In this document: in pieces, positions 1-64,000 of the stretch | Position numbering within the stretch: position 1 is the stretch's first letter | Layout of the letters: the number at the start of each line of letters is the position of its first letter | From: Fermentimonas sp. | Lineage (GTDB): Bacteria; Bacteroidota; Bacteroidia; Bacteroidales; Dysgonomonadaceae | Reading direction: 5' to 3' | Assembly: GCA_028709385.1 (NCBI GenBank) | Contig: JAQVXD010000004.1 | Location: 3,157 to 67,156 of the forward strand | Length of the DNA: 64,000 nt | Position numbers and translations under genes: made by a program | Notes under the pieces: generated by a model | What the model saw: the letters and a program-made list of their open reading frames with translations, nothing else | What the model was told of the DNA's origin: nothing | Database searches by the model: none

Positions 1-38
1 CGTGTGAATTTTAAAGTCTCTTTTGAACCCTTAGCCAT
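1..38 (-). CDS. fusA: Elongation factor G, N-terminal fragment (cut by window edge)
   Basis: The reverse strand opens an ATG at 38 and reads MAKGSKETLKFT followed by the first two bases of an Arg codon before the window ends. This matches the short leader that precedes the first GTP-binding motif in EF-G, the translocation GTPase of protein synthesis. The identification rests mainly on position: it lies 21 bases after rpsG in the usual rpsL-rpsG-fusA order. A purine-rich stretch (AAGAAGGT) sits upstream of the ATG. Too short to check any catalytic motif. Confidence 0.8.
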   Translation of the reverse strand, partial: MAKGSKETLKFT

Positions 39-59
39 CTTTTTTACCTTCTTGCTATG

Positions 60-536
60 TTAAAATCTAAAATGAGCAAAAGCACGGTTAGCCTCTGCCA
101 TTCTGTGAATATCTTCTTTACGTTTGAAAGCTCCACCCTGACTGTTGTAAGCATCAACTATCTCGCCGGCCAATTTATCAGCCATAGTTTTTCCTCCTCT
201 TTTGCGTGCATACAAAATGAGGTTTTTCATTGAAACTGACTCTTTTCTGTCCGATCTGATTTCTGTGGGAACCTGAAATGTTGCTCCGCCAACACGGCGT
301 GATTTCACTTCCACCTGAGGTGTTATATTATCGAGTGCCGCTTTCCATATCTCGAGAGCTGACTTCTCATCGTTGGCCAATTTTGCCTTAACTGTGTCCA
401 ATGCAGAATAAAAAATGTCGTACGAAAGACTTTTCTTTCCGTCATACATAAGGTGGTTAACAAATTTTGTTACCCTTACATCACCATATACAGGATCCGG
501 GAGGATCTGTCTTTTTTTAGGTTTAGTTTTTCTCAT
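60..536 (-). CDS. rpsG: 30S ribosomal protein S7
   Basis: S7 is a primary 16S rRNA-binding protein that nucleates the 30S head and lines the mRNA exit and E-site. The 158-residue product starts [10 protein letters not shown] and carries the family blocks [33 protein letters not shown] and the C-terminal [12 protein letters not shown]. An in-frame ORF runs 15 codons further upstream, but MRKTKPKK fits family length and the basic N-terminus, so that start was chosen. It follows rpsL on the same strand after a 120-base spacer in which I see nothing distinctive, and precedes fusA. S7 often represses its own operon by binding the leader; I could not identify such a site here with confidence. Confidence 0.97.
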
Positions 537-656
537 TGTTATAAAATTTTTGTTGTTTGGTTGCCTTTTATCTGTCTTCAATAGATTCCTCTGAACCTAT
601 TTACTCAACCCCCATAAGTAGCTTAATCCAAAAATATCAACAGTAATTATTTTTTA

Positions 657-1061
657 TTATTTTTTCTTCGCTGGTGTAGTTTTAGCACCTGGTTTTGGGC
701 GCTTAGTTCCATATTTGGATCTTCTTTGAGTACGACCGCTTACGCCGGCAGTATCCAAAGCTCCGCGTACTATGTGATAACGTACACCAGGAAGGTCTTT
801 TACACGACCGCCACGCACTAACACTATAGAGTGTTCCTGCAGGTTATGTCCTTCACCCGGGATGTAAGCATTCACCTCTTTGGAGTTTGTCAAACGAACA
901 CGCGCAACTTTTCTCATCGCTGAGTTTGGTTTCTTAGGTGTTGTTGTATACACTCTCACACAAACACCACGTCTTTGCGGACATGAGTCCAGCGCGCGGG
1001 ATTTGCTTTGCTCCTTCAGGGTAGTTCGCCCTGTTCTTACTAATTGTTGTATTGTTGGCAT
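657..1061 (-). CDS. rpsL: 30S ribosomal protein S12
   Basis: S12 sits at the decoding centre and controls translational accuracy. The 134-residue product has the invariant block [10 protein letters not shown] with Lys43 and the block [13 protein letters not shown] with Lys88 and Asp89. Changes at Lys43 or Lys88 are the classic streptomycin-resistance positions, and both residues are wild type here; Asp89 is the residue methylthiolated by RimO where that enzyme exists. The C-terminus is the usual Lys/Pro-rich tail. It is the first gene of the str operon in this window, with a promoter about 130 bases upstream. Confidence 0.98.
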
Positions 1062-1194
1062 TTTCTACTTCCTTTTACCTGTATTATTATTTTTTAATAT
1101 TACTTTTTTACTAATATGTCAATTTACACCCAAAAGGCTTTAATAAAGCATTGATTATCATTAGATAACGATACACTTCAGGTGAAAAACGGCA

Positions 1195-1225
1195 CAAAAT
1201 TACAAAGAATCAATGGATTGTGCAA
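1195..1225 (-). promoter_or_regulatory. Bacteroidota-type promoter of the rpsL-rpsG-fusA operon
   Basis: On the minus strand TTGC (1225-1222) and TAATTTTG (1202-1195) are separated by 19 bases. TAATTTTG is an exact match to the Bacteroidota -7 element TAnnTTTG, and the spacing is typical of the -33/-7 pair. Transcription would start near 1188, giving a leader of about 125 nt before rpsL. The promoter begins only a few bases after the stop codon of the upstream gene. Confidence 0.75.
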
Positions 1226-1230
1226 GTGAT

Positions 1231-2325
1231 TTACAATGTTTTTTTGAATCGCTGTGCTAAAAGAAGGGTGTTTTTTAGGTACTCAAATTCCAACTCAAAA
1301 CATTCTGAGAATATATCGGCTCCTAAGTTATCTTCTATTTGTGCGGCAGTCCATAATTTTCCTCCTTCCAGATTCAGGCTTTTGAACTGATCCTCATCAT
1401 TAACCTCGGAGACATATAAAAAGATCAGACGCTTTGTCACATCATTTTCAAAAGTGTATTTTAACATGAAACGTATAGGTAAATCTTCGTTTCCACACTC
1501 TTTACGGAATATTTTTTTTACAGTATCGTCAATCTTATCGTTATACTGCATATATTTCTCGAAAGGATAATCCAGTTTGCCGGGATTTAAAACTCTCGTC
1601 TGATCACGTTCTTTTAAATATATTTCGCCTTTGCTCATCAGAGCAACCCTCACTACGGGATGCATAAACCTGTTTTTTAAATCAGTTGTCACTGATTTAG
1701 CCACTCTGCCCATAACCTGTCCGGTTTCCGTTACAACAGGCAGCCACTCCTCTTTATATAATTTTTGACGCAGCAGATGTAAACGAGTAGTCTCTACAAG
1801 TATAAGTCCGAGAATTATTACATTAGCCATGCTAATTATAATTGTAGTGGTAACTGCTGACGCCTCCCTGTTTCCGGTAGCATAATAAAGCAGTACAAGC
1901 ATTAGGTGAAAGGTCAGACCGTATTGCGACTGAAATGCTACTCTGAACGACTCTTTAAGCAGATTTCTCGAATTCCTGTCCCTGTCTCTGGCGACAATAG
2001 TTAATAATCTCCCTTTTGACAATCTGATAAAAATAAGAAGGATAACAAATATCACCTCAACTATAATAAACTTATTCAAAAAGGGGAGTTCCGACAAGGT
2101 GGAAAACGATAATAACAACGCCATCAAAAATGTCAGCGTCGAAACATCATAAATCAGCCGGTTACGTTTATTAACTACAATCAACCCTGTAAGCGATAAA
2201 AGCAAAGCAATACTTACTGCAATGCGCGAATTTATATAGCAAATCAGAATTGAAAAAACTAACAACGGTATTAGCCCGAACGACGGATTTCGAAATATTC
2301 TCTCTATTTTGGTTACTCCAAGCAT
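1231..2325 (-). CDS. Membrane protein with degenerate Nudix-like C-terminal domain
   Basis: The 364-residue product opens with roughly six hydrophobic segments (about residues 17-50, 60-105 and 135-180), then a soluble tail. The tail (about 195-335) has the feel of a Nudix fold: WLPVVTETGQVMGR, VVRVALMSKGEIYLKER and then a position equivalent to the Nudix box. The box reads KIFRKECGN where the consensus is REUxEExGU, so only the last Glu and the Gly remain and hydrolase activity is unlikely. Function is unknown. It lies directly upstream of the str operon on the same strand, but that operon has its own promoter. The Nudix assignment is inference from pattern and needs a profile search. Confidence 0.6.
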   Translation of the reverse strand: MLGVTKIERIFRNPSFGLIPLLVFSILICYINSRIAVSIALLLSLTGLIVVNKRNRLIYDVSTLTFLMALLLSFSTLSELPFLNKFIIVEVIFVILLIFIRLSKGRLLTIVARDRDRNSRNLLKESFRVAFQSQYGLTFHLMLVLLYYATGNREASAVTTTIIISMANVIILGLILVETTRLHLLRQKLYKEEWLPVVTETGQVMGRVAKSVTTDLKNRFMHPVVRVALMSKGEIYLKERDQTRVLNPGKLDYPFEKYMQYNDKIDDTVKKIFRKECGNEDLPIRFMLKYTFENDVTKRLIFLYVSEVNDEDQFKSLNLEGGKLWTAAQIEDNLGADIFSECFELEFEYLKNTLLLAQRFKKTL

Positions 2326-2500
2326 AAAAAATTTAATCGCGTAATCTTTAATATCTTTCTATGTTATCTAAGCGTGCAATAATAACAACAGAAGCACATT
2401 TTTGTTTAAAATGAATGCACTGTCCAAAATAGATTTGAATAAAATCGACTGTCGGAATATTTGTAAATTATATATTTACTTTATTACTCTTTGTTTGAAG

Positions 2501-4663
2501 TTATAGTTTATTCTTAAAATGATTGATTACTTTATCGTATAAGTAACGGGTTGTGTTTTCTCCGGAAATAAAATGGTTCTTGTCAGGAAAGAAAAACATG
2601 TCGAAATGTTTATTAGCACTGATCAGTGCACGTGCATACTCAATCGAGTTCTGGAAATGCACGTTATCGTCAGCGGTGCCATGTATAAGCAGAAGATTGC
2701 CCTGCAGATCACCTGCCAGAGTAATAGCCGACCCGTTAACATATCCGCTGTTATTTTGTTGCGGAGTACGCATAAACCTCTCAGTATATACAGTATCATA
2801 AAAGCGCCAGTCGGTTACCGGTGCAATTGCCACCCCTGCCTTAAATATTCCATTGCCCCTGCTCATACTCATAAGCACATTATAACCGCCGTAACTCCAT
2901 CCCCAAATACCAATCCGGTCGGCATCAATATAGGGCAATGAACCAAGGTATCGCGCTGCCGCTGCCTGGTCGTCAGACTCCTGAATACCCAGATTCATAT
3001 AAGTGCTCTTTCTGAATTCAACACCCCTGGCACCTGTTCCGCGTCCGTCAACAGAGGCAACCAGTATACCTTCATTCAGAAGGGCATAATACCATCCTGC
3101 TTCATATCTGTCGACAACCTCCTGAGAGTTTGGTCCGCTGTACTGAATCATCACAACAGGATATTTCTTTGCAGGGTTAAAATCGGCCGGTTTCAGTATC
3201 CAGCCGTTAAGTTTTGTTACGCCATCATTTGCGGTAACAGTTATCGCCTCACGCTCGGGAAATCTTGCAGCAGTAAATGCTTCACGCACGGCACGGTTAT
3301 CCTCCAAAACTCTCAGCTGCTTTCCTGAGGCATCATGCATGGTAATGACAGTAGGTGTTTTATAATCCGACCATCTGTTTATATAATACTTGCCGTTGTC
3401 ACTAAATGTAGCAGTGTTAAATCCTGATTGCTGTGACATCTTCTGCGGCTCTCCTTTATTTATGTTGATCTTATATATATTACGTCTGAGAGGCGATTCA
3501 TCAGCTGCCTGATAATAAACAGTGGCTGTCTGCGGATCAACCGCAAGCAATGCAGTTACATCAAAATCACCTTTTGTCAGCTGTTTCTGCAATGTGCCTG
3601 TTATACTATATATATATATGTGACTGTATCCGTCTCTCTCCGAAACATAGGTAAACCTGTCGTCCGTGAAATGTATCGAATTAAGCCACTCCGAATCTAT
3701 GTAGTATTTGCTTTCCTCTCTTAAGATTAACTTGGCGACTGTTGACCTGGGATTCACGAAATACATGTCAAACCTGTTCTGATCTCTGTTAAGCGTCATC
3801 ACAGCCAGCTGATCAGGTGCATTAGTAAATTTTATCCTTGGAATGTATCCGTTAGCTTCAATAGGCACATCAATATTTCTGGTTACTCGTGATTCGATAT
3901 CAAATATCTTACACTCAACTATCGCATTCACCCTCCCCGCTTTTGGATATTTAAACTTGTAATAATCCGGATATAACTTCTCTTCATAAGTCTGAAAAGT
4001 GAACTCTTCAACCTGCGACTCATCAGTACGCACGAACGCCAGTTGCCTGTTATCAGGTGAGAATTCCATCAGTCTGGTTGTACCAAACTCCTCCTCATAA
4101 ACCCAGTCTGTTGCACCGTTAATGATTTTATTAAATTCACCGTCATTAGTGATCCTCGATTCGGTATCAAAATCAAATTTTGTAAGCCAGATATCATTAT
4201 CAATAACGTATGCCACCATCCTACTATCAGGCGAAAAGGTAGGGATCATCTGTTTCGACGCCTGTTCACTCAATTTCCTAACCATGTTCCTGCGCACATC
4301 GTGATAGTAATAGTTTGCCTTGAAAGAACGGCGGTAGATCTGCTCCCGGTCACGGTAAACCAGCACCCTGTTTTCATCACCGCTCACCAGGAACCCCTGG
4401 AAGGTATCGAAGTTGCAGTTTCTTGCTGTACGTGTATTAAATAGAGTATCAACTGCTTCACCCGTAGAGTACGCAAACTTGATTACAGCTGTTCCTGCAG
4501 GGTCTGACTGGTAATAATGCATTCCGTCACTTGAAGAAACTACCGGGGATACTCCTTTTGGCGTAAACTTACCACCCAGAATATCGTAAAGATTGTAATT
4601 CTGTGCTTGTAATGTTAACAAACATATTACCGTCAATGCGGTAAGAAAAAGTCTTTTATTCAT
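2501..4663 (-). CDS. Dipeptidyl peptidase IV, S9B family, secreted
   Basis: A serine exopeptidase that removes X-Pro or X-Ala dipeptides from peptide N-termini, acting in the periplasm or at the surface. The 720-residue chain has a signal peptide (MNKRLFLTALTVICLLTLQA), an N-terminal beta-propeller with the substrate amino-end clamp DWVYEEEF (Glu190-192), and a C-terminal alpha/beta-hydrolase domain. The triad is visible: Ser590 in GWSYGGYN, Asp665 in HGTADDNVHF and His697 in DKNHFISG; the 32-residue Asp-His spacing equals that in human DPP4. Length is normal for bacterial DPP IV. It is monocistronic, with its own promoter upstream. Peptide use fits the OPT and POT peptide transporters further along. 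Confidence 0.95.
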   Translation of the reverse strand: MNKRLFLTALTVICLLTLQAQNYNLYDILGGKFTPKGVSPVVSSSDGMHYYQSDPAGTAVIKFAYSTGEAVDTLFNTRTARNCNFDTFQGFLVSGDENRVLVYRDREQIYRRSFKANYYYHDVRRNMVRKLSEQASKQMIPTFSPDSRMVAYVIDNDIWLTKFDFDTESRITNDGEFNKIINGATDWVYEEEFGTTRLMEFSPDNRQLAFVRTDESQVEEFTFQTYEEKLYPDYYKFKYPKAGRVNAIVECKIFDIESRVTRNIDVPIEANGYIPRIKFTNAPDQLAVMTLNRDQNRFDMYFVNPRSTVAKLILREESKYYIDSEWLNSIHFTDDRFTYVSERDGYSHIYIYSITGTLQKQLTKGDFDVTALLAVDPQTATVYYQAADESPLRRNIYKININKGEPQKMSQQSGFNTATFSDNGKYYINRWSDYKTPTVITMHDASGKQLRVLEDNRAVREAFTAARFPEREAITVTANDGVTKLNGWILKPADFNPAKKYPVVMIQYSGPNSQEVVDRYEAGWYYALLNEGILVASVDGRGTGARGVEFRKSTYMNLGIQESDDQAAAARYLGSLPYIDADRIGIWGWSYGGYNVLMSMSRGNGIFKAGVAIAPVTDWRFYDTVYTERFMRTPQQNNSGYVNGSAITLAGDLQGNLLLIHGTADDNVHFQNSIEYARALISANKHFDMFFFPDKNHFISGENTTRYLYDKVINHFKNKL

Positions 4664-4702
4664 TATATCATTTAGCTTTCAATGTTCTACAATTATAAAA
4701 CA

Positions 4703-4731
4703 CAAATATACTCATTATATATTAACACAAA
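4703..4731 (-). promoter_or_regulatory. Promoter of the DPP IV gene
   Basis: Reverse strand: TTTG (4731-4728), 17 bases, TATATTTG (4710-4703), an exact TAnnTTTG -7 element. The start of transcription would be near 4696, about 33 bases before the ATG. It lies in the 359-base divergent gap 4664-5022, which otherwise holds the plus-strand promoter at 4956 and no convincing gene. Confidence 0.65.
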
Positions 4732-4955
4732 AACCATAGAATACTATTATAAAAACCAATATTAGTCATTAATGGTTCTTAGCTTATAGTATAAAACACA
4801 TATTAGATATACTCTGGACGTATCTCGCCAAATGCAACATCGTATCATCCTAGTTACTTCTTCGTATCTACCTCATATTTTATTGAGGATGGCTTGGGTT
4901 ATGTCATACGAATGTTACAATTGTATGTGCAAAATGATTATCGGAATAGGAATGG

Positions 4956-4963
4956 TATCTTTG
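4956..4963 (+). promoter_or_regulatory. -7 element upstream of the 5023 lipoprotein gene
   Basis: TATCTTTG matches TAnnTTTG exactly and lies about 60 bases before the ATG at 5023. No clear -33 TTTG was found at the expected distance, so only the -7 box is supported. Confidence 0.45.
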
Positions 4964-5022
4964 GGCAAACAAAACTCAGGCGGAGTCGTTAATTATAAAC
5001 AGTCACAAAAATTAACAAAGAA

Positions 5023-6723
5023 ATGAGACAAAGGTACATTTCCGCTATAATGATATTATCCATACTAACAGCTTGTACCACAGAGCTTGACTTAAGCAAT
5101 ATGGATAAAACAATTCAACTGAACAGTGCAATTTCTATGCCTCTAGGCACAACCACGCTAACGGTTGGCGATATCTTCTCGGAAGAGTTTGGCGATCTGT
5201 TTAAAGTGGATAGCACGGAAAACAGTGTCAGCTTATATTGGTCAGATATTTTGGAATATAATGTTGAGAGTGAACTCACTAACTTCGGTCAGGGCATTCA
5301 GATGCAATCATCTTTTGCTGCTGACAGCCGACTGAAAGTGTTCCCCGATGCAGGTACATTGAGAATAAATAAAATGATGGCCGATGCAATAAATTCTGAG
5401 CTGCAAAGCGATGATAATTATATTGTAGAATATGATTATGACTTTAACAGGGAGGAGAATGGCGTTATTAACAGGCAAATCGATTCTGTTTTTGTAAACA
5501 GCCTCAAACTCAATCTTAATATCGACCTAAATAACATTGCAGGTATTTCTGCAAATAACAGCAATATCCGGATGATAGTATCCTTTCCCGGTATCCCCGA
5601 ACTGTCAGAAAAAATTATTACAATAAACTCCAATGCACATTCCGAGAGAATTCTCCTGGAAGATTTCACTCTCGTTTTTAGTGGAGGAGAAACAATAATC
5701 CCAATTTCGATCAAGTTCTCTTTTATTATACCGGAAGGTAAATTTATAACTGTAAATCCAACTTCGGACATCTCCACTACTCTACATATCAACGAAATAG
5801 ACGCGGAAAGAGTTTGGGGGTTTTTTAATACATCCGACGATCTTATCAACAGTAGCTTCGAAATAAATATCCCTGATGAAATTTACAAGAACAAAGAGCT
5901 TCAGAATTTCAAACTATTGTTTCATAACCCCACGGTAACCCTTGATATAGAAAGCAATATAGGAATACCACTTCAAGCTTCAATCGACCAACTCTCTGCC
6001 ACCGACGATAAAGGTAATCAGGTGTACGCCGATTTCAACGGTTCTCGCAACTATCTGATTAATATAGATAAACCTGCCGAAGGCACCACAAGTAGTACCC
6101 GTGCCATAATTAACAGGGAAAACGGAAGTACAAACAAAATTTTCACCATTGTTCCCGAGTTAATATCAGCAGCTATCAGGGTCAATGTGAATCATCAGGA
6201 AGCAATAAAAGATACGTACCACCACCTGTCGTTTCCACTTCAATTCAGTATACCAATTGAATATAAGCTTCCTTTCCAGCTTGATCCCGGTACAACCTAT
6301 GAGTATAACGATACCATAAAAGATGCCGATATATCAAAGATGATGGCTGAGATTGAAGGTGATAACGGCAATCTGGATATAAATGATCTGAAGGTAACAC
6401 TGAAAATTGAAAACAGTATGCCACTGAATGCAGTTGCAAAAGCAATATTCCTCGACCAAAATAACAGTATTGTTCACACAGAATCAGATATCGTAATTCC
6501 TGCACCGGAAACAGATGTTCAGGGGCGTTCGATTAATTCGGCCGAACAAACTATAGTTCTCAGTGCCGGTAATAATATAAAGGAAACCAAACAAATTATA
6601 CTAAACTTCAGCATTGAAGCCGGATCAGATACTGGCAGCATAAGCTATTTCAGATATAATGATTATATGAACATAGCTGTAGGATTGTATCTCAAAGGTT
6701 CACTTCAAACAGAATTTAATTAA
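5023..6723 (+). CDS. Hypothetical surface lipoprotein
   Basis: I do not recognise a named family. The 566-residue product has a lipoprotein signal with lipobox LTAC (Cys18) followed by acidic and polar residues, so it is expected to be lipidated and exported. The rest is rich in beta-type alternation, with repeated patterns such as strings ending in SFPG or IIPIS that suggest tandem beta-sandwich domains. There is no catalytic motif that I can see. The DUF5723 gene follows about 100 bases later on the same strand, and this lipoprotein/outer-membrane-protein pairing suggests that the two act together at the cell surface. Start chosen at the ATG giving the lipobox at the usual distance. Confidence 0.7.
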   Translation: MRQRYISAIMILSILTACTTELDLSNMDKTIQLNSAISMPLGTTTLTVGDIFSEEFGDLFKVDSTENSVSLYWSDILEYNVESELTNFGQGIQMQSSFAADSRLKVFPDAGTLRINKMMADAINSELQSDDNYIVEYDYDFNREENGVINRQIDSVFVNSLKLNLNIDLNNIAGISANNSNIRMIVSFPGIPELSEKIITINSNAHSERILLEDFTLVFSGGETIIPISIKFSFIIPEGKFITVNPTSDISTTLHINEIDAERVWGFFNTSDDLINSSFEINIPDEIYKNKELQNFKLLFHNPTVTLDIESNIGIPLQASIDQLSATDDKGNQVYADFNGSRNYLINIDKPAEGTTSSTRAIINRENGSTNKIFTIVPELISAAIRVNVNHQEAIKDTYHHLSFPLQFSIPIEYKLPFQLDPGTTYEYNDTIKDADISKMMAEIEGDNGNLDINDLKVTLKIENSMPLNAVAKAIFLDQNNSIVHTESDIVIPAPETDVQGRSINSAEQTIVLSAGNNIKETKQIILNFSIEAGSDTGSISYFRYNDYMNIAVGLYLKGSLQTEFN

Positions 6724-6792
6724 TATCATCGTATGAAACGAGCATGACAATGATTATCACACAAATACATGGTTAAAGCGAGTTCCATGAGA

Positions 6793-6800
6793 TACATTTG
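6793..6800 (+). promoter_or_regulatory. -7 element upstream of the DUF5723 gene
   Basis: TACATTTG is an exact TAnnTTTG match 21 bases before the ATG at 6822. A start near 6807 would leave a very short leader. The -33 region (around 6770) has no TTTG, so this is a candidate only; read-through from the lipoprotein gene is also possible. Confidence 0.4.
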
Positions 6801-6821
6801 AAAATAAATAATTTTAATCGC

Positions 6822-8234
6822 ATGAAAAAAATATACTTTCTGTTTTTCCTGCTCTTTATATCAACAACTACAGTTACACAACTATACTCACAAAACGGAA
6901 CACTTTATTTTATTGAAGGACTTCCCGCGAGGAGCAGGCTCAATCCGGCATTCATGCCTGACTCCAAATGGTTTCTCGAAGTACCCGTAATATCAGGCAT
7001 TCATGCCGAAGCAGGGGGTAACGCATTTTCTGTTAGCGATTTTCTCTTTAACTACAACGGAAAGACTGTTACAGCGCTTCATCCATCACAGGATGCTGAT
7101 AAATTTTACAATAAGGTGCGAAAAGTGAATTCTTTAGACACAGATATGGGAATTAATCTCCTCTCGATTGGTATAGCGGGTGACAACTACGACTACTTCT
7201 CTCTCAGTGCTGAACTAAGGGCGACAGGCAGAGCTAATATACCGCGTGACCTCTTCAAACTTGCACTATATGGCACACCAGTCGAATCAGGTAACAACAT
7301 TTTCAACCTTACAAAAACAGGCGTGGAGTCGGCCATTTTTTCTGAACTCGTTTTTGGATATTCCCGTGAGCTTAATGAAGAATTTACTGTAGGCGGAAAA
7401 CTTAAATACCTCAAGGGTTATGCATCAGCACATTCACGCAACAAAAACTTGCAGCTAAGTGCGTCTCAGGATGAATGGCTGATGGAAGGTGATGCTGAAA
7501 TTTATGGATCCATCCCTTTAGATTATCAAACAAAAGAAAACGGGAATATCGACTTCAACTCATTCTCCGGCTGGGACAACAAAAAGTATCAGAAATTGTT
7601 ACGAAGTCCTGCAGGTAACGGTTTAGCCATCGATTTGGGAGTCGTATGGAAACCCGTTGGACCCCTGACTGTTTCGGCGTCGCTTACCGATCTGGGCTTT
7701 ATTCGCTGGAAAAACAACCTGCTTATGGGATCTCTTCACGGTATTCATAGTTTCACAGGGATTGATTATCATAAAGGTGATTCCATTAACTGGGAAAGAC
7801 TGGGTAACGAGATTGAAGATGCTTTCGAATTCAGTTCTTCAGAGGGTGAGCCTTACTCGCAAAGGTTGACCGCCAATATGCATATAGGTGCCGAGTATGA
7901 GATAAATAAACAGTTGAGTCTAGGTGCCCTGTCACGTACAATGATGCACACTTCACACGTTTCACAGGAAATGACTCTGGCAGCCAATTATTACCCCATC
8001 CACTGGTTCGATGCGCATTTAACTTACTCCTTTATGAATGGTGGAGGGAACACTCTCGGTCTGGGAGCAAGATTCCGCTTCGGCCCTGTACAGGCTTACT
8101 TTTTGACCGACTACATACCTTTTAGCTACGCAAAATTAATCTATGATAACGGGCAGACAACCACCGTTCCTTTTAAAAACAAGCGAGTTAATTTTCAATT
8201 CGGAACAGTGCTTACTTTTGGAGAAAGAAAATAG
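6822..8234 (+). CDS. DUF5723 family outer-membrane protein
   Basis: The 470-residue product starts MKKIYFLFFLL, a signal peptide ending near LYSQ; a TTG eight codons upstream was rejected in favour of this ATG. The opening of the mature chain (LYFIEGLPARSRLNPAFMP) and the beta-rich remainder with many aromatic-ending strands are typical of DUF5723, a Bacteroidota family that looks like a PorV/FadL-type outer-membrane barrel. The last strand ends FGTVLTFGERK. The molecular role of the family is not established. It follows the 5023 lipoprotein gene and ends 330-400 bases before the large operon. Family assignment is by motif memory and should be checked with a profile. Confidence 0.75.
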   Translation: MKKIYFLFFLLFISTTTVTQLYSQNGTLYFIEGLPARSRLNPAFMPDSKWFLEVPVISGIHAEAGGNAFSVSDFLFNYNGKTVTALHPSQDADKFYNKVRKVNSLDTDMGINLLSIGIAGDNYDYFSLSAELRATGRANIPRDLFKLALYGTPVESGNNIFNLTKTGVESAIFSELVFGYSRELNEEFTVGGKLKYLKGYASAHSRNKNLQLSASQDEWLMEGDAEIYGSIPLDYQTKENGNIDFNSFSGWDNKKYQKLLRSPAGNGLAIDLGVVWKPVGPLTVSASLTDLGFIRWKNNLLMGSLHGIHSFTGIDYHKGDSINWERLGNEIEDAFEFSSSEGEPYSQRLTANMHIGAEYEINKQLSLGALSRTMMHTSHVSQEMTLAANYYPIHWFDAHLTYSFMNGGGNTLGLGARFRFGPVQAYFLTDYIPFSYAKLIYDNGQTTTVPFKNKRVNFQFGTVLTFGERK

Positions 8235-8642
8235 TTTGTGGTTATTTATAAATAGTTTAATGTCCTTATTTTATCATTTTTTAAATCAATTAAAATAATT
8301 TTTTGGCTTAAAATGCCGTTCACACAAAATCAATAAAAATAATTTTATATTTTTTTCGAATTAATGCAAACAAATTGATACAATTACACGTTAATTAATT
8401 TGAAACAGTAAGTTAATTAGCGCGTATTCTATTTTAACTTATTTTGTTGTTGATTTGCGACAATTGCAATTTATGAACATATTACTTTTTAATAGTTAAG
8501 GTGTAATATTTCTGAATAATCAGGAAATTCTGAATAATTAAGGTGAAATACTGCTGAAGTATTTATGTCATTTCAATATTACTTACAATTAAGTGAGAAT
8601 AATTTCGGGAGCCAGTTTATTAACTTAATAATAACCAAACAC
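8235..8642 (+). other. AT-rich leader region before the seven-gene operon
   Basis: About 400 bases without a convincing gene. The stretch is very AT-rich, with long A and T runs between 8270 and 8400. Near-matches to the -7 element occur (TTATTTTG and TTGATTTG around 8440-8457, TATTTCTG at 8507-8514), each with one mismatch, so the operon promoter cannot be fixed. The 3' part holds nested direct repeats listed separately. An in-frame ATG at 8565 could extend the first gene by 26 codons. Confidence 0.5.
8496..8562 (+). repeat. Nested direct repeats in the operon leader
   Basis: Two 25-base copies, 8496-8520 and 8538-8562, both begin TTAAGGTG and share CTGAA near their ends; 20 of 25 positions agree, with an offset of 42. 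Inside and between them TTCTGAATAAT occurs twice exactly (8510-8520 and 8528-8538), offset 18. Direct repeats of this size before a long operon are a plausible operator, but no regulator is linked to them here. Confidence 0.6.
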
Positions 8643-11456
8643 ATGTCATTAAAACGAAGATTAAACGTTAGTGATTTTAGAATACGTCCTGAAATCACCA
8701 GAATTAATGAAATTAAGGACCCTATTGAGGTAAAGGAAGTTAAACCAACAATAACCACTATCAATCCGGCAATAACCACTATCAATGAAATCCAACCACA
8801 CAGAGTGGTAATTAATGCAAAACCGGGTCTTAATAAAGCAGATTTCAGATTAAAGAAAAGAGATCTGGCAACAAATCGGATAGATTTAATCAGGCAAAGA
8901 GTAGAACTTAATTTCCCTATTTTTGATCTGTTCAAAGGCACCCCTGCTTCACAGTTAAACGTTCCATATACCAATAATCAGCAGCCCTCAGACACCGAAA
9001 TATTCTCTATAAATGATCCTGCAAATGGAAAATCTTTTCTACCCCGATACAAAATAAAAAGTCAGAAAGTATCAGACAAACAGCAATTGATGATTAAACT
9101 TAATGAAGCTGCAGAGGGAGAAGGAGGCACATTAAATATACAATTGCAATCTGTAGTTCCACCCGAAATTGCAGCAACTGTAGCAGGTATGAAACCTGTA
9201 AAACCAAACATTTCATTCGAAATAAGATATACTTTGCCCAACACAGGATTTAAAATAGTAGAACCATTCACAGAAATTATAGAAACTGAAGATGGCTATA
9301 GCATCTCAGCACACATAAACAGTATCTTAAAATACAATCAACTCATTGCTGCAATGTTAGATAGTATTTATGGCTGTCAATTAGTAGTTAAAAGAGAATT
9401 AAGTTTTGGAATACCTTTTCAAAATGTGCCTGCTAATAATAATCTCAATATAAACCCACAACTTTATTTTACAGGAAAAGAGACATCCAATATCAACGGA
9501 AATATATTTACACGGATAAACTTATCAGTAAAAAACTGGAAATCATTCTCAAACGACCTGTTCATTGCTGCACCATCTCTCCCTCCATGTGGTTTAAATT
9601 CTAATGCTTCAAGGACATGGGTAGACATATTTGATAATAAAGGGAAACGACTCTATGGTTACTGTGCATTTAATTCAAATGAGAATCTTAAGAGCTTTTC
9701 TTTTGCAGTAGCTGCGAACCAAAACTTGCCGGTAAATGTATACATAACTTTAACAGACAGGGCTCAAAATAAAGTTTACACATCAAACATTATAAATATT
9801 CAAAGTACCCCAACACCAATAATAGAAAGCATAACCGAGCAATTATTTACCATTACAACTAAGGAATTTACCCAGGAAGAACTATTTCATTTACCCGAAT
9901 TATTATATCCTTATATCTATAGAAATACCACTCGTACTACAGTAGATGTGGGTGGATTTGTCCAACACAATATTGTATTTAAAAGATCAGAACACATTTA
10001 CCTACAAGACGAACTGAACCCTACCAGCTTTTATTTCCTTCCAGACAGTTTTGTATTAGGTAGAGGAACATATCCGCCATTTTACCCTAGTCTAAAGGTA
10101 AAACTTGATGGCGAAACAGTGGAAGATCTCAGAGCATCCATAAATTACGAAGCTGTGGCTTATACTGATGCCGAAAGAATATTTGATGCATTTGATGAAT
10201 TACAGAAAAAAACAGGTTTAAATAAAGATGACATAAATTTTTCTCCATTATCTATCTCAGGAGATAAACTGAATTATAAACTATCAGCTCCGGGAGAAAT
10301 TGGATTTAAAGAGAGAAAGGATAGTCTGGTTTCATTAAACAGGATAATAGATACGCTGCCACCAATCAGTTTACCTGTTTTTGAGGACCTGTTCGACAAT
10401 CTCACATCACCCGCAGCAACAGCTATGCTACAGGGGCATGTAGAGGTCACAATATTAGGAAGAGCTCAGCCTGCAATAATACCGGTAAATCTGAAACTCA
10501 CAGAAGTTTACAGCGAGATTTTATTAATTGAACAGAGCAAAGTGCCAATCATTTATATCGGTATAGAAAATAACAGCGGGAACACATTACAGGCACAGGG
10601 ACTGGCAGCTGAATTACAGGATGGGGAAAATATTCTCTCATGTTCAAAAGCAAACCTTAAGTTGCCATTAACATTAAATCCTGGAGAAAAAACTGAGTTT
10701 ATACTTATTCCAAAAGGACCTGTTCAGAACCCCGACAGTGTTAAAGTCATTCTAAACTGGGAAGGTATGCAGGGTACGGGTACATTTCATATGCAGAGTC
10801 AGCTTTATGGCACTGCAGATTTTGTACAAGCCACAAATGGATTAGAGAGTACACTGCAAATGGATAACGTGAAGGGAATATTGTCCTTGCCGGAAAGAGA
10901 TGTCCCTCTGAATATCAAAAAAATTAATGCACCCAATTCAATAGCGTCAGGAGAAAAGTATTCATTTCTAGCTTTTCTTTCCGAAGAAGTAGCAACATAT
11001 GATCCGCTGGATTTTATTTTTCAGTGGGAGGGACTAAAAATAATACCAGATAAAAGCAAACTCTTTGATATTATTGTCGCCACCTCCGTTGGAGCAAACT
11101 ATGCATTAACTGTGAAAATCAGTCTGTTCATAAAGTTTAAAACAGATACAACATCAATAAGGCTGATGAAAGTGGAGTTTAAAAACCGACAAGATGGTCC
11201 GCTTATAAACACAATAATGTTTACCGAAACAGATAAATCAAATGAAGTTTTAGGTATTATAGAAAAAGAGGCTGTTTTAATGATGCCGGTTAAAGATTAC
11301 GTATTGGGAGATCCAAATGCCGGGCAATATTTTTATCGTATAACCCTGATAAAAGAGACAGATACACTTGGCAATACAGAAATCACAGAGGGCGAGTGGA
11401 AAGCTAAATCAGGCTCGCTTGAAATTACAACAAATCAACTGCCCGGCTCTGTTTAA
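8643..11456 (+). CDS. Large unrecognised protein, first gene of the caspase-associated operon (P1)
   Basis: I do not recognise the family. The 937-residue product starts MSLKRRLNVSDF, a basic segment without signal peptide or membrane helix, then has in-frame repeats of ITTIN. A short piece reads FLPRYKI (about residue 138), and about residues 459-626 contain the two blocks shared with the other large proteins of the operon: FYFLPDS near 464 and AMLQGHVEVTIL near 592. A central piece (TWVDIFDNKGKRLYGYCAF, about 325-343) looks like a beta-sandwich. An ATG at 8565 would add 26 residues; I prefer 8643 because MSLKRR begins a convincing basic N-terminus, but it is not certain. Codon use looks more AT-rich than in the later genes of the array. 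P2 starts 28 bases after the stop. Confidence 0.75.
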   Translation: MSLKRRLNVSDFRIRPEITRINEIKDPIEVKEVKPTITTINPAITTINEIQPHRVVINAKPGLNKADFRLKKRDLATNRIDLIRQRVELNFPIFDLFKGTPASQLNVPYTNNQQPSDTEIFSINDPANGKSFLPRYKIKSQKVSDKQQLMIKLNEAAEGEGGTLNIQLQSVVPPEIAATVAGMKPVKPNISFEIRYTLPNTGFKIVEPFTEIIETEDGYSISAHINSILKYNQLIAAMLDSIYGCQLVVKRELSFGIPFQNVPANNNLNINPQLYFTGKETSNINGNIFTRINLSVKNWKSFSNDLFIAAPSLPPCGLNSNASRTWVDIFDNKGKRLYGYCAFNSNENLKSFSFAVAANQNLPVNVYITLTDRAQNKVYTSNIINIQSTPTPIIESITEQLFTITTKEFTQEELFHLPELLYPYIYRNTTRTTVDVGGFVQHNIVFKRSEHIYLQDELNPTSFYFLPDSFVLGRGTYPPFYPSLKVKLDGETVEDLRASINYEAVAYTDAERIFDAFDELQKKTGLNKDDINFSPLSISGDKLNYKLSAPGEIGFKERKDSLVSLNRIIDTLPPISLPVFEDLFDNLTSPAATAMLQGHVEVTILGRAQPAIIPVNLKLTEVYSEILLIEQSKVPIIYIGIENNSGNTLQAQGLAAELQDGENILSCSKANLKLPLTLNPGEKTEFILIPKGPVQNPDSVKVILNWEGMQGTGTFHMQSQLYGTADFVQATNGLESTLQMDNVKGILSLPERDVPLNIKKINAPNSIASGEKYSFLAFLSEEVATYDPLDFIFQWEGLKIIPDKSKLFDIIVATSVGANYALTVKISLFIKFKTDTTSIRLMKVEFKNRQDGPLINTIMFTETDKSNEVLGIIEKEAVLMMPVKDYVLGDPNAGQYFYRITLIKETDTLGNTEITEGEWKAKSGSLEITTNQLPGSV

Positions 11457-11484
11457 TAATTACAACACAATTTAATAATTAAGT

Positions 11485-13860
11485 ATGCAATTATTAGATT
11501 TCACATATAAGATTGAAGAAGAATCCTTTGTAGCATGTAAGGGATATGAGGGTAAAGATATTTACCTGCTGTCTAAAAATCTTCAGCTGTCAGCTTCCAA
11601 TTCCGGGAAACCGGCATTCTTACTTGAGTTTGTAAGAGGAATCACCCCTTTCAGCAAACCACCGCCATACGCCCTTATGGAAATGCAGATTGAGCCACCG
11701 GATCTGAATGAATCATTATTATCAGAAATATCTGAAAAATGGCCTTCCCATCATATACAGTATGCTGATATAGATTCGGGTTATTTAACACTTACATTGC
11801 AAAAGAAAGATGTCGGTGGTGATGAAGGCAATTCAGATAAGGAAATGAACACCCCAATACCACTGAGTAAAATGTCGCTTTCACGCCTCAGAATTGTAGA
11901 GCAATTCAACGAAGAATATATGAATTTATTTCACTCAGTGCTTCAGAGCGGGATTCTCTTAATGAGTGCCAAAGGGTGGTATTGTGTAAGCGGATATGCA
12001 CCGTTGATTGAATTAACCCTAAAATTCAATCCTGCTGAATTAACAGGCTTTGTCAAAAGCTTCATTTCAAATGAAGAAGGCTGCATCAGTAAGGATAATT
12101 TATTACTGCTTTTCAGAGATAAAATAAATATACTGCCAATCCATATCTCAGAAAAAGAAAAAGAAAAAGTTAAAGCAGCAGAACCATTTGCTCTGAGTCT
12201 CGCAGCCAGATATCTTAACTATTTTTGTGAACCCCAGCCTTTACTTAACAGCACCAACGATATCAACTTCAAATTCAACGAACTGGCAACAAAAGAGGGA
12301 GAATTCACCTGGGATCTGCTCAAACCTCAGGTTGTAAAATATTACACATCCTACACCCTTCAGGGTTTGGATAAAATGCTCATGATGATCAAAGAGGGCA
12401 GTTTTCCCGAATATACACAAACACGAATTGTAGAATCGCTGCCAACAGGCTTCACTACCGTTTCAGTATATCATCCATTCTTTATGTTACCTGTCGGCAT
12501 AAGGCAGGCAGGAATAAAAATAAGTGCGCCACCGGTAGAAAATCAGAGACTGCAGGCAATAAATGAAACAATAACTTTTGATACCGGCACTGCAAAAAAA
12601 ACAGTAGTTCTGAGATTTTCCCCTAATGAAAAGTGTGAGTTTGAAGTACTTCCATTTGTAATAACAGAAGAAAATGGTGTCACAAATGAGTTACATGGCG
12701 AAAGCTTCACAAGTGATAAAAAAATACTATACATACAGGCAGATCAGTTTCCACTGCATATTGCCTCATTCAAATGTACAGAAGCATTAATGGAAGCAGC
12801 AGATATAAAATTAGAAATAACCGGAGATGATGAAGAAAAGGAGCCACTCCCCTCCACATCATTTTCAAAGGAACAACAGGATGTCATGTATGCTTTCTCA
12901 AACAAAAACATGAAAAATTGGAAAGCAAAGGTTACTGCCACTGAAATTGGGGATGGTAGTGATAATGAAGTTGGCAGAAAAACAATTACAAAAACACTCA
13001 ACCTTAACAATGATCAGAAAATAGATCTCACCTCGTTTGACAGCTTTGGGTCACATTCAGTAAATATCAAATTGCAAGACAAAAACAATGGAATAATAGC
13101 AATAGACCTTTTACCCGAAAACCGTGAAGAGTCGCATGAAAATATTACCACGATAGCTTTGTCACAAAACAAACCTGAACAAACCTGGCAATGGTACAGC
13201 GATTCATTGTTCAAGTCAGGGTTCAGATACCGACTTACCCTGTCAGATAACAAATGGAGCGAAGTAATATCACACAATATAAATGAATTAATAATTCACC
13301 CTAACAACCAAAACATGAAAACAGAAAATGTTTTTAAGGAAATTGCATACTTCCCCAACACTAAAGAGGAGGGACAATACCTCTATTACCCAACTACCGT
13401 AAACGCACAAAAAGATGGCAACGGAAGTCCCATGATTTCACTAATCGGGGCGGGCGAAAACTGGTTTCTGCTAGTCTCATCTGTATGGCAGGCCGGTTCA
13501 GAGAATCTTGATGAGCTTGCCAGTAAGCTTGTTAAAGATGAAAAGATAATCAATGTTTATGAATTAAAATTAGCGCCTATAGAAGTAGAAAAAGCAGAAC
13601 TTATCCTGATAACTCAACAAGAAGAAAAGGTATTATCCACATCAGCCACATCAGGGTACTATCCATTCTCGGCTGTGTTCAATGTTACTGTAAATAATGA
13701 ACAGCAAAAACTCATAGCGCCTGCATTCACAGGGCAGGCAGGCACTTTAATAGTCAGGTACACCGGTTTGTTAAACTACTCCGAACCAATTGTTGCGAAA
13801 GGGGATGTGTCTGACTGGCTTACAGATAAAGGAACAGAAAACATCAGAATAATTAAATAA
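11485..13860 (+). CDS. Large unrecognised protein, operon member P2
   Basis: No known family recognised. 791 residues, no signal peptide and no membrane helix, so probably cytoplasmic. The N-terminal part (about residues 25-105, with GKPAFLLEFVRG and YALMEMQIEP) lines up with block A of P3-P5. Residues around 148-190 (LFHSVLQSGILLMSAKGWY) line up with block B. Near the C-terminus (about 630-690: YLYYPTTVN, GSPMISLIGAG, WFLLVSSVW) a second block-A-like copy appears. The middle is beta-rich with an acidic stretch at about 447-453 (DDEEKEP). P3 begins 31 bases after the stop. The alignments are by eye only. Confidence 0.75.
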   Translation: MQLLDFTYKIEEESFVACKGYEGKDIYLLSKNLQLSASNSGKPAFLLEFVRGITPFSKPPPYALMEMQIEPPDLNESLLSEISEKWPSHHIQYADIDSGYLTLTLQKKDVGGDEGNSDKEMNTPIPLSKMSLSRLRIVEQFNEEYMNLFHSVLQSGILLMSAKGWYCVSGYAPLIELTLKFNPAELTGFVKSFISNEEGCISKDNLLLLFRDKINILPIHISEKEKEKVKAAEPFALSLAARYLNYFCEPQPLLNSTNDINFKFNELATKEGEFTWDLLKPQVVKYYTSYTLQGLDKMLMMIKEGSFPEYTQTRIVESLPTGFTTVSVYHPFFMLPVGIRQAGIKISAPPVENQRLQAINETITFDTGTAKKTVVLRFSPNEKCEFEVLPFVITEENGVTNELHGESFTSDKKILYIQADQFPLHIASFKCTEALMEAADIKLEITGDDEEKEPLPSTSFSKEQQDVMYAFSNKNMKNWKAKVTATEIGDGSDNEVGRKTITKTLNLNNDQKIDLTSFDSFGSHSVNIKLQDKNNGIIAIDLLPENREESHENITTIALSQNKPEQTWQWYSDSLFKSGFRYRLTLSDNKWSEVISHNINELIIHPNNQNMKTENVFKEIAYFPNTKEEGQYLYYPTTVNAQKDGNGSPMISLIGAGENWFLLVSSVWQAGSENLDELASKLVKDEKIINVYELKLAPIEVEKAELILITQQEEKVLSTSATSGYYPFSAVFNVTVNNEQQKLIAPAFTGQAGTLIVRYTGLLNYSEPIVAKGDVSDWLTDKGTENIRIIK

Positions 13861-13891
13861 TAGAAAAACAATCTTTTAAAATCTCATTATT

Positions 13892-16099
13892 ATGCTTTAC
13901 ATAAACAATCAGAGAATCATCGAGAATATTGTTGTTTATGGCGACGACCGCCAGTTCAACATGTTTTATCCCATCCCGGAGAAGCCTACATTTATGGTGG
14001 ATGAAAAAGGTCACCCCGTTTTCAAATTTATAAAATATCGTTTTCCTGTCGACCGTGCCGACGGAAAAAAGGGTGGTGGTTTTGTAGTATTTGCTACAGA
14101 ATTTACAATTCAGGATGATAAGATGGCAATAATAAAAAGTAAACTTCAGGAGGAGGTAAATGCCACAGCCCAGCGGTTAAATATATCTCCTGTGCCCGAA
14201 GCAAAAATTGGCACGGTCAGGTATAACAGAGGAACATCGAAGCTACTCTTCGAAAAAAATGATTTTATAGAGAGGATGTTCGATGCAGGTAAACCATCAC
14301 TGTATGGCAAAAATGTATCAACATTCAGTCTCGAATTATCTGTTGAAGGTGCTTCACTTTTTGAGTCTGCACTACAGGGTAAAGGTGGTTTTGTAAGTGT
14401 AGTATATGAATTATATCACGATGCCAAACTACCTCCCATAACTGTTGTGGGCACATTTCATGCAGAATCGTTTTATTCTTATGTTCAAGATATTAATGTA
14501 GAAGAACGCTGGTGTGCGGAGGACGATTACAAAGAGACATTAAAAGAGATAATGACCAAGTCGGAGAGTAAACGCCTCACCATAGATCCCGGCAGCGCTC
14601 AGATTGATCCAAAAGTAATGGATCAGCTACGTACATGGGCACAGGGTACACTTGATGATGCGGCAGAGCGGCTGATGATTGAAGCTTTAGATGTAGAAGA
14701 TCCCGAAGCAGCAAGAAAATGGTATCAGGAGGAAGATATCGAAAACGTTCGTAAAGAGGTCACAAAAAACCGTATATCAGATTTCACACTAAGATATACC
14801 GAAGAATCATACATCGAGGTAAACATAAATCCCAACGGTCCGCTGCCAAACATAACAACACTCATAGATAAAGAAGGAAATTCAATTCTGTGGACAGATT
14901 ATGCGCAGGAAGTAGATCTTAACGATAAGTTCTTCAAACAGATAAATGCAAACGTACAGGTAAACGCTCCTTTTGATGAACTGCCTATTCATAGCGTAGA
15001 AGTTAAACTTATGTATAAAGGCAAACCTATGGATGTAATAGGGAGTGAAATAAACGGTGAATATCAGTTTACCAAAACAGATGATGTAGCCCGTTTTGCA
15101 ACATATGTTGAAGAAGACGATTTTAATTACAATTACAGTTACCAGGTAAATTATAAAGGAGCTGCCAGAATATTTCAATCTGAAGAGTTTACAACTAACG
15201 AATCTGTGCTCACGGTAAACGTAGATGATGTCGGCATTCTGTTTGTACAGATTACCCCTGGTGATATAGATTTCAAGCAGATAAATCAGGCACAGGTATT
15301 AATGGAATATGAAGACAGCTCCAAAGGAGTTGATAAAATTTCCGACCAGTTTATTCTTACAGAGAGTACGCCCGAACACACTTTCAAACATATTATTTTC
15401 AGTAAAAGAGATAAACCCTACAAGTATAAAATAAATTACAAGCTAACCGATGGTAAAGAGTTTGAAGGCGAATGGCAGGAGGGAAACTCAAATCGTCTGT
15501 TTATTAACGACCCGTTCACACAGAGTAAAACAGTCGGTTTCAGAGCTTCAGGTGATCTCGAAAACGATATCTTCAACATATTTATCGATGCTCTGTATAA
15601 AGATAAAGACAATAACTACCAGGTGAGCAAATCCATCTCACTCTCCAAAGACAATCCTTTCTACGACTGGTACATACCATTGATAAACAAGGATGTAAAC
15701 AGCATAACCTATAAAGGAACAGTTTTAAGAAAAAACGGAACTCAGGAAGAGATAGCCGAGGTCAGCACAGACTCATCAACCATTATTGTGGGAGAAAACG
15801 TTGAGAATCTTTTAGAAATCACTTTAATGGCTGATCTGCTCAACTTCGATACTATTCTTAAGCTGGCACATGTTCAGCTTCAGTATTCCGATCCTGATAA
15901 GGGTGTGGATGAACGTAAAGACTTCACCTTCAAGGCAGGTGCTGTAGTTCCCGCAACCTGGCTGATTAAGGTAAAGGATAAAACCAAAAAACTATACAAT
16001 TATAAGGTTACCTATTATCTGCAGGATGGCAGCAAGAAAGAAGCCTCAAAAGAGGGAGTATCAGATCTCACTCTGTTTTTAGAACTACCTGTAAATTAA
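13892..16099 (+). CDS. Large unrecognised protein, operon member P3
   Basis: 735 residues without signal peptide or membrane helix. Block A (about 15-75) contains YGDDRQFNMFYPIPEKP, FKFIKYRFPVD and GGGFVVFATEF. PSLYG follows at 135-139, then block B (143-200) with TFSLELSVEGASLF and GFVSVVYELYHD. From about residue 350 to the end there are roughly four beta-sandwich-like repeats of 90-100 residues, each with patterns like YKYKINYKLTDGKEF or YNYKVTYYLQDGSKK towards its end. No catalytic motif is visible, so a structural, binding or substrate role is more likely than an enzyme; that is inference. P4 starts 7 bases after the stop, which suggests co-translation. Confidence 0.78.
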   Translation: MLYINNQRIIENIVVYGDDRQFNMFYPIPEKPTFMVDEKGHPVFKFIKYRFPVDRADGKKGGGFVVFATEFTIQDDKMAIIKSKLQEEVNATAQRLNISPVPEAKIGTVRYNRGTSKLLFEKNDFIERMFDAGKPSLYGKNVSTFSLELSVEGASLFESALQGKGGFVSVVYELYHDAKLPPITVVGTFHAESFYSYVQDINVEERWCAEDDYKETLKEIMTKSESKRLTIDPGSAQIDPKVMDQLRTWAQGTLDDAAERLMIEALDVEDPEAARKWYQEEDIENVRKEVTKNRISDFTLRYTEESYIEVNINPNGPLPNITTLIDKEGNSILWTDYAQEVDLNDKFFKQINANVQVNAPFDELPIHSVEVKLMYKGKPMDVIGSEINGEYQFTKTDDVARFATYVEEDDFNYNYSYQVNYKGAARIFQSEEFTTNESVLTVNVDDVGILFVQITPGDIDFKQINQAQVLMEYEDSSKGVDKISDQFILTESTPEHTFKHIIFSKRDKPYKYKINYKLTDGKEFEGEWQEGNSNRLFINDPFTQSKTVGFRASGDLENDIFNIFIDALYKDKDNNYQVSKSISLSKDNPFYDWYIPLINKDVNSITYKGTVLRKNGTQEEIAEVSTDSSTIIVGENVENLLEITLMADLLNFDTILKLAHVQLQYSDPDKGVDERKDFTFKAGAVVPATWLIKVKDKTKKLYNYKVTYYLQDGSKKEASKEGVSDLTLFLELPVN

Positions 16100-16106
16100 G
16101 ATCATT

Positions 16107-18389
16107 ATGTTATACTTAGCACCACCTTTTCACATAATAGATGGCATCAGTATATTCAGGGATCATGAAGATGAACTTCAGTATTACTTTATGCCGTTGT
16201 ACCCTCATCTCACCACAGTAAAAGACGCTGTCACTGGTGCAGACGTTCCGCAAATACAGCTCATAAAATACAGGGGAGAAGCGGGCAATGGAGGTTTCCT
16301 CAATTTCGATGTAAACCTTGGTATTATGGAAGATAAGCTGCAAGAACTCACAGCTTCCATTAAATCTCTTGAAAATCTTGACCAAACACCACGACTCGCA
16401 CCTGTACCGCTGGTAGATGGCACGGTTAAACTAATGATTCTGAACAAGCAATCCCCCGAACCTGCCAATGATACAGATCCTGTTCCTGCCAATGATAAAC
16501 CGGAGGGACCGCAATTTGTAATCAGCATGCAGCACCATGCCAAACCTGCGCTCTATGGCACAAATCAGGCAGCATTTTCGGTACAGCTCGATGAAGCAGG
16601 CGTGGTAGTGGTAGAACAAGCAATCCAGGGCGAGATGGCACCTATTGGTGTAGTTTATTCGTTAGATTATATGTGTCTGAGAGATGGATATAAAGTATCG
16701 GTAAATGCCGATTGGGAGAGAGTTCAGAAACACTTCGACGAGTCTTTTTCTGTAAATACCCCGATATTCAGTTCAACCGTTGATACCATTGTCGATGAGC
16801 TCATAGAGACCAGGGTAATAGACATGCAAATTGATAAACTGTTTGTTACTGACGACACCACTTCTGAACTGGAAGCACGAATGAACGAAGCTGTCAATCA
16901 GATAAAAGACATGGTGCTCGACAACTTTTTCGAACCATCATTAGAACCAATAGAAAACAAGGAAGACAATACCATACGCGATATCGGAAGAGTTGCTCTG
17001 ATACTGGCCTCGGGAGGTGCTTCTGAAAGCACCACGTTTAGTTACAAAAAAACTGATATCACCCGTATCGATAAGAAAAAGCTGAATGTAAACTTTTCAG
17101 AGCGCACAGCAGTAATAAGGAGCATTTATCCGCAGGGACACCTTGGGGGCCTGTTTACCGTGCTGCGTGAGCCGGGTATCGAACTATCCCGTTTCGTAAT
17201 GCCTGTAGAGCTCGATAACCCATGGTTTAAGAAGCGTAAGGTAAATGTAATTGCGAGAACCGATTTTGATTCAGATAACATAGAATCTCTCAATGTAACA
17301 TTAACTTACAATGGTGCATCTAAAAATGTGCTGCTTGATAAAAACAAGACTACCGAACAGGTTCATTGGTTAAGCAAAATAGTAGATGATAAAATGGTTC
17401 CCGAAGTTTCCTGCAGCTATATCGTTAATTTCAAAAAGGGAGATGGACTGGAGCGCCCGTCGAAAGTCGTCTCTCCACCCGAAATCATCACAGTTGAGAA
17501 TTACGAAGTGCGGCCAAGAGAAATCTATGGAAATACACCAATTGCCATTTTAGCGCTCAATTTCCCGTGGGATGTTTACAGTCACGTCGAAATAGCAATA
17601 AAGTACACCGATGAGGAAAACGAAATAAGAACCGATGATAATATTTTGCTGAATAAGGATAAAACGGAGGCAACCTGGCAATTGTTCTCACTCAATCCAA
17701 CAAAAAACGTATTCTCCTATCAGTTAATATATCGGGGAGTAGATCATCGCGATCTTATCATGCCCTGGCAGGAATCAGAGGCTGAAAACATAATTATCCG
17801 CGATCCGTTTCCCGATAAACGCCGCATCAGCTTTGTGCCGGCAGTGAGCTGGGCAGAGGTTAAGAATATCTTTGCTGATGTAGTATATACCGATAAGGAG
17901 AATGGGGTCAGAGAAAGTAACAGTGTCAGTTTTAGTGAAACCGACAACAATCCAAAGGATGTCATTATACAACAATTCAAAAACCCCGAAGCACGCATTG
18001 TCTCATTTAAAATAACGTTTATCTATGCCGATGGCAGGGTAATTGAGACACCAACCTGTCAGACTTTATCTGATCGTATATTCATCACCACCGCCATAAA
18101 AGGGCACAAGATATTATTGATAGATCCTTCAGGTATTGCTTTTAAAGACAACAAAATCAAAGAGGCTAAGCTGCAAATACGTTATGAAGACGAAGAAGCA
18201 AAACTATCATTCAACGACAATTTTTCTTTTAAGTCAGAAAATGATCAACCAAGATACTTTGAGTACGACTTTGTAGATCCCGACAATGCGGCTGTCCTTT
18301 ACCGTTTAGAGCTCCATTACGAAAATGGAATGAAAAAGACGGGCAACTGGTTAAATTCAAAAGATGATTTACTCAAATTAACTGTTTGA
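16107..18389 (+). CDS. Large unrecognised protein, operon member P4
   Basis: 760 residues, a paralogue of P3 and P5 by eye, with no signal peptide. Block A: ISIFRDHEDELQYYFMPLYP, QLIKYRGEAGNGGFLNFDV and LAPVPLVDGTVKL (residues 15-110). Block B: PALYG (147-151), AAFSVQLDEAGVVVVE and APIGVVYSLDY (155-188), then ADWERVQKHF (201-210). The block FSYKKTDITRID near 310 corresponds to FTLRYTEES of P3. The C-terminal half again holds about four beta-sandwich-like repeats. Between blocks A and B there is an insert rich in Asn/Asp/Pro (about 116-134) that P3 lacks. Ends 21 bases before P5. Confidence 0.78.
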   Translation: MLYLAPPFHIIDGISIFRDHEDELQYYFMPLYPHLTTVKDAVTGADVPQIQLIKYRGEAGNGGFLNFDVNLGIMEDKLQELTASIKSLENLDQTPRLAPVPLVDGTVKLMILNKQSPEPANDTDPVPANDKPEGPQFVISMQHHAKPALYGTNQAAFSVQLDEAGVVVVEQAIQGEMAPIGVVYSLDYMCLRDGYKVSVNADWERVQKHFDESFSVNTPIFSSTVDTIVDELIETRVIDMQIDKLFVTDDTTSELEARMNEAVNQIKDMVLDNFFEPSLEPIENKEDNTIRDIGRVALILASGGASESTTFSYKKTDITRIDKKKLNVNFSERTAVIRSIYPQGHLGGLFTVLREPGIELSRFVMPVELDNPWFKKRKVNVIARTDFDSDNIESLNVTLTYNGASKNVLLDKNKTTEQVHWLSKIVDDKMVPEVSCSYIVNFKKGDGLERPSKVVSPPEIITVENYEVRPREIYGNTPIAILALNFPWDVYSHVEIAIKYTDEENEIRTDDNILLNKDKTEATWQLFSLNPTKNVFSYQLIYRGVDHRDLIMPWQESEAENIIIRDPFPDKRRISFVPAVSWAEVKNIFADVVYTDKENGVRESNSVSFSETDNNPKDVIIQQFKNPEARIVSFKITFIYADGRVIETPTCQTLSDRIFITTAIKGHKILLIDPSGIAFKDNKIKEAKLQIRYEDEEAKLSFNDNFSFKSENDQPRYFEYDFVDPDNAAVLYRLELHYENGMKKTGNWLNSKDDLLKLTV

Positions 18390-18410
18390 AAAAACATAAT
18401 AATTAAAACT

Positions 18411-20660
18411 ATGTTAGAAATCGGAAGTAAAACAATTACAATAGACGGGGTAACAGTTTTCAGTGACCATGCAGATCCCGATCAATTCTGGTATTTGCCC
18501 GGTCCCGTGCAGATGGCACGGCGTAAACCCGATAACAGGGCTGCTTTTACTTTTATCAAGTATGGCAATGTTGATGGAAATGCAATAAAAGGCCGGGGTT
18601 TTTTAATGGTGGAGGTAAATCTGAAACTGGATGCCAACATCGAAAGAAAAATTATATCTCGTATCTCTTCAATGGCAAAAGGTACACCAAAACTGGCAGC
18701 AGTACCTTTTGACGATGGCACTGTGGAATGTATTGCACTCGACCTGCAGGGTGGAGGTGGTACCGTCGCCCAAGTGGCTGCCGACGGGAGTTTCAGGGCT
18801 GTAGAAAACATCCTGGGTGGTGCCGTTCCCTCTCTTCATGGCGATAATAGCGCAGCTTTCAGTTTATCTCTAACAGGAGAGGGTGCTACCATAATCGAAG
18901 ATGTTTTTAAAAAGAAAGGTACACCCGTTGGTGCAGTTTATCATCTAAAGTATTCAGGACTCACCCCTGCCCTTGAGGTTGAAATAAAAGCCAATCTTAA
19001 AAGAGTATATGACCATTTCAGTGCAGGTCTCGAGGCTCAGGTCTATTTTGTGAGAGCAGGCATAGATGCCGGTTTCGAGAAGCTGGTTCAGGATGGAGTA
19101 ATCGAAATAAAGGTGATTAATTTCTCCACTGCAGACGACAAGAACTCAAAGGAGGAGTGGGCTCTCAATTTCTTCAAGGAAAATCTTTTAACAGAATGGT
19201 TCCGCCCAACCCTGACACCTGGACAACTTGCTGGTGGTATTGCTCAGGCTGAAAATCTCGATGCAGTTCAGAAACGTGCTCAGGCAATGAAACCGAAGCC
19301 TACACCTGAACCGCCTGTCCCTGCAAGAACTGTAGCTCCCGCATCGGGAGGTACACCAGCAGCCGAGGGAACGCCTGCTTCTGGCGGGACTCCTACTCCA
19401 GCAACTCCCCGCGCTCCTCGTCCTGATGCAGGTACCGGCACTCCCGAAACAACAAGTGTAGTGCCTAATCCGCCTGTACAGACAGGCAACGCAGCTACTC
19501 ATGCCGAAACGGCCACAGCAATGCCCCCTGCAGCACCTGCCCCACCGGCTGTTCCCGATGTCTCGGCACCCAGATTGCCAAACCCTGCAAATATGGCGCC
19601 CGACACTGCATTAGTCTCTTTTAAATTGAAAATGATAAAACAGATAGAAGAAAAAACTCTTACTTTTAAATTTACCCGTGCAGAAGCTGTTCAACGGACT
19701 TATTCTCCTCAGGGATTCTTTGGTCTCTTTGCTGAGGATCTTAACAAGGAGGGCCACTTTTTCCAGGTAGATGGTGATGATCCATTTTTCAGAGAGTTCA
19801 GGGTGTCAGTGGAGAGTCCTTTCGATAAGGAGAAGATCGACCTTGCCTCTGCTCATGTCCAGATGAATTATGGTAAACCGGGTACTGACAAAAAGCATAA
19901 GGATTTTATTATCGACAAGGATTCTCCAGCTAAGCTTGAATGGCTGGTGAAAACCATCCCCGGTGTTAACACTTATGGTTACACCGTGCAGTATCATTTT
20001 AAACCTGATTCTGAGTGGAAGAGCGAAAAGAGCAGTTATGAGTTTCCCGAAAAGGTTACTGAAGACCGTACACTGCTGGTTCATCCATTCGATAATCTGG
20101 TGTTTCTGGATGTTAATATTTCTGCTTCAAATATCGACTGGACACAGGTTGCCGAGGTTTCGGCCCAATTAACCTATAAAGCTGAAAACGGGTGGACTCA
20201 GCAGGATACCTTTTTCTTTACAGCGGCCAATCCTGGCGATCAGCAGTGGAAAATCCGTTCTTCGGATATTAATAACAAGTCCTACAGCTATTCTGTATTC
20301 TATAAAATGATTAATGGCAATACCTATAATGTAGAAGTTCCTAAAACGGGGATAACACAAATAGCTATAGTTAACCCGTTAAAGGCTATATCAATAGAGT
20401 TTATTCCTCTCTACACGCCTAATGTTTTCAAAACTATTTTTATCGATATAAATTATACCGATGAAGAAAACAACCTGAAAATAAAAGACAGACTAAAGCT
20501 CGATGGCAATTCTACTGATTCTGTAAAATATCTTTTGCATGTAATTGATGACACAAAAGGCAGTTACACATATCAGACTACGTTCGTGGGAGCAGACAAC
20601 TCGTTAAAACGAAATGAACCCATAGAAACTCAGGAGACTTTAATAGCATTAAGTAACTAA
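18411..20660 (+). CDS. Large unrecognised protein with Pro/Ala/Thr-rich linker, operon member P5
   Basis: 749 residues, no signal peptide. Block A: VTVFSDHADPDQFWYLPGPV, FTFIKYG and GRGFLMVEVNLKL; then AAVPFDDGTVECIALDLQG. Block B: PSLHG (140-144), AAFSLSLTGEGATII and TPVGAVYHLKYSGL, ending KRVYDHF. Residues about 293-398 form a long disordered linker of Pro, Ala, Thr and Gly that the paralogues lack; its DNA is clearly GC-richer than the rest. After it come LTFKFTRAEAVQRTYSPQG (matching P4's segment) and three or so beta-sandwich repeats. A flexible linker of this kind is a natural place for proteolytic cutting, which is interesting given the two protease genes that follow after 15 and 12 bases; this is inference. 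Confidence 0.8.
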   Translation: MLEIGSKTITIDGVTVFSDHADPDQFWYLPGPVQMARRKPDNRAAFTFIKYGNVDGNAIKGRGFLMVEVNLKLDANIERKIISRISSMAKGTPKLAAVPFDDGTVECIALDLQGGGGTVAQVAADGSFRAVENILGGAVPSLHGDNSAAFSLSLTGEGATIIEDVFKKKGTPVGAVYHLKYSGLTPALEVEIKANLKRVYDHFSAGLEAQVYFVRAGIDAGFEKLVQDGVIEIKVINFSTADDKNSKEEWALNFFKENLLTEWFRPTLTPGQLAGGIAQAENLDAVQKRAQAMKPKPTPEPPVPARTVAPASGGTPAAEGTPASGGTPTPATPRAPRPDAGTGTPETTSVVPNPPVQTGNAATHAETATAMPPAAPAPPAVPDVSAPRLPNPANMAPDTALVSFKLKMIKQIEEKTLTFKFTRAEAVQRTYSPQGFFGLFAEDLNKEGHFFQVDGDDPFFREFRVSVESPFDKEKIDLASAHVQMNYGKPGTDKKHKDFIIDKDSPAKLEWLVKTIPGVNTYGYTVQYHFKPDSEWKSEKSSYEFPEKVTEDRTLLVHPFDNLVFLDVNISASNIDWTQVAEVSAQLTYKAENGWTQQDTFFFTAANPGDQQWKIRSSDINNKSYSYSVFYKMINGNTYNVEVPKTGITQIAIVNPLKAISIEFIPLYTPNVFKTIFIDINYTDEENNLKIKDRLKLDGNSTDSVKYLLHVIDDTKGSYTYQTTFVGADNSLKRNEPIETQETLIALSN

Positions 20661-20675
20661 ATAAAATAGAATATT

Positions 20676-21581
20676 ATGTCAAAATATGCACTGGTAGTAG
20701 GAATAGATGATTATTCGGTACAAGGAAGCAGTTCATTATCTTTTTGCGTGGCCGATGCAAACAGTATTTATCAGATGTTGCTTGCGGCTATGGGGTTTCA
20801 GGCTGAAAATATAATACTGCTGACTAACGCTCAGGCTACCCGCAGAAACATCCTGAGTTCACTTGCATATCTGCTCTCAAATGCAACCGTAGGAGACACT
20901 GTTCTCTTTACCTATGCGGGACACGGAAGTATTTTCCCTGCAACAACTGCACCTGATAATACAAGGTTTTATCAGTCGATAATTCCATATTCAGGTGACT
21001 GGATTTATGACTTCAGGCTCTATGAGATGGCAACAGAAGCCGGGTTTAACCCCAACGAGGTAAACTTCACCTGCTTTATGGATTGCTGTCACAGCGGCGG
21101 ACTGCACCCTACTGTAAATTCAGAACAGTCCATCCCACGCAGTGTTCCCTTCAGGGCCGACGTGGCAGAAAGCATCAGAAATATTCAGGAGCTATGGCCT
21201 TTTGGCATCTGTCTGCCCGATGATGTAAATGAACTTTTCCCAAATGTAAGCAATCCACGGTTAGATAATAATGTACTTATTGATCTGGATGAAGATGAAA
21301 ATAAAAATTTTGTAGCATCAGCGCAATCCACTCTCATAGCTGCCTGTAAATATTATGAATTAGCAGGAGAAAGTATTGTGGCCGGTCACGGATATCTTAC
21401 AAAAGCACTGCTGGATACTGTAAACAGCTCTAACTTCAGAATCTCCTACACCAGCCTCATCGATGAATTGGTGCATAGAGTGGGACAATTATCAAACAAT
21501 GAGCAGCACCCCACATTACGTGGCCAGCTTGCAAGAATGAGTGGCATTTTTCTCGAGGGTTTTAATACATCGGTAATATAA
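20676..21581 (+). CDS. Caspase-family (peptidase C14) cysteine protease, copy 1
   Basis: 301 residues that are essentially a bare caspase-fold domain: first strand KYALVVGIDDY, catalytic His83 in YAGHGS and catalytic Cys138 in MDCCHSGG. There is no signal peptide, prodomain or fused sensor. The later part (TLIAACKYYELAGES, GHGYLTKALLDTVN) corresponds to the small-subunit half of the fold. Bacterial C14 enzymes (orthocaspases) usually cleave after Arg or Lys; the specificity of this one is not readable. It starts 15 bases after P5 and is followed 12 bases later by a second copy, so the substrates may be products of the same operon. Intact dyad suggests an active enzyme. Confidence 0.9.
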   Translation: MSKYALVVGIDDYSVQGSSSLSFCVADANSIYQMLLAAMGFQAENIILLTNAQATRRNILSSLAYLLSNATVGDTVLFTYAGHGSIFPATTAPDNTRFYQSIIPYSGDWIYDFRLYEMATEAGFNPNEVNFTCFMDCCHSGGLHPTVNSEQSIPRSVPFRADVAESIRNIQELWPFGICLPDDVNELFPNVSNPRLDNNVLIDLDEDENKNFVASAQSTLIAACKYYELAGESIVAGHGYLTKALLDTVNSSNFRISYTSLIDELVHRVGQLSNNEQHPTLRGQLARMSGIFLEGFNTSVI

Positions 21582-21593
21582 AAAATAAATATT

Positions 21594-22523
21594 ATGGCTA
21601 AAAGAGCATTAACAGTAGGTATAAATAAATATACAATTTTAGACCCATCGGGTGAAAGCAACCTCAGTGCATGTGTTGATGATGCACGCAGCATTTATCA
21701 TCTGCTTAAGAACAGCTTTGGCTTCGAAGAGATATATCATATCGAAGATTATGCGGCAAGCAGAGACACAATTCTCACCGCCCTGAGATATCTGGTAAGA
21801 GTAAGTGAAGCAGGTGATACCATTGCCTTTTATTTCTCCGGTCACGGGGCACGTTTACGGGCCGATTTATCGGCAGGCGATTGTGATACTTACTACGAAG
21901 CACTGGTGCCGGCGTCGGGAGCATGGATTACTGACCGTGATCTGAATTCAATCACAGACACGTTGTATCCCGATGCCGTAAACTTTACCGTAATCACCGA
22001 TGCCTGTCACTCCGGCGGAATTCACATAGCTGATGCAGCATTAAAATGCCGTACTCCCATATATGCAGCAGAATTATTATCAACAATTGTGCAGTTCATG
22101 AATACGCTCATCCCTTGCGGAGTTTGTTTGCAAGTAGCAAGCGAGATCGAAAACAATGTTCGCAATGTCACTGAAAACGAAGGACATATTGATCTTGATC
22201 CGGATCCTAATAAAACTTTAATCGCATCCACTAAATCAACTTTAATTAGTGCCTGCCATTTTAACGAATTATCCTGGGAGACCAGTTCAATTGGTCATGG
22301 TCTGTTTACTCAGGCAATATTAGATACTGTAAATCAGAGTAATTTCAGCATGAGTTATCATGATTTTATTACTACTTTGCAAACAAATGTTGCTGAAAAA
22401 GTACGTAGATTTATTAATCCTAGCAAACCTTCTGTAACTCAAACACCGCAGTTGTTTGGGCAGAGAAATCGCATGGAAGAATCGTTATTGACCGGCTGGA
22501 ATTATACTCCTGCCAATCCTTGA
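21594..22523 (+). CDS. Caspase-family (peptidase C14) cysteine protease, copy 2
   Basis: 309 residues, a paralogue of the preceding gene: RALTVGINKY strand, catalytic His84 in YFSGHGA and Cys138 in TDACHSGG. Both copies keep the same order of motifs, including a nearly identical stretch ending in LDTVN.SNF and SY near residue 250, so they come from a tandem duplication that has since diverged widely. The second copy is closer to the usual C14 consensus (DACHSGG rather than DCCHSGG). No signal peptide. It is the last gene of the array; a 15-bp hairpin follows the stop by about 75 bases. Two proteases might act on different substrates or as a heterodimer, which cannot be told from sequence. Confidence 0.9.
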   Translation: MAKRALTVGINKYTILDPSGESNLSACVDDARSIYHLLKNSFGFEEIYHIEDYAASRDTILTALRYLVRVSEAGDTIAFYFSGHGARLRADLSAGDCDTYYEALVPASGAWITDRDLNSITDTLYPDAVNFTVITDACHSGGIHIADAALKCRTPIYAAELLSTIVQFMNTLIPCGVCLQVASEIENNVRNVTENEGHIDLDPDPNKTLIASTKSTLISACHFNELSWETSSIGHGLFTQAILDTVNQSNFSMSYHDFITTLQTNVAEKVRRFINPSKPSVTQTPQLFGQRNRMEESLLTGWNYTPANP

Positions 22524-22597
22524 TTAACAATCAGGAGTTTTAGCAATAATTAAATTATAATCGCTACTATCCAAATAAACACCTCAATTAACAATAA

Positions 22598-22645
22598 ATT
22601 TAAACTAAATCGGGGACCTGCACTCGATTTAGTTTAAATATTTTT
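22598..22645 (+). terminator. Terminator-like hairpin after the caspase operon
   Basis: A perfect 15-bp inverted repeat, arms 22598-22612 and 22625-22639 (ATTTAAACTAAATCG and its complement), encloses a 12-base loop and is followed by ATATTTTT. The stem is AT-rich but long. It fits the end of the seven-gene transcript. Confidence 0.75.
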
Positions 22646-22917
22646 ATGCTTAACATTTATACAAGCAAAGTTAGCAGCTCCAAAATCTTCTCATTTATTC
22701 TTTATGAAGAAAGTTTACTTTTCATAATATTTGAAATCATTTGAGTCTATTAAAATTGACTTACAGGGCTACCCTTTACGTTTTTTTTTGTATTTTCGGC
22801 TTTTTAATTCAGATATTGAGATTTGATTGCACAAAATCACAAGGAATTTTAATCTGAAAACTGACTACTGAAAATCAGGACAAAAAATGTAGATTTAAAA
22901 TATTAGAAATTCAAAAC
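22646..22917 (+). other. Gene-free stretch before the OPT transporter
   Basis: Together with the hairpin this makes a 394-base gap. It contains a run of nine T (about 22780-22788) followed by TATTTTCG, one mismatch from the -7 element, which may be the OPT promoter. Nothing else is evident; no open reading frame of note. Confidence 0.4.
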
Positions 22918-24957
22918 ATGGAATCAAAGAAGCAAGTAACTCAGGAATTTCCGGAAAAGAAAGTAACGGAACTTCCTGAAAATGCGTACAGGGAACTTGA
23001 GCCGGGTGAAGAATACAAACCTGTTCTGCCGGCTGATAAACCTGCAACGGAAGTAACGGGATACTCCCTTGTAATGGGTGTTCTCATGGCAATAATCTTT
23101 TCGGCTGCAACTGCATATTCAGGACTTAAAATCGGTCAGGTATTCGAGGCAGCCATTCCAATAGCCATTATTGCCGTAGGCGTCTCAGCAGCATTGAGAA
23201 AGAAAAATGCACTGGGGCAGAACGTAATTATTCAGTCAATCGGCTCTTCATCAGGTGTAGTTGTTGCAGGAGCCATTTTCACTATCCCCGGCCTCTACAT
23301 TCTTCAGGCAAAATACCCGGAGATTGAGGTTAATTTCTGGCAGATATTCTTCGCTTCACTGTTAGGCGGTTTCCTTGGCATACTGTTCCTTATTCCCTTC
23401 CGTAAATACTTTGTAAAGGAAATGCATGGCAAACTGCCATTCCCTGAAGCAACAGCTACAACGGAGATACTGATGACCGGAGAAAAGGGCGGAAATAAGG
23501 CTAAGCTGCTGGTCACAAGTGGAATTATCGGCGGACTTTTTGATTTCTGTTTCGCTCAGTTCAGACTCTGGAGTGAGGTTATCACTACAAAAATTATTCC
23601 CGCGGGTGCGGTACTTGCCGACCAGTTTAAAATGGTCTTCAAGTTCAACGTAAGCTCACTGATATTTAGTTTCGGCTACCTTGTAGGACTCAGATATGCA
23701 CTAATAATCGTATGCGGTTCACTGCTCTCGTGGCTGGTGCTCGTACCTCTTGTAAACGAGATAGGAGCCCTTGGCGCTATTGTGGGCGGTGGTGTCAACC
23801 CGTTCGAAGCAATGTCTGCAGAGATGATATTTAACAATTATGTCAGAAATATCGGTATCGGTGCAATCGCAATGGCCGGTATAATCGGCATTATCAAGTC
23901 ATCAGGAGCAATAAAAACAGCTTTCTCAATGGCAACAGGAAAGAAAGTTGCAACAGGTATACATCAGGACACAACAAAAAGAACTGATCGTGACCTGAAG
24001 ATGAGCGTCGTTACTCTTTTACTGCTTTTCACACTTCTGGCAGTATTTACATTCCTCATGGTGGGTGTGGATATCACCCCGACACAATCAATAGTAGCAC
24101 TGGTTGCCATAGCCGTTATATCATTCCTTTTCACGACAGTTGCCGCTAACGCCATAGCGATAGTAGGTTCCAATCCGGTGTCGGGAATGACCCTGATGGC
24201 TCTTATACTTATCTCTGTTATACTTGTTGGCGTGGGAGTTGGAGGACCTAAAGGTATGGTTAGTGCACTTATCATCGGCGGAATCGTGTGTACTGCGCTC
24301 TCAATGGCGGGCGGTTTCATTACCGACCTGAAAATAGGTTACTGGATAGGCTCTACCCCTGCAAAACAGCAAACTTATAAATTCCTCGGTACATTTGTTT
24401 CAGCTGCTACAGTTGGTGCTGTAATTTATATACTTAACGAAGCCTATGGTTTTGTACTCTCTCCGGAAAATCCAAACCCGATGGTTGCACCTCAGGCTAA
24501 TGCAATGGCTGCTATAATCGAACCACTAATGGCAGGCAGCGGCGTAAGTTGGATGTTGCTTGCCGTGGGTGCTGTCATAGCAATTCTGGTAAACTGGCTT
24601 GGTGTATCACCTCTTGCATTTGCACTTGGAATGTTTATTCCTATTCAGCTCAATACTCCGCTTGTTGTGGGTGGATTACTTAACCACTGGATAAACAAGA
24701 AAGGTAAGGATGCCAAACTCACAAATGCACGTCACCAGAGGGCTATACTCATCTCATCAGGCTTTATTGCAGGAGCGGCTCTGTTTGGTGTGCTTGGTGC
24801 TTTAATAATATTTATAACCGGAAATTCAAATGCTCTTAATTTTGGAGTATGGAGCGACCCCGATGGCGTTGGTGCACAGATCACTGCACTGGTTGCTTTC
24901 ATTGCTCTTGTACTTTATTTTGTATGGGAAGCAAAGAGAGCAAAAGTTGATGATTGA
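22918..24957 (+). CDS. OPT family oligopeptide transporter
   Basis: A 679-residue inner-membrane protein with many hydrophobic segments, after a polar N-terminus of about 45 residues. It shows OPT-family features: YSGLKIGQVFEAAIP near the first helices, KLPFPEATATTEIL in the middle, and the long conserved region around NAIAIVGSNPVSGMTL. The family imports oligopeptides or metal chelates by proton coupling; the substrate here is not readable. With the POT transporter downstream and the secreted DPP IV it fits a peptide-using lifestyle. The GH92 gene follows after 81 bases on the same strand. Confidence 0.92.
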   Translation: MESKKQVTQEFPEKKVTELPENAYRELEPGEEYKPVLPADKPATEVTGYSLVMGVLMAIIFSAATAYSGLKIGQVFEAAIPIAIIAVGVSAALRKKNALGQNVIIQSIGSSSGVVVAGAIFTIPGLYILQAKYPEIEVNFWQIFFASLLGGFLGILFLIPFRKYFVKEMHGKLPFPEATATTEILMTGEKGGNKAKLLVTSGIIGGLFDFCFAQFRLWSEVITTKIIPAGAVLADQFKMVFKFNVSSLIFSFGYLVGLRYALIIVCGSLLSWLVLVPLVNEIGALGAIVGGGVNPFEAMSAEMIFNNYVRNIGIGAIAMAGIIGIIKSSGAIKTAFSMATGKKVATGIHQDTTKRTDRDLKMSVVTLLLLFTLLAVFTFLMVGVDITPTQSIVALVAIAVISFLFTTVAANAIAIVGSNPVSGMTLMALILISVILVGVGVGGPKGMVSALIIGGIVCTALSMAGGFITDLKIGYWIGSTPAKQQTYKFLGTFVSAATVGAVIYILNEAYGFVLSPENPNPMVAPQANAMAAIIEPLMAGSGVSWMLLAVGAVIAILVNWLGVSPLAFALGMFIPIQLNTPLVVGGLLNHWINKKGKDAKLTNARHQRAILISSGFIAGAALFGVLGALIIFITGNSNALNFGVWSDPDGVGAQITALVAFIALVLYFVWEAKRAKVDD

Positions 24958-24997
24958 CAGTCCGGTTAATTCAAAAAATAAAAGGTAATTTTTAACA

Positions 24998-25016
24998 ACC
25001 TGACAAGTAATCAGGT
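24998..25016 (+). promoter_or_regulatory. Short inverted repeat between OPT and GH92 genes
   Basis: ACCTGA and TCAGGT are separated by 7 bases, about 20 bases before the GH92 ATG. It could be a small operator or hairpin that modulates the second gene; six base pairs may be chance. Confidence 0.25.
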
Positions 25017-25038
25017 AATACAAGTAATTTTTATAATT

Positions 25039-27258
25039 ATGCGAAAAATAAAACTATTTTCGTTCTCATTAGTGGTGACTCTATTCACAATGATACTATC
25101 CACAGGCTGCACAAACAAAAGCGGAGAAATTAAATCAGGTGAAGAGGATCTCACTAAATATGTAAACCCGTTTATCGGTACTGCCTTCACGGGGCACACT
25201 TTCCCGGGGGCTACATACCCGCTTGGATTAATGCAGCCCGGACCCGAAACGGGTAATTTCTCATGGGAATACTGCTCAGGTTATTTCTATGATGATGAAA
25301 GAATTACCGGATTCTCACAGAACAGACTCAACGGAACGGGCTGTGTGGATCTGGGTGACTTGCTTATGCAACCTTTCTCGGGCGACAAGCGTGACGATCT
25401 GAGTAGCAGCTTTGATAAATCAACCGAGATTGCCTCTCCGGGATATTATGCCGTAGAGCTCAGCGAAAATGATGTTAAGGTTGAAATCACCACTGCACCT
25501 CATGTTGCCTACCACAGATACACATTTAATGCAGATAAAACTACCAATCTGCTGGCTGATTTTCAAAGCGGACTGGTTTGGGGCAAGGATCGTCTTTTCA
25601 CTCATGTGCTTGATAATGAAGTCAATTTCGAAAGCGACCGTGTGATAACAGGCTATACCCGTCGCCGCGAATGGGTAGAGCGCACATACTACTTCGTTAT
25701 AGAATTTGATAAACCTGTTGTCTCTAAAGAGCTTCTGGAACAAAAAGATCCCCGTGAAAAAGCACCACGCTACATTCTCAATTTCGATTTAGGGAACGAT
25801 CCGGTTTTGAATATGAAGGTAGCCATGTCGACCACCGGCATTGAGGGTGCAAAGGCAAACCTTGCTGCTGAAGGCGAGGGTCGCGATTTTGAAGATGTTT
25901 ATCAGGCTGCAAAAAACGAGTGGAACAGATATCTTTCAAAGGTTACCATAGAGGGAACTGATGACGACAAGACAAATTTCTACACAGCTCTTTATCATCT
26001 GTATATACAGCCAAACAACATTGCTGATGTAGACGGAAAGTATGTAGGCCCGAGTCGCGAGATTGAACAATCGCCCACTGGCAAGTACTACTCTACACTA
26101 TCACAATGGGATACATTCCGCGCTGCATTCCCTATGTATACCATACTTAGTCCTGAGATAATTAACGACCTTACAAACAGCATGCTGGAGTATAGCGAAC
26201 AGAAGGGACACCTGCCGATTTGGGCACTGATGGGACAGGAAACATACACAATGATTGGCAATCACTCCGTTCCAATGGTAGTTGATGCCTATCTGAAAGG
26301 ATTTGACGGATTTGATGCAGAAAGAGCATACAACGAGATAAAAAAATCTCTAACAGAAGGCAGACATAAAAACACGGGATGGGAGGAGTACGACAAATAT
26401 GGATATTACCCGCATGATCTGTATCCGGTAGAATCAGTTTCCCGTACACTTGAAAGTGGCATTGATGATTATAGTGCCGCTTTGATGGCAAAGAAACTTG
26501 GCAAAACAGAGGATTTTGAGTTCTTCATGAAGCGATCCGGGTATTATAAAAATCATTATGATAACGAAACCAAGAGCATGAGACCGAAAGACTCAAAGGG
26601 TGAGTGGTTGGACCCGTTCGACCCTTACCAGCTTGCACATGCTGATTCAAATATCGGAGGGCATTATACCGAAGGTAACGCCCTTCAATACACTTGGCAT
26701 GTGATGCAGGATATACCGGGACTCATTGAACTTCTTGGCGGTAAGGAAGAAGCAGGTAAGGTTCTTGATTATCTTTTCACAACTGAACAGGAGTCAACAG
26801 GTACACTTTCGGATGTAACAGGACTTATTGGCCAGTATGCTCACGGAAACGAACCGAGTCATCATGTCGCTTACATTTATATGTATCTCGACAGACCTGA
26901 GGATACTCAGCGACTAATTCGCCAGATATGCAACGATTTTTATCAGAATAAACCAGACGGACTGATCGGAAATGACGACTGCGGTCAGATGTCTGCCTGG
27001 TACATGTTCTCAGCAATGGGATTCTATCCAGTGAACCCTGTTAGCGGTGAGCTGGTATTTGGTGCACCACAGCTGCCAAAGACAACCATAAACCTCGGAA
27101 ACGACAAAACCTTCACAACAGAAGCAGTAAACCTGTCAGAGGAGAACATCTATATCGAAAAGATTGAACTTAACGGCTTACCCTATTCAGAGAAATTCAT
27201 CACTTATGACGATATTATGAAAGGTGGAACGCTCACGTTTTATATGACCTCAAAATAA
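25039..27258 (+). CDS. GH92 family alpha-mannosidase, lipoprotein
   Basis: A 739-residue exo-alpha-mannosidase-type enzyme that removes mannose from glycans by inversion with calcium. Lipobox LSTGC (Cys24) sends it to the membrane surface. The N-terminal domain begins YVNPFIGTAFTGHTFPGA, the family hallmark. The general acid is Glu545 in YTEGNALQYTW and the base region is Asp646-647 in GNDDCGQMSAWYMFSAMG, both as in characterised GH92 enzymes. Most family members act on alpha-1,2 linkages, but the exact linkage cannot be read. No SusC/SusD pair is present, so this is not a classical glycan-use locus. Stop and the next start overlap by one base (TAATG), indicating coupling to the POT transporter. 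Confidence 0.93.
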   Translation: MRKIKLFSFSLVVTLFTMILSTGCTNKSGEIKSGEEDLTKYVNPFIGTAFTGHTFPGATYPLGLMQPGPETGNFSWEYCSGYFYDDERITGFSQNRLNGTGCVDLGDLLMQPFSGDKRDDLSSSFDKSTEIASPGYYAVELSENDVKVEITTAPHVAYHRYTFNADKTTNLLADFQSGLVWGKDRLFTHVLDNEVNFESDRVITGYTRRREWVERTYYFVIEFDKPVVSKELLEQKDPREKAPRYILNFDLGNDPVLNMKVAMSTTGIEGAKANLAAEGEGRDFEDVYQAAKNEWNRYLSKVTIEGTDDDKTNFYTALYHLYIQPNNIADVDGKYVGPSREIEQSPTGKYYSTLSQWDTFRAAFPMYTILSPEIINDLTNSMLEYSEQKGHLPIWALMGQETYTMIGNHSVPMVVDAYLKGFDGFDAERAYNEIKKSLTEGRHKNTGWEEYDKYGYYPHDLYPVESVSRTLESGIDDYSAALMAKKLGKTEDFEFFMKRSGYYKNHYDNETKSMRPKDSKGEWLDPFDPYQLAHADSNIGGHYTEGNALQYTWHVMQDIPGLIELLGGKEEAGKVLDYLFTTEQESTGTLSDVTGLIGQYAHGNEPSHHVAYIYMYLDRPEDTQRLIRQICNDFYQNKPDGLIGNDDCGQMSAWYMFSAMGFYPVNPVSGELVFGAPQLPKTTINLGNDKTFTTEAVNLSEENIYIEKIELNGLPYSEKFITYDDIMKGGTLTFYMTSK

Positions 27259-28751
27259 TGCCACAGCTATTTGGACATCCGCGCGGATTAACAATACTTT
27301 TCTTCACAGAAATGTGGGAGAGGTTTTGTTATTACGGAATGCGCGGATTATTAGTGCTTTACCTTACAAAATCCCTTTTGCAGGGAGATACTCAGGCATT
27401 TGCAATCTATGGAGCATACACCGCTCTTGTATATATGGCACCGGTTATAGGAGGCAAAATTGCTGACAACATACTGGGCTATCGGATTGCAGTTATGCTT
27501 GGAGCCATTTTAATGGCAATCGGAGAATTCCTGATTCTGGGTAACAGCGAAACATGGCTATATATAGGCATGGCAGCTATCATTGTAGGTAACGGATATT
27601 TTAAAGCAAACATATCAACCCTTGTCGGAAAGCTATATAAACCCGATGACCCAAGACGCGATTCAGGCTTCACCATTTTCTATATAGGTGTTAATTTAGG
27701 TTCGCTGCTGGCTACTTTGATAATTGTTTGGGTAGGTGAACGATTTGGTTTCAAATACGGTTTCGGATTAGCTGGAATCGGGATGCTGCTCGGATTACTC
27801 ATCTTCAGGGCGGGACAAAAACATTTCAAGCATGTTAGCAGTCCGCCAAACCCCAAAAAACTACATTCTAAAGTATTCGGCCCATTCACACAGTTACAGT
27901 TAACCGTCATACTATCTTTTTTAGTAATCCCACTGTTATATCTCCTTATCAAATACAACAGTATTGTAGGTATCCTGCTGGTATTAACATTACTGTATGT
28001 AGGTTACTTACTAATTAAAGAGGGCGTTAAAGGTGGAAATATTTTAAGAGACAGAATGATAATTTTCATTATACTCTGCCTTTTCAATATCCTGTTCTGG
28101 GCACTTTTTGAGCAGGCAGGTTCATCATTAACACTCTTTGCAGACAGGAGTGTCGACAGAAATGTTTTCGGACTGTTTGAAATGACGGCAGGTCAGACTC
28201 AATTCTTCAATCCATTCTTTATTATATTGATGGGATCGCTCTTCTCGGTGCTTTGGACAAAACTTTCAGAGAAAAATATGAATCCCAGTATTCCTGCTAA
28301 ATTTGGATATGGGATGATCCTACTCGGTATAGGTTATCTTATCACCTACTTTGGTAAATACACTCACAATGAAGCCTACCTTGTACCACTTTGGATAATT
28401 GTTGGCATATATTTCTTTCACACCGTGGGAGAACTCTTTATATCACCAATTGGCTTGTCGATGGTTACCAAGCTTGCACCTGAGCGAATGTCAGCAACAC
28501 TTATGGGTTGCTGGTACCTGTCATACTCCGGATCCAACTTTCTGGCAGGGCAACTCGCAAAACTAACGGGAGCCAACTCAGACACTTCAATAGTGCCTGC
28601 TGAAGCATCAGCTGTCCTACCCTCCACTGCAGAGTCTCTTTTCCGCTATATTGACGTATATACAGTTTTCGGGTTGATTTCAGTAGGAGTAGGAATTATT
28701 GTTGTCATCGCATCACCCAGACTAAACAAATTAATGCACGGCATTCGCTAA
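27258..28751 (+). CDS. POT family proton-coupled peptide transporter
   Basis: A 497-residue major-facilitator protein with about 14 membrane segments. It carries the PTR2 signatures: WERFCYYGMRGLLVLYLTKS with the ExxERFxYYG-type motif at residues 16-26, GNGYFKANISTLVGKLY, and FTIFYIGVNLGSLLA. POT proteins import di- and tripeptides with protons. The start codon overlaps the stop of the GH92 gene, so the two are translated from one message, though a mannosidase and a peptide importer have no obvious common substrate other than glycopeptides. The gene is convergent with the DUF4625 gene, only 12 bases apart. Confidence 0.93.
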   Translation: MPQLFGHPRGLTILFFTEMWERFCYYGMRGLLVLYLTKSLLQGDTQAFAIYGAYTALVYMAPVIGGKIADNILGYRIAVMLGAILMAIGEFLILGNSETWLYIGMAAIIVGNGYFKANISTLVGKLYKPDDPRRDSGFTIFYIGVNLGSLLATLIIVWVGERFGFKYGFGLAGIGMLLGLLIFRAGQKHFKHVSSPPNPKKLHSKVFGPFTQLQLTVILSFLVIPLLYLLIKYNSIVGILLVLTLLYVGYLLIKEGVKGGNILRDRMIIFIILCLFNILFWALFEQAGSSLTLFADRSVDRNVFGLFEMTAGQTQFFNPFFIILMGSLFSVLWTKLSEKNMNPSIPAKFGYGMILLGIGYLITYFGKYTHNEAYLVPLWIIVGIYFFHTVGELFISPIGLSMVTKLAPERMSATLMGCWYLSYSGSNFLAGQLAKLTGANSDTSIVPAEASAVLPSTAESLFRYIDVYTVFGLISVGVGIIVVIASPRLNKLMHGIR

Positions 28752-28763
28752 TAACAAGCCTCA

Positions 28764-29315
28764 CTAATGAGTATGTCCATCTGCATCATAAGAGATAAAA
28801 ATCTCACTCGCAACAAATGATTCCTGTCCGGATTCATCTGTGCAATAAACAATAAAATGGTAATGCCCCTCCTTCAGGGGCATTTCTTTTGTTACCCCGT
28901 CTACTGCTCTGCTTATAGATGCAGGAATAATAATATGCTGATGATCAACTGTAACCTCTTTCTCTCCGGCTACAGGTGAATCTCCAAGTGCCGTGAAATC
29001 GGTCTCCAGCCATGTCTTCTCGAATGCAATACTATCTGTAGCAGCACGAGTACTCATAACTGACGCACTATGCGAATGATTGTCAAACGCCCCGTGAATA
29101 TTCACCTTATAAGAGGCAAGTGCCACGTTATCAGAGAACATTACTTTAAAGTGAACTGCTTCTCCGGGTGTTACAACCTTATCATCTGAGGGTTCTATTA
29201 CACTGATAACAGGCTTCTGATTATCTACTTCCACCTTTTCGCAAGCAACAAAAACAGTTGACAGCAAGGATACTGCCAACAAGAGAACATTTCGTGATAA
29301 TTTCAATCTTTTCAT
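28764..29315 (-). CDS. His-rich DUF4625 lipoprotein
   Basis: A 183-residue lipoprotein with lipobox VFVAC. The body is an immunoglobulin-like domain: KPVISVIEPSDDKVVTPGE, then HFKVMFSDNVALASYKVNIHG, as in the Bacteroidota DUF4625 family. Histidines are striking: HGAFDNHSHS, VDHQHIII, EGHYHFIVY and the final DADGHTH. They suggest divalent metal binding. It is downstream of the TonB receptor and Fur-family genes on the same strand, so a periplasmic metal-binding role in that uptake route is a reasonable inference. A separate promoter was not found; the 224-base gap from the receptor contains a 13-bp tandem repeat. Confidence 0.8.
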   Translation of the reverse strand: MKRLKLSRNVLLLAVSLLSTVFVACEKVEVDNQKPVISVIEPSDDKVVTPGEAVHFKVMFSDNVALASYKVNIHGAFDNHSHSASVMSTRAATDSIAFEKTWLETDFTALGDSPVAGEKEVTVDHQHIIIPASISRAVDGVTKEMPLKEGHYHFIVYCTDESGQESFVASEIFISYDADGHTH

Positions 29316-29482
29316 ATTTTGTTATATTTCTACTTACACGTTAATTATACTAATACTTTATTCAAATCAATTTAATATGCTTCTAACCATATTTTTACTG
29401 TTATGATGTTTTAAAACAAAGTATACTCCACCGAAGAAATACCTTGTTACTACACTTTACTTTAAAACACCTATTTGGTACA

Positions 29483-29534
29483 TCACTTCAAATAATCACT
29501 TCAAATAATCACTTCAAATAATCACTTCAAATAA
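29483..29534 (-). repeat. 13-bp tandem repeat, four perfect copies
   Basis: TCACTTCAAATAA (plus strand) is repeated four times without a mismatch from 29483 to 29534, and a fifth partial copy runs into the stop codon of the TonB receptor gene at 29540. It lies in the spacer before the DUF4625 gene. Copy number may vary by replication slippage. Confidence 0.9.
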
Positions 29535-29539
29535 TCACT

Positions 29540-31939
29540 TTAAAACATCAGTTTAACAATCAGCTGAATATTTCTCCCCGGTTCAGGAGCATTAAGTTTT
29601 CTATAAAAACTCAGATGATTCATATATGCTGTGTTGAAAACATTATCTGTTCTAAACTGAGTTACAACTCTGTGTCCACCTATATTCCAGTGAGCCTGAG
29701 CTGACAGGTTCCATAAACTTGCACCCGGTGTAATCTCCTCATTCCTTGTTACCCTGTTCTGATCCATAACCAGTCGATTTTCCAGAGCAAAAGTGTATTG
29801 AGTAATCAGACCTCTGCCAAGGTCTGAATATGACAAATCAGTTGTAACGACTGCAGGCGGTGAAAAAGGTAATGGGTAATTATCCGCCAGATTAATGCTA
29901 TACAGGTATTCCAGGTCTGATGAAGCCTTCCAGCTATTATTGATATCATACCTTACAATCAGCTCACCACCTGCCATAAAAGCTTCGGACTGATTGTAGC
30001 GATAAATCTGACCCGTATGGGGTAAAACCGACCACTCACCTGAGGGCTCCAAATAAATATAGTTGGTAAAGTATGTAACAAACGGGTTAATAGTTACAGA
30101 AAACCTGTTTCCACTGTACTGATAATCAGCATCCAGCTGAAAACCTTTCTCTGACTTAAGATCTATATTCCCCATCTCATGACGGAAAGCGCCGTGATGA
30201 ACTCCGTTTGAAGATAACTCATTTGCTCCGGGATACCTGAAGCTATTACCTATATTGAGTTTTAACGAGTGATGAGTGTTTATTTGATAACTGACACCTA
30301 AAGATGCTGACAGATCGCTGAAAGTCCTGCTGATATCGGTTGCCCGTTGTGCATAAAAATCAACTTCCTTATCATCATACCCCTGCATCAGTAAATATTC
30401 TTCCAATACCGGATCATGAAAGCCATAAACATTCAGTTTTCCGGTATCATACCTCAAACCGCCTGTAAGTGTTAAATTATTACTCAGACTGTAACTGTTC
30501 AGCCAATATGCACCTCCTGATAGCCTGTCGAATCCAGGCAACAGAAAAGAATATCCACCCACCCTGTTGTGCTGATATTCTGCAGATAACCCGAATATCT
30601 TCGACCACTTTTCTCCTTCATCCCTCAGATATCTCAGTCCGGCTGAATAAGTGTTAAGAATGAATTGAAGCTCCTTGTCGGGGTCAACTAACGGCGGTAA
30701 CTGGTTACTGTAATGCGTGTGAAACTGCGACAGTTCCTCCCTATGATTATTCTGATAACCTAAATTCAGATTAATCCTGTCAGAGTCAGCCATTCGCCAC
30801 TCACTGTTAGATATAACTTTCAGGTGATTAGAGGTAGAGTAAGGCATCTCAATATTGCGGTATGACCCATTCGGCTCTAATCTGTTAAGCGCAGGAATAC
30901 CATGAGAACCCGGGTAAAAACCGTTTTTGGTATTAACATTTGACAAATGCAGCCAACTGCTGAAAGTATCATTAGAATAATTAGACGACAAAGAAAGATT
31001 ATATTCTCTCCCCGCCGTATTCTTCATTCGCCTGTCGTAAACCGGCATTCTCCAGGTCAGGTAATTAATAGTATCTGCGGGAATACGATAATCAGCATAA
31101 CTCTGAACTGTTGCCCTACCCCTAAAAAACATGTTGCCCTTTTTATGGCTTGCTGAAACAGATGTTCCCAGCAGGTTATTGTTGCTTTTCCCAATCAGCG
31201 TAACATCACCCCAAAAGATATCATGATCAGGAATATTAGGCGGCATAATTTCTATTACTCCTCCAATAGCATCAGAACCGTAGAATAGTGACATAGGACC
31301 CTTGTGAATCCTCACATTATCAACATCATACTGATCAATCTCCAGTCCGTGATCTGCACCCCACTGTTGATTCTGCTGAACAATACCTTTATCAACTACC
31401 ACAACACGGTTAAATCCCAGCCCGCGAATTACAGGCTTAGAAAATCCTGCACCAATATCCATTGATGAGATACCGGCAATGGTTGCCAGAGTCTGTACGA
31501 AATTTACAGAGTTATTCTGCATCAGGTAATCCCTGCTGATATCCTCAACCGCCAAAGCAGAAATCTGCTCACCCTTTCTCCTGTTTACTCCGTTAACTGT
31601 TACTTCTGATAAAACCAGAGGCGATGGTCTCAGATGCAAATGCAGAAGCGTATCTTTAGTTAATGTTATCGGCAGCGTTAGTTGGTCGTAACCGATAAAC
31701 TGTACAGTTATGATATAATTTCCCGATTCTACTCCATCGAATTTAAAAAAACCTTCTCTGTCAGCCTGTATATGCCTCTCAACAGGTAGTAACGATACAG
31801 TTGATGCTGCCAGATAACTTCTGTTTTCAGCATCATGCACAAATCCGCTTATCGAAATGCTTTTAGTCGTATTAACAGACTGAGAAAACAGTGCAATAAA
31901 ACTGAATAGCAATAAAAATATTGTAAAAGATAACCTCAT
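29540..31939 (-). CDS. TonB-dependent outer-membrane receptor, probably for a metal
   Basis: 799 residues: signal peptide (to about LFSQS), a carboxypeptidase-D regulatory-like domain (about 28-110, GFVHDAENRSYLAASTVSL), a plug domain (about 115-235, VIRGLGFNRVVVVDKG and GSDAIGGVIEI) and a 22-strand-type barrel ending in an aromatic residue (QLIVKLMF). Such receptors import large or scarce ligands using TonB energy. No SusD partner is present, and the neighbour upstream is a Fur-family gene, so the cargo is more likely a metal or metal complex than a glycan; zinc is suggested by the His-rich partner but not proven. It starts 18 bases after the regulator gene. Confidence 0.9.
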   Translation of the reverse strand: MRLSFTIFLLLFSFIALFSQSVNTTKSISISGFVHDAENRSYLAASTVSLLPVERHIQADREGFFKFDGVESGNYIITVQFIGYDQLTLPITLTKDTLLHLHLRPSPLVLSEVTVNGVNRRKGEQISALAVEDISRDYLMQNNSVNFVQTLATIAGISSMDIGAGFSKPVIRGLGFNRVVVVDKGIVQQNQQWGADHGLEIDQYDVDNVRIHKGPMSLFYGSDAIGGVIEIMPPNIPDHDIFWGDVTLIGKSNNNLLGTSVSASHKKGNMFFRGRATVQSYADYRIPADTINYLTWRMPVYDRRMKNTAGREYNLSLSSNYSNDTFSSWLHLSNVNTKNGFYPGSHGIPALNRLEPNGSYRNIEMPYSTSNHLKVISNSEWRMADSDRINLNLGYQNNHREELSQFHTHYSNQLPPLVDPDKELQFILNTYSAGLRYLRDEGEKWSKIFGLSAEYQHNRVGGYSFLLPGFDRLSGGAYWLNSYSLSNNLTLTGGLRYDTGKLNVYGFHDPVLEEYLLMQGYDDKEVDFYAQRATDISRTFSDLSASLGVSYQINTHHSLKLNIGNSFRYPGANELSSNGVHHGAFRHEMGNIDLKSEKGFQLDADYQYSGNRFSVTINPFVTYFTNYIYLEPSGEWSVLPHTGQIYRYNQSEAFMAGGELIVRYDINNSWKASSDLEYLYSINLADNYPLPFSPPAVVTTDLSYSDLGRGLITQYTFALENRLVMDQNRVTRNEEITPGASLWNLSAQAHWNIGGHRVVTQFRTDNVFNTAYMNHLSFYRKLNAPEPGRNIQLIVKLMF

Positions 31940-31957
31940 CGACTTGATTGCAAATAA

Positions 31958-32374
31958 TTACTTAATATGGCTTGCACAGTCTGCACAAAACCCTTCGATC
32001 ACAACAAAAACACTATGACTGACAAAATTATCAGGAAGCTCTGCCTCAAAACGGGTCTTACCTTCAAGGCACAACACCTCGTCGCACTCCTCACAATGGA
32101 AATGCGAATGAAGATTATTTTCGTTTTGATGATGACTGTTTAGGGCATACTTAACCGAATTGTCGTTAAGCACAATCTTGTGAATAATTCCGTGCTCCTC
32201 AAGTGTTATTAGAGTACGGTAGAAAGTTACCCTGTCAAACAATTCAGGAAAATCACCTTTCAGTTCATTCTCCGAAAGTGCCCTGTCACTCTCAAGTAAT
32301 CCATTGATTATAAACCTGCGGCAGGCAGTACCTCTCAAGTCCTGTTTCCTAAGTATCTCTTCAACTGTGATCAT
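31958..32374 (-). CDS. Fur-family metal-responsive repressor (Fur or Zur type)
   Basis: 138 residues with the Fur layout: winged-helix DNA-binding part (about 1-85, FDRVTFYRTLITLEEHGIIH) and a C-terminal dimer and metal-binding part (HFHCEECDEVLC near 95-105, and CADC at about 132-135). The two CxxC motifs make a structural zinc site. The His/Glu cluster HSHFHCEECD is typical of the regulatory site. Sequence alone does not decide between Fur, Zur and PerR. It is the first gene of a three-gene run with the TonB receptor and DUF4625 lipoprotein. A perfect 7-1-7 palindrome on its own promoter suggests autoregulation and co-control of the receptor. Confidence 0.92.
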   Translation of the reverse strand: MITVEEILRKQDLRGTACRRFIINGLLESDRALSENELKGDFPELFDRVTFYRTLITLEEHGIIHKIVLNDNSVKYALNSHHQNENNLHSHFHCEECDEVLCLEGKTRFEAELPDNFVSHSVFVVIEGFCADCASHIK

Positions 32375-32389
32375 AATTAATACATGTAA

Positions 32390-32410
32390 TGCAACAATGT
32401 TGCAAATATA
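32390..32410 (-). promoter_or_regulatory. 7-1-7 Fur-type operator overlapping a -7 element
   Basis: TGCAACA-A-TGTTGCA (32390-32404) is a perfect inverted repeat of the 7-1-7 form bound by Fur-family dimers. It overlaps TATATTTG (minus strand, 32410-32403), an exact -7 promoter element. A bound repressor would block the promoter. The ATG of the regulator is 16 bases away. Confidence 0.8.
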
Positions 32411-32623
32411 ACACTGTTACATTTACTGTAAGTCCTTATTACATACTTTAACTAAATTATCAGTAGTCATAAACAATATGATTTTAATTAATTATCTGGG
32501 AGATCCGATTTATCAGTTTAATATAGTAAAATAGACAGTTTACTTAAATCCGGCTAAGTTATTTAAACCTTTTGCTTCATTGCCTATCCAAGCAGTAAAG
32601 TAAAAGGTTTAAAACTATTAGCT

Positions 32624-33127
32624 ATGAAGAGAAATATATTATTACTGCTACTGATGGCGATATTCCTGACTACAGGAGCGCAAACCGATATACTGGCTCA
32701 GGGACGCAAAGCCGAAAAAGATTACTGGAAACGGATTGAAAAATCTGAAAAGGCGAGAGATAAATATTATAAAGACCTCCGCAAGCAAGAAAAGAAATAC
32801 TACAAAGAATCAGCTAAAAGGCAGAGGAAATATTATAAAGATCTCCGTAAAATTTATAAAAATGGACCACCGCCATGGGCCAAGGCTCACGGTTATGATG
32901 CCCGTCACCATATCTATTTTTCAGATTACAGAACATTTTACGATCCCTATCGCGGCGGTTATGTTTACATAAATGGCGGTAACTGGAGTTTTTCTGCTGA
33001 CATCCCATCCTTCTTGATAAACGTAGATCTTGGGCGCGCCAGAACAAGGGTTTTAAGAGATATACCCCTGAATCGCCATCCTGAAGACTTCTACGATGAT
33101 TATGATGATGATTATTGGGATGATTAA
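32624..33127 (+). CDS. Secreted hypothetical protein with KYYKDLRK repeats and acidic tail
   Basis: Family not recognised. 167 residues with a signal peptide (MKRNILLLLLMAIFLTTGAQ), then a strongly charged helical segment (about 28-80) in which KYYKDLRK occurs twice (residues 48-54 and 69-76) with a related KKYYKESA between them, so probably a coiled coil. Then comes a compact part with FYDPYRGGYVYINGGNW (106-121), and an Asp/Tyr tail (DFYDDYDDDYWDD). Lies alone between a divergent Fur-family gene and a convergent collagen-like gene, with a terminator after it. Confidence 0.7.
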   Translation: MKRNILLLLLMAIFLTTGAQTDILAQGRKAEKDYWKRIEKSEKARDKYYKDLRKQEKKYYKESAKRQRKYYKDLRKIYKNGPPPWAKAHGYDARHHIYFSDYRTFYDPYRGGYVYINGGNWSFSADIPSFLINVDLGRARTRVLRDIPLNRHPEDFYDDYDDDYWDD

Positions 33128-33149
33128 AATCAGGTTGAAGAGTACTAAA

Positions 33150-33184
33150 AAATAAAGGGATTGCAAAAACGCATCCCTTTATTT
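33150..33184 (+). terminator. Rho-independent terminator, possibly bidirectional
   Basis: A perfect 12-bp stem, AAATAAAGGGAT (33150-33161) with its complement at 33173-33184, an 11-base loop, and A and T tracts on either side. It sits between convergent genes, so it can serve both strands. Confidence 0.8.
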
Positions 33185-33245
33185 ATTGTATGTACTGAAA
33201 CGGTTATTTAGGACTAGTCATACATTAACCCTGAACCAGATGTTA

Positions 33246-33839
33246 TTATTTATCATCAAAACCAAAAAATGAAACAGCTGCATCGTAACTTTGAACATCA
33301 AAAGGAAGTTCATCTGCTTTTATGGAAGCATTAATAGTGTTTGAAGCAGGAATTAAGAAAATCCTAACCCCCGTGAAAGTAAGGCTTGTTAAATAAGATG
33401 TTCCTGCAGGAGTCATTGCTCTAATTCCATATAAATAATTCGCACCATTCTGATACCAGTATGTTCTAATACTATAAACACCCTGCGAACCGAAGCCCGG
33501 CATTTGATACCATGTTGATTCTGCCTCATTTGAAGGGTTGTAATAGGCAAGCAAAATGCTATTATCCATAGTAGCTCTCGATACATTTGGTATAGTTAGC
33601 GTATGAGCCCCTGTAAAAGTCATTGGTCCGTATTTATACAATGTAACATTAGCATTCCCATCTGCTCCGGCAGGACCAGCAGGACCGGCAGGACCGGTTG
33701 CACCCTCTATACCAATCGGACCTTGAGGACCGGCAGGTCCTTCTGGTCCCTGTGGACCTTCTTTTCCTTCACATCCTAGCATTAGCAAAGTAATGCACAT
33801 AATTAAAATCCCTGAATTTTTGTAATTCAAACTTCTCAT
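33246..33839 (-). CDS. Lipoprotein with collagen-like Gly-X-Y repeat
   Basis: A 197-residue lipoprotein: lipobox LMLGC (Cys23), followed almost at once by about 12 Gly-X-Y triplets (residues 25-61, with runs such as GPQGPEGPAGPQGP and GPAGPAGPAG) that should form a trimeric collagen helix. After it comes a globular beta-rich part with no known motif, ending FFGFDDK. Bacterial collagen-like proteins usually are stalks that project a trimeric head from the surface; here the lipid anchor, stalk and head order fits. The head is not recognised. Single gene with its own -7 element. Confidence 0.85.
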   Translation of the reverse strand: MRSLNYKNSGILIMCITLLMLGCEGKEGPQGPEGPAGPQGPIGIEGATGPAGPAGPAGADGNANVTLYKYGPMTFTGAHTLTIPNVSRATMDNSILLAYYNPSNEAESTWYQMPGFGSQGVYSIRTYWYQNGANYLYGIRAMTPAGTSYLTSLTFTGVRIFLIPASNTINASIKADELPFDVQSYDAAVSFFGFDDK

Positions 33840-33903
33840 AACTGTGAATCTTTAAAATGTTAAAAAACTAGTTGTGTGTTTATTTATTAAACATTTATTA
33901 TAA

Positions 33904-33911
33904 CAAATTTA
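33904..33911 (-). promoter_or_regulatory. -7 element of the collagen-like lipoprotein gene
   Basis: Reverse strand TAAATTTG, an exact TAnnTTTG match, about 65 bases before the ATG at 33839. No well-placed TTTG for -33 was found. Confidence 0.4.
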
Positions 33912-33960
33912 GCATAAAAAGGTTGAAATGTTTAGTTTTTTAACACTTCATCAGGCCAGT

Positions 33961-35499
33961 TTACATTTCATCTGGCCACGGACAAAGTTCACCTGTAGCT
34001 TTGAATGAGGGACGTTGAGCATCAACTCTACGCAAAAAATCTCCCAAAGACGATGAGAGTTCCTTTACAATTTCATGGTTTCGACCCGATAAATCATTTT
34101 TCTCTCCAATATCCTGAGTAATATTAAAAAGCTCTTTTTTACCCGTTTCGTAATAATAAATCAACTTCCAATCATCACTCCTGAGAGAACAACCGGGTCC
34201 TATTCCCGGACCCTCATTACCCCATAAATTAGGAAAATTCCAGTAAAGATTTCTTTTCTCTGTATCAACAGAATCATTTAGTAATAAGGGTACAAAGCTT
34301 ACGCCATCTATAGCCTGTTTTGTCTCACGATCTTTCACCTGAGCAATATCTAAAATTGTAGGGAAAAAATCTTCAATAATCAGGTAACTATCTGTTCTCG
34401 TGTCCGGCTTCACAACACCCGGCCATTTTACTATCATCGGCACTCGTACCCCACCCTCATAAGCAGAACCCTTTCCACTGTTTAGCGGAGCATTGTGTAC
34501 GTGCAATGGCAAATCGCGCCAGGCAGATTCAGATGAAAGACCTCCGTTGTCCGACATGAAAATGATAACTGTATTATCGGCAATATCGTTATCTTCAAGC
34601 CAATTCATCAAATCGCCCAGACTTTTATCCATACCCTCAATCAGCGAAGCGTAACCTGCTTCTTTTTCTGACAAACCGGCTTCAATATACTTTTGGTAAA
34701 AGCGTTTATCCCTGTCGATAGGAATATGTATAGCGTAATGAGACATGTACAAATAAAATGGCTTGCCAAGCTCCTTTGCCTCGTCCAAAGCTTTAATGGC
34801 CTCAAGGGTAAGAGCCTCTGTTGCAAATATATCCTTTCCCCAATAATCATCTAACCCCGGGATTGCCAGCAAAGGAGACGGTTTTCCGTCAGTACGGTTA
34901 CCAAAATTCCGTTCTCCAAGATAACTTGCCAGTCCTCCACCGGCGTGACCTGCAATATTAACATCAAAGCCAAAATGGATAGGATCTTCTCCCGGAGTAT
35001 CAATAGCTCCCCAGTGAGCCTTACCGCAATGGATAGTATGGTAACCGCTATTTTTGAGCAGTTGCGTTAATGAAGTCACTTCATAAGTGAAAGGAATATC
35101 CGGATCCTGACTAATTCCATTTACGTTCCATTCAGGGAATTGCAGCACTTCACTACTTTGATCTGTTGATTTGTTTTTTTCCAAGGTCCAGTTAGTAACC
35201 CTATGACGAGCAGCATTCATACCGGTCATCAAGCTTACACGTGTGGGAGAACTCACTGCACTGGCATATGCTTGTGTAAACATCTTGCCCTCTGAAGCCA
35301 ACCGCTCCATATTAGGAGTATGATAACGCTCATTAAGATGAGTTTTCTCATTCCAGAATTGCAGGGATGTATCCTGCCATCCCATGTCGTCAACCATAAA
35401 GAGTATAATATTCGGACGACTGATTTTATTACTATCAGTTTGTGCATAGAGTCCCACAAAAGGGATTAAAGCAAGAGGAATTAATTTCTTACAGATCAT
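33961..35499 (-). CDS. Sulfatase, Ser-type, secreted
   Basis: 512 residues with a signal peptide (MICKKLIPLALIPFVGLYAQ). The metal-binding start is PNIILFMVDDMGWQD and the modification motif is Ser83-Ser-Pro-Thr-Arg (SSPTRVSLMTG). Because the residue to be changed to formylglycine is Ser instead of Cys, maturation would need the radical-SAM anSME enzyme, which is not in this window. Other blocks are KAHWGA, SDNGG and GVRVPMIVKWPG. The substrate is a sulfate ester, perhaps on glycans. A TTG 6 codons upstream was rejected for the ATG at 35499. The esterase gene lies 104 bases upstream on the same strand. Confidence 0.92.
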   Translation of the reverse strand: MICKKLIPLALIPFVGLYAQTDSNKISRPNIILFMVDDMGWQDTSLQFWNEKTHLNERYHTPNMERLASEGKMFTQAYASAVSSPTRVSLMTGMNAARHRVTNWTLEKNKSTDQSSEVLQFPEWNVNGISQDPDIPFTYEVTSLTQLLKNSGYHTIHCGKAHWGAIDTPGEDPIHFGFDVNIAGHAGGGLASYLGERNFGNRTDGKPSPLLAIPGLDDYWGKDIFATEALTLEAIKALDEAKELGKPFYLYMSHYAIHIPIDRDKRFYQKYIEAGLSEKEAGYASLIEGMDKSLGDLMNWLEDNDIADNTVIIFMSDNGGLSSESAWRDLPLHVHNAPLNSGKGSAYEGGVRVPMIVKWPGVVKPDTRTDSYLIIEDFFPTILDIAQVKDRETKQAIDGVSFVPLLLNDSVDTEKRNLYWNFPNLWGNEGPGIGPGCSLRSDDWKLIYYYETGKKELFNITQDIGEKNDLSGRNHEIVKELSSSLGDFLRRVDAQRPSFKATGELCPWPDEM

Positions 35500-35564
35500 A
35501 TAATTATAACAGTACAAGTTAAATTGTTATGAAGCAGGGTCTTGAAGAAATGTTTTATTTTACT

Positions 35565-35597
35565 ACTATTAAAACACTTATTATTACTATTAAAACA
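35565..35597 (-). repeat. Two direct copies of a 12-bp motif between esterase and sulfatase
   Basis: ACTATTAAAACA at 35565-35576 and 35586-35597, offset 21, in the short spacer between the two genes. Looks like a minimal tandem repeat; the flanks TTATTAC/TTATTAC also agree partly. Confidence 0.5.
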
Positions 35598-35603
35598 TTT
35601 TTA

Positions 35604-36479
35604 TTACTCAACCATCTTAATATCCCTCAACCAGGATAACACCCTGTGAGGCCATTCATTCACCGTGTGCCCGGTATTTCTCACCCCGTATCCATGTCCT
35701 CCCGAAGGATACAGATGCATAGCTGCAGGCACTCCTGCTTCTTTAAGAGCATAATAATAGAAAATGCTGCTGTCAATAAAACTCTTATCATCCTGTGTTT
35801 GAATAAGTATAGTTGGCGGGGTATTCTCATCCACCTTCAGCTCCGGAGAAATGGTGAAGTTGTCTGCCGAAAGATACGCAGGATATACAAGCACGGTAAA
35901 ATCAGGACGCAGACTTACATCATCATACGAATCGACTCTTGGATAGGTACGATTACTGTAATTAGTACTTGCCACAGCCGACAGATGGGCACCTGCAGAA
36001 AAGCCCAATACTCCGATCTTATCAGGATTAATGTTCCAATCCTTTGCATGAGAGCGAGTAAAAGCAATAGCCCTTTGTACGTCCTGCAATGGCGCTTCGT
36101 ACATCTCTAAACCTTCACGGCGAGGCACTCGATACTTCACAAGAACACAGTTTATGCCATAGTTGTTGAACCGATTACAAATCTCAGTTCCCTCAAGATT
36201 ATACGCAAGTATATTATACCCGCCTCCCGGATTCACAATAATAGTTACACCCGAGTTGTTATCGGCAGGAGCAGGATAAAATGTAATAGAAGGCTCACTG
36301 ACATTACCTACACGCAACACCGGGCATCCCGCCACTTTGTTGCCCGAGGCATCATCAACCTGTTTCATCTTCACCGTCTCACCCGGTGCCCCGTCAGTAA
36401 ACAGTAATATTGGTTTCTCCTGTGATAGTAAAGTCATCGCTGCAGTTATAAAAATTAGCAGTAAAAGTGTTTGTTTCAT
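35604..36479 (-). CDS. Secreted alpha/beta-hydrolase esterase
   Basis: A 291-residue enzyme with a signal peptide (MKQTLLLLIFITAAMTLLSQ). Oxyanion-type loop VNPGGGYN (82-89), nucleophile Ser161 in GFSAGAH and catalytic His near the end in PSGGHGYG identify an esterase of the BD-FAE/acetyl-esterase type. These often remove acetyl or aryl groups from plant or mucin glycans. Acting with the neighbouring sulfatase it may strip decorations from a polysaccharide; the pair is co-directional with a 104-base gap. The exact substrate cannot be inferred. Confidence 0.88.
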   Translation of the reverse strand: MKQTLLLLIFITAAMTLLSQEKPILLFTDGAPGETVKMKQVDDASGNKVAGCPVLRVGNVSEPSITFYPAPADNNSGVTIIVNPGGGYNILAYNLEGTEICNRFNNYGINCVLVKYRVPRREGLEMYEAPLQDVQRAIAFTRSHAKDWNINPDKIGVLGFSAGAHLSAVASTNYSNRTYPRVDSYDDVSLRPDFTVLVYPAYLSADNFTISPELKVDENTPPTILIQTQDDKSFIDSSIFYYYALKEAGVPAAMHLYPSGGHGYGVRNTGHTVNEWPHRVLSWLRDIKMVE

Positions 36480-36503
36480 TATTAAATATGTTTATTGCGT
36501 TTG

Positions 36504-36511
36504 CAAATATA
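36504..36511 (-). promoter_or_regulatory. -7 element of the esterase-sulfatase pair
   Basis: Reverse strand TATATTTG, an exact TAnnTTTG match, about 25 bases before the ATG at 36479. The -33 element is not clear. Confidence 0.45.
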
Positions 36512-36572
36512 TCAATTACTATTCAATACTGAAACTCTATAGTTATCGCCCAACCTATCCTCAATAATTTAT

Positions 36573-36616
36573 GAGGTTGATATGATGCTGTAACGAGGTT
36601 GATACGATGTTGATTT
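36573..36616. repeat. 22-bp imperfect tandem repeat
   Basis: Two 22-base units, 36573-36594 and 36595-36616, each starting GAGGTTGATA; 16 of the first 18 bases agree, and a third broken GAGCGAGGT follows. They are in the 446-base divergent gap 36480-36925, which otherwise contains two -7 elements and no gene that I can support. Confidence 0.6.
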
Positions 36617-36834
36617 GAGCGAGGTATAGCTGATTCATATACTTTATATTGCCGAAGCAGATTCTATGTGCATTATTAGAGTATGTCTTATTGGTATTGA
36701 TTTAATATATGCAACTATCATACATTCTATAATCTTACTCCAAAGCTTGTTGTGAGGGGGTTTTGAAATATAGTTGACGTAACTAAAAAGAGGATAGAGT
36801 ACATTAAATGAGCGGTTATTTAAGTCTAATATGT

Positions 36835-36842
36835 TAAATTTG
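36835..36842 (+). promoter_or_regulatory. -7 element of the FrnE-like gene
   Basis: TAAATTTG is an exact TAnnTTTG match with a start near 36849, leaving a leader of about 77 bases. A 4-bp GC stem (CCCC/GGGG, around 36861-36875) lies in the leader. The -33 region is weak. Confidence 0.45.
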
Positions 36843-36925
36843 TAGTGAAAAGCATCATGGCCCCTGCTATTGGGGAATTTGAGTGGTGCGAGTTGATCAA
36901 TAATAAAAGAAATAATTTTAATCGT

Positions 36926-37633
36926 ATGAAAATTGAAATATGGAGCGATGTGATGTGCCCGTTTTGTTACATCGGCAAGAGAAATTTTGAAACTGCGCTG
37001 GAGCAGTTCGGTGACAAAAATAAACTTGAGGTAGTTTGGAAGAGTTTTCAGCTGGATCCTACGCTTCCTGAAGTGCAGAACGGCAGTTACACCGAGCACC
37101 TTATGGATAGCAAGGGTATGCCCCGCAAGCAAGTTGAAGGTATGCTGGGAAATGTTACGCAGATGGCAAAAAATGTGGGACTGGAGTATGATTTCGACAA
37201 GTCGGTAATGGTTAATTCTTTCAAGTCTCACAGGTTGCTGCAGCTTTCCAAAACGCGCGGATTGGGTGATGCAACCGAAGAACGTCTGTTCAGGGCTTTC
37301 TTTACAGAGGGCAAAAATATTGCTGATGATGAAACGCTGGTGGAGCTAGGAAAAGAAGTGGGACTCAACGAAACTGAGATCCGCAATGCTCTTACTGATG
37401 AGAAGTACTCCGACATGGTAAAACAGGACATTCAGGAAGCGCGTTCAATTGGTGTAAGTGGTGTTCCGTTTTTCGTGTTCAACAGGAAATATGCCGTTTC
37501 GGGTGCTCAGCCGCCTCAGGCATTTCTGCAGACGCTGGAGAAATCGTTTGGTGAATGGAGAGAGGCCAATCCTGAGATTAAGATTGAGGTCACAAAAGGA
37601 CAGAGTTGCTCAATCGACGGGGTTTGTGAATGA
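36926..37633 (+). CDS. DsbA/FrnE-like thioredoxin-fold oxidoreductase
   Basis: 235 residues starting MKIEIWSDVMCPFC, where Cys11-Pro-Phe-Cys14 is the redox motif at the start of the first helix. The cis-proline loop is SGVPFFVF near residue 180. No signal peptide, so it acts in the cytoplasm like FrnE-type proteins (2-hydroxychromene-2-carboxylate isomerase/DsbA-like group), which reduce or isomerise disulfides and help in oxidative stress. A second ATG 27 codons upstream exists, but MKIEIW matches the family start and follows the A/T-rich leader. A C-terminal pair of Cys (SCSIDGVC) may be an extra redox site. Single gene with terminator. Confidence 0.9.
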   Translation: MKIEIWSDVMCPFCYIGKRNFETALEQFGDKNKLEVVWKSFQLDPTLPEVQNGSYTEHLMDSKGMPRKQVEGMLGNVTQMAKNVGLEYDFDKSVMVNSFKSHRLLQLSKTRGLGDATEERLFRAFFTEGKNIADDETLVELGKEVGLNETEIRNALTDEKYSDMVKQDIQEARSIGVSGVPFFVFNRKYAVSGAQPPQAFLQTLEKSFGEWREANPEIKIEVTKGQSCSIDGVCE

Positions 37634-37681
37634 AAAAAACTTTTGTGATTGAAATAAACTTGGGTTAAATGTTTGATACAG

Positions 37682-37717
37682 ATCCCCGGGATTACAATTG
37701 TGATTCCGGGGATTTTT
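37682..37717 (+). terminator. Rho-independent terminator after the FrnE-like gene
   Basis: GC-rich stem ATCCCCGGGAT (37682-37692) with ATTCCGGGGAT (37703-37713), 11 pairs with one G-U, a 10-base loop and TTTTT after it. Placed before the convergent fetB-like gene. Confidence 0.85.
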
Positions 37718-37735
37718 GTTTAATGACAACCTGAA

Positions 37736-38509
37736 TCATTTCAACTGCCCCCTCTGATTAAAAAACGTTCGTGAGCCCCACTTGATTACTATGTAAACCG
37801 TGAGAGTTACGCTGCCCATAATTCCCAGCATTATAGCTATCTGATATTTTATGGCAGCAAGTGGCGGCGCTCCTGCAAGAATCTGGCCGGTCATCATTCC
37901 GGGAAGGAAAACTATACCCATTCCCATCATAGAGTTTATTGTAGGCACCAGCGCCTGGTAGAAAGCTCTTCCGGTAATCTCTCTCATAATCAGTGAGGGC
38001 TTGCCTCCAAGCATAAGAGCATTCTCTATGACAGCGCGGTTATCTTTCATGCCGGTCAGCAATCCGTCGATTCCAAGCGTGATACCTGTCATGGAGTTGC
38101 CGATCATCATCCCTGCAATCGGTATAAAGTATTGAGGCTGATACCATGGCTCTATTCTGAAGACCAAAATAATAAAATATAATATAGTGATTCCTGTACC
38201 GGTAAACATTGCCACTCCAACAATCTTCTTAATGTCTTCAGGCACATTCCCCACCCTCTGAAATGTATTTATAACTGCGAAAGTGAGCATCAAAAGCAGC
38301 ACGATAAGACTGAACCAAACACTGGGGTTGTCAAATATGTATGTAAGGATATATCCCACCAGAATGAGCTGTACAGTCATCCTGACGGAAGAAAGAATTA
38401 TCTCCCATTCATGTCCGAGTCTCTCTTTGCGCATTATTGCAAGCAGAATGAGCAGGAATATAAATGCTGCTGCCAGTCCGATTAATGTTACATCTTGCAT
38501 TTCTTCCAT
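37736..38509 (-). CDS. fetB: FetB-like ABC exporter permease
   Basis: A 257-residue membrane protein with about seven helices, of the UPF0014/YbbM family. The E. coli homologue FetB, with FetA, exports iron and gives resistance to oxidative stress. Characteristic blocks are YFIPIAGMMIGNSMTGITLG and LPGMMTGQILAGAPPLAAIKYQ. It sits 30 bases after the fetA-like gene on the same strand, so the two form an operon. Substrate by family only. Confidence 0.88.
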   Translation of the reverse strand: MEEMQDVTLIGLAAAFIFLLILLAIMRKERLGHEWEIILSSVRMTVQLILVGYILTYIFDNPSVWFSLIVLLLMLTFAVINTFQRVGNVPEDIKKIVGVAMFTGTGITILYFIILVFRIEPWYQPQYFIPIAGMMIGNSMTGITLGIDGLLTGMKDNRAVIENALMLGGKPSLIMREITGRAFYQALVPTINSMMGMGIVFLPGMMTGQILAGAPPLAAIKYQIAIMLGIMGSVTLTVYIVIKWGSRTFFNQRGQLK

Positions 38510-38539
38510 TTTTTCTATTTCTTTTGTTTAAGGTCTTTT

Positions 38540-39220
38540 TTATAATCCGGAATAGTGCATATTATTTTCATCTTTCAGAGAAATATTATCAACAATATCC
38601 TGAATCTTTCCGTCAGAAAGAGTAATAATTGTGTCGGCAAATTTTTCGGCAACACTCCTGGAGTGGGTAACCATAACAAGGGTACCTGCCGTCTCCCGTG
38701 AGTAATCCACAACCATACGTATAATAAAATCCTCTGTTTCATCGTCAAGTGCCGATGAGGGTTCATCAAGAAGCAGAGTCTCTGGTTTAAGTAATAATAC
38801 TCTTGCCAGTGCAATACGCTGCTTCTCACCACCCGACATATTTTTTGTATCTGAGTCGAGTGAATGCGTTAGTCCCACCTTCTCCAGTAACCCTTTATAA
38901 GTTACATCATCAGCAAGATCTCTCACAGTATAACGCAATGTTTTCTCAAAGTTGTCCCTGATATTACCAGTAAACATTACCGGTGTTTGAGGAAGCATTA
39001 CAACCTCTCTCCTAAGCTCAAAGGGGTTATACTCCTCTATATTTTTGTCTTTATATAGTATTTCTCCCTTATCTGCCGAAATCATGTTGTTAAGCAGCTT
39101 CAGCAGAGTAGTTTTGCCTCCACCGCTTTTACCTACGATGCAGGTTACGTTGTGTTCCTCAACTTGAAGATAATCTATATCGAGGATATTTTTAAACTTA
39201 AGATCTTTAATTTTGAACAT
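38540..39220 (-). CDS. fetA: FetA-like ABC transporter ATPase
   Basis: 226 residues with a Walker A GKSGGGKTT, Q-loop MLPQTPVMF, signature MSGGEKQR and Walker B LLLDEPSSALD, and the H-loop VTHS. Gene order and the FetB-like partner place it as the ATPase of a FetAB-type iron or metal exporter; the ATPase alone would be generic. First gene of the pair. Confidence 0.85.
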   Translation of the reverse strand: MFKIKDLKFKNILDIDYLQVEEHNVTCIVGKSGGGKTTLLKLLNNMISADKGEILYKDKNIEEYNPFELRREVVMLPQTPVMFTGNIRDNFEKTLRYTVRDLADDVTYKGLLEKVGLTHSLDSDTKNMSGGEKQRIALARVLLLKPETLLLDEPSSALDDETEDFIIRMVVDYSRETAGTLVMVTHSRSVAEKFADTIITLSDGKIQDIVDNISLKDENNMHYSGL

Positions 39221-39343
39221 TTGATGACTAATATTTACACGTAGTGTCTTAACTAATTCTATTATAAACAGGCAGAATCACTGTTTTGTTAAATTAATCC
39301 TGAGATAACTAATCTCTTTTATAAATGTCAGACTAGAAAAGCT

Positions 39344-41518
39344 CTAATTAAACCAGTATGACAACTTCACCACCAGCGCCCTGTTGCGCACCTCACGGGT
39401 ATTGGCAAAGTAATTGTCGGTATAAACGATGAAAAGATCAGATACGGGCTTGTATCGCCACTGAAACCTGATATTAACGTTGGTGTTGTTGAGCTGCTCG
39501 TTGTATTGCACAAAAGTGGTAAGATATACTTTTGGAGAGAAGGTGACATCCAGCTTGGGACCTATCAGCCAGAACTGATGATGTTTAAATGGCTCGGGCA
39601 GTCTGAGATTTGTATAGACTGTGTTGAGCGACAGATTGATAAACGGCTGATACCTGTAGATGATATTGGCCTCTACCATATCCACTTTTCCGCTGTAAAA
39701 ACCGCCCTTGGCGTAGAGCAGAGAGCCGTTCAGAGGGCGGCGGGGACTCGTTTCGATTTCGCCGAACCACTGTTTGTATCTGTATTCGCTTCCGGCAGGA
39801 AGAAAAACATCACTCACATGTGTAGGGTCAAAATCCTCCATCAGCCTGATATGAAGGTCTGTAACTCCCGTTGTGAAGCTTGAGTTACCGTCGAAATTCA
39901 CAAAGTAGCCGAGCTCGAAAGAGTGATCGAGTTTCTCGAAACCGGGAGTGTAGTATGTCTCCAGTTCGGCAAACGGTCCGTGAGTTACAACCAGCTTATT
40001 TGGAATAAACGAGTACTTAACTTCGGGATTGAAAGAGACATAATTACTGCGCCTTACATATCCGGTTTCGGCAAGGAAGTTCTCGCCCACTGCCGTTTGT
40101 CTCAACTCAAGATTTAGATTCCTTTTGTTGTAATCAACAGATACGCCCTGAGCATACTGCTTATCGGGGTTGCCCGGACGAAATGAGCGGTGATAGAAAA
40201 ACTTTCCGGTCCATACGTTATCACTGCTTGCCATATTGTAATCTAGAGCTGCAACACGGTTGAACTGATCACTTCCGGAGTACTCCTTGTTTACGAACAT
40301 GAAACTGATATTCGACCTTGAAAAGAGCTTCTGCTGCATCGACATGACAGTGTAGTTGCGAACCGGCATAATGCTTGTTTGGTCGGTTATCATATGCATG
40401 AAGCCGAGACGGAAATCATTACCAATCTTACCTGTAAACCTGGCACCACCGAGCACAGGAGCATCCAGTCCTATTCTTCTGGAGAAGAAAGGGGTTATAT
40501 CATAATCACCATATTCTGAAAAAAGATCCTGATTCTCGAGGAAAAACTGACGCTTTTCTGGGAAGAAAAGCTCGAAACGGTCGACATTCATCTGCTGCTG
40601 ATCCACCTCCACCTGTGCAAAGTCGGGGTTGTAAGTAAGGTCAAGATTAGTTGAAGTAGAAAAACCGATCTTTGCATCAACACCAAAGCTCCTGCGGTAG
40701 CCTGCCTCTTCTCCCGCTTCAAAATCACGATGATAGCCACCAAGTACATAGGGTATCAGAGAGAAATTGAGTCGCGGTTCAGGCAGCGGCTCATCAAAGA
40801 TAAGTACACCCGTATAAGCAGGCGAAGCGTGAGGAAACTGACGAGGAACAGGTGCCCATGCAGATTTCTCGTTAGTCCTCAGATCGAGGCGACCGAAATT
40901 CACATACCACACCTTACTGTCCTTGGGATATCGCAAAGATTTAAAAGGCACCCTGATCTCGGTGATCCATTTGTCGGGATAATTCTCAACTTCAACCTCT
41001 ATCTTGCTGTCCCAGTTGAGATTAGTTTGAGAACCTGTCACAACACCATCCCATATTGCACCCGAAGGAGAGCTGCCGAAAGTGTAGGCGTTTGTCTGGT
41101 CTCTGAAAGTATCAAAAACAGTGAGCAGGTTATCATTATAATTAAACCTGAAGTCTCTTCTGAACGACTCTGCCACTCTCTTTCCGGGAATCGTGTCATA
41201 AAAGATTGTAGCAATATATAGAGCTTTATCGTCATATGTGACCATGGCAACCGATTGCTGAGAGGCATACCCACTGTCGACGGGAGTCACCAGGCGGAAG
41301 TTTGTTGCAACATTGGCATTTTGCCAATCCTCCTCATCCAGTACACCGTCAAGAGTGATTTCACCCTTCATCTTTTTGGCTACATAAACGTAATTCTTGT
41401 TTTGAGTATTAATACCAATAGTATCGGGAAGCACCTTCTGAACATTCTGAGCACCAGCCTGTACAAAAAACATCAAGCAAAGCAATAAAGCAGCAGTTCC
41501 ATTTTTTAATGATTTCAT
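39344..41518 (-). CDS. DUF5916 outer-membrane-type protein with CBM9-like N-terminus
   Basis: 724 residues with a signal peptide (FVQAGAQ) after MKSLKNG. An N-terminal CBM9-like domain (about 45-235, GEITLDGVLDEEDWQ and FRDQTNAYTFGSSPSG) is followed by a large beta-barrel-like part (FFPEKRQFFLENQDLF and the last strand KLSYWFN), as in the DUF5916 family. Its role is not established. An extension of 26 codons upstream was rejected because MKSLKNG gives a proper signal peptide. Single gene with a well-formed promoter. Confidence 0.85.
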   Translation of the reverse strand: MKSLKNGTAALLLCLMFFVQAGAQNVQKVLPDTIGINTQNKNYVYVAKKMKGEITLDGVLDEEDWQNANVATNFRLVTPVDSGYASQQSVAMVTYDDKALYIATIFYDTIPGKRVAESFRRDFRFNYNDNLLTVFDTFRDQTNAYTFGSSPSGAIWDGVVTGSQTNLNWDSKIEVEVENYPDKWITEIRVPFKSLRYPKDSKVWYVNFGRLDLRTNEKSAWAPVPRQFPHASPAYTGVLIFDEPLPEPRLNFSLIPYVLGGYHRDFEAGEEAGYRRSFGVDAKIGFSTSTNLDLTYNPDFAQVEVDQQQMNVDRFELFFPEKRQFFLENQDLFSEYGDYDITPFFSRRIGLDAPVLGGARFTGKIGNDFRLGFMHMITDQTSIMPVRNYTVMSMQQKLFSRSNISFMFVNKEYSGSDQFNRVAALDYNMASSDNVWTGKFFYHRSFRPGNPDKQYAQGVSVDYNKRNLNLELRQTAVGENFLAETGYVRRSNYVSFNPEVKYSFIPNKLVVTHGPFAELETYYTPGFEKLDHSFELGYFVNFDGNSSFTTGVTDLHIRLMEDFDPTHVSDVFLPAGSEYRYKQWFGEIETSPRRPLNGSLLYAKGGFYSGKVDMVEANIIYRYQPFINLSLNTVYTNLRLPEPFKHHQFWLIGPKLDVTFSPKVYLTTFVQYNEQLNNTNVNIRFQWRYKPVSDLFIVYTDNYFANTREVRNRALVVKLSYWFN

Positions 41519-41593
41519 GTGATTGAAAGATTGCCCAAATCTTTTATTTAGGTATTTATAAACGTTTTTCAAAAAAATAATCAGAATAATTCT

Positions 41594-41624
41594 CAAATTT
41601 AGGAAAATAATTGACAGCTGACAA
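41594..41624 (-). promoter_or_regulatory. Promoter of the DUF5916 gene
   Basis: Reverse strand TTG (41624-41622), 20 bases, TAAATTTG (41601-41594), an exact TAnnTTTG match with -33-like TTG at the right distance. Confidence 0.6.
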
Positions 41625-41701
41625 CAAATAATGATATTGGCACGTTAATTGTAATAACTAAGGAAGAGTAATTGATTACATCTATAAAAAGAAGATAATT
41701 T

Positions 41702-42196
41702 ATGAACAACGATAAATATATTATACCAGCAAAGACCCGTATTGGGCATGTCCATTTGAAAGTATCAGATCTTAACAGGGCTATAGATTTTTATAGCGGA
41801 CTGCTTGGATTTGAAGTAACTATGAATTATGGCAGTCAGGCAGCATTTTTGTCAGCAGGCGGCTATCATCACCATATAGGGCTCAACACCTGGCACAGCA
41901 AGGGTGCTGCACCTGCACCTGTAAACTCGGCCGGGCTATATCACGTGGCAATTGTATTTCCTGAAAGAAAGGACCTTGCAATGATTTTCAAACGGTTACT
42001 GGATGCCAAATATCCTCTCGCCGGTGCAAGTGATCACGGCGTATCGGAAGCCATTTACCTGAACGACCCGGACGGAAACGGACTTGAACTCTATTGGGAT
42101 AAGCCAAGAAACCAGTGGCCTTCAACACCTGATGGCGGAATGGATATGTACACAAAGGCACTTGACATTGAGGATCTTTTAAGTGAAATTGAATGA
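41702..42196 (+). CDS. VOC superfamily protein, catechol-dioxygenase/glyoxalase-like
   Basis: A 164-residue protein with two beta-alpha-beta-beta-beta modules. First module: IGHVHLKVSDLNRAIDFYSG; second: LYHVAIVFPERKDLA and DPDGNGLELYWDKP. His18 region, the internal His and Glu in ELYW are the usual metal ligands. It resembles the CatE/2,3-dioxygenase-like group; substrate not readable. A SD-like AGAAGA precedes the ATG. Confidence 0.85.
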   Translation: MNNDKYIIPAKTRIGHVHLKVSDLNRAIDFYSGLLGFEVTMNYGSQAAFLSAGGYHHHIGLNTWHSKGAAPAPVNSAGLYHVAIVFPERKDLAMIFKRLLDAKYPLAGASDHGVSEAIYLNDPDGNGLELYWDKPRNQWPSTPDGGMDMYTKALDIEDLLSEIE

Positions 42197-42199
42197 CGT

Positions 42200-42260
42200 T
42201 CGGGTTGATTAATATTCGAGTTGATAAATAAATCGGGTTGATTAATAAAATCGGGTTGAT
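42200..42260. repeat. Imperfect tandem repeat of TCGGGTTGAT
   Basis: TCGGGTTGAT (or TCGAGTTGAT) occurs at 42200, 42216, 42233 and 42251, with AT-rich spacers of 6-8 bases, directly after the VOC gene stop and before a terminator. Confidence 0.7.
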
Positions 42261-42264
42261 TAAA

Positions 42265-42300
42265 AAAAGTCCGGGGAGATTCTATTCTTCCCGGACTTTT
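42265..42300. terminator. Bidirectional terminator between VOC and gmd genes
   Basis: An 11-bp perfect stem AAAAGTCCGGG (42265-42275) with CCCGGACTTTT (42290-42300) and a 14-base loop. A tracts and T tracts flank it, so it can stop both convergent transcripts. Confidence 0.88.
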
Positions 42301-42317
42301 ATTCAATTTTCAACTCA

Positions 42318-43415
42318 TTATTTCCCGTTAACTTCCTGATCAATATCCGCTTTAAGCCGAAGTTTCCGCACAAACCGCATATCATGCTCCACCATAATCT
42401 TAACAAGAGTGGCGAAAGGAGTCTTAGTTGGGTTCCATCCAAGAAGAGTACGGGCTTTTGTCGGGTCGCCTAGTAACTGCTCAACCTCCGCCGGTCGGAA
42501 ATATTTAGGATCCACCTCCACGATCACACGTCCCGTTTCAGTTTCAATACCCTTTTCATTAACACCCTCACCCTCCCAGCGCAGAGTGATACCCGCCTCA
42601 GCAAAAGCAAGAGTACAAAATTCACGCACCGAGTGCATCTCACCCGTTGCAATCACAAAATCCTCCGGTTCAGGGTGCTGCAGCATCAGCCACATACACT
42701 CAACATAATCCCTGGCATAACCCCAGTCGCGCTTGGCATCAAGATTACCCAGATACAGCTTATCCTGCATCCCCTGCGCAATTCGTGCAGCAGCGATAGT
42801 TATCTTGCGGGTTACGAAAGTCTCCCCTCTCCTTTCACTCTCATGATTAAAAAGGATACCGTTTACAGCGTACATACCATACGACTCCCTGTAGTTCTTA
42901 GTAATCCAGAAACCATAAAGTTTGGCAACCCCGTAAGGACTTCGAGGATAAAAAGGAGTAGTCTCTTTTTGTGGCACCTCCTGCACCAGACCAAACAACT
43001 CAGAAGTAGAAGCCTGATATACACGCGTTTTCTTTTCCAGTCCCAGAATCCTCACCGCCTCCAGCAGTCTGAGTGTACCCACAGCATCCACCTCCGCCGT
43101 ATATTCCGGCACATCAAAACTCACCTTAACATGGCTCTGAGCTGCAAGGTTATATATCTCATCAGGTTTAACTGTCTGAATCACCCTTATAAGAGAGCTT
43201 GAGTCGGTCATATCCGCATAATGCAGATTAATCAGTCGCTTCTGATGCATATCCCTTACCCACTCATCTAGATAAAGATGTTCGATCCTGCCCGTGTTAA
43301 AAGAAGAAGACCTTCTCATAAGTCCGTGAACCTCATATCCCTTCTCCAGAAGAAACTCTGCAAGATATGATCCGTCCTGTCCCGTAATACCGGTAATTAA
43401 AGCTGTTTTTGTCAT
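42318..43415 (-). CDS. gmd: GDP-mannose 4,6-dehydratase
   Basis: 365 residues with a Rossmann start [19 protein letters not shown] and the catalytic group Thr-Ser-Glu (STSELFG) with YGVAK. It converts GDP-D-mannose to GDP-4-keto-6-deoxymannose, the first step to GDP-fucose; the second enzyme, fcl, is at 52360. Together they supply a fucose donor to the polysaccharide locus. A -7 element lies upstream. It is separated from the rest of the locus by the plus-strand fimbrillin gene. Confidence 0.97.
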
Positions 43416-43519
43416 TATTTTAAATTATTTATATTAAATTTCAGCAACCTCCCCAAAACCGTCAGTATCCCTTTTTACAGTTTTAAGAAACAACCGACTT
43501 TCGTTAGCTTATTGAACAT

Positions 43520-43527
43520 CAAATGTA
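43520..43527 (-). promoter_or_regulatory. -7 element of gmd
   Basis: Reverse strand TACATTTG, an exact TAnnTTTG match, about 105 bases before the gmd ATG. It lies in the 322-base divergent gap 43416-43737. Nothing else in the gap, apart from a possible promoter for the fimbrillin gene, was recognised. Confidence 0.5.
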
Positions 43528-43737
43528 CAAAAAATGTTTAATTTTTCACAGAATAATATCCAATATGCTTGCGCTTTTAATAGAATATTTTTAATTTTAA
43601 CTTCCCAAAAGTATAGCATAATGAGCACATGTCACTCATTTCGGACATTTAGCTTCATTATGTTATTTTTTTGTTGCCAAATCTGACCATATGGTACATA
43701 TTTTACATAATTTATTAACTATTTAAACTAATTCAAA

Positions 43738-45177
43738 ATGTTAAGAGAAAGTTTTTTTGTAAGAAATGAGAGAGGTTTGTTAATTACGACGACAGCAATT
43801 GTAATTTTATTAATGCTATCATGCACCAAGGGAGAAATTGATATTTCAGGAGAAAACACTGAGGATGCAGATGAGGTAGAAGCAACATTCAACACGACAA
43901 TCAACAGTGCCACAACCAGAGCATCAGGCACGTTATGGGAAGCAGGCGATGAGATCGGATTATTTGCGGTAACAAACGGTAATTCATTATCCAATGCTTC
44001 AATTTACAACAGGTACAAAAACATCAAATATATAAATAACTCGGCAGGTGCAACGGCAAATCTAATTTCATCAGGCAACACCATCAAATTTCCGGGCACA
44101 AAAGACACTGTTGATTTCAGGGCATATTACCCCTACTCAGCCATCGGTACAATCGGCGCAACTTCATCAGAAGGAACATGGGGAACCGGCTCAGGTTCCG
44201 ATTTCGAACTTTTGATAGATGTATCGCAACAATCACCATGCTCGGCAATCGACGTAATGTTTGCAAAAGCAAAAGGCAACAACAGAGATAATCCGAGTGT
44301 AGACCTGCTATTCAACCACTCACTAAGCCAGTTCATACTAACTGTTACGGCTGAGGAAGGTATTTCGCTTGAAGGAACAGAAATAGAGATAGTAAACGCT
44401 GTCACACAAGGAACCATGAATCTGAATGACGGAACAGTAACCCCCTCCGCAGAGGTATCAGGCGACACAATAACACCGCTGGTTTCATACGATGCTGCAT
44501 TAAACAAGATTACAGCAACAGCAATATTGATTCCCGACTGGGATTTATCCACAGCTAAAGTTAACTTACAAACTGCAAATGGAACCGAATATTACTGGAA
44601 AGCAAATGAATATCAACTCCTCCCTAATACCAGAAAAGGATACGATATAAAGCTCACCTCCGAAACTGTTGAAGTTGTCGCTACAGGTACCACGATAGGC
44701 GACTGGATCGACGATTTCAGTGAAACAACCGAAATAATCCAACCCTCAGACCCGGCGGAAGGAGAACCCGGTAGTGGCGACACTGGGGGCGGCACTGGGG
44801 GCGGCACATCCGACAACCCATACACAGTTGCACAGCTGATCGATAGTGAACCCGGTTTAGAAGTATGGGTGCAGGGATTTATTATGGGAACAGCAAAACC
44901 TGACGGTTTAAATAAAATCTCTCTCCATACAGAAACTTCTGATAAAAACCTAAATAATGAAAACATTGTACTAGCAGACAACATAGCGGAAACAGATACC
45001 TCAAAAATGGCACCAATTCAATTTGGCGATGACAATGCAGGCATTGAAGTTCAAACTCAACTCAATCTCGTAAATAACAATGATTTAATCGGCAGAGAAA
45101 TAGTATTAAAATGCACAACAGGCACTGCATATAGCGTTAAAGGCGGCACCAACATTACCGAATACGAACTAAAATAA
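43738..45177 (+). CDS. Fimbrillin-like lipoprotein with C-terminal DUF6359 domain
   Basis: 479 residues. The lipobox LMLSC (Cys29) and the early block TTRASGTLWEAGDEIGLFAV are the marks of Mfa1/FimA-type fimbrillins, which are lipoproteins cut after Arg and polymerised. A Gly/Thr linker (about 345-358, DTGGGTGGGT) joins a C-terminal domain beginning NPYTVAQLIDSEPGLEVWVQ, which looks like DUF6359 (an OB-like fold). The linker DNA has a 12-bp repeat. Neither the usual fimbrial partners nor a tip gene is adjacent. It sits on the opposite strand inside the polysaccharide locus, with a terminator behind it. Confidence 0.85.
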   Translation: MLRESFFVRNERGLLITTTAIVILLMLSCTKGEIDISGENTEDADEVEATFNTTINSATTRASGTLWEAGDEIGLFAVTNGNSLSNASIYNRYKNIKYINNSAGATANLISSGNTIKFPGTKDTVDFRAYYPYSAIGTIGATSSEGTWGTGSGSDFELLIDVSQQSPCSAIDVMFAKAKGNNRDNPSVDLLFNHSLSQFILTVTAEEGISLEGTEIEIVNAVTQGTMNLNDGTVTPSAEVSGDTITPLVSYDAALNKITATAILIPDWDLSTAKVNLQTANGTEYYWKANEYQLLPNTRKGYDIKLTSETVEVVATGTTIGDWIDDFSETTEIIQPSDPAEGEPGSGDTGGGTGGGTSDNPYTVAQLIDSEPGLEVWVQGFIMGTAKPDGLNKISLHTETSDKNLNNENIVLADNIAETDTSKMAPIQFGDDNAGIEVQTQLNLVNNNDLIGREIVLKCTTGTAYSVKGGTNITEYELK

Positions 45178-45190
45178 CAAAACTAAAAAT

Positions 45191-45239
45191 AAAAAAGTTG
45201 GGACTGAAGCACAAGTGTTAACAGTCCCAACTTTTTTTT
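45191..45239. terminator. Bidirectional terminator between fimbrillin and polysaccharide genes
   Basis: A perfect 15-bp stem AAAAAAGTTGGGACT (45191-45205) and its complement at 45223-45237, 17-base loop, T run behind. Placed between convergent genes. Confidence 0.9.
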
Positions 45240-45295
45240 CTGACGTTTCACTTCAGTCATAACGGCTTGATTTTTCTCTAACTTAAGTTCAACAA

Positions 45296-46138
45296 TCATC
45301 CTTCCCATATCTGCCTTATATCCTTAAAATCAGAAATATGAACACGGTCCCCGGCATTTTCAATAAAGTATATGGGTTTCTGTCCATAGTAAGATGCCCA
45401 CGCCGAATAGGTGGAGGGCGGTCCTATAATATAATCGCATTGAGATAGCATAAACAGGTCAGATGTAGCACTCCCCTCATCCAGAGAAAAAGGGTTTAAG
45501 CCACTAAAAGCATTTAAATCAATTCTCTCGTTACTCGCCACGAACAACGCTACTGAATGATCCTGTCCTAGTTCTGCAAATATCTCTTCAATTTTTTCTC
45601 TGTATTGCTTCAACTCATAAAAATACTTCCCGTTTTTATATTCCCTGTAATCACCATAACGGATATGAAGCCCGATTACAATATCAAAATCAGCCCTGAT
45701 TTGGTTCATTTTTATCAAACAATTATCCCTGATTGCTTTGTCAGGAGTAAACATCTCTTTCAGCTCCCTGAAATATCGCTCTTTGTTTTCATTACGTTTG
45801 CCCGCAACCGTGACATGATGATATTCTATAGCCGGTATGACCGGCAGAATATTTTTGAATACTTTTACGGAAATTCTGTTTTCAAACAGTTTCTTCAGAA
45901 ATAAAATATATTTTTTGTACCCGAACAAACGGACGAAGAACTCTTTATAGAGCGGAAACTTTACAATGTGGGAATTTCTCAGATTGGGATAATCCTCAAT
46001 AGATATATCCGGGGAGAGAATGTAGATAACTTCGCTGTTTGCCAGAGCATCCGAAAAATAACGTGACCAAACCCAGAACTTATTACAGGTCTGCCCCTCT
46101 GCAGATAATATAATCTTTCTCATAATCCATTTACTCAT
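45296..46138 (-). CDS. GT11-like alpha-1,2-fucosyltransferase
   Basis: 280 residues. The donor-binding motif IGLHIRYGDYREY corresponds to HxRRGDY of GT11, and SDLFMLSQCDYIIGPPST followed by SAWASYYG matches the second family block, so a fucosyltransferase is likely; the second Arg of HxRR is Tyr here, which makes it divergent. GDP-fucose would come from gmd and fcl in the same locus. An ATG at 46123 is an alternative start. Last gene of the long minus-strand run. Confidence 0.75.
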   Translation of the reverse strand: MSKWIMRKIILSAEGQTCNKFWVWSRYFSDALANSEVIYILSPDISIEDYPNLRNSHIVKFPLYKEFFVRLFGYKKYILFLKKLFENRISVKVFKNILPVIPAIEYHHVTVAGKRNENKERYFRELKEMFTPDKAIRDNCLIKMNQIRADFDIVIGLHIRYGDYREYKNGKYFYELKQYREKIEEIFAELGQDHSVALFVASNERIDLNAFSGLNPFSLDEGSATSDLFMLSQCDYIIGPPSTYSAWASYYGQKPIYFIENAGDRVHISDFKDIRQIWEG

Positions 46139-46150
46139 GAAGTTTAATAT

Positions 46151-47305
46151 TTATAATTCAGGATTTTCCCCATTTATAAGTCGATTAATTACCGTCAACT
46201 GGTAATGAGGATTGTAGTACTTGTCGATTATTTCATTGGAATTGTTCTCTGTGATACTTCTGTCATAATTACTACTGAACCATTCCTCTATTTTATTTTT
46301 CAAATCTTCAGCATCGTTTTCTTTAAAGAAGAAGCCGTTGTAACCGCTTTCAATCGCTCCGGCCTCCGGCATTTGGTTACACATGTTATCATGTGTACAA
46401 ACGGGGGTGCCGAAACTCAGTGAATGTATAGCAGTTAATCCCACATTCCCGGGTGAAACACAGAGATCGGATTTTGATAAAAATTTCCCGATTTCTCTTT
46501 CGTCATAGCAGGCACCCGTAAAGTGGAGCCATTTGTTCTCGATGCCCTGCTTGCCCATTTGTTCCAGATTTTGCCTTTCCACACCGTCACCCATAATCAC
46601 AAGGTTCACTTTAGTCGAGTCTGCGTTAATACGATTTGCCGCCTCCACAAGCAAATCCAGTCTTTTCACCGGTGTTAATCTTCCTACAAAAATAAGAATC
46701 GGCAGATCCGGATTTCCAAAAAAGGGAAACACCTCTGCCTTTTCAATAGTGCGAAATTCATCCCGCAACTTCAGATGAGTATCGTAATCCAGAGAATTGA
46801 ACACAACATGCAGTTTATTCGCGGGGAATCCTTGCTGCACCATCAGCTTCTTTGCCCTCCTTTCATATAGCAAGTGCGAGTGAGCCAAGCGAAACAACAT
46901 TTTTTTCAACATCAAACGATATTTACTTTCTCCTCCGAGCAAACCATGACTCCAGAAAGCAACCTGTATCCCTCGCATGCGACAAACCATCACGGCAATC
47001 CAAGTGGACAAGCGCGAAATCTCCCCTAAAAAGATTGCATGCTCAAAATCACCTTTGATGCAGTGATGTATGAGCCCCACCTGCCATATTTGTTTCTTCC
47101 CTATCCACCGATACGCTTTTAGCTTGTGCAACCGCTCTTTTTTTGAGGAAAAATCTGTCTCGCTAAAATCAATAGGCCTGATACCACTTTTACTGTCGTC
47201 ACTATAAAAAAAATGGGCATTCCAGATATTGTTATTAAGTAGAGTTTTCCATAAAGGAGCTCTATAGTGAGGTGCAATATTAGTAACAAAGTAAACAGTT
47301 CCCAT
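46151..47305 (-). CDS. Family 4 glycosyltransferase
   Basis: 384 residues of GT-B fold. The C-terminal part carries LPILIFVGRLTPVKRLDLLVEA, VIMGDGVERQNLEQ and the Glu-containing region SPGNVGLTAIHSLSFGTPVC, in which the usual E-x7-E is altered. It transfers an activated sugar to the growing oligosaccharide on the inner face of the membrane. Acceptor and donor cannot be read. 12 bases separate it from the fucosyltransferase gene and from the GNAT gene. Confidence 0.88.
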   Translation of the reverse strand: MGTVYFVTNIAPHYRAPLWKTLLNNNIWNAHFFYSDDSKSGIRPIDFSETDFSSKKERLHKLKAYRWIGKKQIWQVGLIHHCIKGDFEHAIFLGEISRLSTWIAVMVCRMRGIQVAFWSHGLLGGESKYRLMLKKMLFRLAHSHLLYERRAKKLMVQQGFPANKLHVVFNSLDYDTHLKLRDEFRTIEKAEVFPFFGNPDLPILIFVGRLTPVKRLDLLVEAANRINADSTKVNLVIMGDGVERQNLEQMGKQGIENKWLHFTGACYDEREIGKFLSKSDLCVSPGNVGLTAIHSLSFGTPVCTHDNMCNQMPEAGAIESGYNGFFFKENDAEDLKNKIEEWFSSNYDRSITENNSNEIIDKYYNPHYQLTVINRLINGENPEL

Positions 47306-47317
47306 CTGATCTTTAAT

Positions 47318-47788
47318 TTAAAAATAGTATCGCATGCGTATTATTAAATCATCCACATCTAATTCTTTAACGAATCCAAACCGTCTGTGTAATTTGTACG
47401 AGAGGGCATTATCTCTACGCATATTAGCGTAAACGGAGGAAAGCCCTAAATCACGTGCATTATCCAGCGTTGCCTGCATCATATCCGCGCCTATAGCTTT
47501 ACCCCAATATTTTTTCTCACCTATATAGCCAAAAATCTCGCCGTCTGTACCGTTGATATTTTTAATCCCTATCACGCCGATTGGTTCCTCGTCACGCCAG
47601 ACACCAACGACGAAGTAATCTTTTCTGTCTTTTAAACTGCGAAACCATTCTTCCTGTGCCTCTTTGTTCATATCAGTGACATTCATAATCTTCTTTATCT
47701 CCGGATCGTTCAGCCACTCCCACGACTTTTCGAGTATTATTCTGTCATACTCTTTGTACTGTACTTTTATGATTGTTCTGTATTCCAT
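47318..47788 (-). CDS. GNAT family acetyltransferase
   Basis: 156 residues of GNAT fold, RimJ/RimL-like, with the CoA-binding part around IGEKKYWGKAIGADMMQATLD and the later NALSYKLHRRFGFVKE. In polysaccharide loci such enzymes usually acetylate an amino sugar nucleotide; in this setting it could also load the ACP-linked chemistry that follows. Substrate unknown. Confidence 0.85.
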   Translation of the reverse strand: MEYRTIIKVQYKEYDRIILEKSWEWLNDPEIKKIMNVTDMNKEAQEEWFRSLKDRKDYFVVGVWRDEEPIGVIGIKNINGTDGEIFGYIGEKKYWGKAIGADMMQATLDNARDLGLSSVYANMRRDNALSYKLHRRFGFVKELDVDDLIIRMRYYF

Positions 47789-47844
47789 TACAAATTGTTT
47801 TAAATTCTTACTCTTTCTACTGTTTCTTTACACCTTTTGATGAA

Positions 47845-48090
47845 CTATACATTTAGCTTTGAACAGAGGCTATCCAAAAGCTCTCCCACATTCTTCCAGG
47901 AAAGTATCTCTTTGGAAGAGAATTTCACCTTGAATCTTTTCTCGATAGCCACGATCAATTGTATATGGGTCAGTGAATCCCATCCATCTACATCATTGGC
48001 TGTGGTATCGCGTTTAAGAGTAAGCGACTCTTCATCAAGTACATCCCTGAAAATATCTTGCACCCGGTTCATTATTTTTTCTTCTTCCAT
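47845..48090 (-). CDS. Acyl carrier protein
   Basis: 81 residues, with the phosphopantetheine site DGWDSLTHIQ (Ser39). It is a dedicated carrier: it is placed between an FkbH-like gene and a GNAT gene, not with fatty-acid genes. It probably holds an acyl group destined for the polysaccharide. A phosphopantetheinyl transferase is not in the window, so the housekeeping one must serve. Confidence 0.92.
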   Translation of the reverse strand: MEEEKIMNRVQDIFRDVLDEESLTLKRDTTANDVDGWDSLTHIQLIVAIEKRFKVKFSSKEILSWKNVGELLDSLCSKLNV

Positions 48091-48091
48091 T

Positions 48092-48187
48092 GGTTATTTT
48101 ATAATTTAAATAGGCTGTTTAGTAATTTAAACTGGTTGTTTAGTAATTTAAATTTGTTGTTTATAGTTTAAACTGGTTGTTTATAGT
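48092..48187. repeat. About five imperfect tandem units of 20-21 bp
   Basis: Units of the type GGTTGTTTAGTAATTTAAACT run from about 48092 to the stop of the FkbH-like gene. Copies at 48113, 48134, 48155 and 48175 agree at most positions. They fill the gap between the FkbH-like and ACP genes. Confidence 0.7.
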
Positions 48188-49915
48188 TTATACAGTGGTG
48201 ATATAACACTCTTTTTTCTGGTAGTCAGCCACATCGAGAACAAAAAGATGACGTCCGTTTTCATTTGAGGGCACAAATCCAAGCCGACTGTAATGATCTT
48301 GAACCATACTGTTCTTGGCAGTGGGAATATACTCTCCCACGATATTTTCAAACCCGTCACGTTTGGCATAATCCACAATTGTGTTCAGCGTAAAATGCTC
48401 CATTCCCCGTTTTAGTATGCGGCAGCTCATTAACCAGGTATCAATGAAAAGTGTCTTTTTATCTTTTTTCTCGAGAATAACGACACAAATCAAACCATTA
48501 TCCCCGAATTTGTCAGTAAGGGTGAAACTGAAGTTCTGAAAACGGGGATCTCGCGACAACTTTTCAATATCAGCTACTGTGTATCGTATTGTGCGCAGAT
48601 TAAACTGATTACTGCGTTGGGATAATTGCGATACCCTGGGTGTGTTGAACGAGTTGAATGGTCTCACTTCAGATTTCATGTTAAGACTTTTCAGGAAATC
48701 TGCTTCATTGGTAAAGTTTATTTGCGTGGCCACACGTTCTGCATCCACCTGGTACTGCCTGGTTCTTTCGGCATCGGCATTCGAAAAGGCGGCTGTTTCG
48801 AAAAGATTTAAACTATAGAGATATTCCAGGTACTCTGCGGGATCTTCGGGAAGTTCGGGAACCATAACTTCCGGCAGATTTTCACGAACAATATTTCTCT
48901 CGAAAGGGTTATCGTCTAAGAAAACCATGGAGTCGTACCCGATATTCAGTATCGATTGTATTCGCCTGATATTATCTGCCTTGTTCTCCCAGTTTGCGAT
49001 AAAAACAGCAATGTCATCTAATTTCAACACCATCTCCGGATGCTTCAGGAACGGCTCTTTGGCTGTTTCCTCATTATTTTTGGAGCACACGGCAATAATG
49101 ATTCCCCTGTTTTTCAGCTTCAAAACCCATTGCTGAAATTCGGTAAACGCTTTTCCTATTCCTAACTCGTGTCCCAGTTCAAGCTTTTCATACCCGTCGT
49201 CGCCCACTACTCCTCCCCACAGGGTATTGTCGAGGTCTAGTATTAAACATTTCTTAAATTTCCCATGTAAAGCCGAGATAACATCGAGCGCACTTGCTGT
49301 AACATAAGGTATGGCATCGAGCGACAACACCATCTCGCTGCCGATATATACTGCCGGATGAAACATGGCATCCCTACCCATTTTATTTTGTATTGAAGCG
49401 ATATCGTTAATAAAAAGATTGGTGTTGGCCACACTGCACTCCATGAGCATCAGGTTGAGTTTTCGAACCTGGTAGGTGAACGACCGCTCTGTCTTGTTCG
49501 CGTAATTCCCGAAAACGGTATCGTCAATCTCGGGGTAATTGAAGTAGATAAGCCGCGATTTGACCATTGCAGCGATGGTCTTCACGAATTCGATCCGCTC
49601 GTCTGCCAGTGTATGCTGCTGTTCCGGTGGCAGATTATTAAAAGCAGAGAGAAGTTTATGAGTTGACTGAAACACGATAATGTATTCCGGGTCAAAAGTA
49701 TAGAGGTCGGAATCAGGGTCAAGCAACTGTCGCTCCACTTGATTGTAATCGGCCTCAAACAGATCGATGTTAAAGCCTCTTTCGATTGCTGTACCTTTCA
49801 GCGCAGTTGCCAGGAATTGTGTAGCGGTATCCCCCAGCAGGGCTGCTTTGATGGTTGGCATCAAAGATGTATCCTTCTTCAGATTCTTTTGTAACGTACT
49901 AAAATTGCTAATCAT
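48188..49915 (-). CDS. FkbH-like HAD-IIIC family protein
   Basis: 575 residues. An N-terminal SGNH-like or variable part (1-200) is followed by the HAD-IIIC domain with catalytic LDLDNTLWGGVVGDDG (Asp227, Asp229) and CSKNN, and a C-terminal GNAT-like part (about 430-560, TLNTIVDYAKRDGFE). In known systems FkbH converts 1,3-bisphosphoglycerate into glyceryl-ACP. Adjacent ACP supports a like reaction. Start ATG overlaps the stop of the SGNH gene by 8 bases. Confidence 0.9.
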   Translation of the reverse strand: MISNFSTLQKNLKKDTSLMPTIKAALLGDTATQFLATALKGTAIERGFNIDLFEADYNQVERQLLDPDSDLYTFDPEYIIVFQSTHKLLSAFNNLPPEQQHTLADERIEFVKTIAAMVKSRLIYFNYPEIDDTVFGNYANKTERSFTYQVRKLNLMLMECSVANTNLFINDIASIQNKMGRDAMFHPAVYIGSEMVLSLDAIPYVTASALDVISALHGKFKKCLILDLDNTLWGGVVGDDGYEKLELGHELGIGKAFTEFQQWVLKLKNRGIIIAVCSKNNEETAKEPFLKHPEMVLKLDDIAVFIANWENKADNIRRIQSILNIGYDSMVFLDDNPFERNIVRENLPEVMVPELPEDPAEYLEYLYSLNLFETAAFSNADAERTRQYQVDAERVATQINFTNEADFLKSLNMKSEVRPFNSFNTPRVSQLSQRSNQFNLRTIRYTVADIEKLSRDPRFQNFSFTLTDKFGDNGLICVVILEKKDKKTLFIDTWLMSCRILKRGMEHFTLNTIVDYAKRDGFENIVGEYIPTAKNSMVQDHYSRLGFVPSNENGRHLFVLDVADYQKKECYITTV

Positions 49916-50891
49916 TTACAAGTAAATTTTTAGTCATATATGGAGATGATTGATGTTCCATGATGCTGTCCAAGAGTAACGTAAACTTCTTCGTTCCTTT
50001 CTCATTTAAATGACTGGCATCGTAGAAATCTTCATCGCTGAACCTGGGGTCGTCCGAAAAATCAAAATACTGCACGTTGTCATATTCTTTTGCAAAATAG
50101 GTGCAGAAATCTCTTTGTTGTTTCAGGAACTCACTGTTTTGAGTATCCCTGTAAGAGACATAGAGCGGCACGTTAATCAGAAGCACTTTAATGCCTCTTT
50201 CCGCACTTTTCCTGATTATCTCTTCTATATATTGCCGATTTTGTCCGATAAGGCTGTCTTGCGCGGCTTCTGTAATTAATGCATTATGGCGGGATGCATC
50301 CAATTCACCGTTATCCCAGTTATCTGCCCGGTTTTTTAAAGTGTAATGAAGCCCCTGGCCGTTTTCTTTTACGGCTACATTGGTTACCTCTTTCAGTCCC
50401 AGCAGTCTCAAAAACCCGCCGGCAGCTCGTTTAAACGTTGAGATGTCACGAAAATAAAGTTCATAATTATACTTCCCCTGCCATTTGTAAAAGTTGCCTC
50501 CGTAATGAATATTGTAATATTTTACACGCCACCACTCCGGACTGTTTTCCATATCCCCGAAGGGGCTCCAGAAATCAATACCCATGATCACATACTCGAG
50601 CGAAGGCATCCGGTCGATATATTTATTATAAATGAAATGATCGTATTTCAGGGACTGGGAAAAATGTGCCGCATTAAATCCTTTGCTGCTAAAATAAGCA
50701 GGGTCCACATCATACAGGATGGTAGAAGCACCAAGAGCAAGAATCTCCACATCCCGGCTGTTTTCTGTCAGCCATTGATTCTTAAAAGAATAATCATTGG
50801 GTATTTTTCTTAATGAATACTCCGCAACCGCAGCTATCAAGAATGCGGGGAGTAAAAAGAAGAAAACCATCTCTGTTAAATAATTCTTCAT
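49908..50891 (-). CDS. SGNH/GDSL-like membrane-anchored protein
   Basis: 327 residues with an N-terminal membrane helix (about 7-25), then the nucleophile block ILALGASTILY (Ser56) and, late, DASHLNEKG (Asp291, His294), so the SGNH catalytic set is visible. Proteins of this kind (DltD, AlgX/AlgJ-like) pair with MBOAT proteins and pass an acyl group to the polysaccharide outside the membrane. The MBOAT gene lies immediately upstream, 5 bases away. Confidence 0.85.
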   Translation of the reverse strand: MKNYLTEMVFFFLLPAFLIAAVAEYSLRKIPNDYSFKNQWLTENSRDVEILALGASTILYDVDPAYFSSKGFNAAHFSQSLKYDHFIYNKYIDRMPSLEYVIMGIDFWSPFGDMENSPEWWRVKYYNIHYGGNFYKWQGKYNYELYFRDISTFKRAAGGFLRLLGLKEVTNVAVKENGQGLHYTLKNRADNWDNGELDASRHNALITEAAQDSLIGQNRQYIEEIIRKSAERGIKVLLINVPLYVSYRDTQNSEFLKQQRDFCTYFAKEYDNVQYFDFSDDPRFSDEDFYDASHLNEKGTKKFTLLLDSIMEHQSSPYMTKNLLVND

Positions 50892-50896
50892 AGCGG

Positions 50897-52348
50897 TCAG
50901 AATTGCATATAGATAAATATCTGCTCCTCTCCACTGAATAACACAGTGATAATCAGCAACACCCAGTATATAGCAAACCGGGCTGCTTTTTTAGGAACCA
51001 GTATGTCAATTTGCAAGGCGTATTCCTTGTCCCGCTGCTTCCATTCGGCGATAAGTACCAGTATCATGAAAAACAGGGATAGTGAGAGCATCCGTAATCC
51101 CTCAGCAGTTAATGCGGTTAGGTTCGAAAACTGGAATAGTCCTTTCACGAAAACGACTGCCTGTCCAACCGATGGCGCATTGAAAATGATTAACCCGAAA
51201 GCAACCAGTAAATAGGTTCCCATCATTTTCAACAAATCACTACTGAGAGGCAGTCCGTAGCGGTCAGCCCTCAGTTTTTTATTCCCGGAGAAAGATCCGG
51301 AAAGCACCAGGGGTATAAACAGCAATCCATGGTATAATCCGAAAACAGCGTAGGTCCAGTTTGCACCGTGCCAAATTCCAATTACGATCATATTGATAAT
51401 AATTGCCAGTAAAAGTCCCGTGGTTCCCCATTGCCTGAAGCGCACATTAAGAGGCATAAACACATAGTCGGTCACCCAAGAGGTAAGCGACATATGCCAC
51501 GAACGCCAGTACTCGGCCACATTACGTGCAAAGAAAGGATACCTGAAGTTTACAGCCACTCTGATACCCAGAATTTTGCCCACTCCGATCGCCATATCAG
51601 AATATCCCGAAAAATCGGCATAAAGCTGCAAGGGGAAAACCAGTGCTGCAATCAGCAGGGTGGTTGCATTTTGGCCTGTCACATCTCCCCAGACACTTCC
51701 CAAAAACAATCCCATGTTATCGGCGATGACCATCTTCTTGAACATTCCCCACAGAACCTGACGCGTTCCATCCATCGCCAGATCGTAGTCGAAAAGTCGA
51801 GGCGACTTCAACTGTGGTATAAAATAATTTGGTCGGTCAATTGGTCCGGCTAATAGTGTAGGGAAAAAGGCTATAAAAGCGGCAAAGGCGACAAAATCGT
51901 GCTCGGGTTCTATTTTCCCGCGATTTATCTCTATCAGGTAACTGATTAAACGGAAAGTGAAGAAGCTTATCCCCAAAGGGAAGATGATACTCAGTGTATT
52001 GGGGTTAACCTGCAGTCCGGCTGCAGTGATCAGATCGGCAAATGAATCGATAAAAAAATTGAGGTATTTAAAATAAAACAGCATCCCCACTCCAGCTATG
52101 ACACCTGACGCTGTCAGGAGCGAAGCTGTCTTTGAAGCACTCTTCTGGATCATGATCCCCAGCAGGTAAAAGACCACCGTGGAGATTAATAACACCGGAA
52201 GCATCTTCAAATCGGCAACCCCGTAAAACACGCAGCTTGCCGCGAGCAGCAAGGTGTTCTGTGCGTAGGTTTTATTTCTCAGGGGGAAATAATAAACCAC
52301 GAACAAAACAGTAAAGAAGAACAGAAAACTGAATGAATTAATAACCAT
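50897..52348 (-). CDS. MBOAT family O-acyltransferase (AlgI-like)
   Basis: 483 residues with about 11 membrane helices. The family blocks YADFSGYSDMAIGVGKILGI, EYWRSWHMSLTSWVTDYVFM and IGIWHGANW are present with both His residues. AlgI-type proteins move an acyl group from a cytoplasmic donor to a periplasmic acceptor. The likely donor here is the acyl-ACP made by the FkbH-like and ACP proteins. A TTG two codons upstream was rejected for the ATG at 52348. Confidence 0.93.
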   Translation of the reverse strand: MVINSFSFLFFFTVLFVVYYFPLRNKTYAQNTLLLAASCVFYGVADLKMLPVLLISTVVFYLLGIMIQKSASKTASLLTASGVIAGVGMLFYFKYLNFFIDSFADLITAAGLQVNPNTLSIIFPLGISFFTFRLISYLIEINRGKIEPEHDFVAFAAFIAFFPTLLAGPIDRPNYFIPQLKSPRLFDYDLAMDGTRQVLWGMFKKMVIADNMGLFLGSVWGDVTGQNATTLLIAALVFPLQLYADFSGYSDMAIGVGKILGIRVAVNFRYPFFARNVAEYWRSWHMSLTSWVTDYVFMPLNVRFRQWGTTGLLLAIIINMIVIGIWHGANWTYAVFGLYHGLLFIPLVLSGSFSGNKKLRADRYGLPLSSDLLKMMGTYLLVAFGLIIFNAPSVGQAVVFVKGLFQFSNLTALTAEGLRMLSLSLFFMILVLIAEWKQRDKEYALQIDILVPKKAARFAIYWVLLIITVLFSGEEQIFIYMQF

Positions 52349-52359
52349 ATTCAATTAAT

Positions 52360-53436
52360 TTACTGTTGATCTGCTAAATACCAACGGTACATTAAGGCTA
52401 TTCCCTCTTCGAGTTCCACCTTATGTTTCCAGCCCAGCCCACATAATTTTGATACGTCAGTCAGCTTCCGCATAGTACCGTCGGGCATGGCCGGGTTAAA
52501 TTTTATCCTTCCGTTATACTTGACAATACTTGCAACTAACACTGACAGTTCACGTATGCTTATCTCTTTACCCGTACCAATATTGATATGGCAGTTACGA
52601 ATTTCCACCTTACCTTTGGTTAAATCCACAAAGTTCACGTTCTCTATTATATACACACATGCGTCTGCCAGGTCCTCGCTCCACAGGAATTCACGCATTG
52701 GTTTACCTGTTCCCCACAACTCCAGATGATGGGGAAAGATGCCATACTTGTTAAGCGTGAGCACGAAATCGTCCAGGGTGCTTCTGCCGTTCAAATCGCC
52801 GAGAGATCTTCGCTTAAGGTCTTTCTGAATACCACTCCAGTTATTTTCCTGCATGCATTTGGCCAAATGCATTTTCCTTATTAATGCCGGGAGCACGTGA
52901 CTTTTTTCCAGATCAAAATTATCATGAGGCCCATACAGGTTAGAGGGCATCACAGCAATATAGTTAGTACCATATTGAATATTAAAACTCTCGCACATTT
53001 TAAGACCCGCAATTTTTGCGATGGCGTACGGTTCGTTTGTATATTCAAGCGGCGAAGTAAGAAGTACATCCTCATTCATTGGCTGCGGAGCCTCCTTAGG
53101 ATAGACACAACTACTGCCCAGGAACAGAAGTTTCTTCACCTTATGCCGAAAACTTTCTCCTATAACATTATTCTGGATCTGTAAATTACGATAGATAAAG
53201 TCTGCGCGATACGTATTATTAGCCACGATGCCTCCCACGAAGGCAGCCGCGAGAATCACGTACTCAGGTCTCTCTTCATCGAAGAATTTTTTAACTGCCG
53301 GTCCGTCTAAAAGATCCAATTCATAGTGAGTTCTGCCAATAAGATGAGTATACCCTTTGGACGATAAATTATTCCAGATGGCTGATCCGACCAATCCCCT
53401 GTGCCCGGCAACATATATTTTACTATCTTTATTCAT
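52360..53436 (-). CDS. fcl: GDP-L-fucose synthase
   Basis: 358 residues with a Rossmann start [12 protein letters not shown] and active-site blocks [17 protein letters not shown] and YAIAKIAG (Tyr and Lys). It epimerises and reduces the product of Gmd to GDP-L-fucose. Gmd is at 42318 in the same region. The chain has an insertion after about 185 (QKDLKRRS) that is common among Bacteroidales fcl proteins. Confidence 0.96.
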
Positions 53437-53496
53437 TCTCTTTTATTAATTTCAGTTTCAATATTGCAATTATTTCAACTTTTCTAAGATTAATAT

Positions 53497-54879
53497 CTAT
53501 CCTGCATTTTTATAAGCTTCGCTGCCAAAAAGTGTCATAAAAATGATCTTGATATCCCAGAGAAAATTCCAGTTCTCCAGATACTCCATATCGTATTCCA
53601 CCCGCTTTTCCATTTTCCACAGTTTATCGGTAAGTCCTCGGTATCCGTTCACTTGTGCCCAACCGGTTATCCCGGGTTTCACGAAATGCCGCACTTTGTA
53701 ATGTTGTATCAAGGCGGAGTATTGCTCGGTATGCTTAAGCATGTGAGGGCGGGGACCCACTACTGACATATTGCCAAGCAACACGTTGATAAATTGGGGA
53801 AGCTCATCGATATTGGTGCGGCGTAAGAAATTTCCGATAGTGGTGATGCGTGCGTCATTCACCTGTGCCTGCTTGCTGTCAGATTCTGAATTAACCGTCA
53901 TAGTTCTGAATTTAAAACAATTAAATGTTTTATTATTGATACCCGTTCGCTGTTGCTTAAAGAATACAGGTCCTTTGGAATTCAGCTTTATCAGCAACCC
54001 GACGATAGGAAACAGCCAGCTGAACACAAACAGAATGACGCCGGCAGAGAACAGGATATCAAAAAGACGTTTACTGAAACGCTGTGTGAGGTCGTCCAGC
54101 GGAATCTTATTCGGGTTGAACATTTCAAAATAACTTGCCGACTGCACTTTCCGCTGAAACGACTTGTTCCAGTAGCCTTCCATAAGGATGTAGCGTACTC
54201 TTATACCGGTTTCGTTGCAGAGAGCGAGCAACTCCTTGGTTTTGTCTTTCGTGAAATACCGGGGATCAGTAACGAAAAGCATGTTAATCTTGTATTGTTC
54301 AGAAACGGTGGGAAGTTCGCTGAGCGTACCAAGCGTGGCATACTCACTCACACTATCGTGATCAGAGATGTACCCTGCCAGCCGGAATCCTAAGGAAGGA
54401 TTGTTACCCAAGAGCTTGCCTAACACCAGATTTGCGTTTTCCTCACCAAGGATAGCTACCCGCTGGTTCGCGTATCCATTTTCATAACGATACTGATGAG
54501 CTTTGTAGATAAAATAGAACACGAACACTTTCACCACGAAAAAGAAAACTGTATATTCCAACAAAAAACCTTTGTGATACCCTTTCCGAAGAAAAAATTC
54601 TGCCAATACAAACTGGATAATAATAAGAATAAGGAAACGTACACTGAATGCTTTCACCCTGTCGGTATACTTGTCAGTGAAAAAATAATTCCTTTTTGAA
54701 TACAGAATATACGCAAGCAGTTCGGATATGTTGGCATGCAGAATGTACATATTTCTCCCGGTTAAATCCTCATAGTTATACATCGGGCTATTGTAAAAAA
54801 CCAAATAGGCCGACATATTCAAAAGCAGTAAATCGAATAGTAAGAAGAAAAATTTTAACCAAGAATTATCTGACTCCAT
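53497..54879 (-). CDS. Polyprenyl-phosphate sugar-1-phosphate transferase (WcaJ type)
   Basis: 460 residues: several N-terminal membrane helices, a Rossmann-like middle (VAILGEENANLVLGKLL), and a C-terminal catalytic domain with RLFDILFSAGVILFV, KFRTM, RRTNIDELPQFINVLLGNMS, VGPRP and GITGWAQVNGYRG. It transfers a hexose-1-phosphate to undecaprenyl phosphate to start the repeat unit. Sugar type not readable. Confidence 0.93.
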   Translation of the reverse strand: MESDNSWLKFFFLLFDLLLLNMSAYLVFYNSPMYNYEDLTGRNMYILHANISELLAYILYSKRNYFFTDKYTDRVKAFSVRFLILIIIQFVLAEFFLRKGYHKGFLLEYTVFFFVVKVFVFYFIYKAHQYRYENGYANQRVAILGEENANLVLGKLLGNNPSLGFRLAGYISDHDSVSEYATLGTLSELPTVSEQYKINMLFVTDPRYFTKDKTKELLALCNETGIRVRYILMEGYWNKSFQRKVQSASYFEMFNPNKIPLDDLTQRFSKRLFDILFSAGVILFVFSWLFPIVGLLIKLNSKGPVFFKQQRTGINNKTFNCFKFRTMTVNSESDSKQAQVNDARITTIGNFLRRTNIDELPQFINVLLGNMSVVGPRPHMLKHTEQYSALIQHYKVRHFVKPGITGWAQVNGYRGLTDKLWKMEKRVEYDMEYLENWNFLWDIKIIFMTLFGSEAYKNAG

Positions 54880-54954
54880 TTGCCGTGATTATAAAATGTT
54901 ATTCAATTGTTTCAAAAAACAATCATATTTTCCCCTAAATGAACGATCCCTGTC

Positions 54955-55719
54955 TCAACGAGGATCACTCTTCAATATTTCTGACTGCAGCTTGTCAAAA
55001 CGTTGATCTTTTCTTGCCCTCCGGAATTTTTCCCTTAGAATGGATGAAACAAAAACGGTGTTCCCTATAAGGTACCTGCGCCACATGCGCTGCGGTTCCA
55101 TTGCAAGGCGGTAAAACCATTCAAGACCGGCAGAGATCATCCATTTCGGTGCACGCCGTACTGTTCTTGCATAAAAATCAAACACGGCTCCGATGCAGCA
55201 GATGTGACCCGCTTTGATTTCTTTAAAATGTTCAAATGCCCATTTTTCCTGTTTCGGAGCGGTCATCCCCACGAAAAGAACATCCGGTTCAACCATGTTT
55301 ACTGCATCAATCATAGCCTGGCAGTCTTCTTTCGTGAACTCCTTCCTGTAAGGCGGGGAATATGAGTGAACCTGCATACCCGGGTATTCCCTCTTAGCCC
55401 GCTCCCTGATAAGTGAGAGCGTTGCTTCTGAACTGCCCAGAAAAAAGCAGGATCCGCCCTTGGCGTTCACTCTGCTCATCTCGTAACGGAACAGATCATC
55501 CCCTGCAATTTTCTTTATCTTTTTGCCTTGCAGCCATCGCACACTCCACACGATGCTGATCCCGTCGGGAAGCAGTATATCACTCGCTTTAAGTGCTTCG
55601 AAAAAAACAGGATCTTTCTTTACAGTATTGAATGAGTGGGCATTAAGAGTAGTGATCAGTTGTTTTTCAGGAAGCAAATCCTGTAACGACCCGCAAAACA
55701 GATTAATTGTCTGAAACAT
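54955..55719 (-). CDS. WecG/TagA/CpsF family glycosyltransferase (GT26)
   Basis: 254 residues with family blocks LPDGISIVW, FFLGSSEATLSLIRERAK, LFVGMTAPKQEKW and MISAGLEWFYRLAMEPQRMW. Usually adds the second sugar, often ManNAc-type, to lipid-linked GlcNAc-like. It lies next to the initiating transferase, which suits that. The 75-base gap after it has a 7-bp hairpin. Confidence 0.92.
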   Translation of the reverse strand: MFQTINLFCGSLQDLLPEKQLITTLNAHSFNTVKKDPVFFEALKASDILLPDGISIVWSVRWLQGKKIKKIAGDDLFRYEMSRVNAKGGSCFFLGSSEATLSLIRERAKREYPGMQVHSYSPPYRKEFTKEDCQAMIDAVNMVEPDVLFVGMTAPKQEKWAFEHFKEIKAGHICCIGAVFDFYARTVRRAPKWMISAGLEWFYRLAMEPQRMWRRYLIGNTVFVSSILREKFRRARKDQRFDKLQSEILKSDPR

Positions 55720-55765
55720 ACTGTTGATTTTTAATGTATTAAACGCCTCTTTAAATAAATAATCA

Positions 55766-56689
55766 TTATGCTTCCCACGTGAATGTGTAACGAAGCGATG
55801 TCACGCTGTTATGAATCTCTTTGAAACGGAGCAGACCGGGATTTGCTTCTCCGTTGAGACTTGATGTGCCCATATCAATGTAATCAAAGCCCAGTTCTTT
55901 GTAATAGTCGTAAATATTCATGTACATGTAATCTATTATCCCCAGGTTACGCTTTTCCAAATCACTTCCCATGAAAATACCTTGTATGATTGATTCGTGA
56001 CCACGGTATAAAACGGCACCTCCCACGCAGTTTCCATTTACTTCCCTGATAATAAAAAAATCAACCGGAAAAACCTCTTTCACCCTTATTATATCCTCTA
56101 ATGTCATATATATCTTGCGTCCCAATTCCATGCGATTACGCTCAATTACTCGGTACACCTCTTTCATACCGGCCATATCGGTTACCGCCGACCATTCCAG
56201 ACGATGTTTGATTGCCTTCCTGCAATTTTGTGCTACCACGCTTTTAGTCCATGTTCCGTCAAATTGTTTTAAATCCACCCAGTTATTCAGATCAGGCAGC
56301 TCCATCCTGTAACCAAGCCTGATCATCGCGTTAACAATCTTGGCATTCATGTTCACCTGATAGAGGTTTGGCGGGAGAGTGAGCGAAAATTTTTTTATCC
56401 CTTTAAAAATAAGGTACTCTTTCAGGTCTGATAAAAAATCATATATCAGTTCATATGCCAGGTGCTCATGTGTGTAATGAAATCCTCCGAAAGGTGCGGA
56501 AAAGGGTGATTTCATAACTCCCCCTTTCAGTCCTGCCAGCAATCCTACGGAGTGCTCTCCCTGCCTGATCAGCCTGACCACCTCATCCTGCTTATATTCA
56601 TTAAGAGCAATAAATGCTTCACTCACAAAAGGGCTAAAATCAACAGGAAAAAACCTCCTGTAATCTCTCTTCGAAACTTCAACAAGCAT
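55766..56689 (-). CDS. FemAB-like GNAT-fold transferase
   Basis: 307 residues starting MLVEVSKRDYRRFFP. A longer reading upstream overlaps the glycosyltransferase gene by 178 bases and was rejected; this ATG follows its stop by one base. The second half, with EVNGNCVGGAVLYRG and SIIQGIFMGSDLEKRNLGI, resembles acetyltransferase_6/FemAB proteins, which transfer aminoacyl or acyl groups. Substrate in a polysaccharide locus is unknown. Confidence 0.8.
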   Translation of the reverse strand: MLVEVSKRDYRRFFPVDFSPFVSEAFIALNEYKQDEVVRLIRQGEHSVGLLAGLKGGVMKSPFSAPFGGFHYTHEHLAYELIYDFLSDLKEYLIFKGIKKFSLTLPPNLYQVNMNAKIVNAMIRLGYRMELPDLNNWVDLKQFDGTWTKSVVAQNCRKAIKHRLEWSAVTDMAGMKEVYRVIERNRMELGRKIYMTLEDIIRVKEVFPVDFFIIREVNGNCVGGAVLYRGHESIIQGIFMGSDLEKRNLGIIDYMYMNIYDYYKELGFDYIDMGTSSLNGEANPGLLRFKEIHNSVTSLRYTFTWEA

Positions 56690-56690
56690 T

Positions 56691-57815
56691 TTAAGATTCT
56701 TTATTAATTGTAAACGATTTAGATAATATATTGTACATCCGCCTCTCGAAAATGGAAAGCGTAAAAAGTTGCTCATACCTGACCCTGCCATTTGCCCCCA
56801 TTTCCAGTTTTGAAGCAGGATTAAGAATAAAGAACTCGAGTTTCTTCGCAAGAGCATCTGCATTATCATATGGAGATATCATGAAACCTGTTACTCCATT
56901 ATCCACCATATCAGGCATCCCTCCTTCATGTGCGGTAATAACCGGCAGACCATGCTGCATAGCTTCCAAAACTACTAACGGGAAACAGTCACAACGTGAA
57001 GGCAAAACGAATACATCTGCCTGTTCAAACGACATTTCTTTCAATTCTCCGTACCTTTTTCCCAAATATTTCACTTTATCTGATAATTTTCTATCGTAAA
57101 TATATCTCTCCAGTTCTGGTTCACTTATATCACCCTCCCCTCCCACAAATTCACACTGAAAGGCATAACCTATCTCATTAAGAATAGAGCATGCATCCAC
57201 TAACACGAATACTCCTTTTTCTTTCATAAGGTTGGATAAAAAAAGAATTGTAAATGGTTTATTCCCCGATGGTATCAAGGAGGTAGTTTTAGGGTAATAA
57301 TCCCTGATGCCGTTCGGGCAAATTTCCACCATTTCAGAAGGCACATATTTCTTTAAATCGTAATAAAGATGCGAGGAAAGCAGGATCACCCGACTATGTT
57401 TAAACACAAACCGGTAAAGGAGATTGTTAATCCTGTTTTTACCTGCATCAATAATTCCTCTATTATGGATATGATAAACAATTTTTACACCAAACAAACG
57501 CAACATGACTATCAACAGGACATCTTTATAAAAACCGCTTCCGGTAGTTGTCAGCGCATAATAACACAAGTCCGGTTTTCGATGGAGCAGCTTACCAAAT
57601 AGATGAAACCATACTATAGCGTATCGTACAAGTTTCTTTAAGCTGATTTCACCACTTTCATTCACCTTTTCTGACAGGGTAAGGTTAATATACCTTCCAT
57701 GGAAGGCATCTCTAAGCAAGTCGCTCTCTTTAATGAGTTCGCCAACCATTGTGGAACCGTGCACCGGCGGCGGCAAATGCAGCATGAACAGAATATTTTT
57801 TCGTGCCTTGGACAT
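56691..57815 (-). CDS. Family 4 glycosyltransferase
   Basis: 374 residues with PPPVHGSTMVGELI near the start, PFTILFLSNLMKEKGVFVL in the middle, and SRCDCFPLVVLEAMQHGLPV with the E-x7-E motif (the Glu of LEAM) near residue 290. This is a GT-B enzyme that builds the repeat unit. Overlap-free with the FemAB-like gene (1 base gap). Confidence 0.93.
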   Translation of the reverse strand: MSKARKNILFMLHLPPPVHGSTMVGELIKESDLLRDAFHGRYINLTLSEKVNESGEISLKKLVRYAIVWFHLFGKLLHRKPDLCYYALTTTGSGFYKDVLLIVMLRLFGVKIVYHIHNRGIIDAGKNRINNLLYRFVFKHSRVILLSSHLYYDLKKYVPSEMVEICPNGIRDYYPKTTSLIPSGNKPFTILFLSNLMKEKGVFVLVDACSILNEIGYAFQCEFVGGEGDISEPELERYIYDRKLSDKVKYLGKRYGELKEMSFEQADVFVLPSRCDCFPLVVLEAMQHGLPVITAHEGGMPDMVDNGVTGFMISPYDNADALAKKLEFFILNPASKLEMGANGRVRYEQLFTLSIFERRMYNILSKSFTINKES

Positions 57816-57829
57816 ATTTTAATTATAAA

Positions 57830-58693
57830 CTATTTGAATTGCTTCCAGATAAAGGGAAAAAATGTTTTCAACCACAACATAACAAAGGAATAAGGCAGGA
57901 ACATCGGGAAGTGCTTCCTGATATAATACAGGTATTCACTGTATGCCAGTCCCTTTGGACTTTTCAAATAATTAATCCGCTCTTTGAGTGAGTAATTTCC
58001 GTCTCTCCAGTTTTTACCGTGATCATGCACGCATATTCCGCATATTCCGGGTGCGAGCAGTACGGGAATATTTTTCTTTGTTGCCTGCATGGTATAATCG
58101 TAATCGGCAATACCGTGTGTAAACCTATAATCAAAAATACCTAACTCATCCACCACCTCTCTGCTCACCCAAAGTACATTCGCATTTGTAATATCACACG
58201 GCTGCGGATGTGCAGTCGGAACAAGCGGGTGTAACCTCACAAGCATAAGGTAATTTTTTACACGTGATCCTCCGTAAGTCACTTTTCCACCTCCGTTATC
58301 AACCGTAGCACCCGAATAAATACCGTGTCTGCCTGTTTTTTCGTACGAGTGAGTATCGGTTTCTATAAGCTTCAGAAAGAAATCGGGATTCAACACAACA
58401 TCGTCATTTATAAGCAGGTACGCCTTGTAGGGTTTATTCTTTATCGCCGTCTCCCAGGCAAGCCTCATTCCGCCTGCCCAAAAACGGTTACCGTCACCCA
58501 TGATCAGGTTCACCTCCGGGAAATCCTTACTCACCGCCTCCGCCGTGCCATCGGCAGAGCCGTCGTCAGTCAGGTAAACATCAATCCCGTAAGGGGGCGG
58601 TATAATCGCCCTGTAGAGCGAGTCAAGGCAGGATAACGTTTTATCTTTCCTGTTATGGCAGGTCAGCAAGACTGCTATATTCTCTTTTTTCAT
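57830..58693 (-). CDS. Family 2 glycosyltransferase
   Basis: 287 residues starting MKKENIAVLLTCHNRKDKTL. The GT-A features DVYLTDDGSADGT, LLINDDVVLNPDF (the D-x-D-type) and HGIADYDYTMQATKK are visible. The ATG lies inside the end of the polymerase gene (overlap 41 bases), preceded by AAGAAGTAGCA. A start 13 codons upstream was rejected as lacking family signal. Confidence 0.9.
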   Translation of the reverse strand: MKKENIAVLLTCHNRKDKTLSCLDSLYRAIIPPPYGIDVYLTDDGSADGTAEAVSKDFPEVNLIMGDGNRFWAGGMRLAWETAIKNKPYKAYLLINDDVVLNPDFFLKLIETDTHSYEKTGRHGIYSGATVDNGGGKVTYGGSRVKNYLMLVRLHPLVPTAHPQPCDITNANVLWVSREVVDELGIFDYRFTHGIADYDYTMQATKKNIPVLLAPGICGICVHDHGKNWRDGNYSLKERINYLKSPKGLAYSEYLYYIRKHFPMFLPYSFVMLWLKTFFPFIWKQFK

Positions 58694-59999
58694 TGCTACT
58701 TCTTTTTGGTAAAAATTTCTGCAAACGCACATAACGCATGTCGAATATCCCGCGTGCCCAAATGAGAACCTCCTTATCGGTCATATGCCTGAAAGAGTAA
58801 GAAAAACAGAGGCCGATCATGACCATCAGCATAAAATAATTCAGAGAGAAGTTATTCATATCTTCTATCCATGAGTAGAGCCAGCGGAAAGCAACAAAGA
58901 TCCCGAGCATTTTAGCGTAGATATTACGGGACTTGTTTACTGCCAGATAGGAGGCTCTGAAAAACATCAGCATGTATAGTATTACTCCGATAACACCTGT
59001 CCAGGTAAACACATTGGCCAGACCGATCTCGTTTGCCAGTCTCTCGTACCTGCCCGTTACTTCCACCGAAATTACCCCGAACGTTTCCGAATCATTACCC
59101 CTGGCGGGAGTTCGCCCTGCAAGCCAGTAATTATTATTAATAGCCGACTCCAGCACTTCTTCGTAAAGAAATGTACGGGTGTCAACCGTCAGGTTCTGCT
59201 CCGTTATGTTACCCTCGGGATCTGCACCCGTGTAAGTTAAGTCGCCCTTCATGTATTCACTCATATTGAAAACATTGAAAATGCCGCTCACGCCTAATAT
59301 AAATAACACAAAAGGGAGAATAAACAACGTAAGCCGGGCAGTCTCCAGTTGCCTCTTGATTTTTCTATTTCTGAAAAAGTAGAGAATGAGTATTAATAAA
59401 GGAACTCCAAACTTAATAACATTACTCCTGGCTCCTAAATCTGCCACCAAAACTACTACTGTCACACACAGAATGAGAAGCTTCTGACGTTTCGTAAGTA
59501 CGGGTAAGAAAAACAGCAGAAAACTCATCGGAATCAGATAAAACCCAAAGGCATCCGTTCTTATAATTAAACCAAAAATCAGAAACAGCGGTAACGCATA
59601 TTTTATGTAAAACGCCAGAAGATACTGCACTACCGCTTTGTTGGTGGCCGAAAATATAACAAGGGGCAACACCAGAGCCATTGCATTACCCACCAGCGCT
59701 TTCCAGTCCCAGTATATTTCAGCAACAAACATGCCCCTTACAATACATGTTGCATTCCATAGCAGATAAATCCAGACAATAAGCATGTTGTCGTCATTTC
59801 GCTTATCAAAAAAATAGTTCTTGGATAAGAAAAAAGCGACTAATATTAATATGGAAATCCCCCACCACAAAGTGGTACTGTTTAATAATCCGATCATCGG
59901 AATTCCCGGCTTCATGTAGGGCAGGATCGAGTAAACTGCCAGCAGAAGCATGGAAACGGGGATTAAATGGCTTATAATCTGTTTATTTACTGTGTTCAT
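58653..59999 (-). CDS. Wzy/O-antigen polymerase-like membrane protein
   Basis: 448 residues with about 11-12 hydrophobic helices and one large loop (about 235-310) that includes RTFLYEEVLESAINNNYWLAG and GVISVEVTGRYERLANEIG. This is the pattern of O-antigen/capsule polymerases or ligases, which show little sequence identity. Assigned by topology and context. Its gene overlaps the next by 41 bases. Confidence 0.78.
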   Translation of the reverse strand: MNTVNKQIISHLIPVSMLLLAVYSILPYMKPGIPMIGLLNSTTLWWGISILILVAFFLSKNYFFDKRNDDNMLIVWIYLLWNATCIVRGMFVAEIYWDWKALVGNAMALVLPLVIFSATNKAVVQYLLAFYIKYALPLFLIFGLIIRTDAFGFYLIPMSFLLFFLPVLTKRQKLLILCVTVVVLVADLGARSNVIKFGVPLLILILYFFRNRKIKRQLETARLTLFILPFVLFILGVSGIFNVFNMSEYMKGDLTYTGADPEGNITEQNLTVDTRTFLYEEVLESAINNNYWLAGRTPARGNDSETFGVISVEVTGRYERLANEIGLANVFTWTGVIGVILYMLMFFRASYLAVNKSRNIYAKMLGIFVAFRWLYSWIEDMNNFSLNYFMLMVMIGLCFSYSFRHMTDKEVLIWARGIFDMRYVRLQKFLPKRSSNEKREYSSLADLP

Positions 60000-60019
60000 T
60001 TTTCCTGTTAATAATTTAT

Positions 60020-60937
60020 TCAGTACGACTTCACTCCGTTAAGTTTCATATACCAATAAAAAAAGCTTAGTTTTCTCAGGAATGTATCTCCTTTAAAACC
60101 GTATGAACCTTTATATTTGAACCTGAGCCAACATTCGTAATAGACAGAAAGATCCAACGGATTGAAAATGTTAAGATGCTTAGCGCGATATTTTAAAAAA
60201 ATCCGGTATGCCTCTTTTTCTCTCCTGTCATTCATTTTATCACTGCGCGAGACAGAGTTCTGATGTATCCTGTATGCCACCGTGGGCTTTTCCATGTAAT
60301 AGAGCTTTATGCCCTTTTCCATCATTCGTATTACCATAGTTGTATCTTCGTAGATCGAAAACTCTTCGTCACAAAAACCGATACGCTCAATCACATCTCT
60401 TTTACAGAAAAAGGTGGGAACATTCAAAAATACCGGCCACCGGATGTAAGCCTTCAGTTGCTTTTTTGAAGATGAGATTCCTGCAAAGTATTTTACGCCT
60501 TCACTCGTGGTTACTGTCCGTAAAAATTCACCCTTTTCATCAATTTCCTGTACGTCGGAGATAATAAAGGAGGCATCACTGAAAAGGTCTGCATATGTTA
60601 AATTATCAGAAATACAATTTTCCAGCAAAATATCATCACCGGAGATTGTTTTGACCCAATCACCCTTTGCGGCACGTAACCCGCGATTGCAATTCGACGG
60701 AATTCCTGTGTTGTGAGGCACAGTGATAAGTTCCGCATTATAAAAATGTCCCCTGTTTTTATCCAGCCAGTCTGAGCACAGCTCAATGGTATGATCAGTG
60801 GAACCGTCATCACTGACAATTAATTCAATGTTACGCCATGTTTGCGCCTTCACGCTCTCCAGTGTTTCCAGTACATATCCGGAACTGTTATACGTGATGA
60901 GAACGATCGATACTAATGGTGTCTTATTATTATTCAT
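60020..60937 (-). CDS. Family 2 glycosyltransferase
   Basis: 305 residues starting MNNNKTPLVSIVLITYNSSG, with IELIVSDDGSTDHTIE, GDWVKTISGDDIL (DxD-type) and an ETTMVIRM-like EDT motif (IYEDTTMVIRMMEKG). The ATG is at 60937 and overlaps the flippase stop by 8 bases (ATGAATAA); GGGAG precedes it. Donor unknown. Confidence 0.92.
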   Translation of the reverse strand: MNNNKTPLVSIVLITYNSSGYVLETLESVKAQTWRNIELIVSDDGSTDHTIELCSDWLDKNRGHFYNAELITVPHNTGIPSNCNRGLRAAKGDWVKTISGDDILLENCISDNLTYADLFSDASFIISDVQEIDEKGEFLRTVTTSEGVKYFAGISSSKKQLKAYIRWPVFLNVPTFFCKRDVIERIGFCDEEFSIYEDTTMVIRMMEKGIKLYYMEKPTVAYRIHQNSVSRSDKMNDRREKEAYRIFLKYRAKHLNIFNPLDLSVYYECWLRFKYKGSYGFKGDTFLRKLSFFYWYMKLNGVKSY

Positions 60938-62435
60938 GATCTCCCTTTTTTCTCCTGATTTGTTGTATACCATTTTTAACAGCCTCTTTTAATCCTGTTC
61001 TTTTATCCAGTTCTCTGTATGAATACCACCCCGAAATAATTATCAGTATCAAACCGAAAAAGTACATATAGGGCTCCCGCATAAAAATCACTACAGCAAA
61101 ACAGGCAAGTGCAAGTGAAAACTGAACTGAAAAGATGGTCAGCAAAGAATAATGAAATGAAAACTGAAACTTTATTTTAGCAATCAGATAAACCTGGATA
61201 AAATAGAGCAGGTAACCCGCCAGAAAGGATATTCCCAACCCGGTGAGTCCGGCCAGATAATAGCCAAGTACACTGAACCCTAATGCATAAATACTGCCTG
61301 CAAACTCGTTCCAAAAGAAAAGTCTGCCCGCACCTTTTGCCAGGAACAGAAAGGCAATCGCCCAGCTCAGTGCTTTAAAGAAAACACCCAGCGTTGCCCA
61401 ATACACCATACCCGTGATTGCCAGAAACTTACTTGAGTAAAGAAGAATAATTGTCCAGTTGATAAATACCAGAAACACTATAAGTATAGGCGCCAGGATA
61501 AGCAGTGCGATCTCCGATTGCTGATTAATATGCTCTTTACTTTGCATGTTATCGTTTGCCACAAGTGACAAGCGGGGGTAATAGTCGGTACCCATAGCCG
61601 TAAACACCATTCCAACGTAGGTATTGATGATGGTAAAGCCTGCCGTGTAATATCCCACGTCGGCTACATCACCTGTACGGTTAATAAATATCCGTATCAC
61701 GTAGGCCACGATCAGTGAGATTAAACCGCTCATACTGATCATGAATCCCATCACAAGCATATTCTTTCCTTCCGAAACAGTAGCATCCCGTGAGACCCTC
61801 TGTTTTTTCATTTCAATACCACGGGAAAAATACCACGAGAAAAACAAGGTGGTAAACGCAGATATGATAATCACAGGAACAATCCCCTTTACCCCCAGTT
61901 TATAATACAGAGGAATAGTTATCAGTAAACCCGTAAGGCTGCCGTACACGTTTGCTTTCGCCAGCTGCTGCAGTCGCCTTAGTCCTTGCAGCAACACCAG
62001 CTCACCTGTACTCAGCTGATTCAGCAGCAAAGTGACCGATATCCACACGAAAGCCAGTGTGTACTCTCTGTTTCCAAAAGTAAACTCACTTAGCAGAGGA
62101 GATAAAACAAGCGTAACGATTGCGCCCAAAATACCGGTAAACCATACCAGACGTCTCATAACCGTAATCACGGTAAATATCCTGTCCTGATCGTTAGTGG
62201 CATTAGCCTCCGAGATATTCTTAACAGCACTCGTGCCCAGTCCGAAATTAGTGAACCCCGCCACCAGCCCCGTAGTAGCCGTGAGCAGTCCCACGATACC
62301 CATACCCGCGGGTCCTAATAACACTGCCACAAATTTCGAGCGGATAACCGAAATCACGATCTGGAAGAGCTGTACTCCGCCAAACAGCGAGGTCGCCTTC
62401 ATTATCTGCCTGTATGAACTTTTCTGTTCAGTCAT
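60930..62435 (-). CDS. Wzx-type polysaccharide flippase
   Basis: 501 residues with 12-14 helices in the MATE/MOP fold, with early blocks FGGVQLFQIVISVIRSKF and GPAGMGIVGLLTATTGLV and a late RELDKR tail. It moves the undecaprenyl-linked repeat unit across the inner membrane. Neighbouring polymerase and initiating transferase complete the Wzx/Wzy route. Confidence 0.92.
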   Translation of the reverse strand: MTEQKSSYRQIMKATSLFGGVQLFQIVISVIRSKFVAVLLGPAGMGIVGLLTATTGLVAGFTNFGLGTSAVKNISEANATNDQDRIFTVITVMRRLVWFTGILGAIVTLVLSPLLSEFTFGNREYTLAFVWISVTLLLNQLSTGELVLLQGLRRLQQLAKANVYGSLTGLLITIPLYYKLGVKGIVPVIIISAFTTLFFSWYFSRGIEMKKQRVSRDATVSEGKNMLVMGFMISMSGLISLIVAYVIRIFINRTGDVADVGYYTAGFTIINTYVGMVFTAMGTDYYPRLSLVANDNMQSKEHINQQSEIALLILAPILIVFLVFINWTIILLYSSKFLAITGMVYWATLGVFFKALSWAIAFLFLAKGAGRLFFWNEFAGSIYALGFSVLGYYLAGLTGLGISFLAGYLLYFIQVYLIAKIKFQFSFHYSLLTIFSVQFSLALACFAVVIFMREPYMYFFGLILIIISGWYSYRELDKRTGLKEAVKNGIQQIRRKKGDHE

Positions 62436-62453
62436 CTTTTTCTTGCTTCAGTT

Positions 62454-63554
62454 TTATCGAAATGAATTTACTGCCTCAATCACTATGTCCGCTTCTTCGT
62501 CCGTGATCACCTGGCTTATCGGTAAACTCAGCACCTCGTTATGAATCTTCTCTGTAACAGGATGAGTCATCTGATTCCACTCTTTGTACGCCCTCTGTTT
62601 GTGGGGAGGAACCGGATAATGGATCAATGCCTGTACCCCTTTATCCTGAAGGTGCTTAAGCAACTCATCCCGACGGTCACACCTGATCACAAACAGATGA
62701 AATACATGAGAGTCCGGGTCTTTAACAACAGGCAGAACAATCCCGGGATTATCAATATGTTCCAGGTAATACCGGGCTACCTCTTTACGACGCTGATTAT
62801 CCTGATCCAAACCCGAAAGTTTCACACTCAGTATCGCTGCCTGTATTTCATCAAGGCGACTGTTGTATCCCTGGTAATCAAAGACGTATTTAATACTTGA
62901 ACCGTAATTGGCAAGCGACCTTACTGTATCGGCCAGTGATGTGTCGTTTGTGGTTACAGCTCCCCCGTCACCCAGTGCACCCAGGTTCTTGCCAGGGTAG
63001 AAACTATGCCCTGCGGCATCACCAAACGAACCGGTTTTCTGTCCCTTATATTTACAGCCGGCCGCCTGTGCGTTGTCCTCAATTAATTTCAGATTATATT
63101 TCCGGCAGATTTCGCCTATCTTTTCTGTATAGGCACATTGTCCGTACAGATGCACGATCATCACTCCTCTGGTCTTTGAAGTAACCACAGACTCGATTTT
63201 CGTCTCATCTATCTGGTAAGTATTGATATCAGGTTCCACTAACACCGGCACCAGCCGATTGTCTGTAATGGCAATAATCGATGCTATAAAGGTGTTGGCA
63301 GGTACAATGATCTCATCCCCCTCTTCCATTACACCTGACTCTATATATGCCCTGAGGATAATGCGTAAGGCATCCAGTCCGTTTGCCACGCCCACGCAGT
63401 GTTCTGTGCCGATATAACGCGCATACTTCTCCTCAAACATTCCGGTCTCTTTTCCCAAAAGGTACCAGCCCGAATCGATGACACGGGATGCTGCCTCGTG
63501 AATTTCCCGGGAATATTTATCTGTAATCTTCTCTATGTCCAAAAATTTCACCAT
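62454..63554 (-). CDS. DegT/DnrJ/EryC1 PLP aminotransferase, probably FdtB-like
   Basis: 366 residues starting [17 protein letters not shown] lysine is Lys189 in [15 protein letters not shown], and family blocks [12 protein letters not shown] and [15 protein letters not shown] are present. It aminates a keto-sugar nucleotide. The sequence is of the FdtB/QdtB kind (dTDP-3-keto-6-deoxyhexose aminotransferases), and the acetyltransferase beside it supports a 3-N-acetylamino sugar. A TTG upstream was rejected; the ATG follows the preceding stop by one base. Confidence 0.9.
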
Positions 63555-63555
63555 A

Positions 63556-64000
63556 TCACTCAGTTTCAAGATCTCTTACTATCCCCTCTTTATCTCTCTT
63601 GTCCATACTCAGCAGTATTCCGCTACGGGTAATGTAACCCTTATGTCTCGCCGGATTACCGTAATAAAGCGTATAGGGCGGCACACTGGAAGTGATAACA
63701 CTCCCCGCTCCCACAAAGGCATGCTCTCCAATTATCACTCCCGGAAGTATCGTCGCGTTTGCCCCTATAGAGGCTCCGTTTTTAACTATTGTCTCTTTTA
63801 TGTTCTCTGCATCATACACCCTCGATTTTGGAATCAGTTCATTGGTAAACGTTGCATTGGGCCCTATAAAAACATTATCTTCGATTGTCACGCCATCCCA
63901 CAGCTGCACCCCATTCTTGATGGTCACGTTATCGCCAACGGTAACATTGTTTTCAATAAATACATGAGCACATATATTGCAGTTGCTGCCTATCTTCGCG
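63556..64000 (-). CDS. Left-handed beta-helix sugar N-acetyltransferase (5' end outside window)
   Basis: The reading frame stays open to the window edge: [15 protein letters not shown] continues to [10 protein letters not shown]. Hexapeptide repeats [LIV]Gxxxx run through the visible 147 residues (for example [20 protein letters not shown] and [17 protein letters not shown]). It ends after a short tail ([11 protein letters not shown]). With the aminotransferase it matches FdtC or WlbB/WbpD-type enzymes that acetylate a 3-amino sugar. Partial: start lies beyond 64000. Confidence 0.88.

Follow-up and report, generated by a model that had tools for sequence, protein, structure and literature searches.

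A probably transferable seven-gene array of large proteins and caspase-like proteases in Fermentimonas sp., with relatives in seven phyla

Introduction

Conflict systems of the EAD/EACC1 and vWA-MoxR kinds are described, in passages of Kaur et al. (eLife 2020, PMC7159879), as having a constant core with interchangeable effectors, caspases among them, and a sporadic spread. For MALT1, part of another account (PMC4357240) places Asp365 and Asp462 in the S1 pocket of the enzyme.

The locus described here is a 14-kb block of seven genes, coding for five related giant proteins and two caspase-like proteases, in a 64,000-nt stretch of Fermentimonas sp. DNA (the window; coordinates are positions in it, on the forward strand). 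A literature search of titles and abstract openings found no description of such a cassette.

Results and Discussion

Gene array and boundaries

The tight array given in the preliminary description is borne out: all seven genes (g1 to g7) are on the plus strand, none of their reading frames is interrupted by stops, and the gaps between them are, in order, 28, 31, 7, 21, 15 and 12 bases. Comparison with one close relative (L095) shows the cassette as an insertion of about 14.5 kb, present in the window and absent from the corresponding site, where a match to window positions 8106–8251 is joined directly to a match to 22719 onward. The left junction is near 8245, at the start of an AT-rich leader (8245–8642, plus strand). 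The AT-richness noted earlier holds, but the repeats attributed to the leader come down to a single 20-nt A/T-rich direct pair (8283–8302 and 8327–8346, 44 bp apart), which may be of chance origin. The closing hairpin, with a 15-bp stem as claimed, lies at 22600–22637 (plus strand); it is terminator-like and close to where the insertion ends on the right (∼22715).

The five large proteins

Three of the large proteins, g3 (13892–16099, 735 aa), g4 (16107–18389, 760 aa) and g5 (18411–20660, 749 aa, with a P/T/A-rich linker at about residues 273–400), are plain paralogues with about 21–29% identity by BLASTP/phmmer. The distant homologue g2 (11485–13860, 791 aa), split into two genes in several relatives, is tied firmly to this core by profile comparison (hhalign, E 1.4e-14, probability 98). 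The first gene, g1 (8643–11456), codes for 937 aa, or 963 aa if started at an upstream ATG at 8565, from where the frame is open. Its profile matches g2 (E 3.4e-7, probability 93) and, over 77 columns, g3–g5 (E 2.6e-5, probability 75), so that on sequence comparison its kinship to the core appears weaker and less sure than that of g2. The earlier statement that all five are related therefore stands for g2–g5 and, less surely, for g1.

The AlphaFold model of g4 (mean pLDDT 83) has an alpha/beta N-domain to about residue 340, followed by Ig-like beta domains. In g1, a low-confidence N-terminus of ∼97 aa is followed by beta-rich domains, and from about residue 450 the protein matches the N-domain found in the four other large proteins. 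Searches of Pfam, NCBIfam, PHROGs and PADLOC gave no convincing match for any of g1–g5, in line with the preliminary description, which did not recognise the family. A sequence search of the PDB with the g3–g5 profile matched nothing, while the g1 profile gave no convincing match (best 0.1), and fold searches of g4 and g1 (Foldseek/VIA) returned generic Ig/FN3 structures. The core proteins probably represent an undescribed family.

The C14 proteases

The last two genes, g6 (20676–21581, 301 aa) and g7 (21594–22523, 309 aa), match Pfam Peptidase_C14 (PF00656) with 58.9 bits (7.9e-16) and 83.2 bits (3e-23) respectively, against a curated cut-off of 21.4. Both carry the GHG and DxC motifs, and an alignment of 16 full-length relatives, g6 and g7 among them, has His83 and Cys138 (numbered as in g6) in all 16 rows, which upholds the assignment of g6 and g7 as C14 enzymes with an intact His/Cys dyad. 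In the same alignment the acidic D136 is invariant and D27 is at least 90% conserved. The two proteins belong to two separately conserved C14 lineages. A known defence system was considered and rejected, as the PADLOC matches are confined to a generic caspase model, hit by g6 and g7, with none on g1–g5.

Distribution and the alternative 3' gene

A further 46 loci, from seven phyla, were found by pattern search; as the patterns were taken from two Bacteroidota genomes (their g4 and g5), the sample is biased towards loci of that kind. Four of the loci come from a single Cohnella genome, and our gene calling is imprecise for genomes of high GC content. The order g1-g2-g3-g4-g5 is kept in 28 of the 46, which places the array beyond chance; seven show a shorter run of this order and 11 differ. 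The distribution is sporadic, with no g5 match found among 60 relatives. Origin from a phage or virus was rejected, as g5 has no match in phage records and an IMG/VR pattern scan found none.

The 3' end is visible in 38 of 48 loci, the other ten being outside the counts of 3' genes. C14 proteases occur in 13 of the 38 and a protein resembling ABBA prenyltransferases (PT-like) in 24, four loci having both and five neither. Homologues of the large proteins are thus usually without C14 (25/38 loci, of which 20 carry the PT-like protein), an outcome that the preliminary description itself had named as counting against its proposal, and the protease-centred system first proposed is not sustained. 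What survives of that proposal is the link itself: real C14 enzymes are part of the system, and g5 and C14 appear to evolve together as a unit, but C14 is not the partner that defines it.

The family profile of the PT-like proteins matches the prenyltransferase CymD (6os3; E 1.4e-4), while single members give weak matches to Pfam Trp_DMAT (E 0.055–0.078) in 3/7 cases. Residues K158, Y160, R193, Y207 and R209, to which we would ascribe diphosphate binding, are invariant in 14 rows. The PT-like alternative is not known as a cell-killing effector.

Matching of g5 and the adjacent enzyme

The g5 tree has 33 rows, four of them unlabelled; split, truncated, broken and near-duplicate g5 sequences were excluded (L030, L032, L049, L054, L056, L058 and L061 among them). 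Over its 29 labelled rows a single switch between C14 and PT-like as the following gene is enough, while the minimum in 5,000 label shuffles is four; the branch joining the 11 C14-type g5 has a support of only 83. On the g4 tree, C14 presence takes four changes over 31 labelled rows. A Nitrospira genome (L024) and a Pseudomonadota genome (L025) each have one g5-C14 pair and one g5-PT pair, and grouping the two g5 of L024 together is rejected (p-AU 5.4e-6). Since the tree needs one change and two genomes pair each g5 type with its own enzyme, g5 looks like a docking subunit for an interchangeable enzyme, which it would bind. Such a partnership is favoured by g5 and C14 evolving as if they were a single module.

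Two linker motifs, both chosen by inspection of these same sequences, which are themselves related, follow this division: [LM][RK]P is found in 11/11 C14-type g5 vs 3/18 PT-type (shuffled means 0.64 and 3.4), and [PA][TD]xx[TS]G in 11/11 vs 6/18 (1.4 and 5.9). Both types share a helix-like stretch that immediately precedes the linker motif (11/11 C14-type, 9/18 PT-type). Caspase cleavage of the linker is not supported, as judged by its R+K content, which in 10/11 C14-type g5 is 0.034–0.085 and below that of the rest of the protein; the exception is 0.171 in L023, where the linker looks damaged, and PT-type linkers range from 0.031 to 0.133. Moreover, proline follows the Arg/Lys of [LM][RK]P, which speaks against simple cleavage at a basic residue in this motif.

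Neighbourhood

Clustering of 300 predicted neighbours yielded, beyond pieces of g2, groups mainly from Lysobacter or from two to four loci, with no partner gene widely recurrent across phyla. A distant version in Paracoccus is preceded, on the same strand, by EAD1-trypsin, EAD1 and AAA/STAND-like genes. The scan for defence genes covered 106 of 134 selected neighbour proteins; the 28 outside it include these Paracoccus genes, so that it understates that locus. Among the best 25 of 41 PADLOC families matched, mad3 has three matches, PDC-M37B, DolB, mad8 and CARF3 two each, and DndA, SspA and E1-E2 one each; among the Pfam matches listed, CHAT and AAA_16 have three each. No consistent defence island appears in the flanks, as no PADLOC family exceeds three of the 106 neighbours, a figure taken without a control set.

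Possible function

The reading we favour, although tentatively, is a scaffold-plus-effector complex of conflict or stress. The block would be a self-contained cassette, probably acquired by horizontal transfer, whose five large proteins, with their shared N-domain and Ig-like domains, may assemble in the cytoplasm into a scaffold or sensor of several subunits. Through its disordered linker, g5 would hold an interchangeable effector enzyme, in the window the two C14 proteases, which may be specific for basic residues at P1. The complex might restrain C14 and then release or activate it upon a sensed trigger such as infection or stress. In its favour are the recurrent gene order, the matching of g5 to its enzyme, the confinement of the C14 subfamily to cassettes in the genomes sampled, the sporadic distribution and the Paracoccus version that follows EAD1 and AAA/STAND-like genes. 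Against it stand the lack of a consistent defence island, the PT-like alternative, which is no known cell killer, the support of only 83 for the C14-type branch of the g5 tree, the possible part of linkage in the single change there and an OmpA-like insert in the linker of 15/18 PT-type g5.

Such a fold is usually peptidoglycan-bound, outside the cytoplasm, and the insert speaks for a role of the five proteins in building a surface or extracellular structure, whose subunits C14 would trim during assembly. In the fold searches, Ig/FN3-like arrays are also similar to adhesins and pilins, along with many other proteins, and a distant Bacteroidota relative (L018) opens with a signal-like hydrophobic stretch, seen by eye; we consider this role unlikely. 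Somewhat less probable still is a delivery or predation apparatus with the 3' enzymes as payload. Lysobacter, a genus with predatory members, supplies 6/46 loci, and varied hydrolase genes lie near distant versions (PLD-like and trypsin-like in L015, GH46 in L019, amidase_3 and a NAL1-type protease in L092), but these neighbours are possibly unrelated, the C14 proteins have no evident export signal by eye, and the seven window proteins include no member of a tube, sheath, secretion or immunity family.

The enzymes might instead simply travel beside g5 and act elsewhere. Linkage alone suffices for a shared history of adjacent genes, and the single change on the g5 tree may partly reflect it; however, two genomes keep each g5 type beside its own enzyme, the g5 linker motifs are type-specific, and the cassette C14 subfamily (E<=1e-30) occurs in 2/247 Bacteroidota genomes (G168 and the source of the window), in each case in the cassette only, so that we give this account a slightly smaller chance than a weapon. 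Least probable of all is a core that holds a peptide or protein for prenylation or cutting, as in peptide natural products: the CymD match, the four loci with both enzymes and a tyrosinase gene in the Paracoccus version speak for it, but neighbour clustering shows no partner gene that is widely recurrent across phyla, ABC-transporter-like proteins grouping four loci, and we know of no such pathway with five giant beta proteins.

Returning to the scaffold-plus-effector complex, it could belong to an undescribed class of immune or cell-fate complexes, with a mobile five-subunit Ig-array scaffold in seven phyla and a last subunit matched to its enzyme (caspase-type protease or prenyltransferase fold), a proposal more doubtful than the complex itself. 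The core is without a convincing match in family libraries, yet its gene order recurs across phyla. To our knowledge the substrates and control of bacterial caspases are mostly unknown, and the g5-enzyme matching offers a directly testable partner for one; C14 or a prenyltransferase fold on the same scaffold is a natural swap experiment.

Comparison with known systems

Ig-like domain arrays, as in alpha-2-macroglobulin/complement and FN3 adhesins, are among the best Foldseek/VIA matches. The alternative 3' protein of the relatives, absent from the window, resembles ABBA prenyltransferases such as CymD, at the modest E-value given above. With orthocaspases, metacaspases and paracaspases (C14B), g6 and g7 share the C14 family, the H/C dyad and the acidic D27 and D136 (DxC). 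The positions of D27 and D136 look like those of Asp365 and Asp462 in the parts of the MALT1 account cited (PMC4357240), a correspondence by motif, not structure. Unlike the known C14B groups, this subfamily is tied to the cassette in the genomes sampled. It also differs from EACC1-caspase, with g6 and g7 scoring 35 and 31.1 bits against the NF047832 cut-off of 140. Unlike the vWA-MoxR (VMAP/iSTAND) ternary systems, there is no MoxR or vWA in the seven proteins, among which only C14 is above the Pfam cut-off; and unlike both EAD/EACC1 and vWA-MoxR systems, the cassette has C14 and core as separate proteins. It resembles both, as outlined in the passages of Kaur et al. (PMC7159879), in a constant core with swappable effectors that include caspases and in its sporadic occurrence, and one distant core relative adjoins EAD1 and AAA/STAND-like genes.

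Organization of the array and its core proteins

The seven genes lie on the same strand, as described in a preliminary account, with no internal stops and a spacing of only 7–31 bases. Two starts are possible for the first (g1), one at 8565 (963 aa) and one at 8643 (937 aa); the latter is favoured because the family profile starts at residue 25 of the 963-aa form. The closing hairpin was also recovered (22600–22637, 15-bp stem). The leader is AT-rich, but a single 20-nt direct-repeat pair was all that was found of the repeats attributed to it. Besides the seven genes, the only ORFs of at least 100 aa in the block are short antisense ones. Further along the window, the minus strand carries a cluster that by eye resembles polysaccharide synthesis genes (42318–63569), seemingly unrelated to the seven-gene cassette.

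Searches of Pfam, PADLOC, NCBIfam and PHROGs gave no convincing match for any of the five large core proteins (g1–g5), the few E-values listed all being 0.04 or worse. Pairwise relatedness is clear for g3, g4 and g5 only. In comparisons of profiles built from 24–50 sequences, g2 aligns with the g3–5 profile over 543 columns (probability 98, E 1.4e-14), and g1 is joined to g2 (probability 93, E 3.4e-7) and to g3–5 (77 columns, probability 75, E 2.6e-5). Since these profiles join g2 and g1 to the rest, all five can be called related at profile level, g1 being the weakest member. The predicted structure of g4 (50 sequences, mean pLDDT 83.1, pTM 0.52) combines an alpha/beta domain at the N-terminus with beta domains towards the C-terminus, the latter matching Ig/FN3 folds; g1 is modelled (mean pLDDT 80.6) with a low-confidence N-terminus and as beta-rich beyond. 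Other fold-search matches of the core models are generic Ig/FN3 arrays.

The C14 proteases

The two C14 proteases (g6, g7) share 39% identity and match metacaspase-4 in the PDB (3.6e-15 and 2.5e-17, respectively). The catalytic His and Cys are kept in 16/16 aligned C14 rows. The pair is old and probably not redundant, because both lineages are present in all five Bacteroidota cassettes fetched (the window, the genome G168, and loci L021, L027 and L060) and each forms a separate clade (support 100/100). Of 247 Bacteroidota genomes, two were found to carry the cassette subfamily (E≤1e-30), neither of them outside the cassette; looser relatives, below 60% identity, appear in 65 plasmid records. 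Residues D27 and D136 suggest a P1 preference for Arg or Lys, by analogy with MALT1 (PMC4357240).

Distribution and probable insertion site

The 46 loci obtained in a single scan comprise 18 Actinomycetota, 16 Pseudomonadota, 5 Bacillota, 3 Bacteroidota, 2 Cyanobacteriota, 1 Nitrospirota and 1 Myxococcota. The order g1-g2-g3-g4-g5 on one strand is found at 28, a shorter run in the same order at 7, and a different arrangement at 11 (Microbacterium, Sphaerisporangium, L026, L061 and three broken Cohnella loci). The copies on Cohnella faecalis contigs (L032, L065, L066) are broken and partly mirror-image, which may reflect assembly error or decay. The cassette is rare among the genomes sampled: of 395 Bacteroidota genomes, 4 gave matches, the window's own among them, and two of these are full cassettes. 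With the centre genome counted, the phyla of L035, L063, L043 and L026 gave 2/296, 1/194, 3/398 and 2/146, some of these matches being weak.

None of 60 relatives gave a match to g5; 36 of them belong to the same genus, and several of the genomes are incomplete. In three same-genus relatives (L095–L097) the left-hand peptidase-like gene adjoins the OPT-transporter gene, without the cassette. Two genes, one a DUF5723 gene, lie left of the cassette (5023–8234); these are also absent from L096 and L097, so that the missing block there is about 18 kb. L095 lacks most of this region, retaining a stretch of about 147 bp that matches the end of the second gene; sequence matching 8106–8251 is fused to sequence matching 22719 onward, and the cassette itself is therefore a block of about 14.5 kb. 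By themselves the three relatives fit gain or loss, but the lack of the cassette elsewhere in the sampled genus speaks for gain in the window rather than loss in the relatives. A tRNA was looked for and none found. G168, from a different class of the phylum, holds the entire cassette, with g2 split in two genes and g5 70% identical.

An exchangeable enzyme after g5

In many relatives an ABBA-prenyltransferase-like (PT-like) protein replaces C14 as the gene after g5. Among 48 loci (the window, G168 and the 46), the 3' end is visible in 38, with C14 only in 9, PT-like only in 20, both in 4 and neither in 5. The PT-like family (~310 aa) has a profile matching the CymD prenyltransferase. Where g5 adjoins a PT-like gene, its linker usually carries an insert (15/18), which by profile is a marginal candidate for an OmpA fold (YfiB, E 0.005; Pfam OmpA, 0.2 in 1 of the 15). 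A Myxococcaceae locus without either enzyme has an M48 peptidase gene downstream (L026:12698–14878), and a CHAT domain, a caspase-related peptidase fold, occurs in three neighbour proteins of relatives.

Enzyme type co-varies with g5. C14 presence takes four changes on the g4 tree (31 labelled rows); next-gene type takes one on the g5 tree (29 labelled rows), where 5,000 shuffles never gave fewer than four; the branch joining the 11 C14-type g5 has support 83. Linker motifs common to the C14-type are at chance level in the PT-type (the motifs were picked by eye from the same related rows), and both types share an adjacent helix-like motif. Two genomes (L024, L025) carry both g5-C14 and g5-PT pairs, and the two g5 of L024 are not sisters (p-AU 5.4e-6). 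A g5-enzyme partnership is the better account, because of these two-pair genomes and because this C14 subfamily was seen only in cassettes among the Bacteroidota genomes sampled; linkage accounts for part of the pattern.

Distant versions

Divergent core-like proteins occur in Pararhizobium (L014), Paracoccus (L015), L019, L090 and L092. On the Paracoccus plasmid (L015:5336–10301 and 10431–30843), EAD1-trypsin, EAD1 and AAA/STAND-like genes directly precede the divergent core proteins, and PLD-like, tyrosinase and trypsin genes follow; a 698-aa protein there has, by eye, the appearance of a toroid joined with a PT-like domain. L090 (2148–9957) encodes a core-like protein, a PT-like protein with a small toroid-looking protein adjoining it, and a 1197-aa protein. 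Beside the core-like protein are a GH46 gene in L019, and NAL1-type protease and amidase_3 genes in L092. Such neighbours suggest a wider enzyme exchange, although adjacency by itself is weak evidence. Two similar-looking proteins beside core proteins (L014:13222–14988, 588 aa; L092:9442–11052, 536 aa) have no Pfam match; by eye, their GAAGTC and GGH motifs recall papain-like peptidases.

Proposed mechanism and comparison with known systems

The favoured reading is that the core proteins form a scaffold or sensor in the cytoplasm, where g5 would hold the enzyme via its linker; how the complex is built, its trigger, its substrate and the outcome are inferred. The Arg/Lys within the conserved linker motif is not proposed as a cut site, because proline comes next. 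A literature search found no description of five array proteins with an exchangeable C14 or PT-fold enzyme, and we know of no described kind with this make-up. This apparent novelty concerns composition and does not extend to function. The likeness of the cassette to published conflict systems (PMC7159879) lies in a constant core combined with variable effectors.
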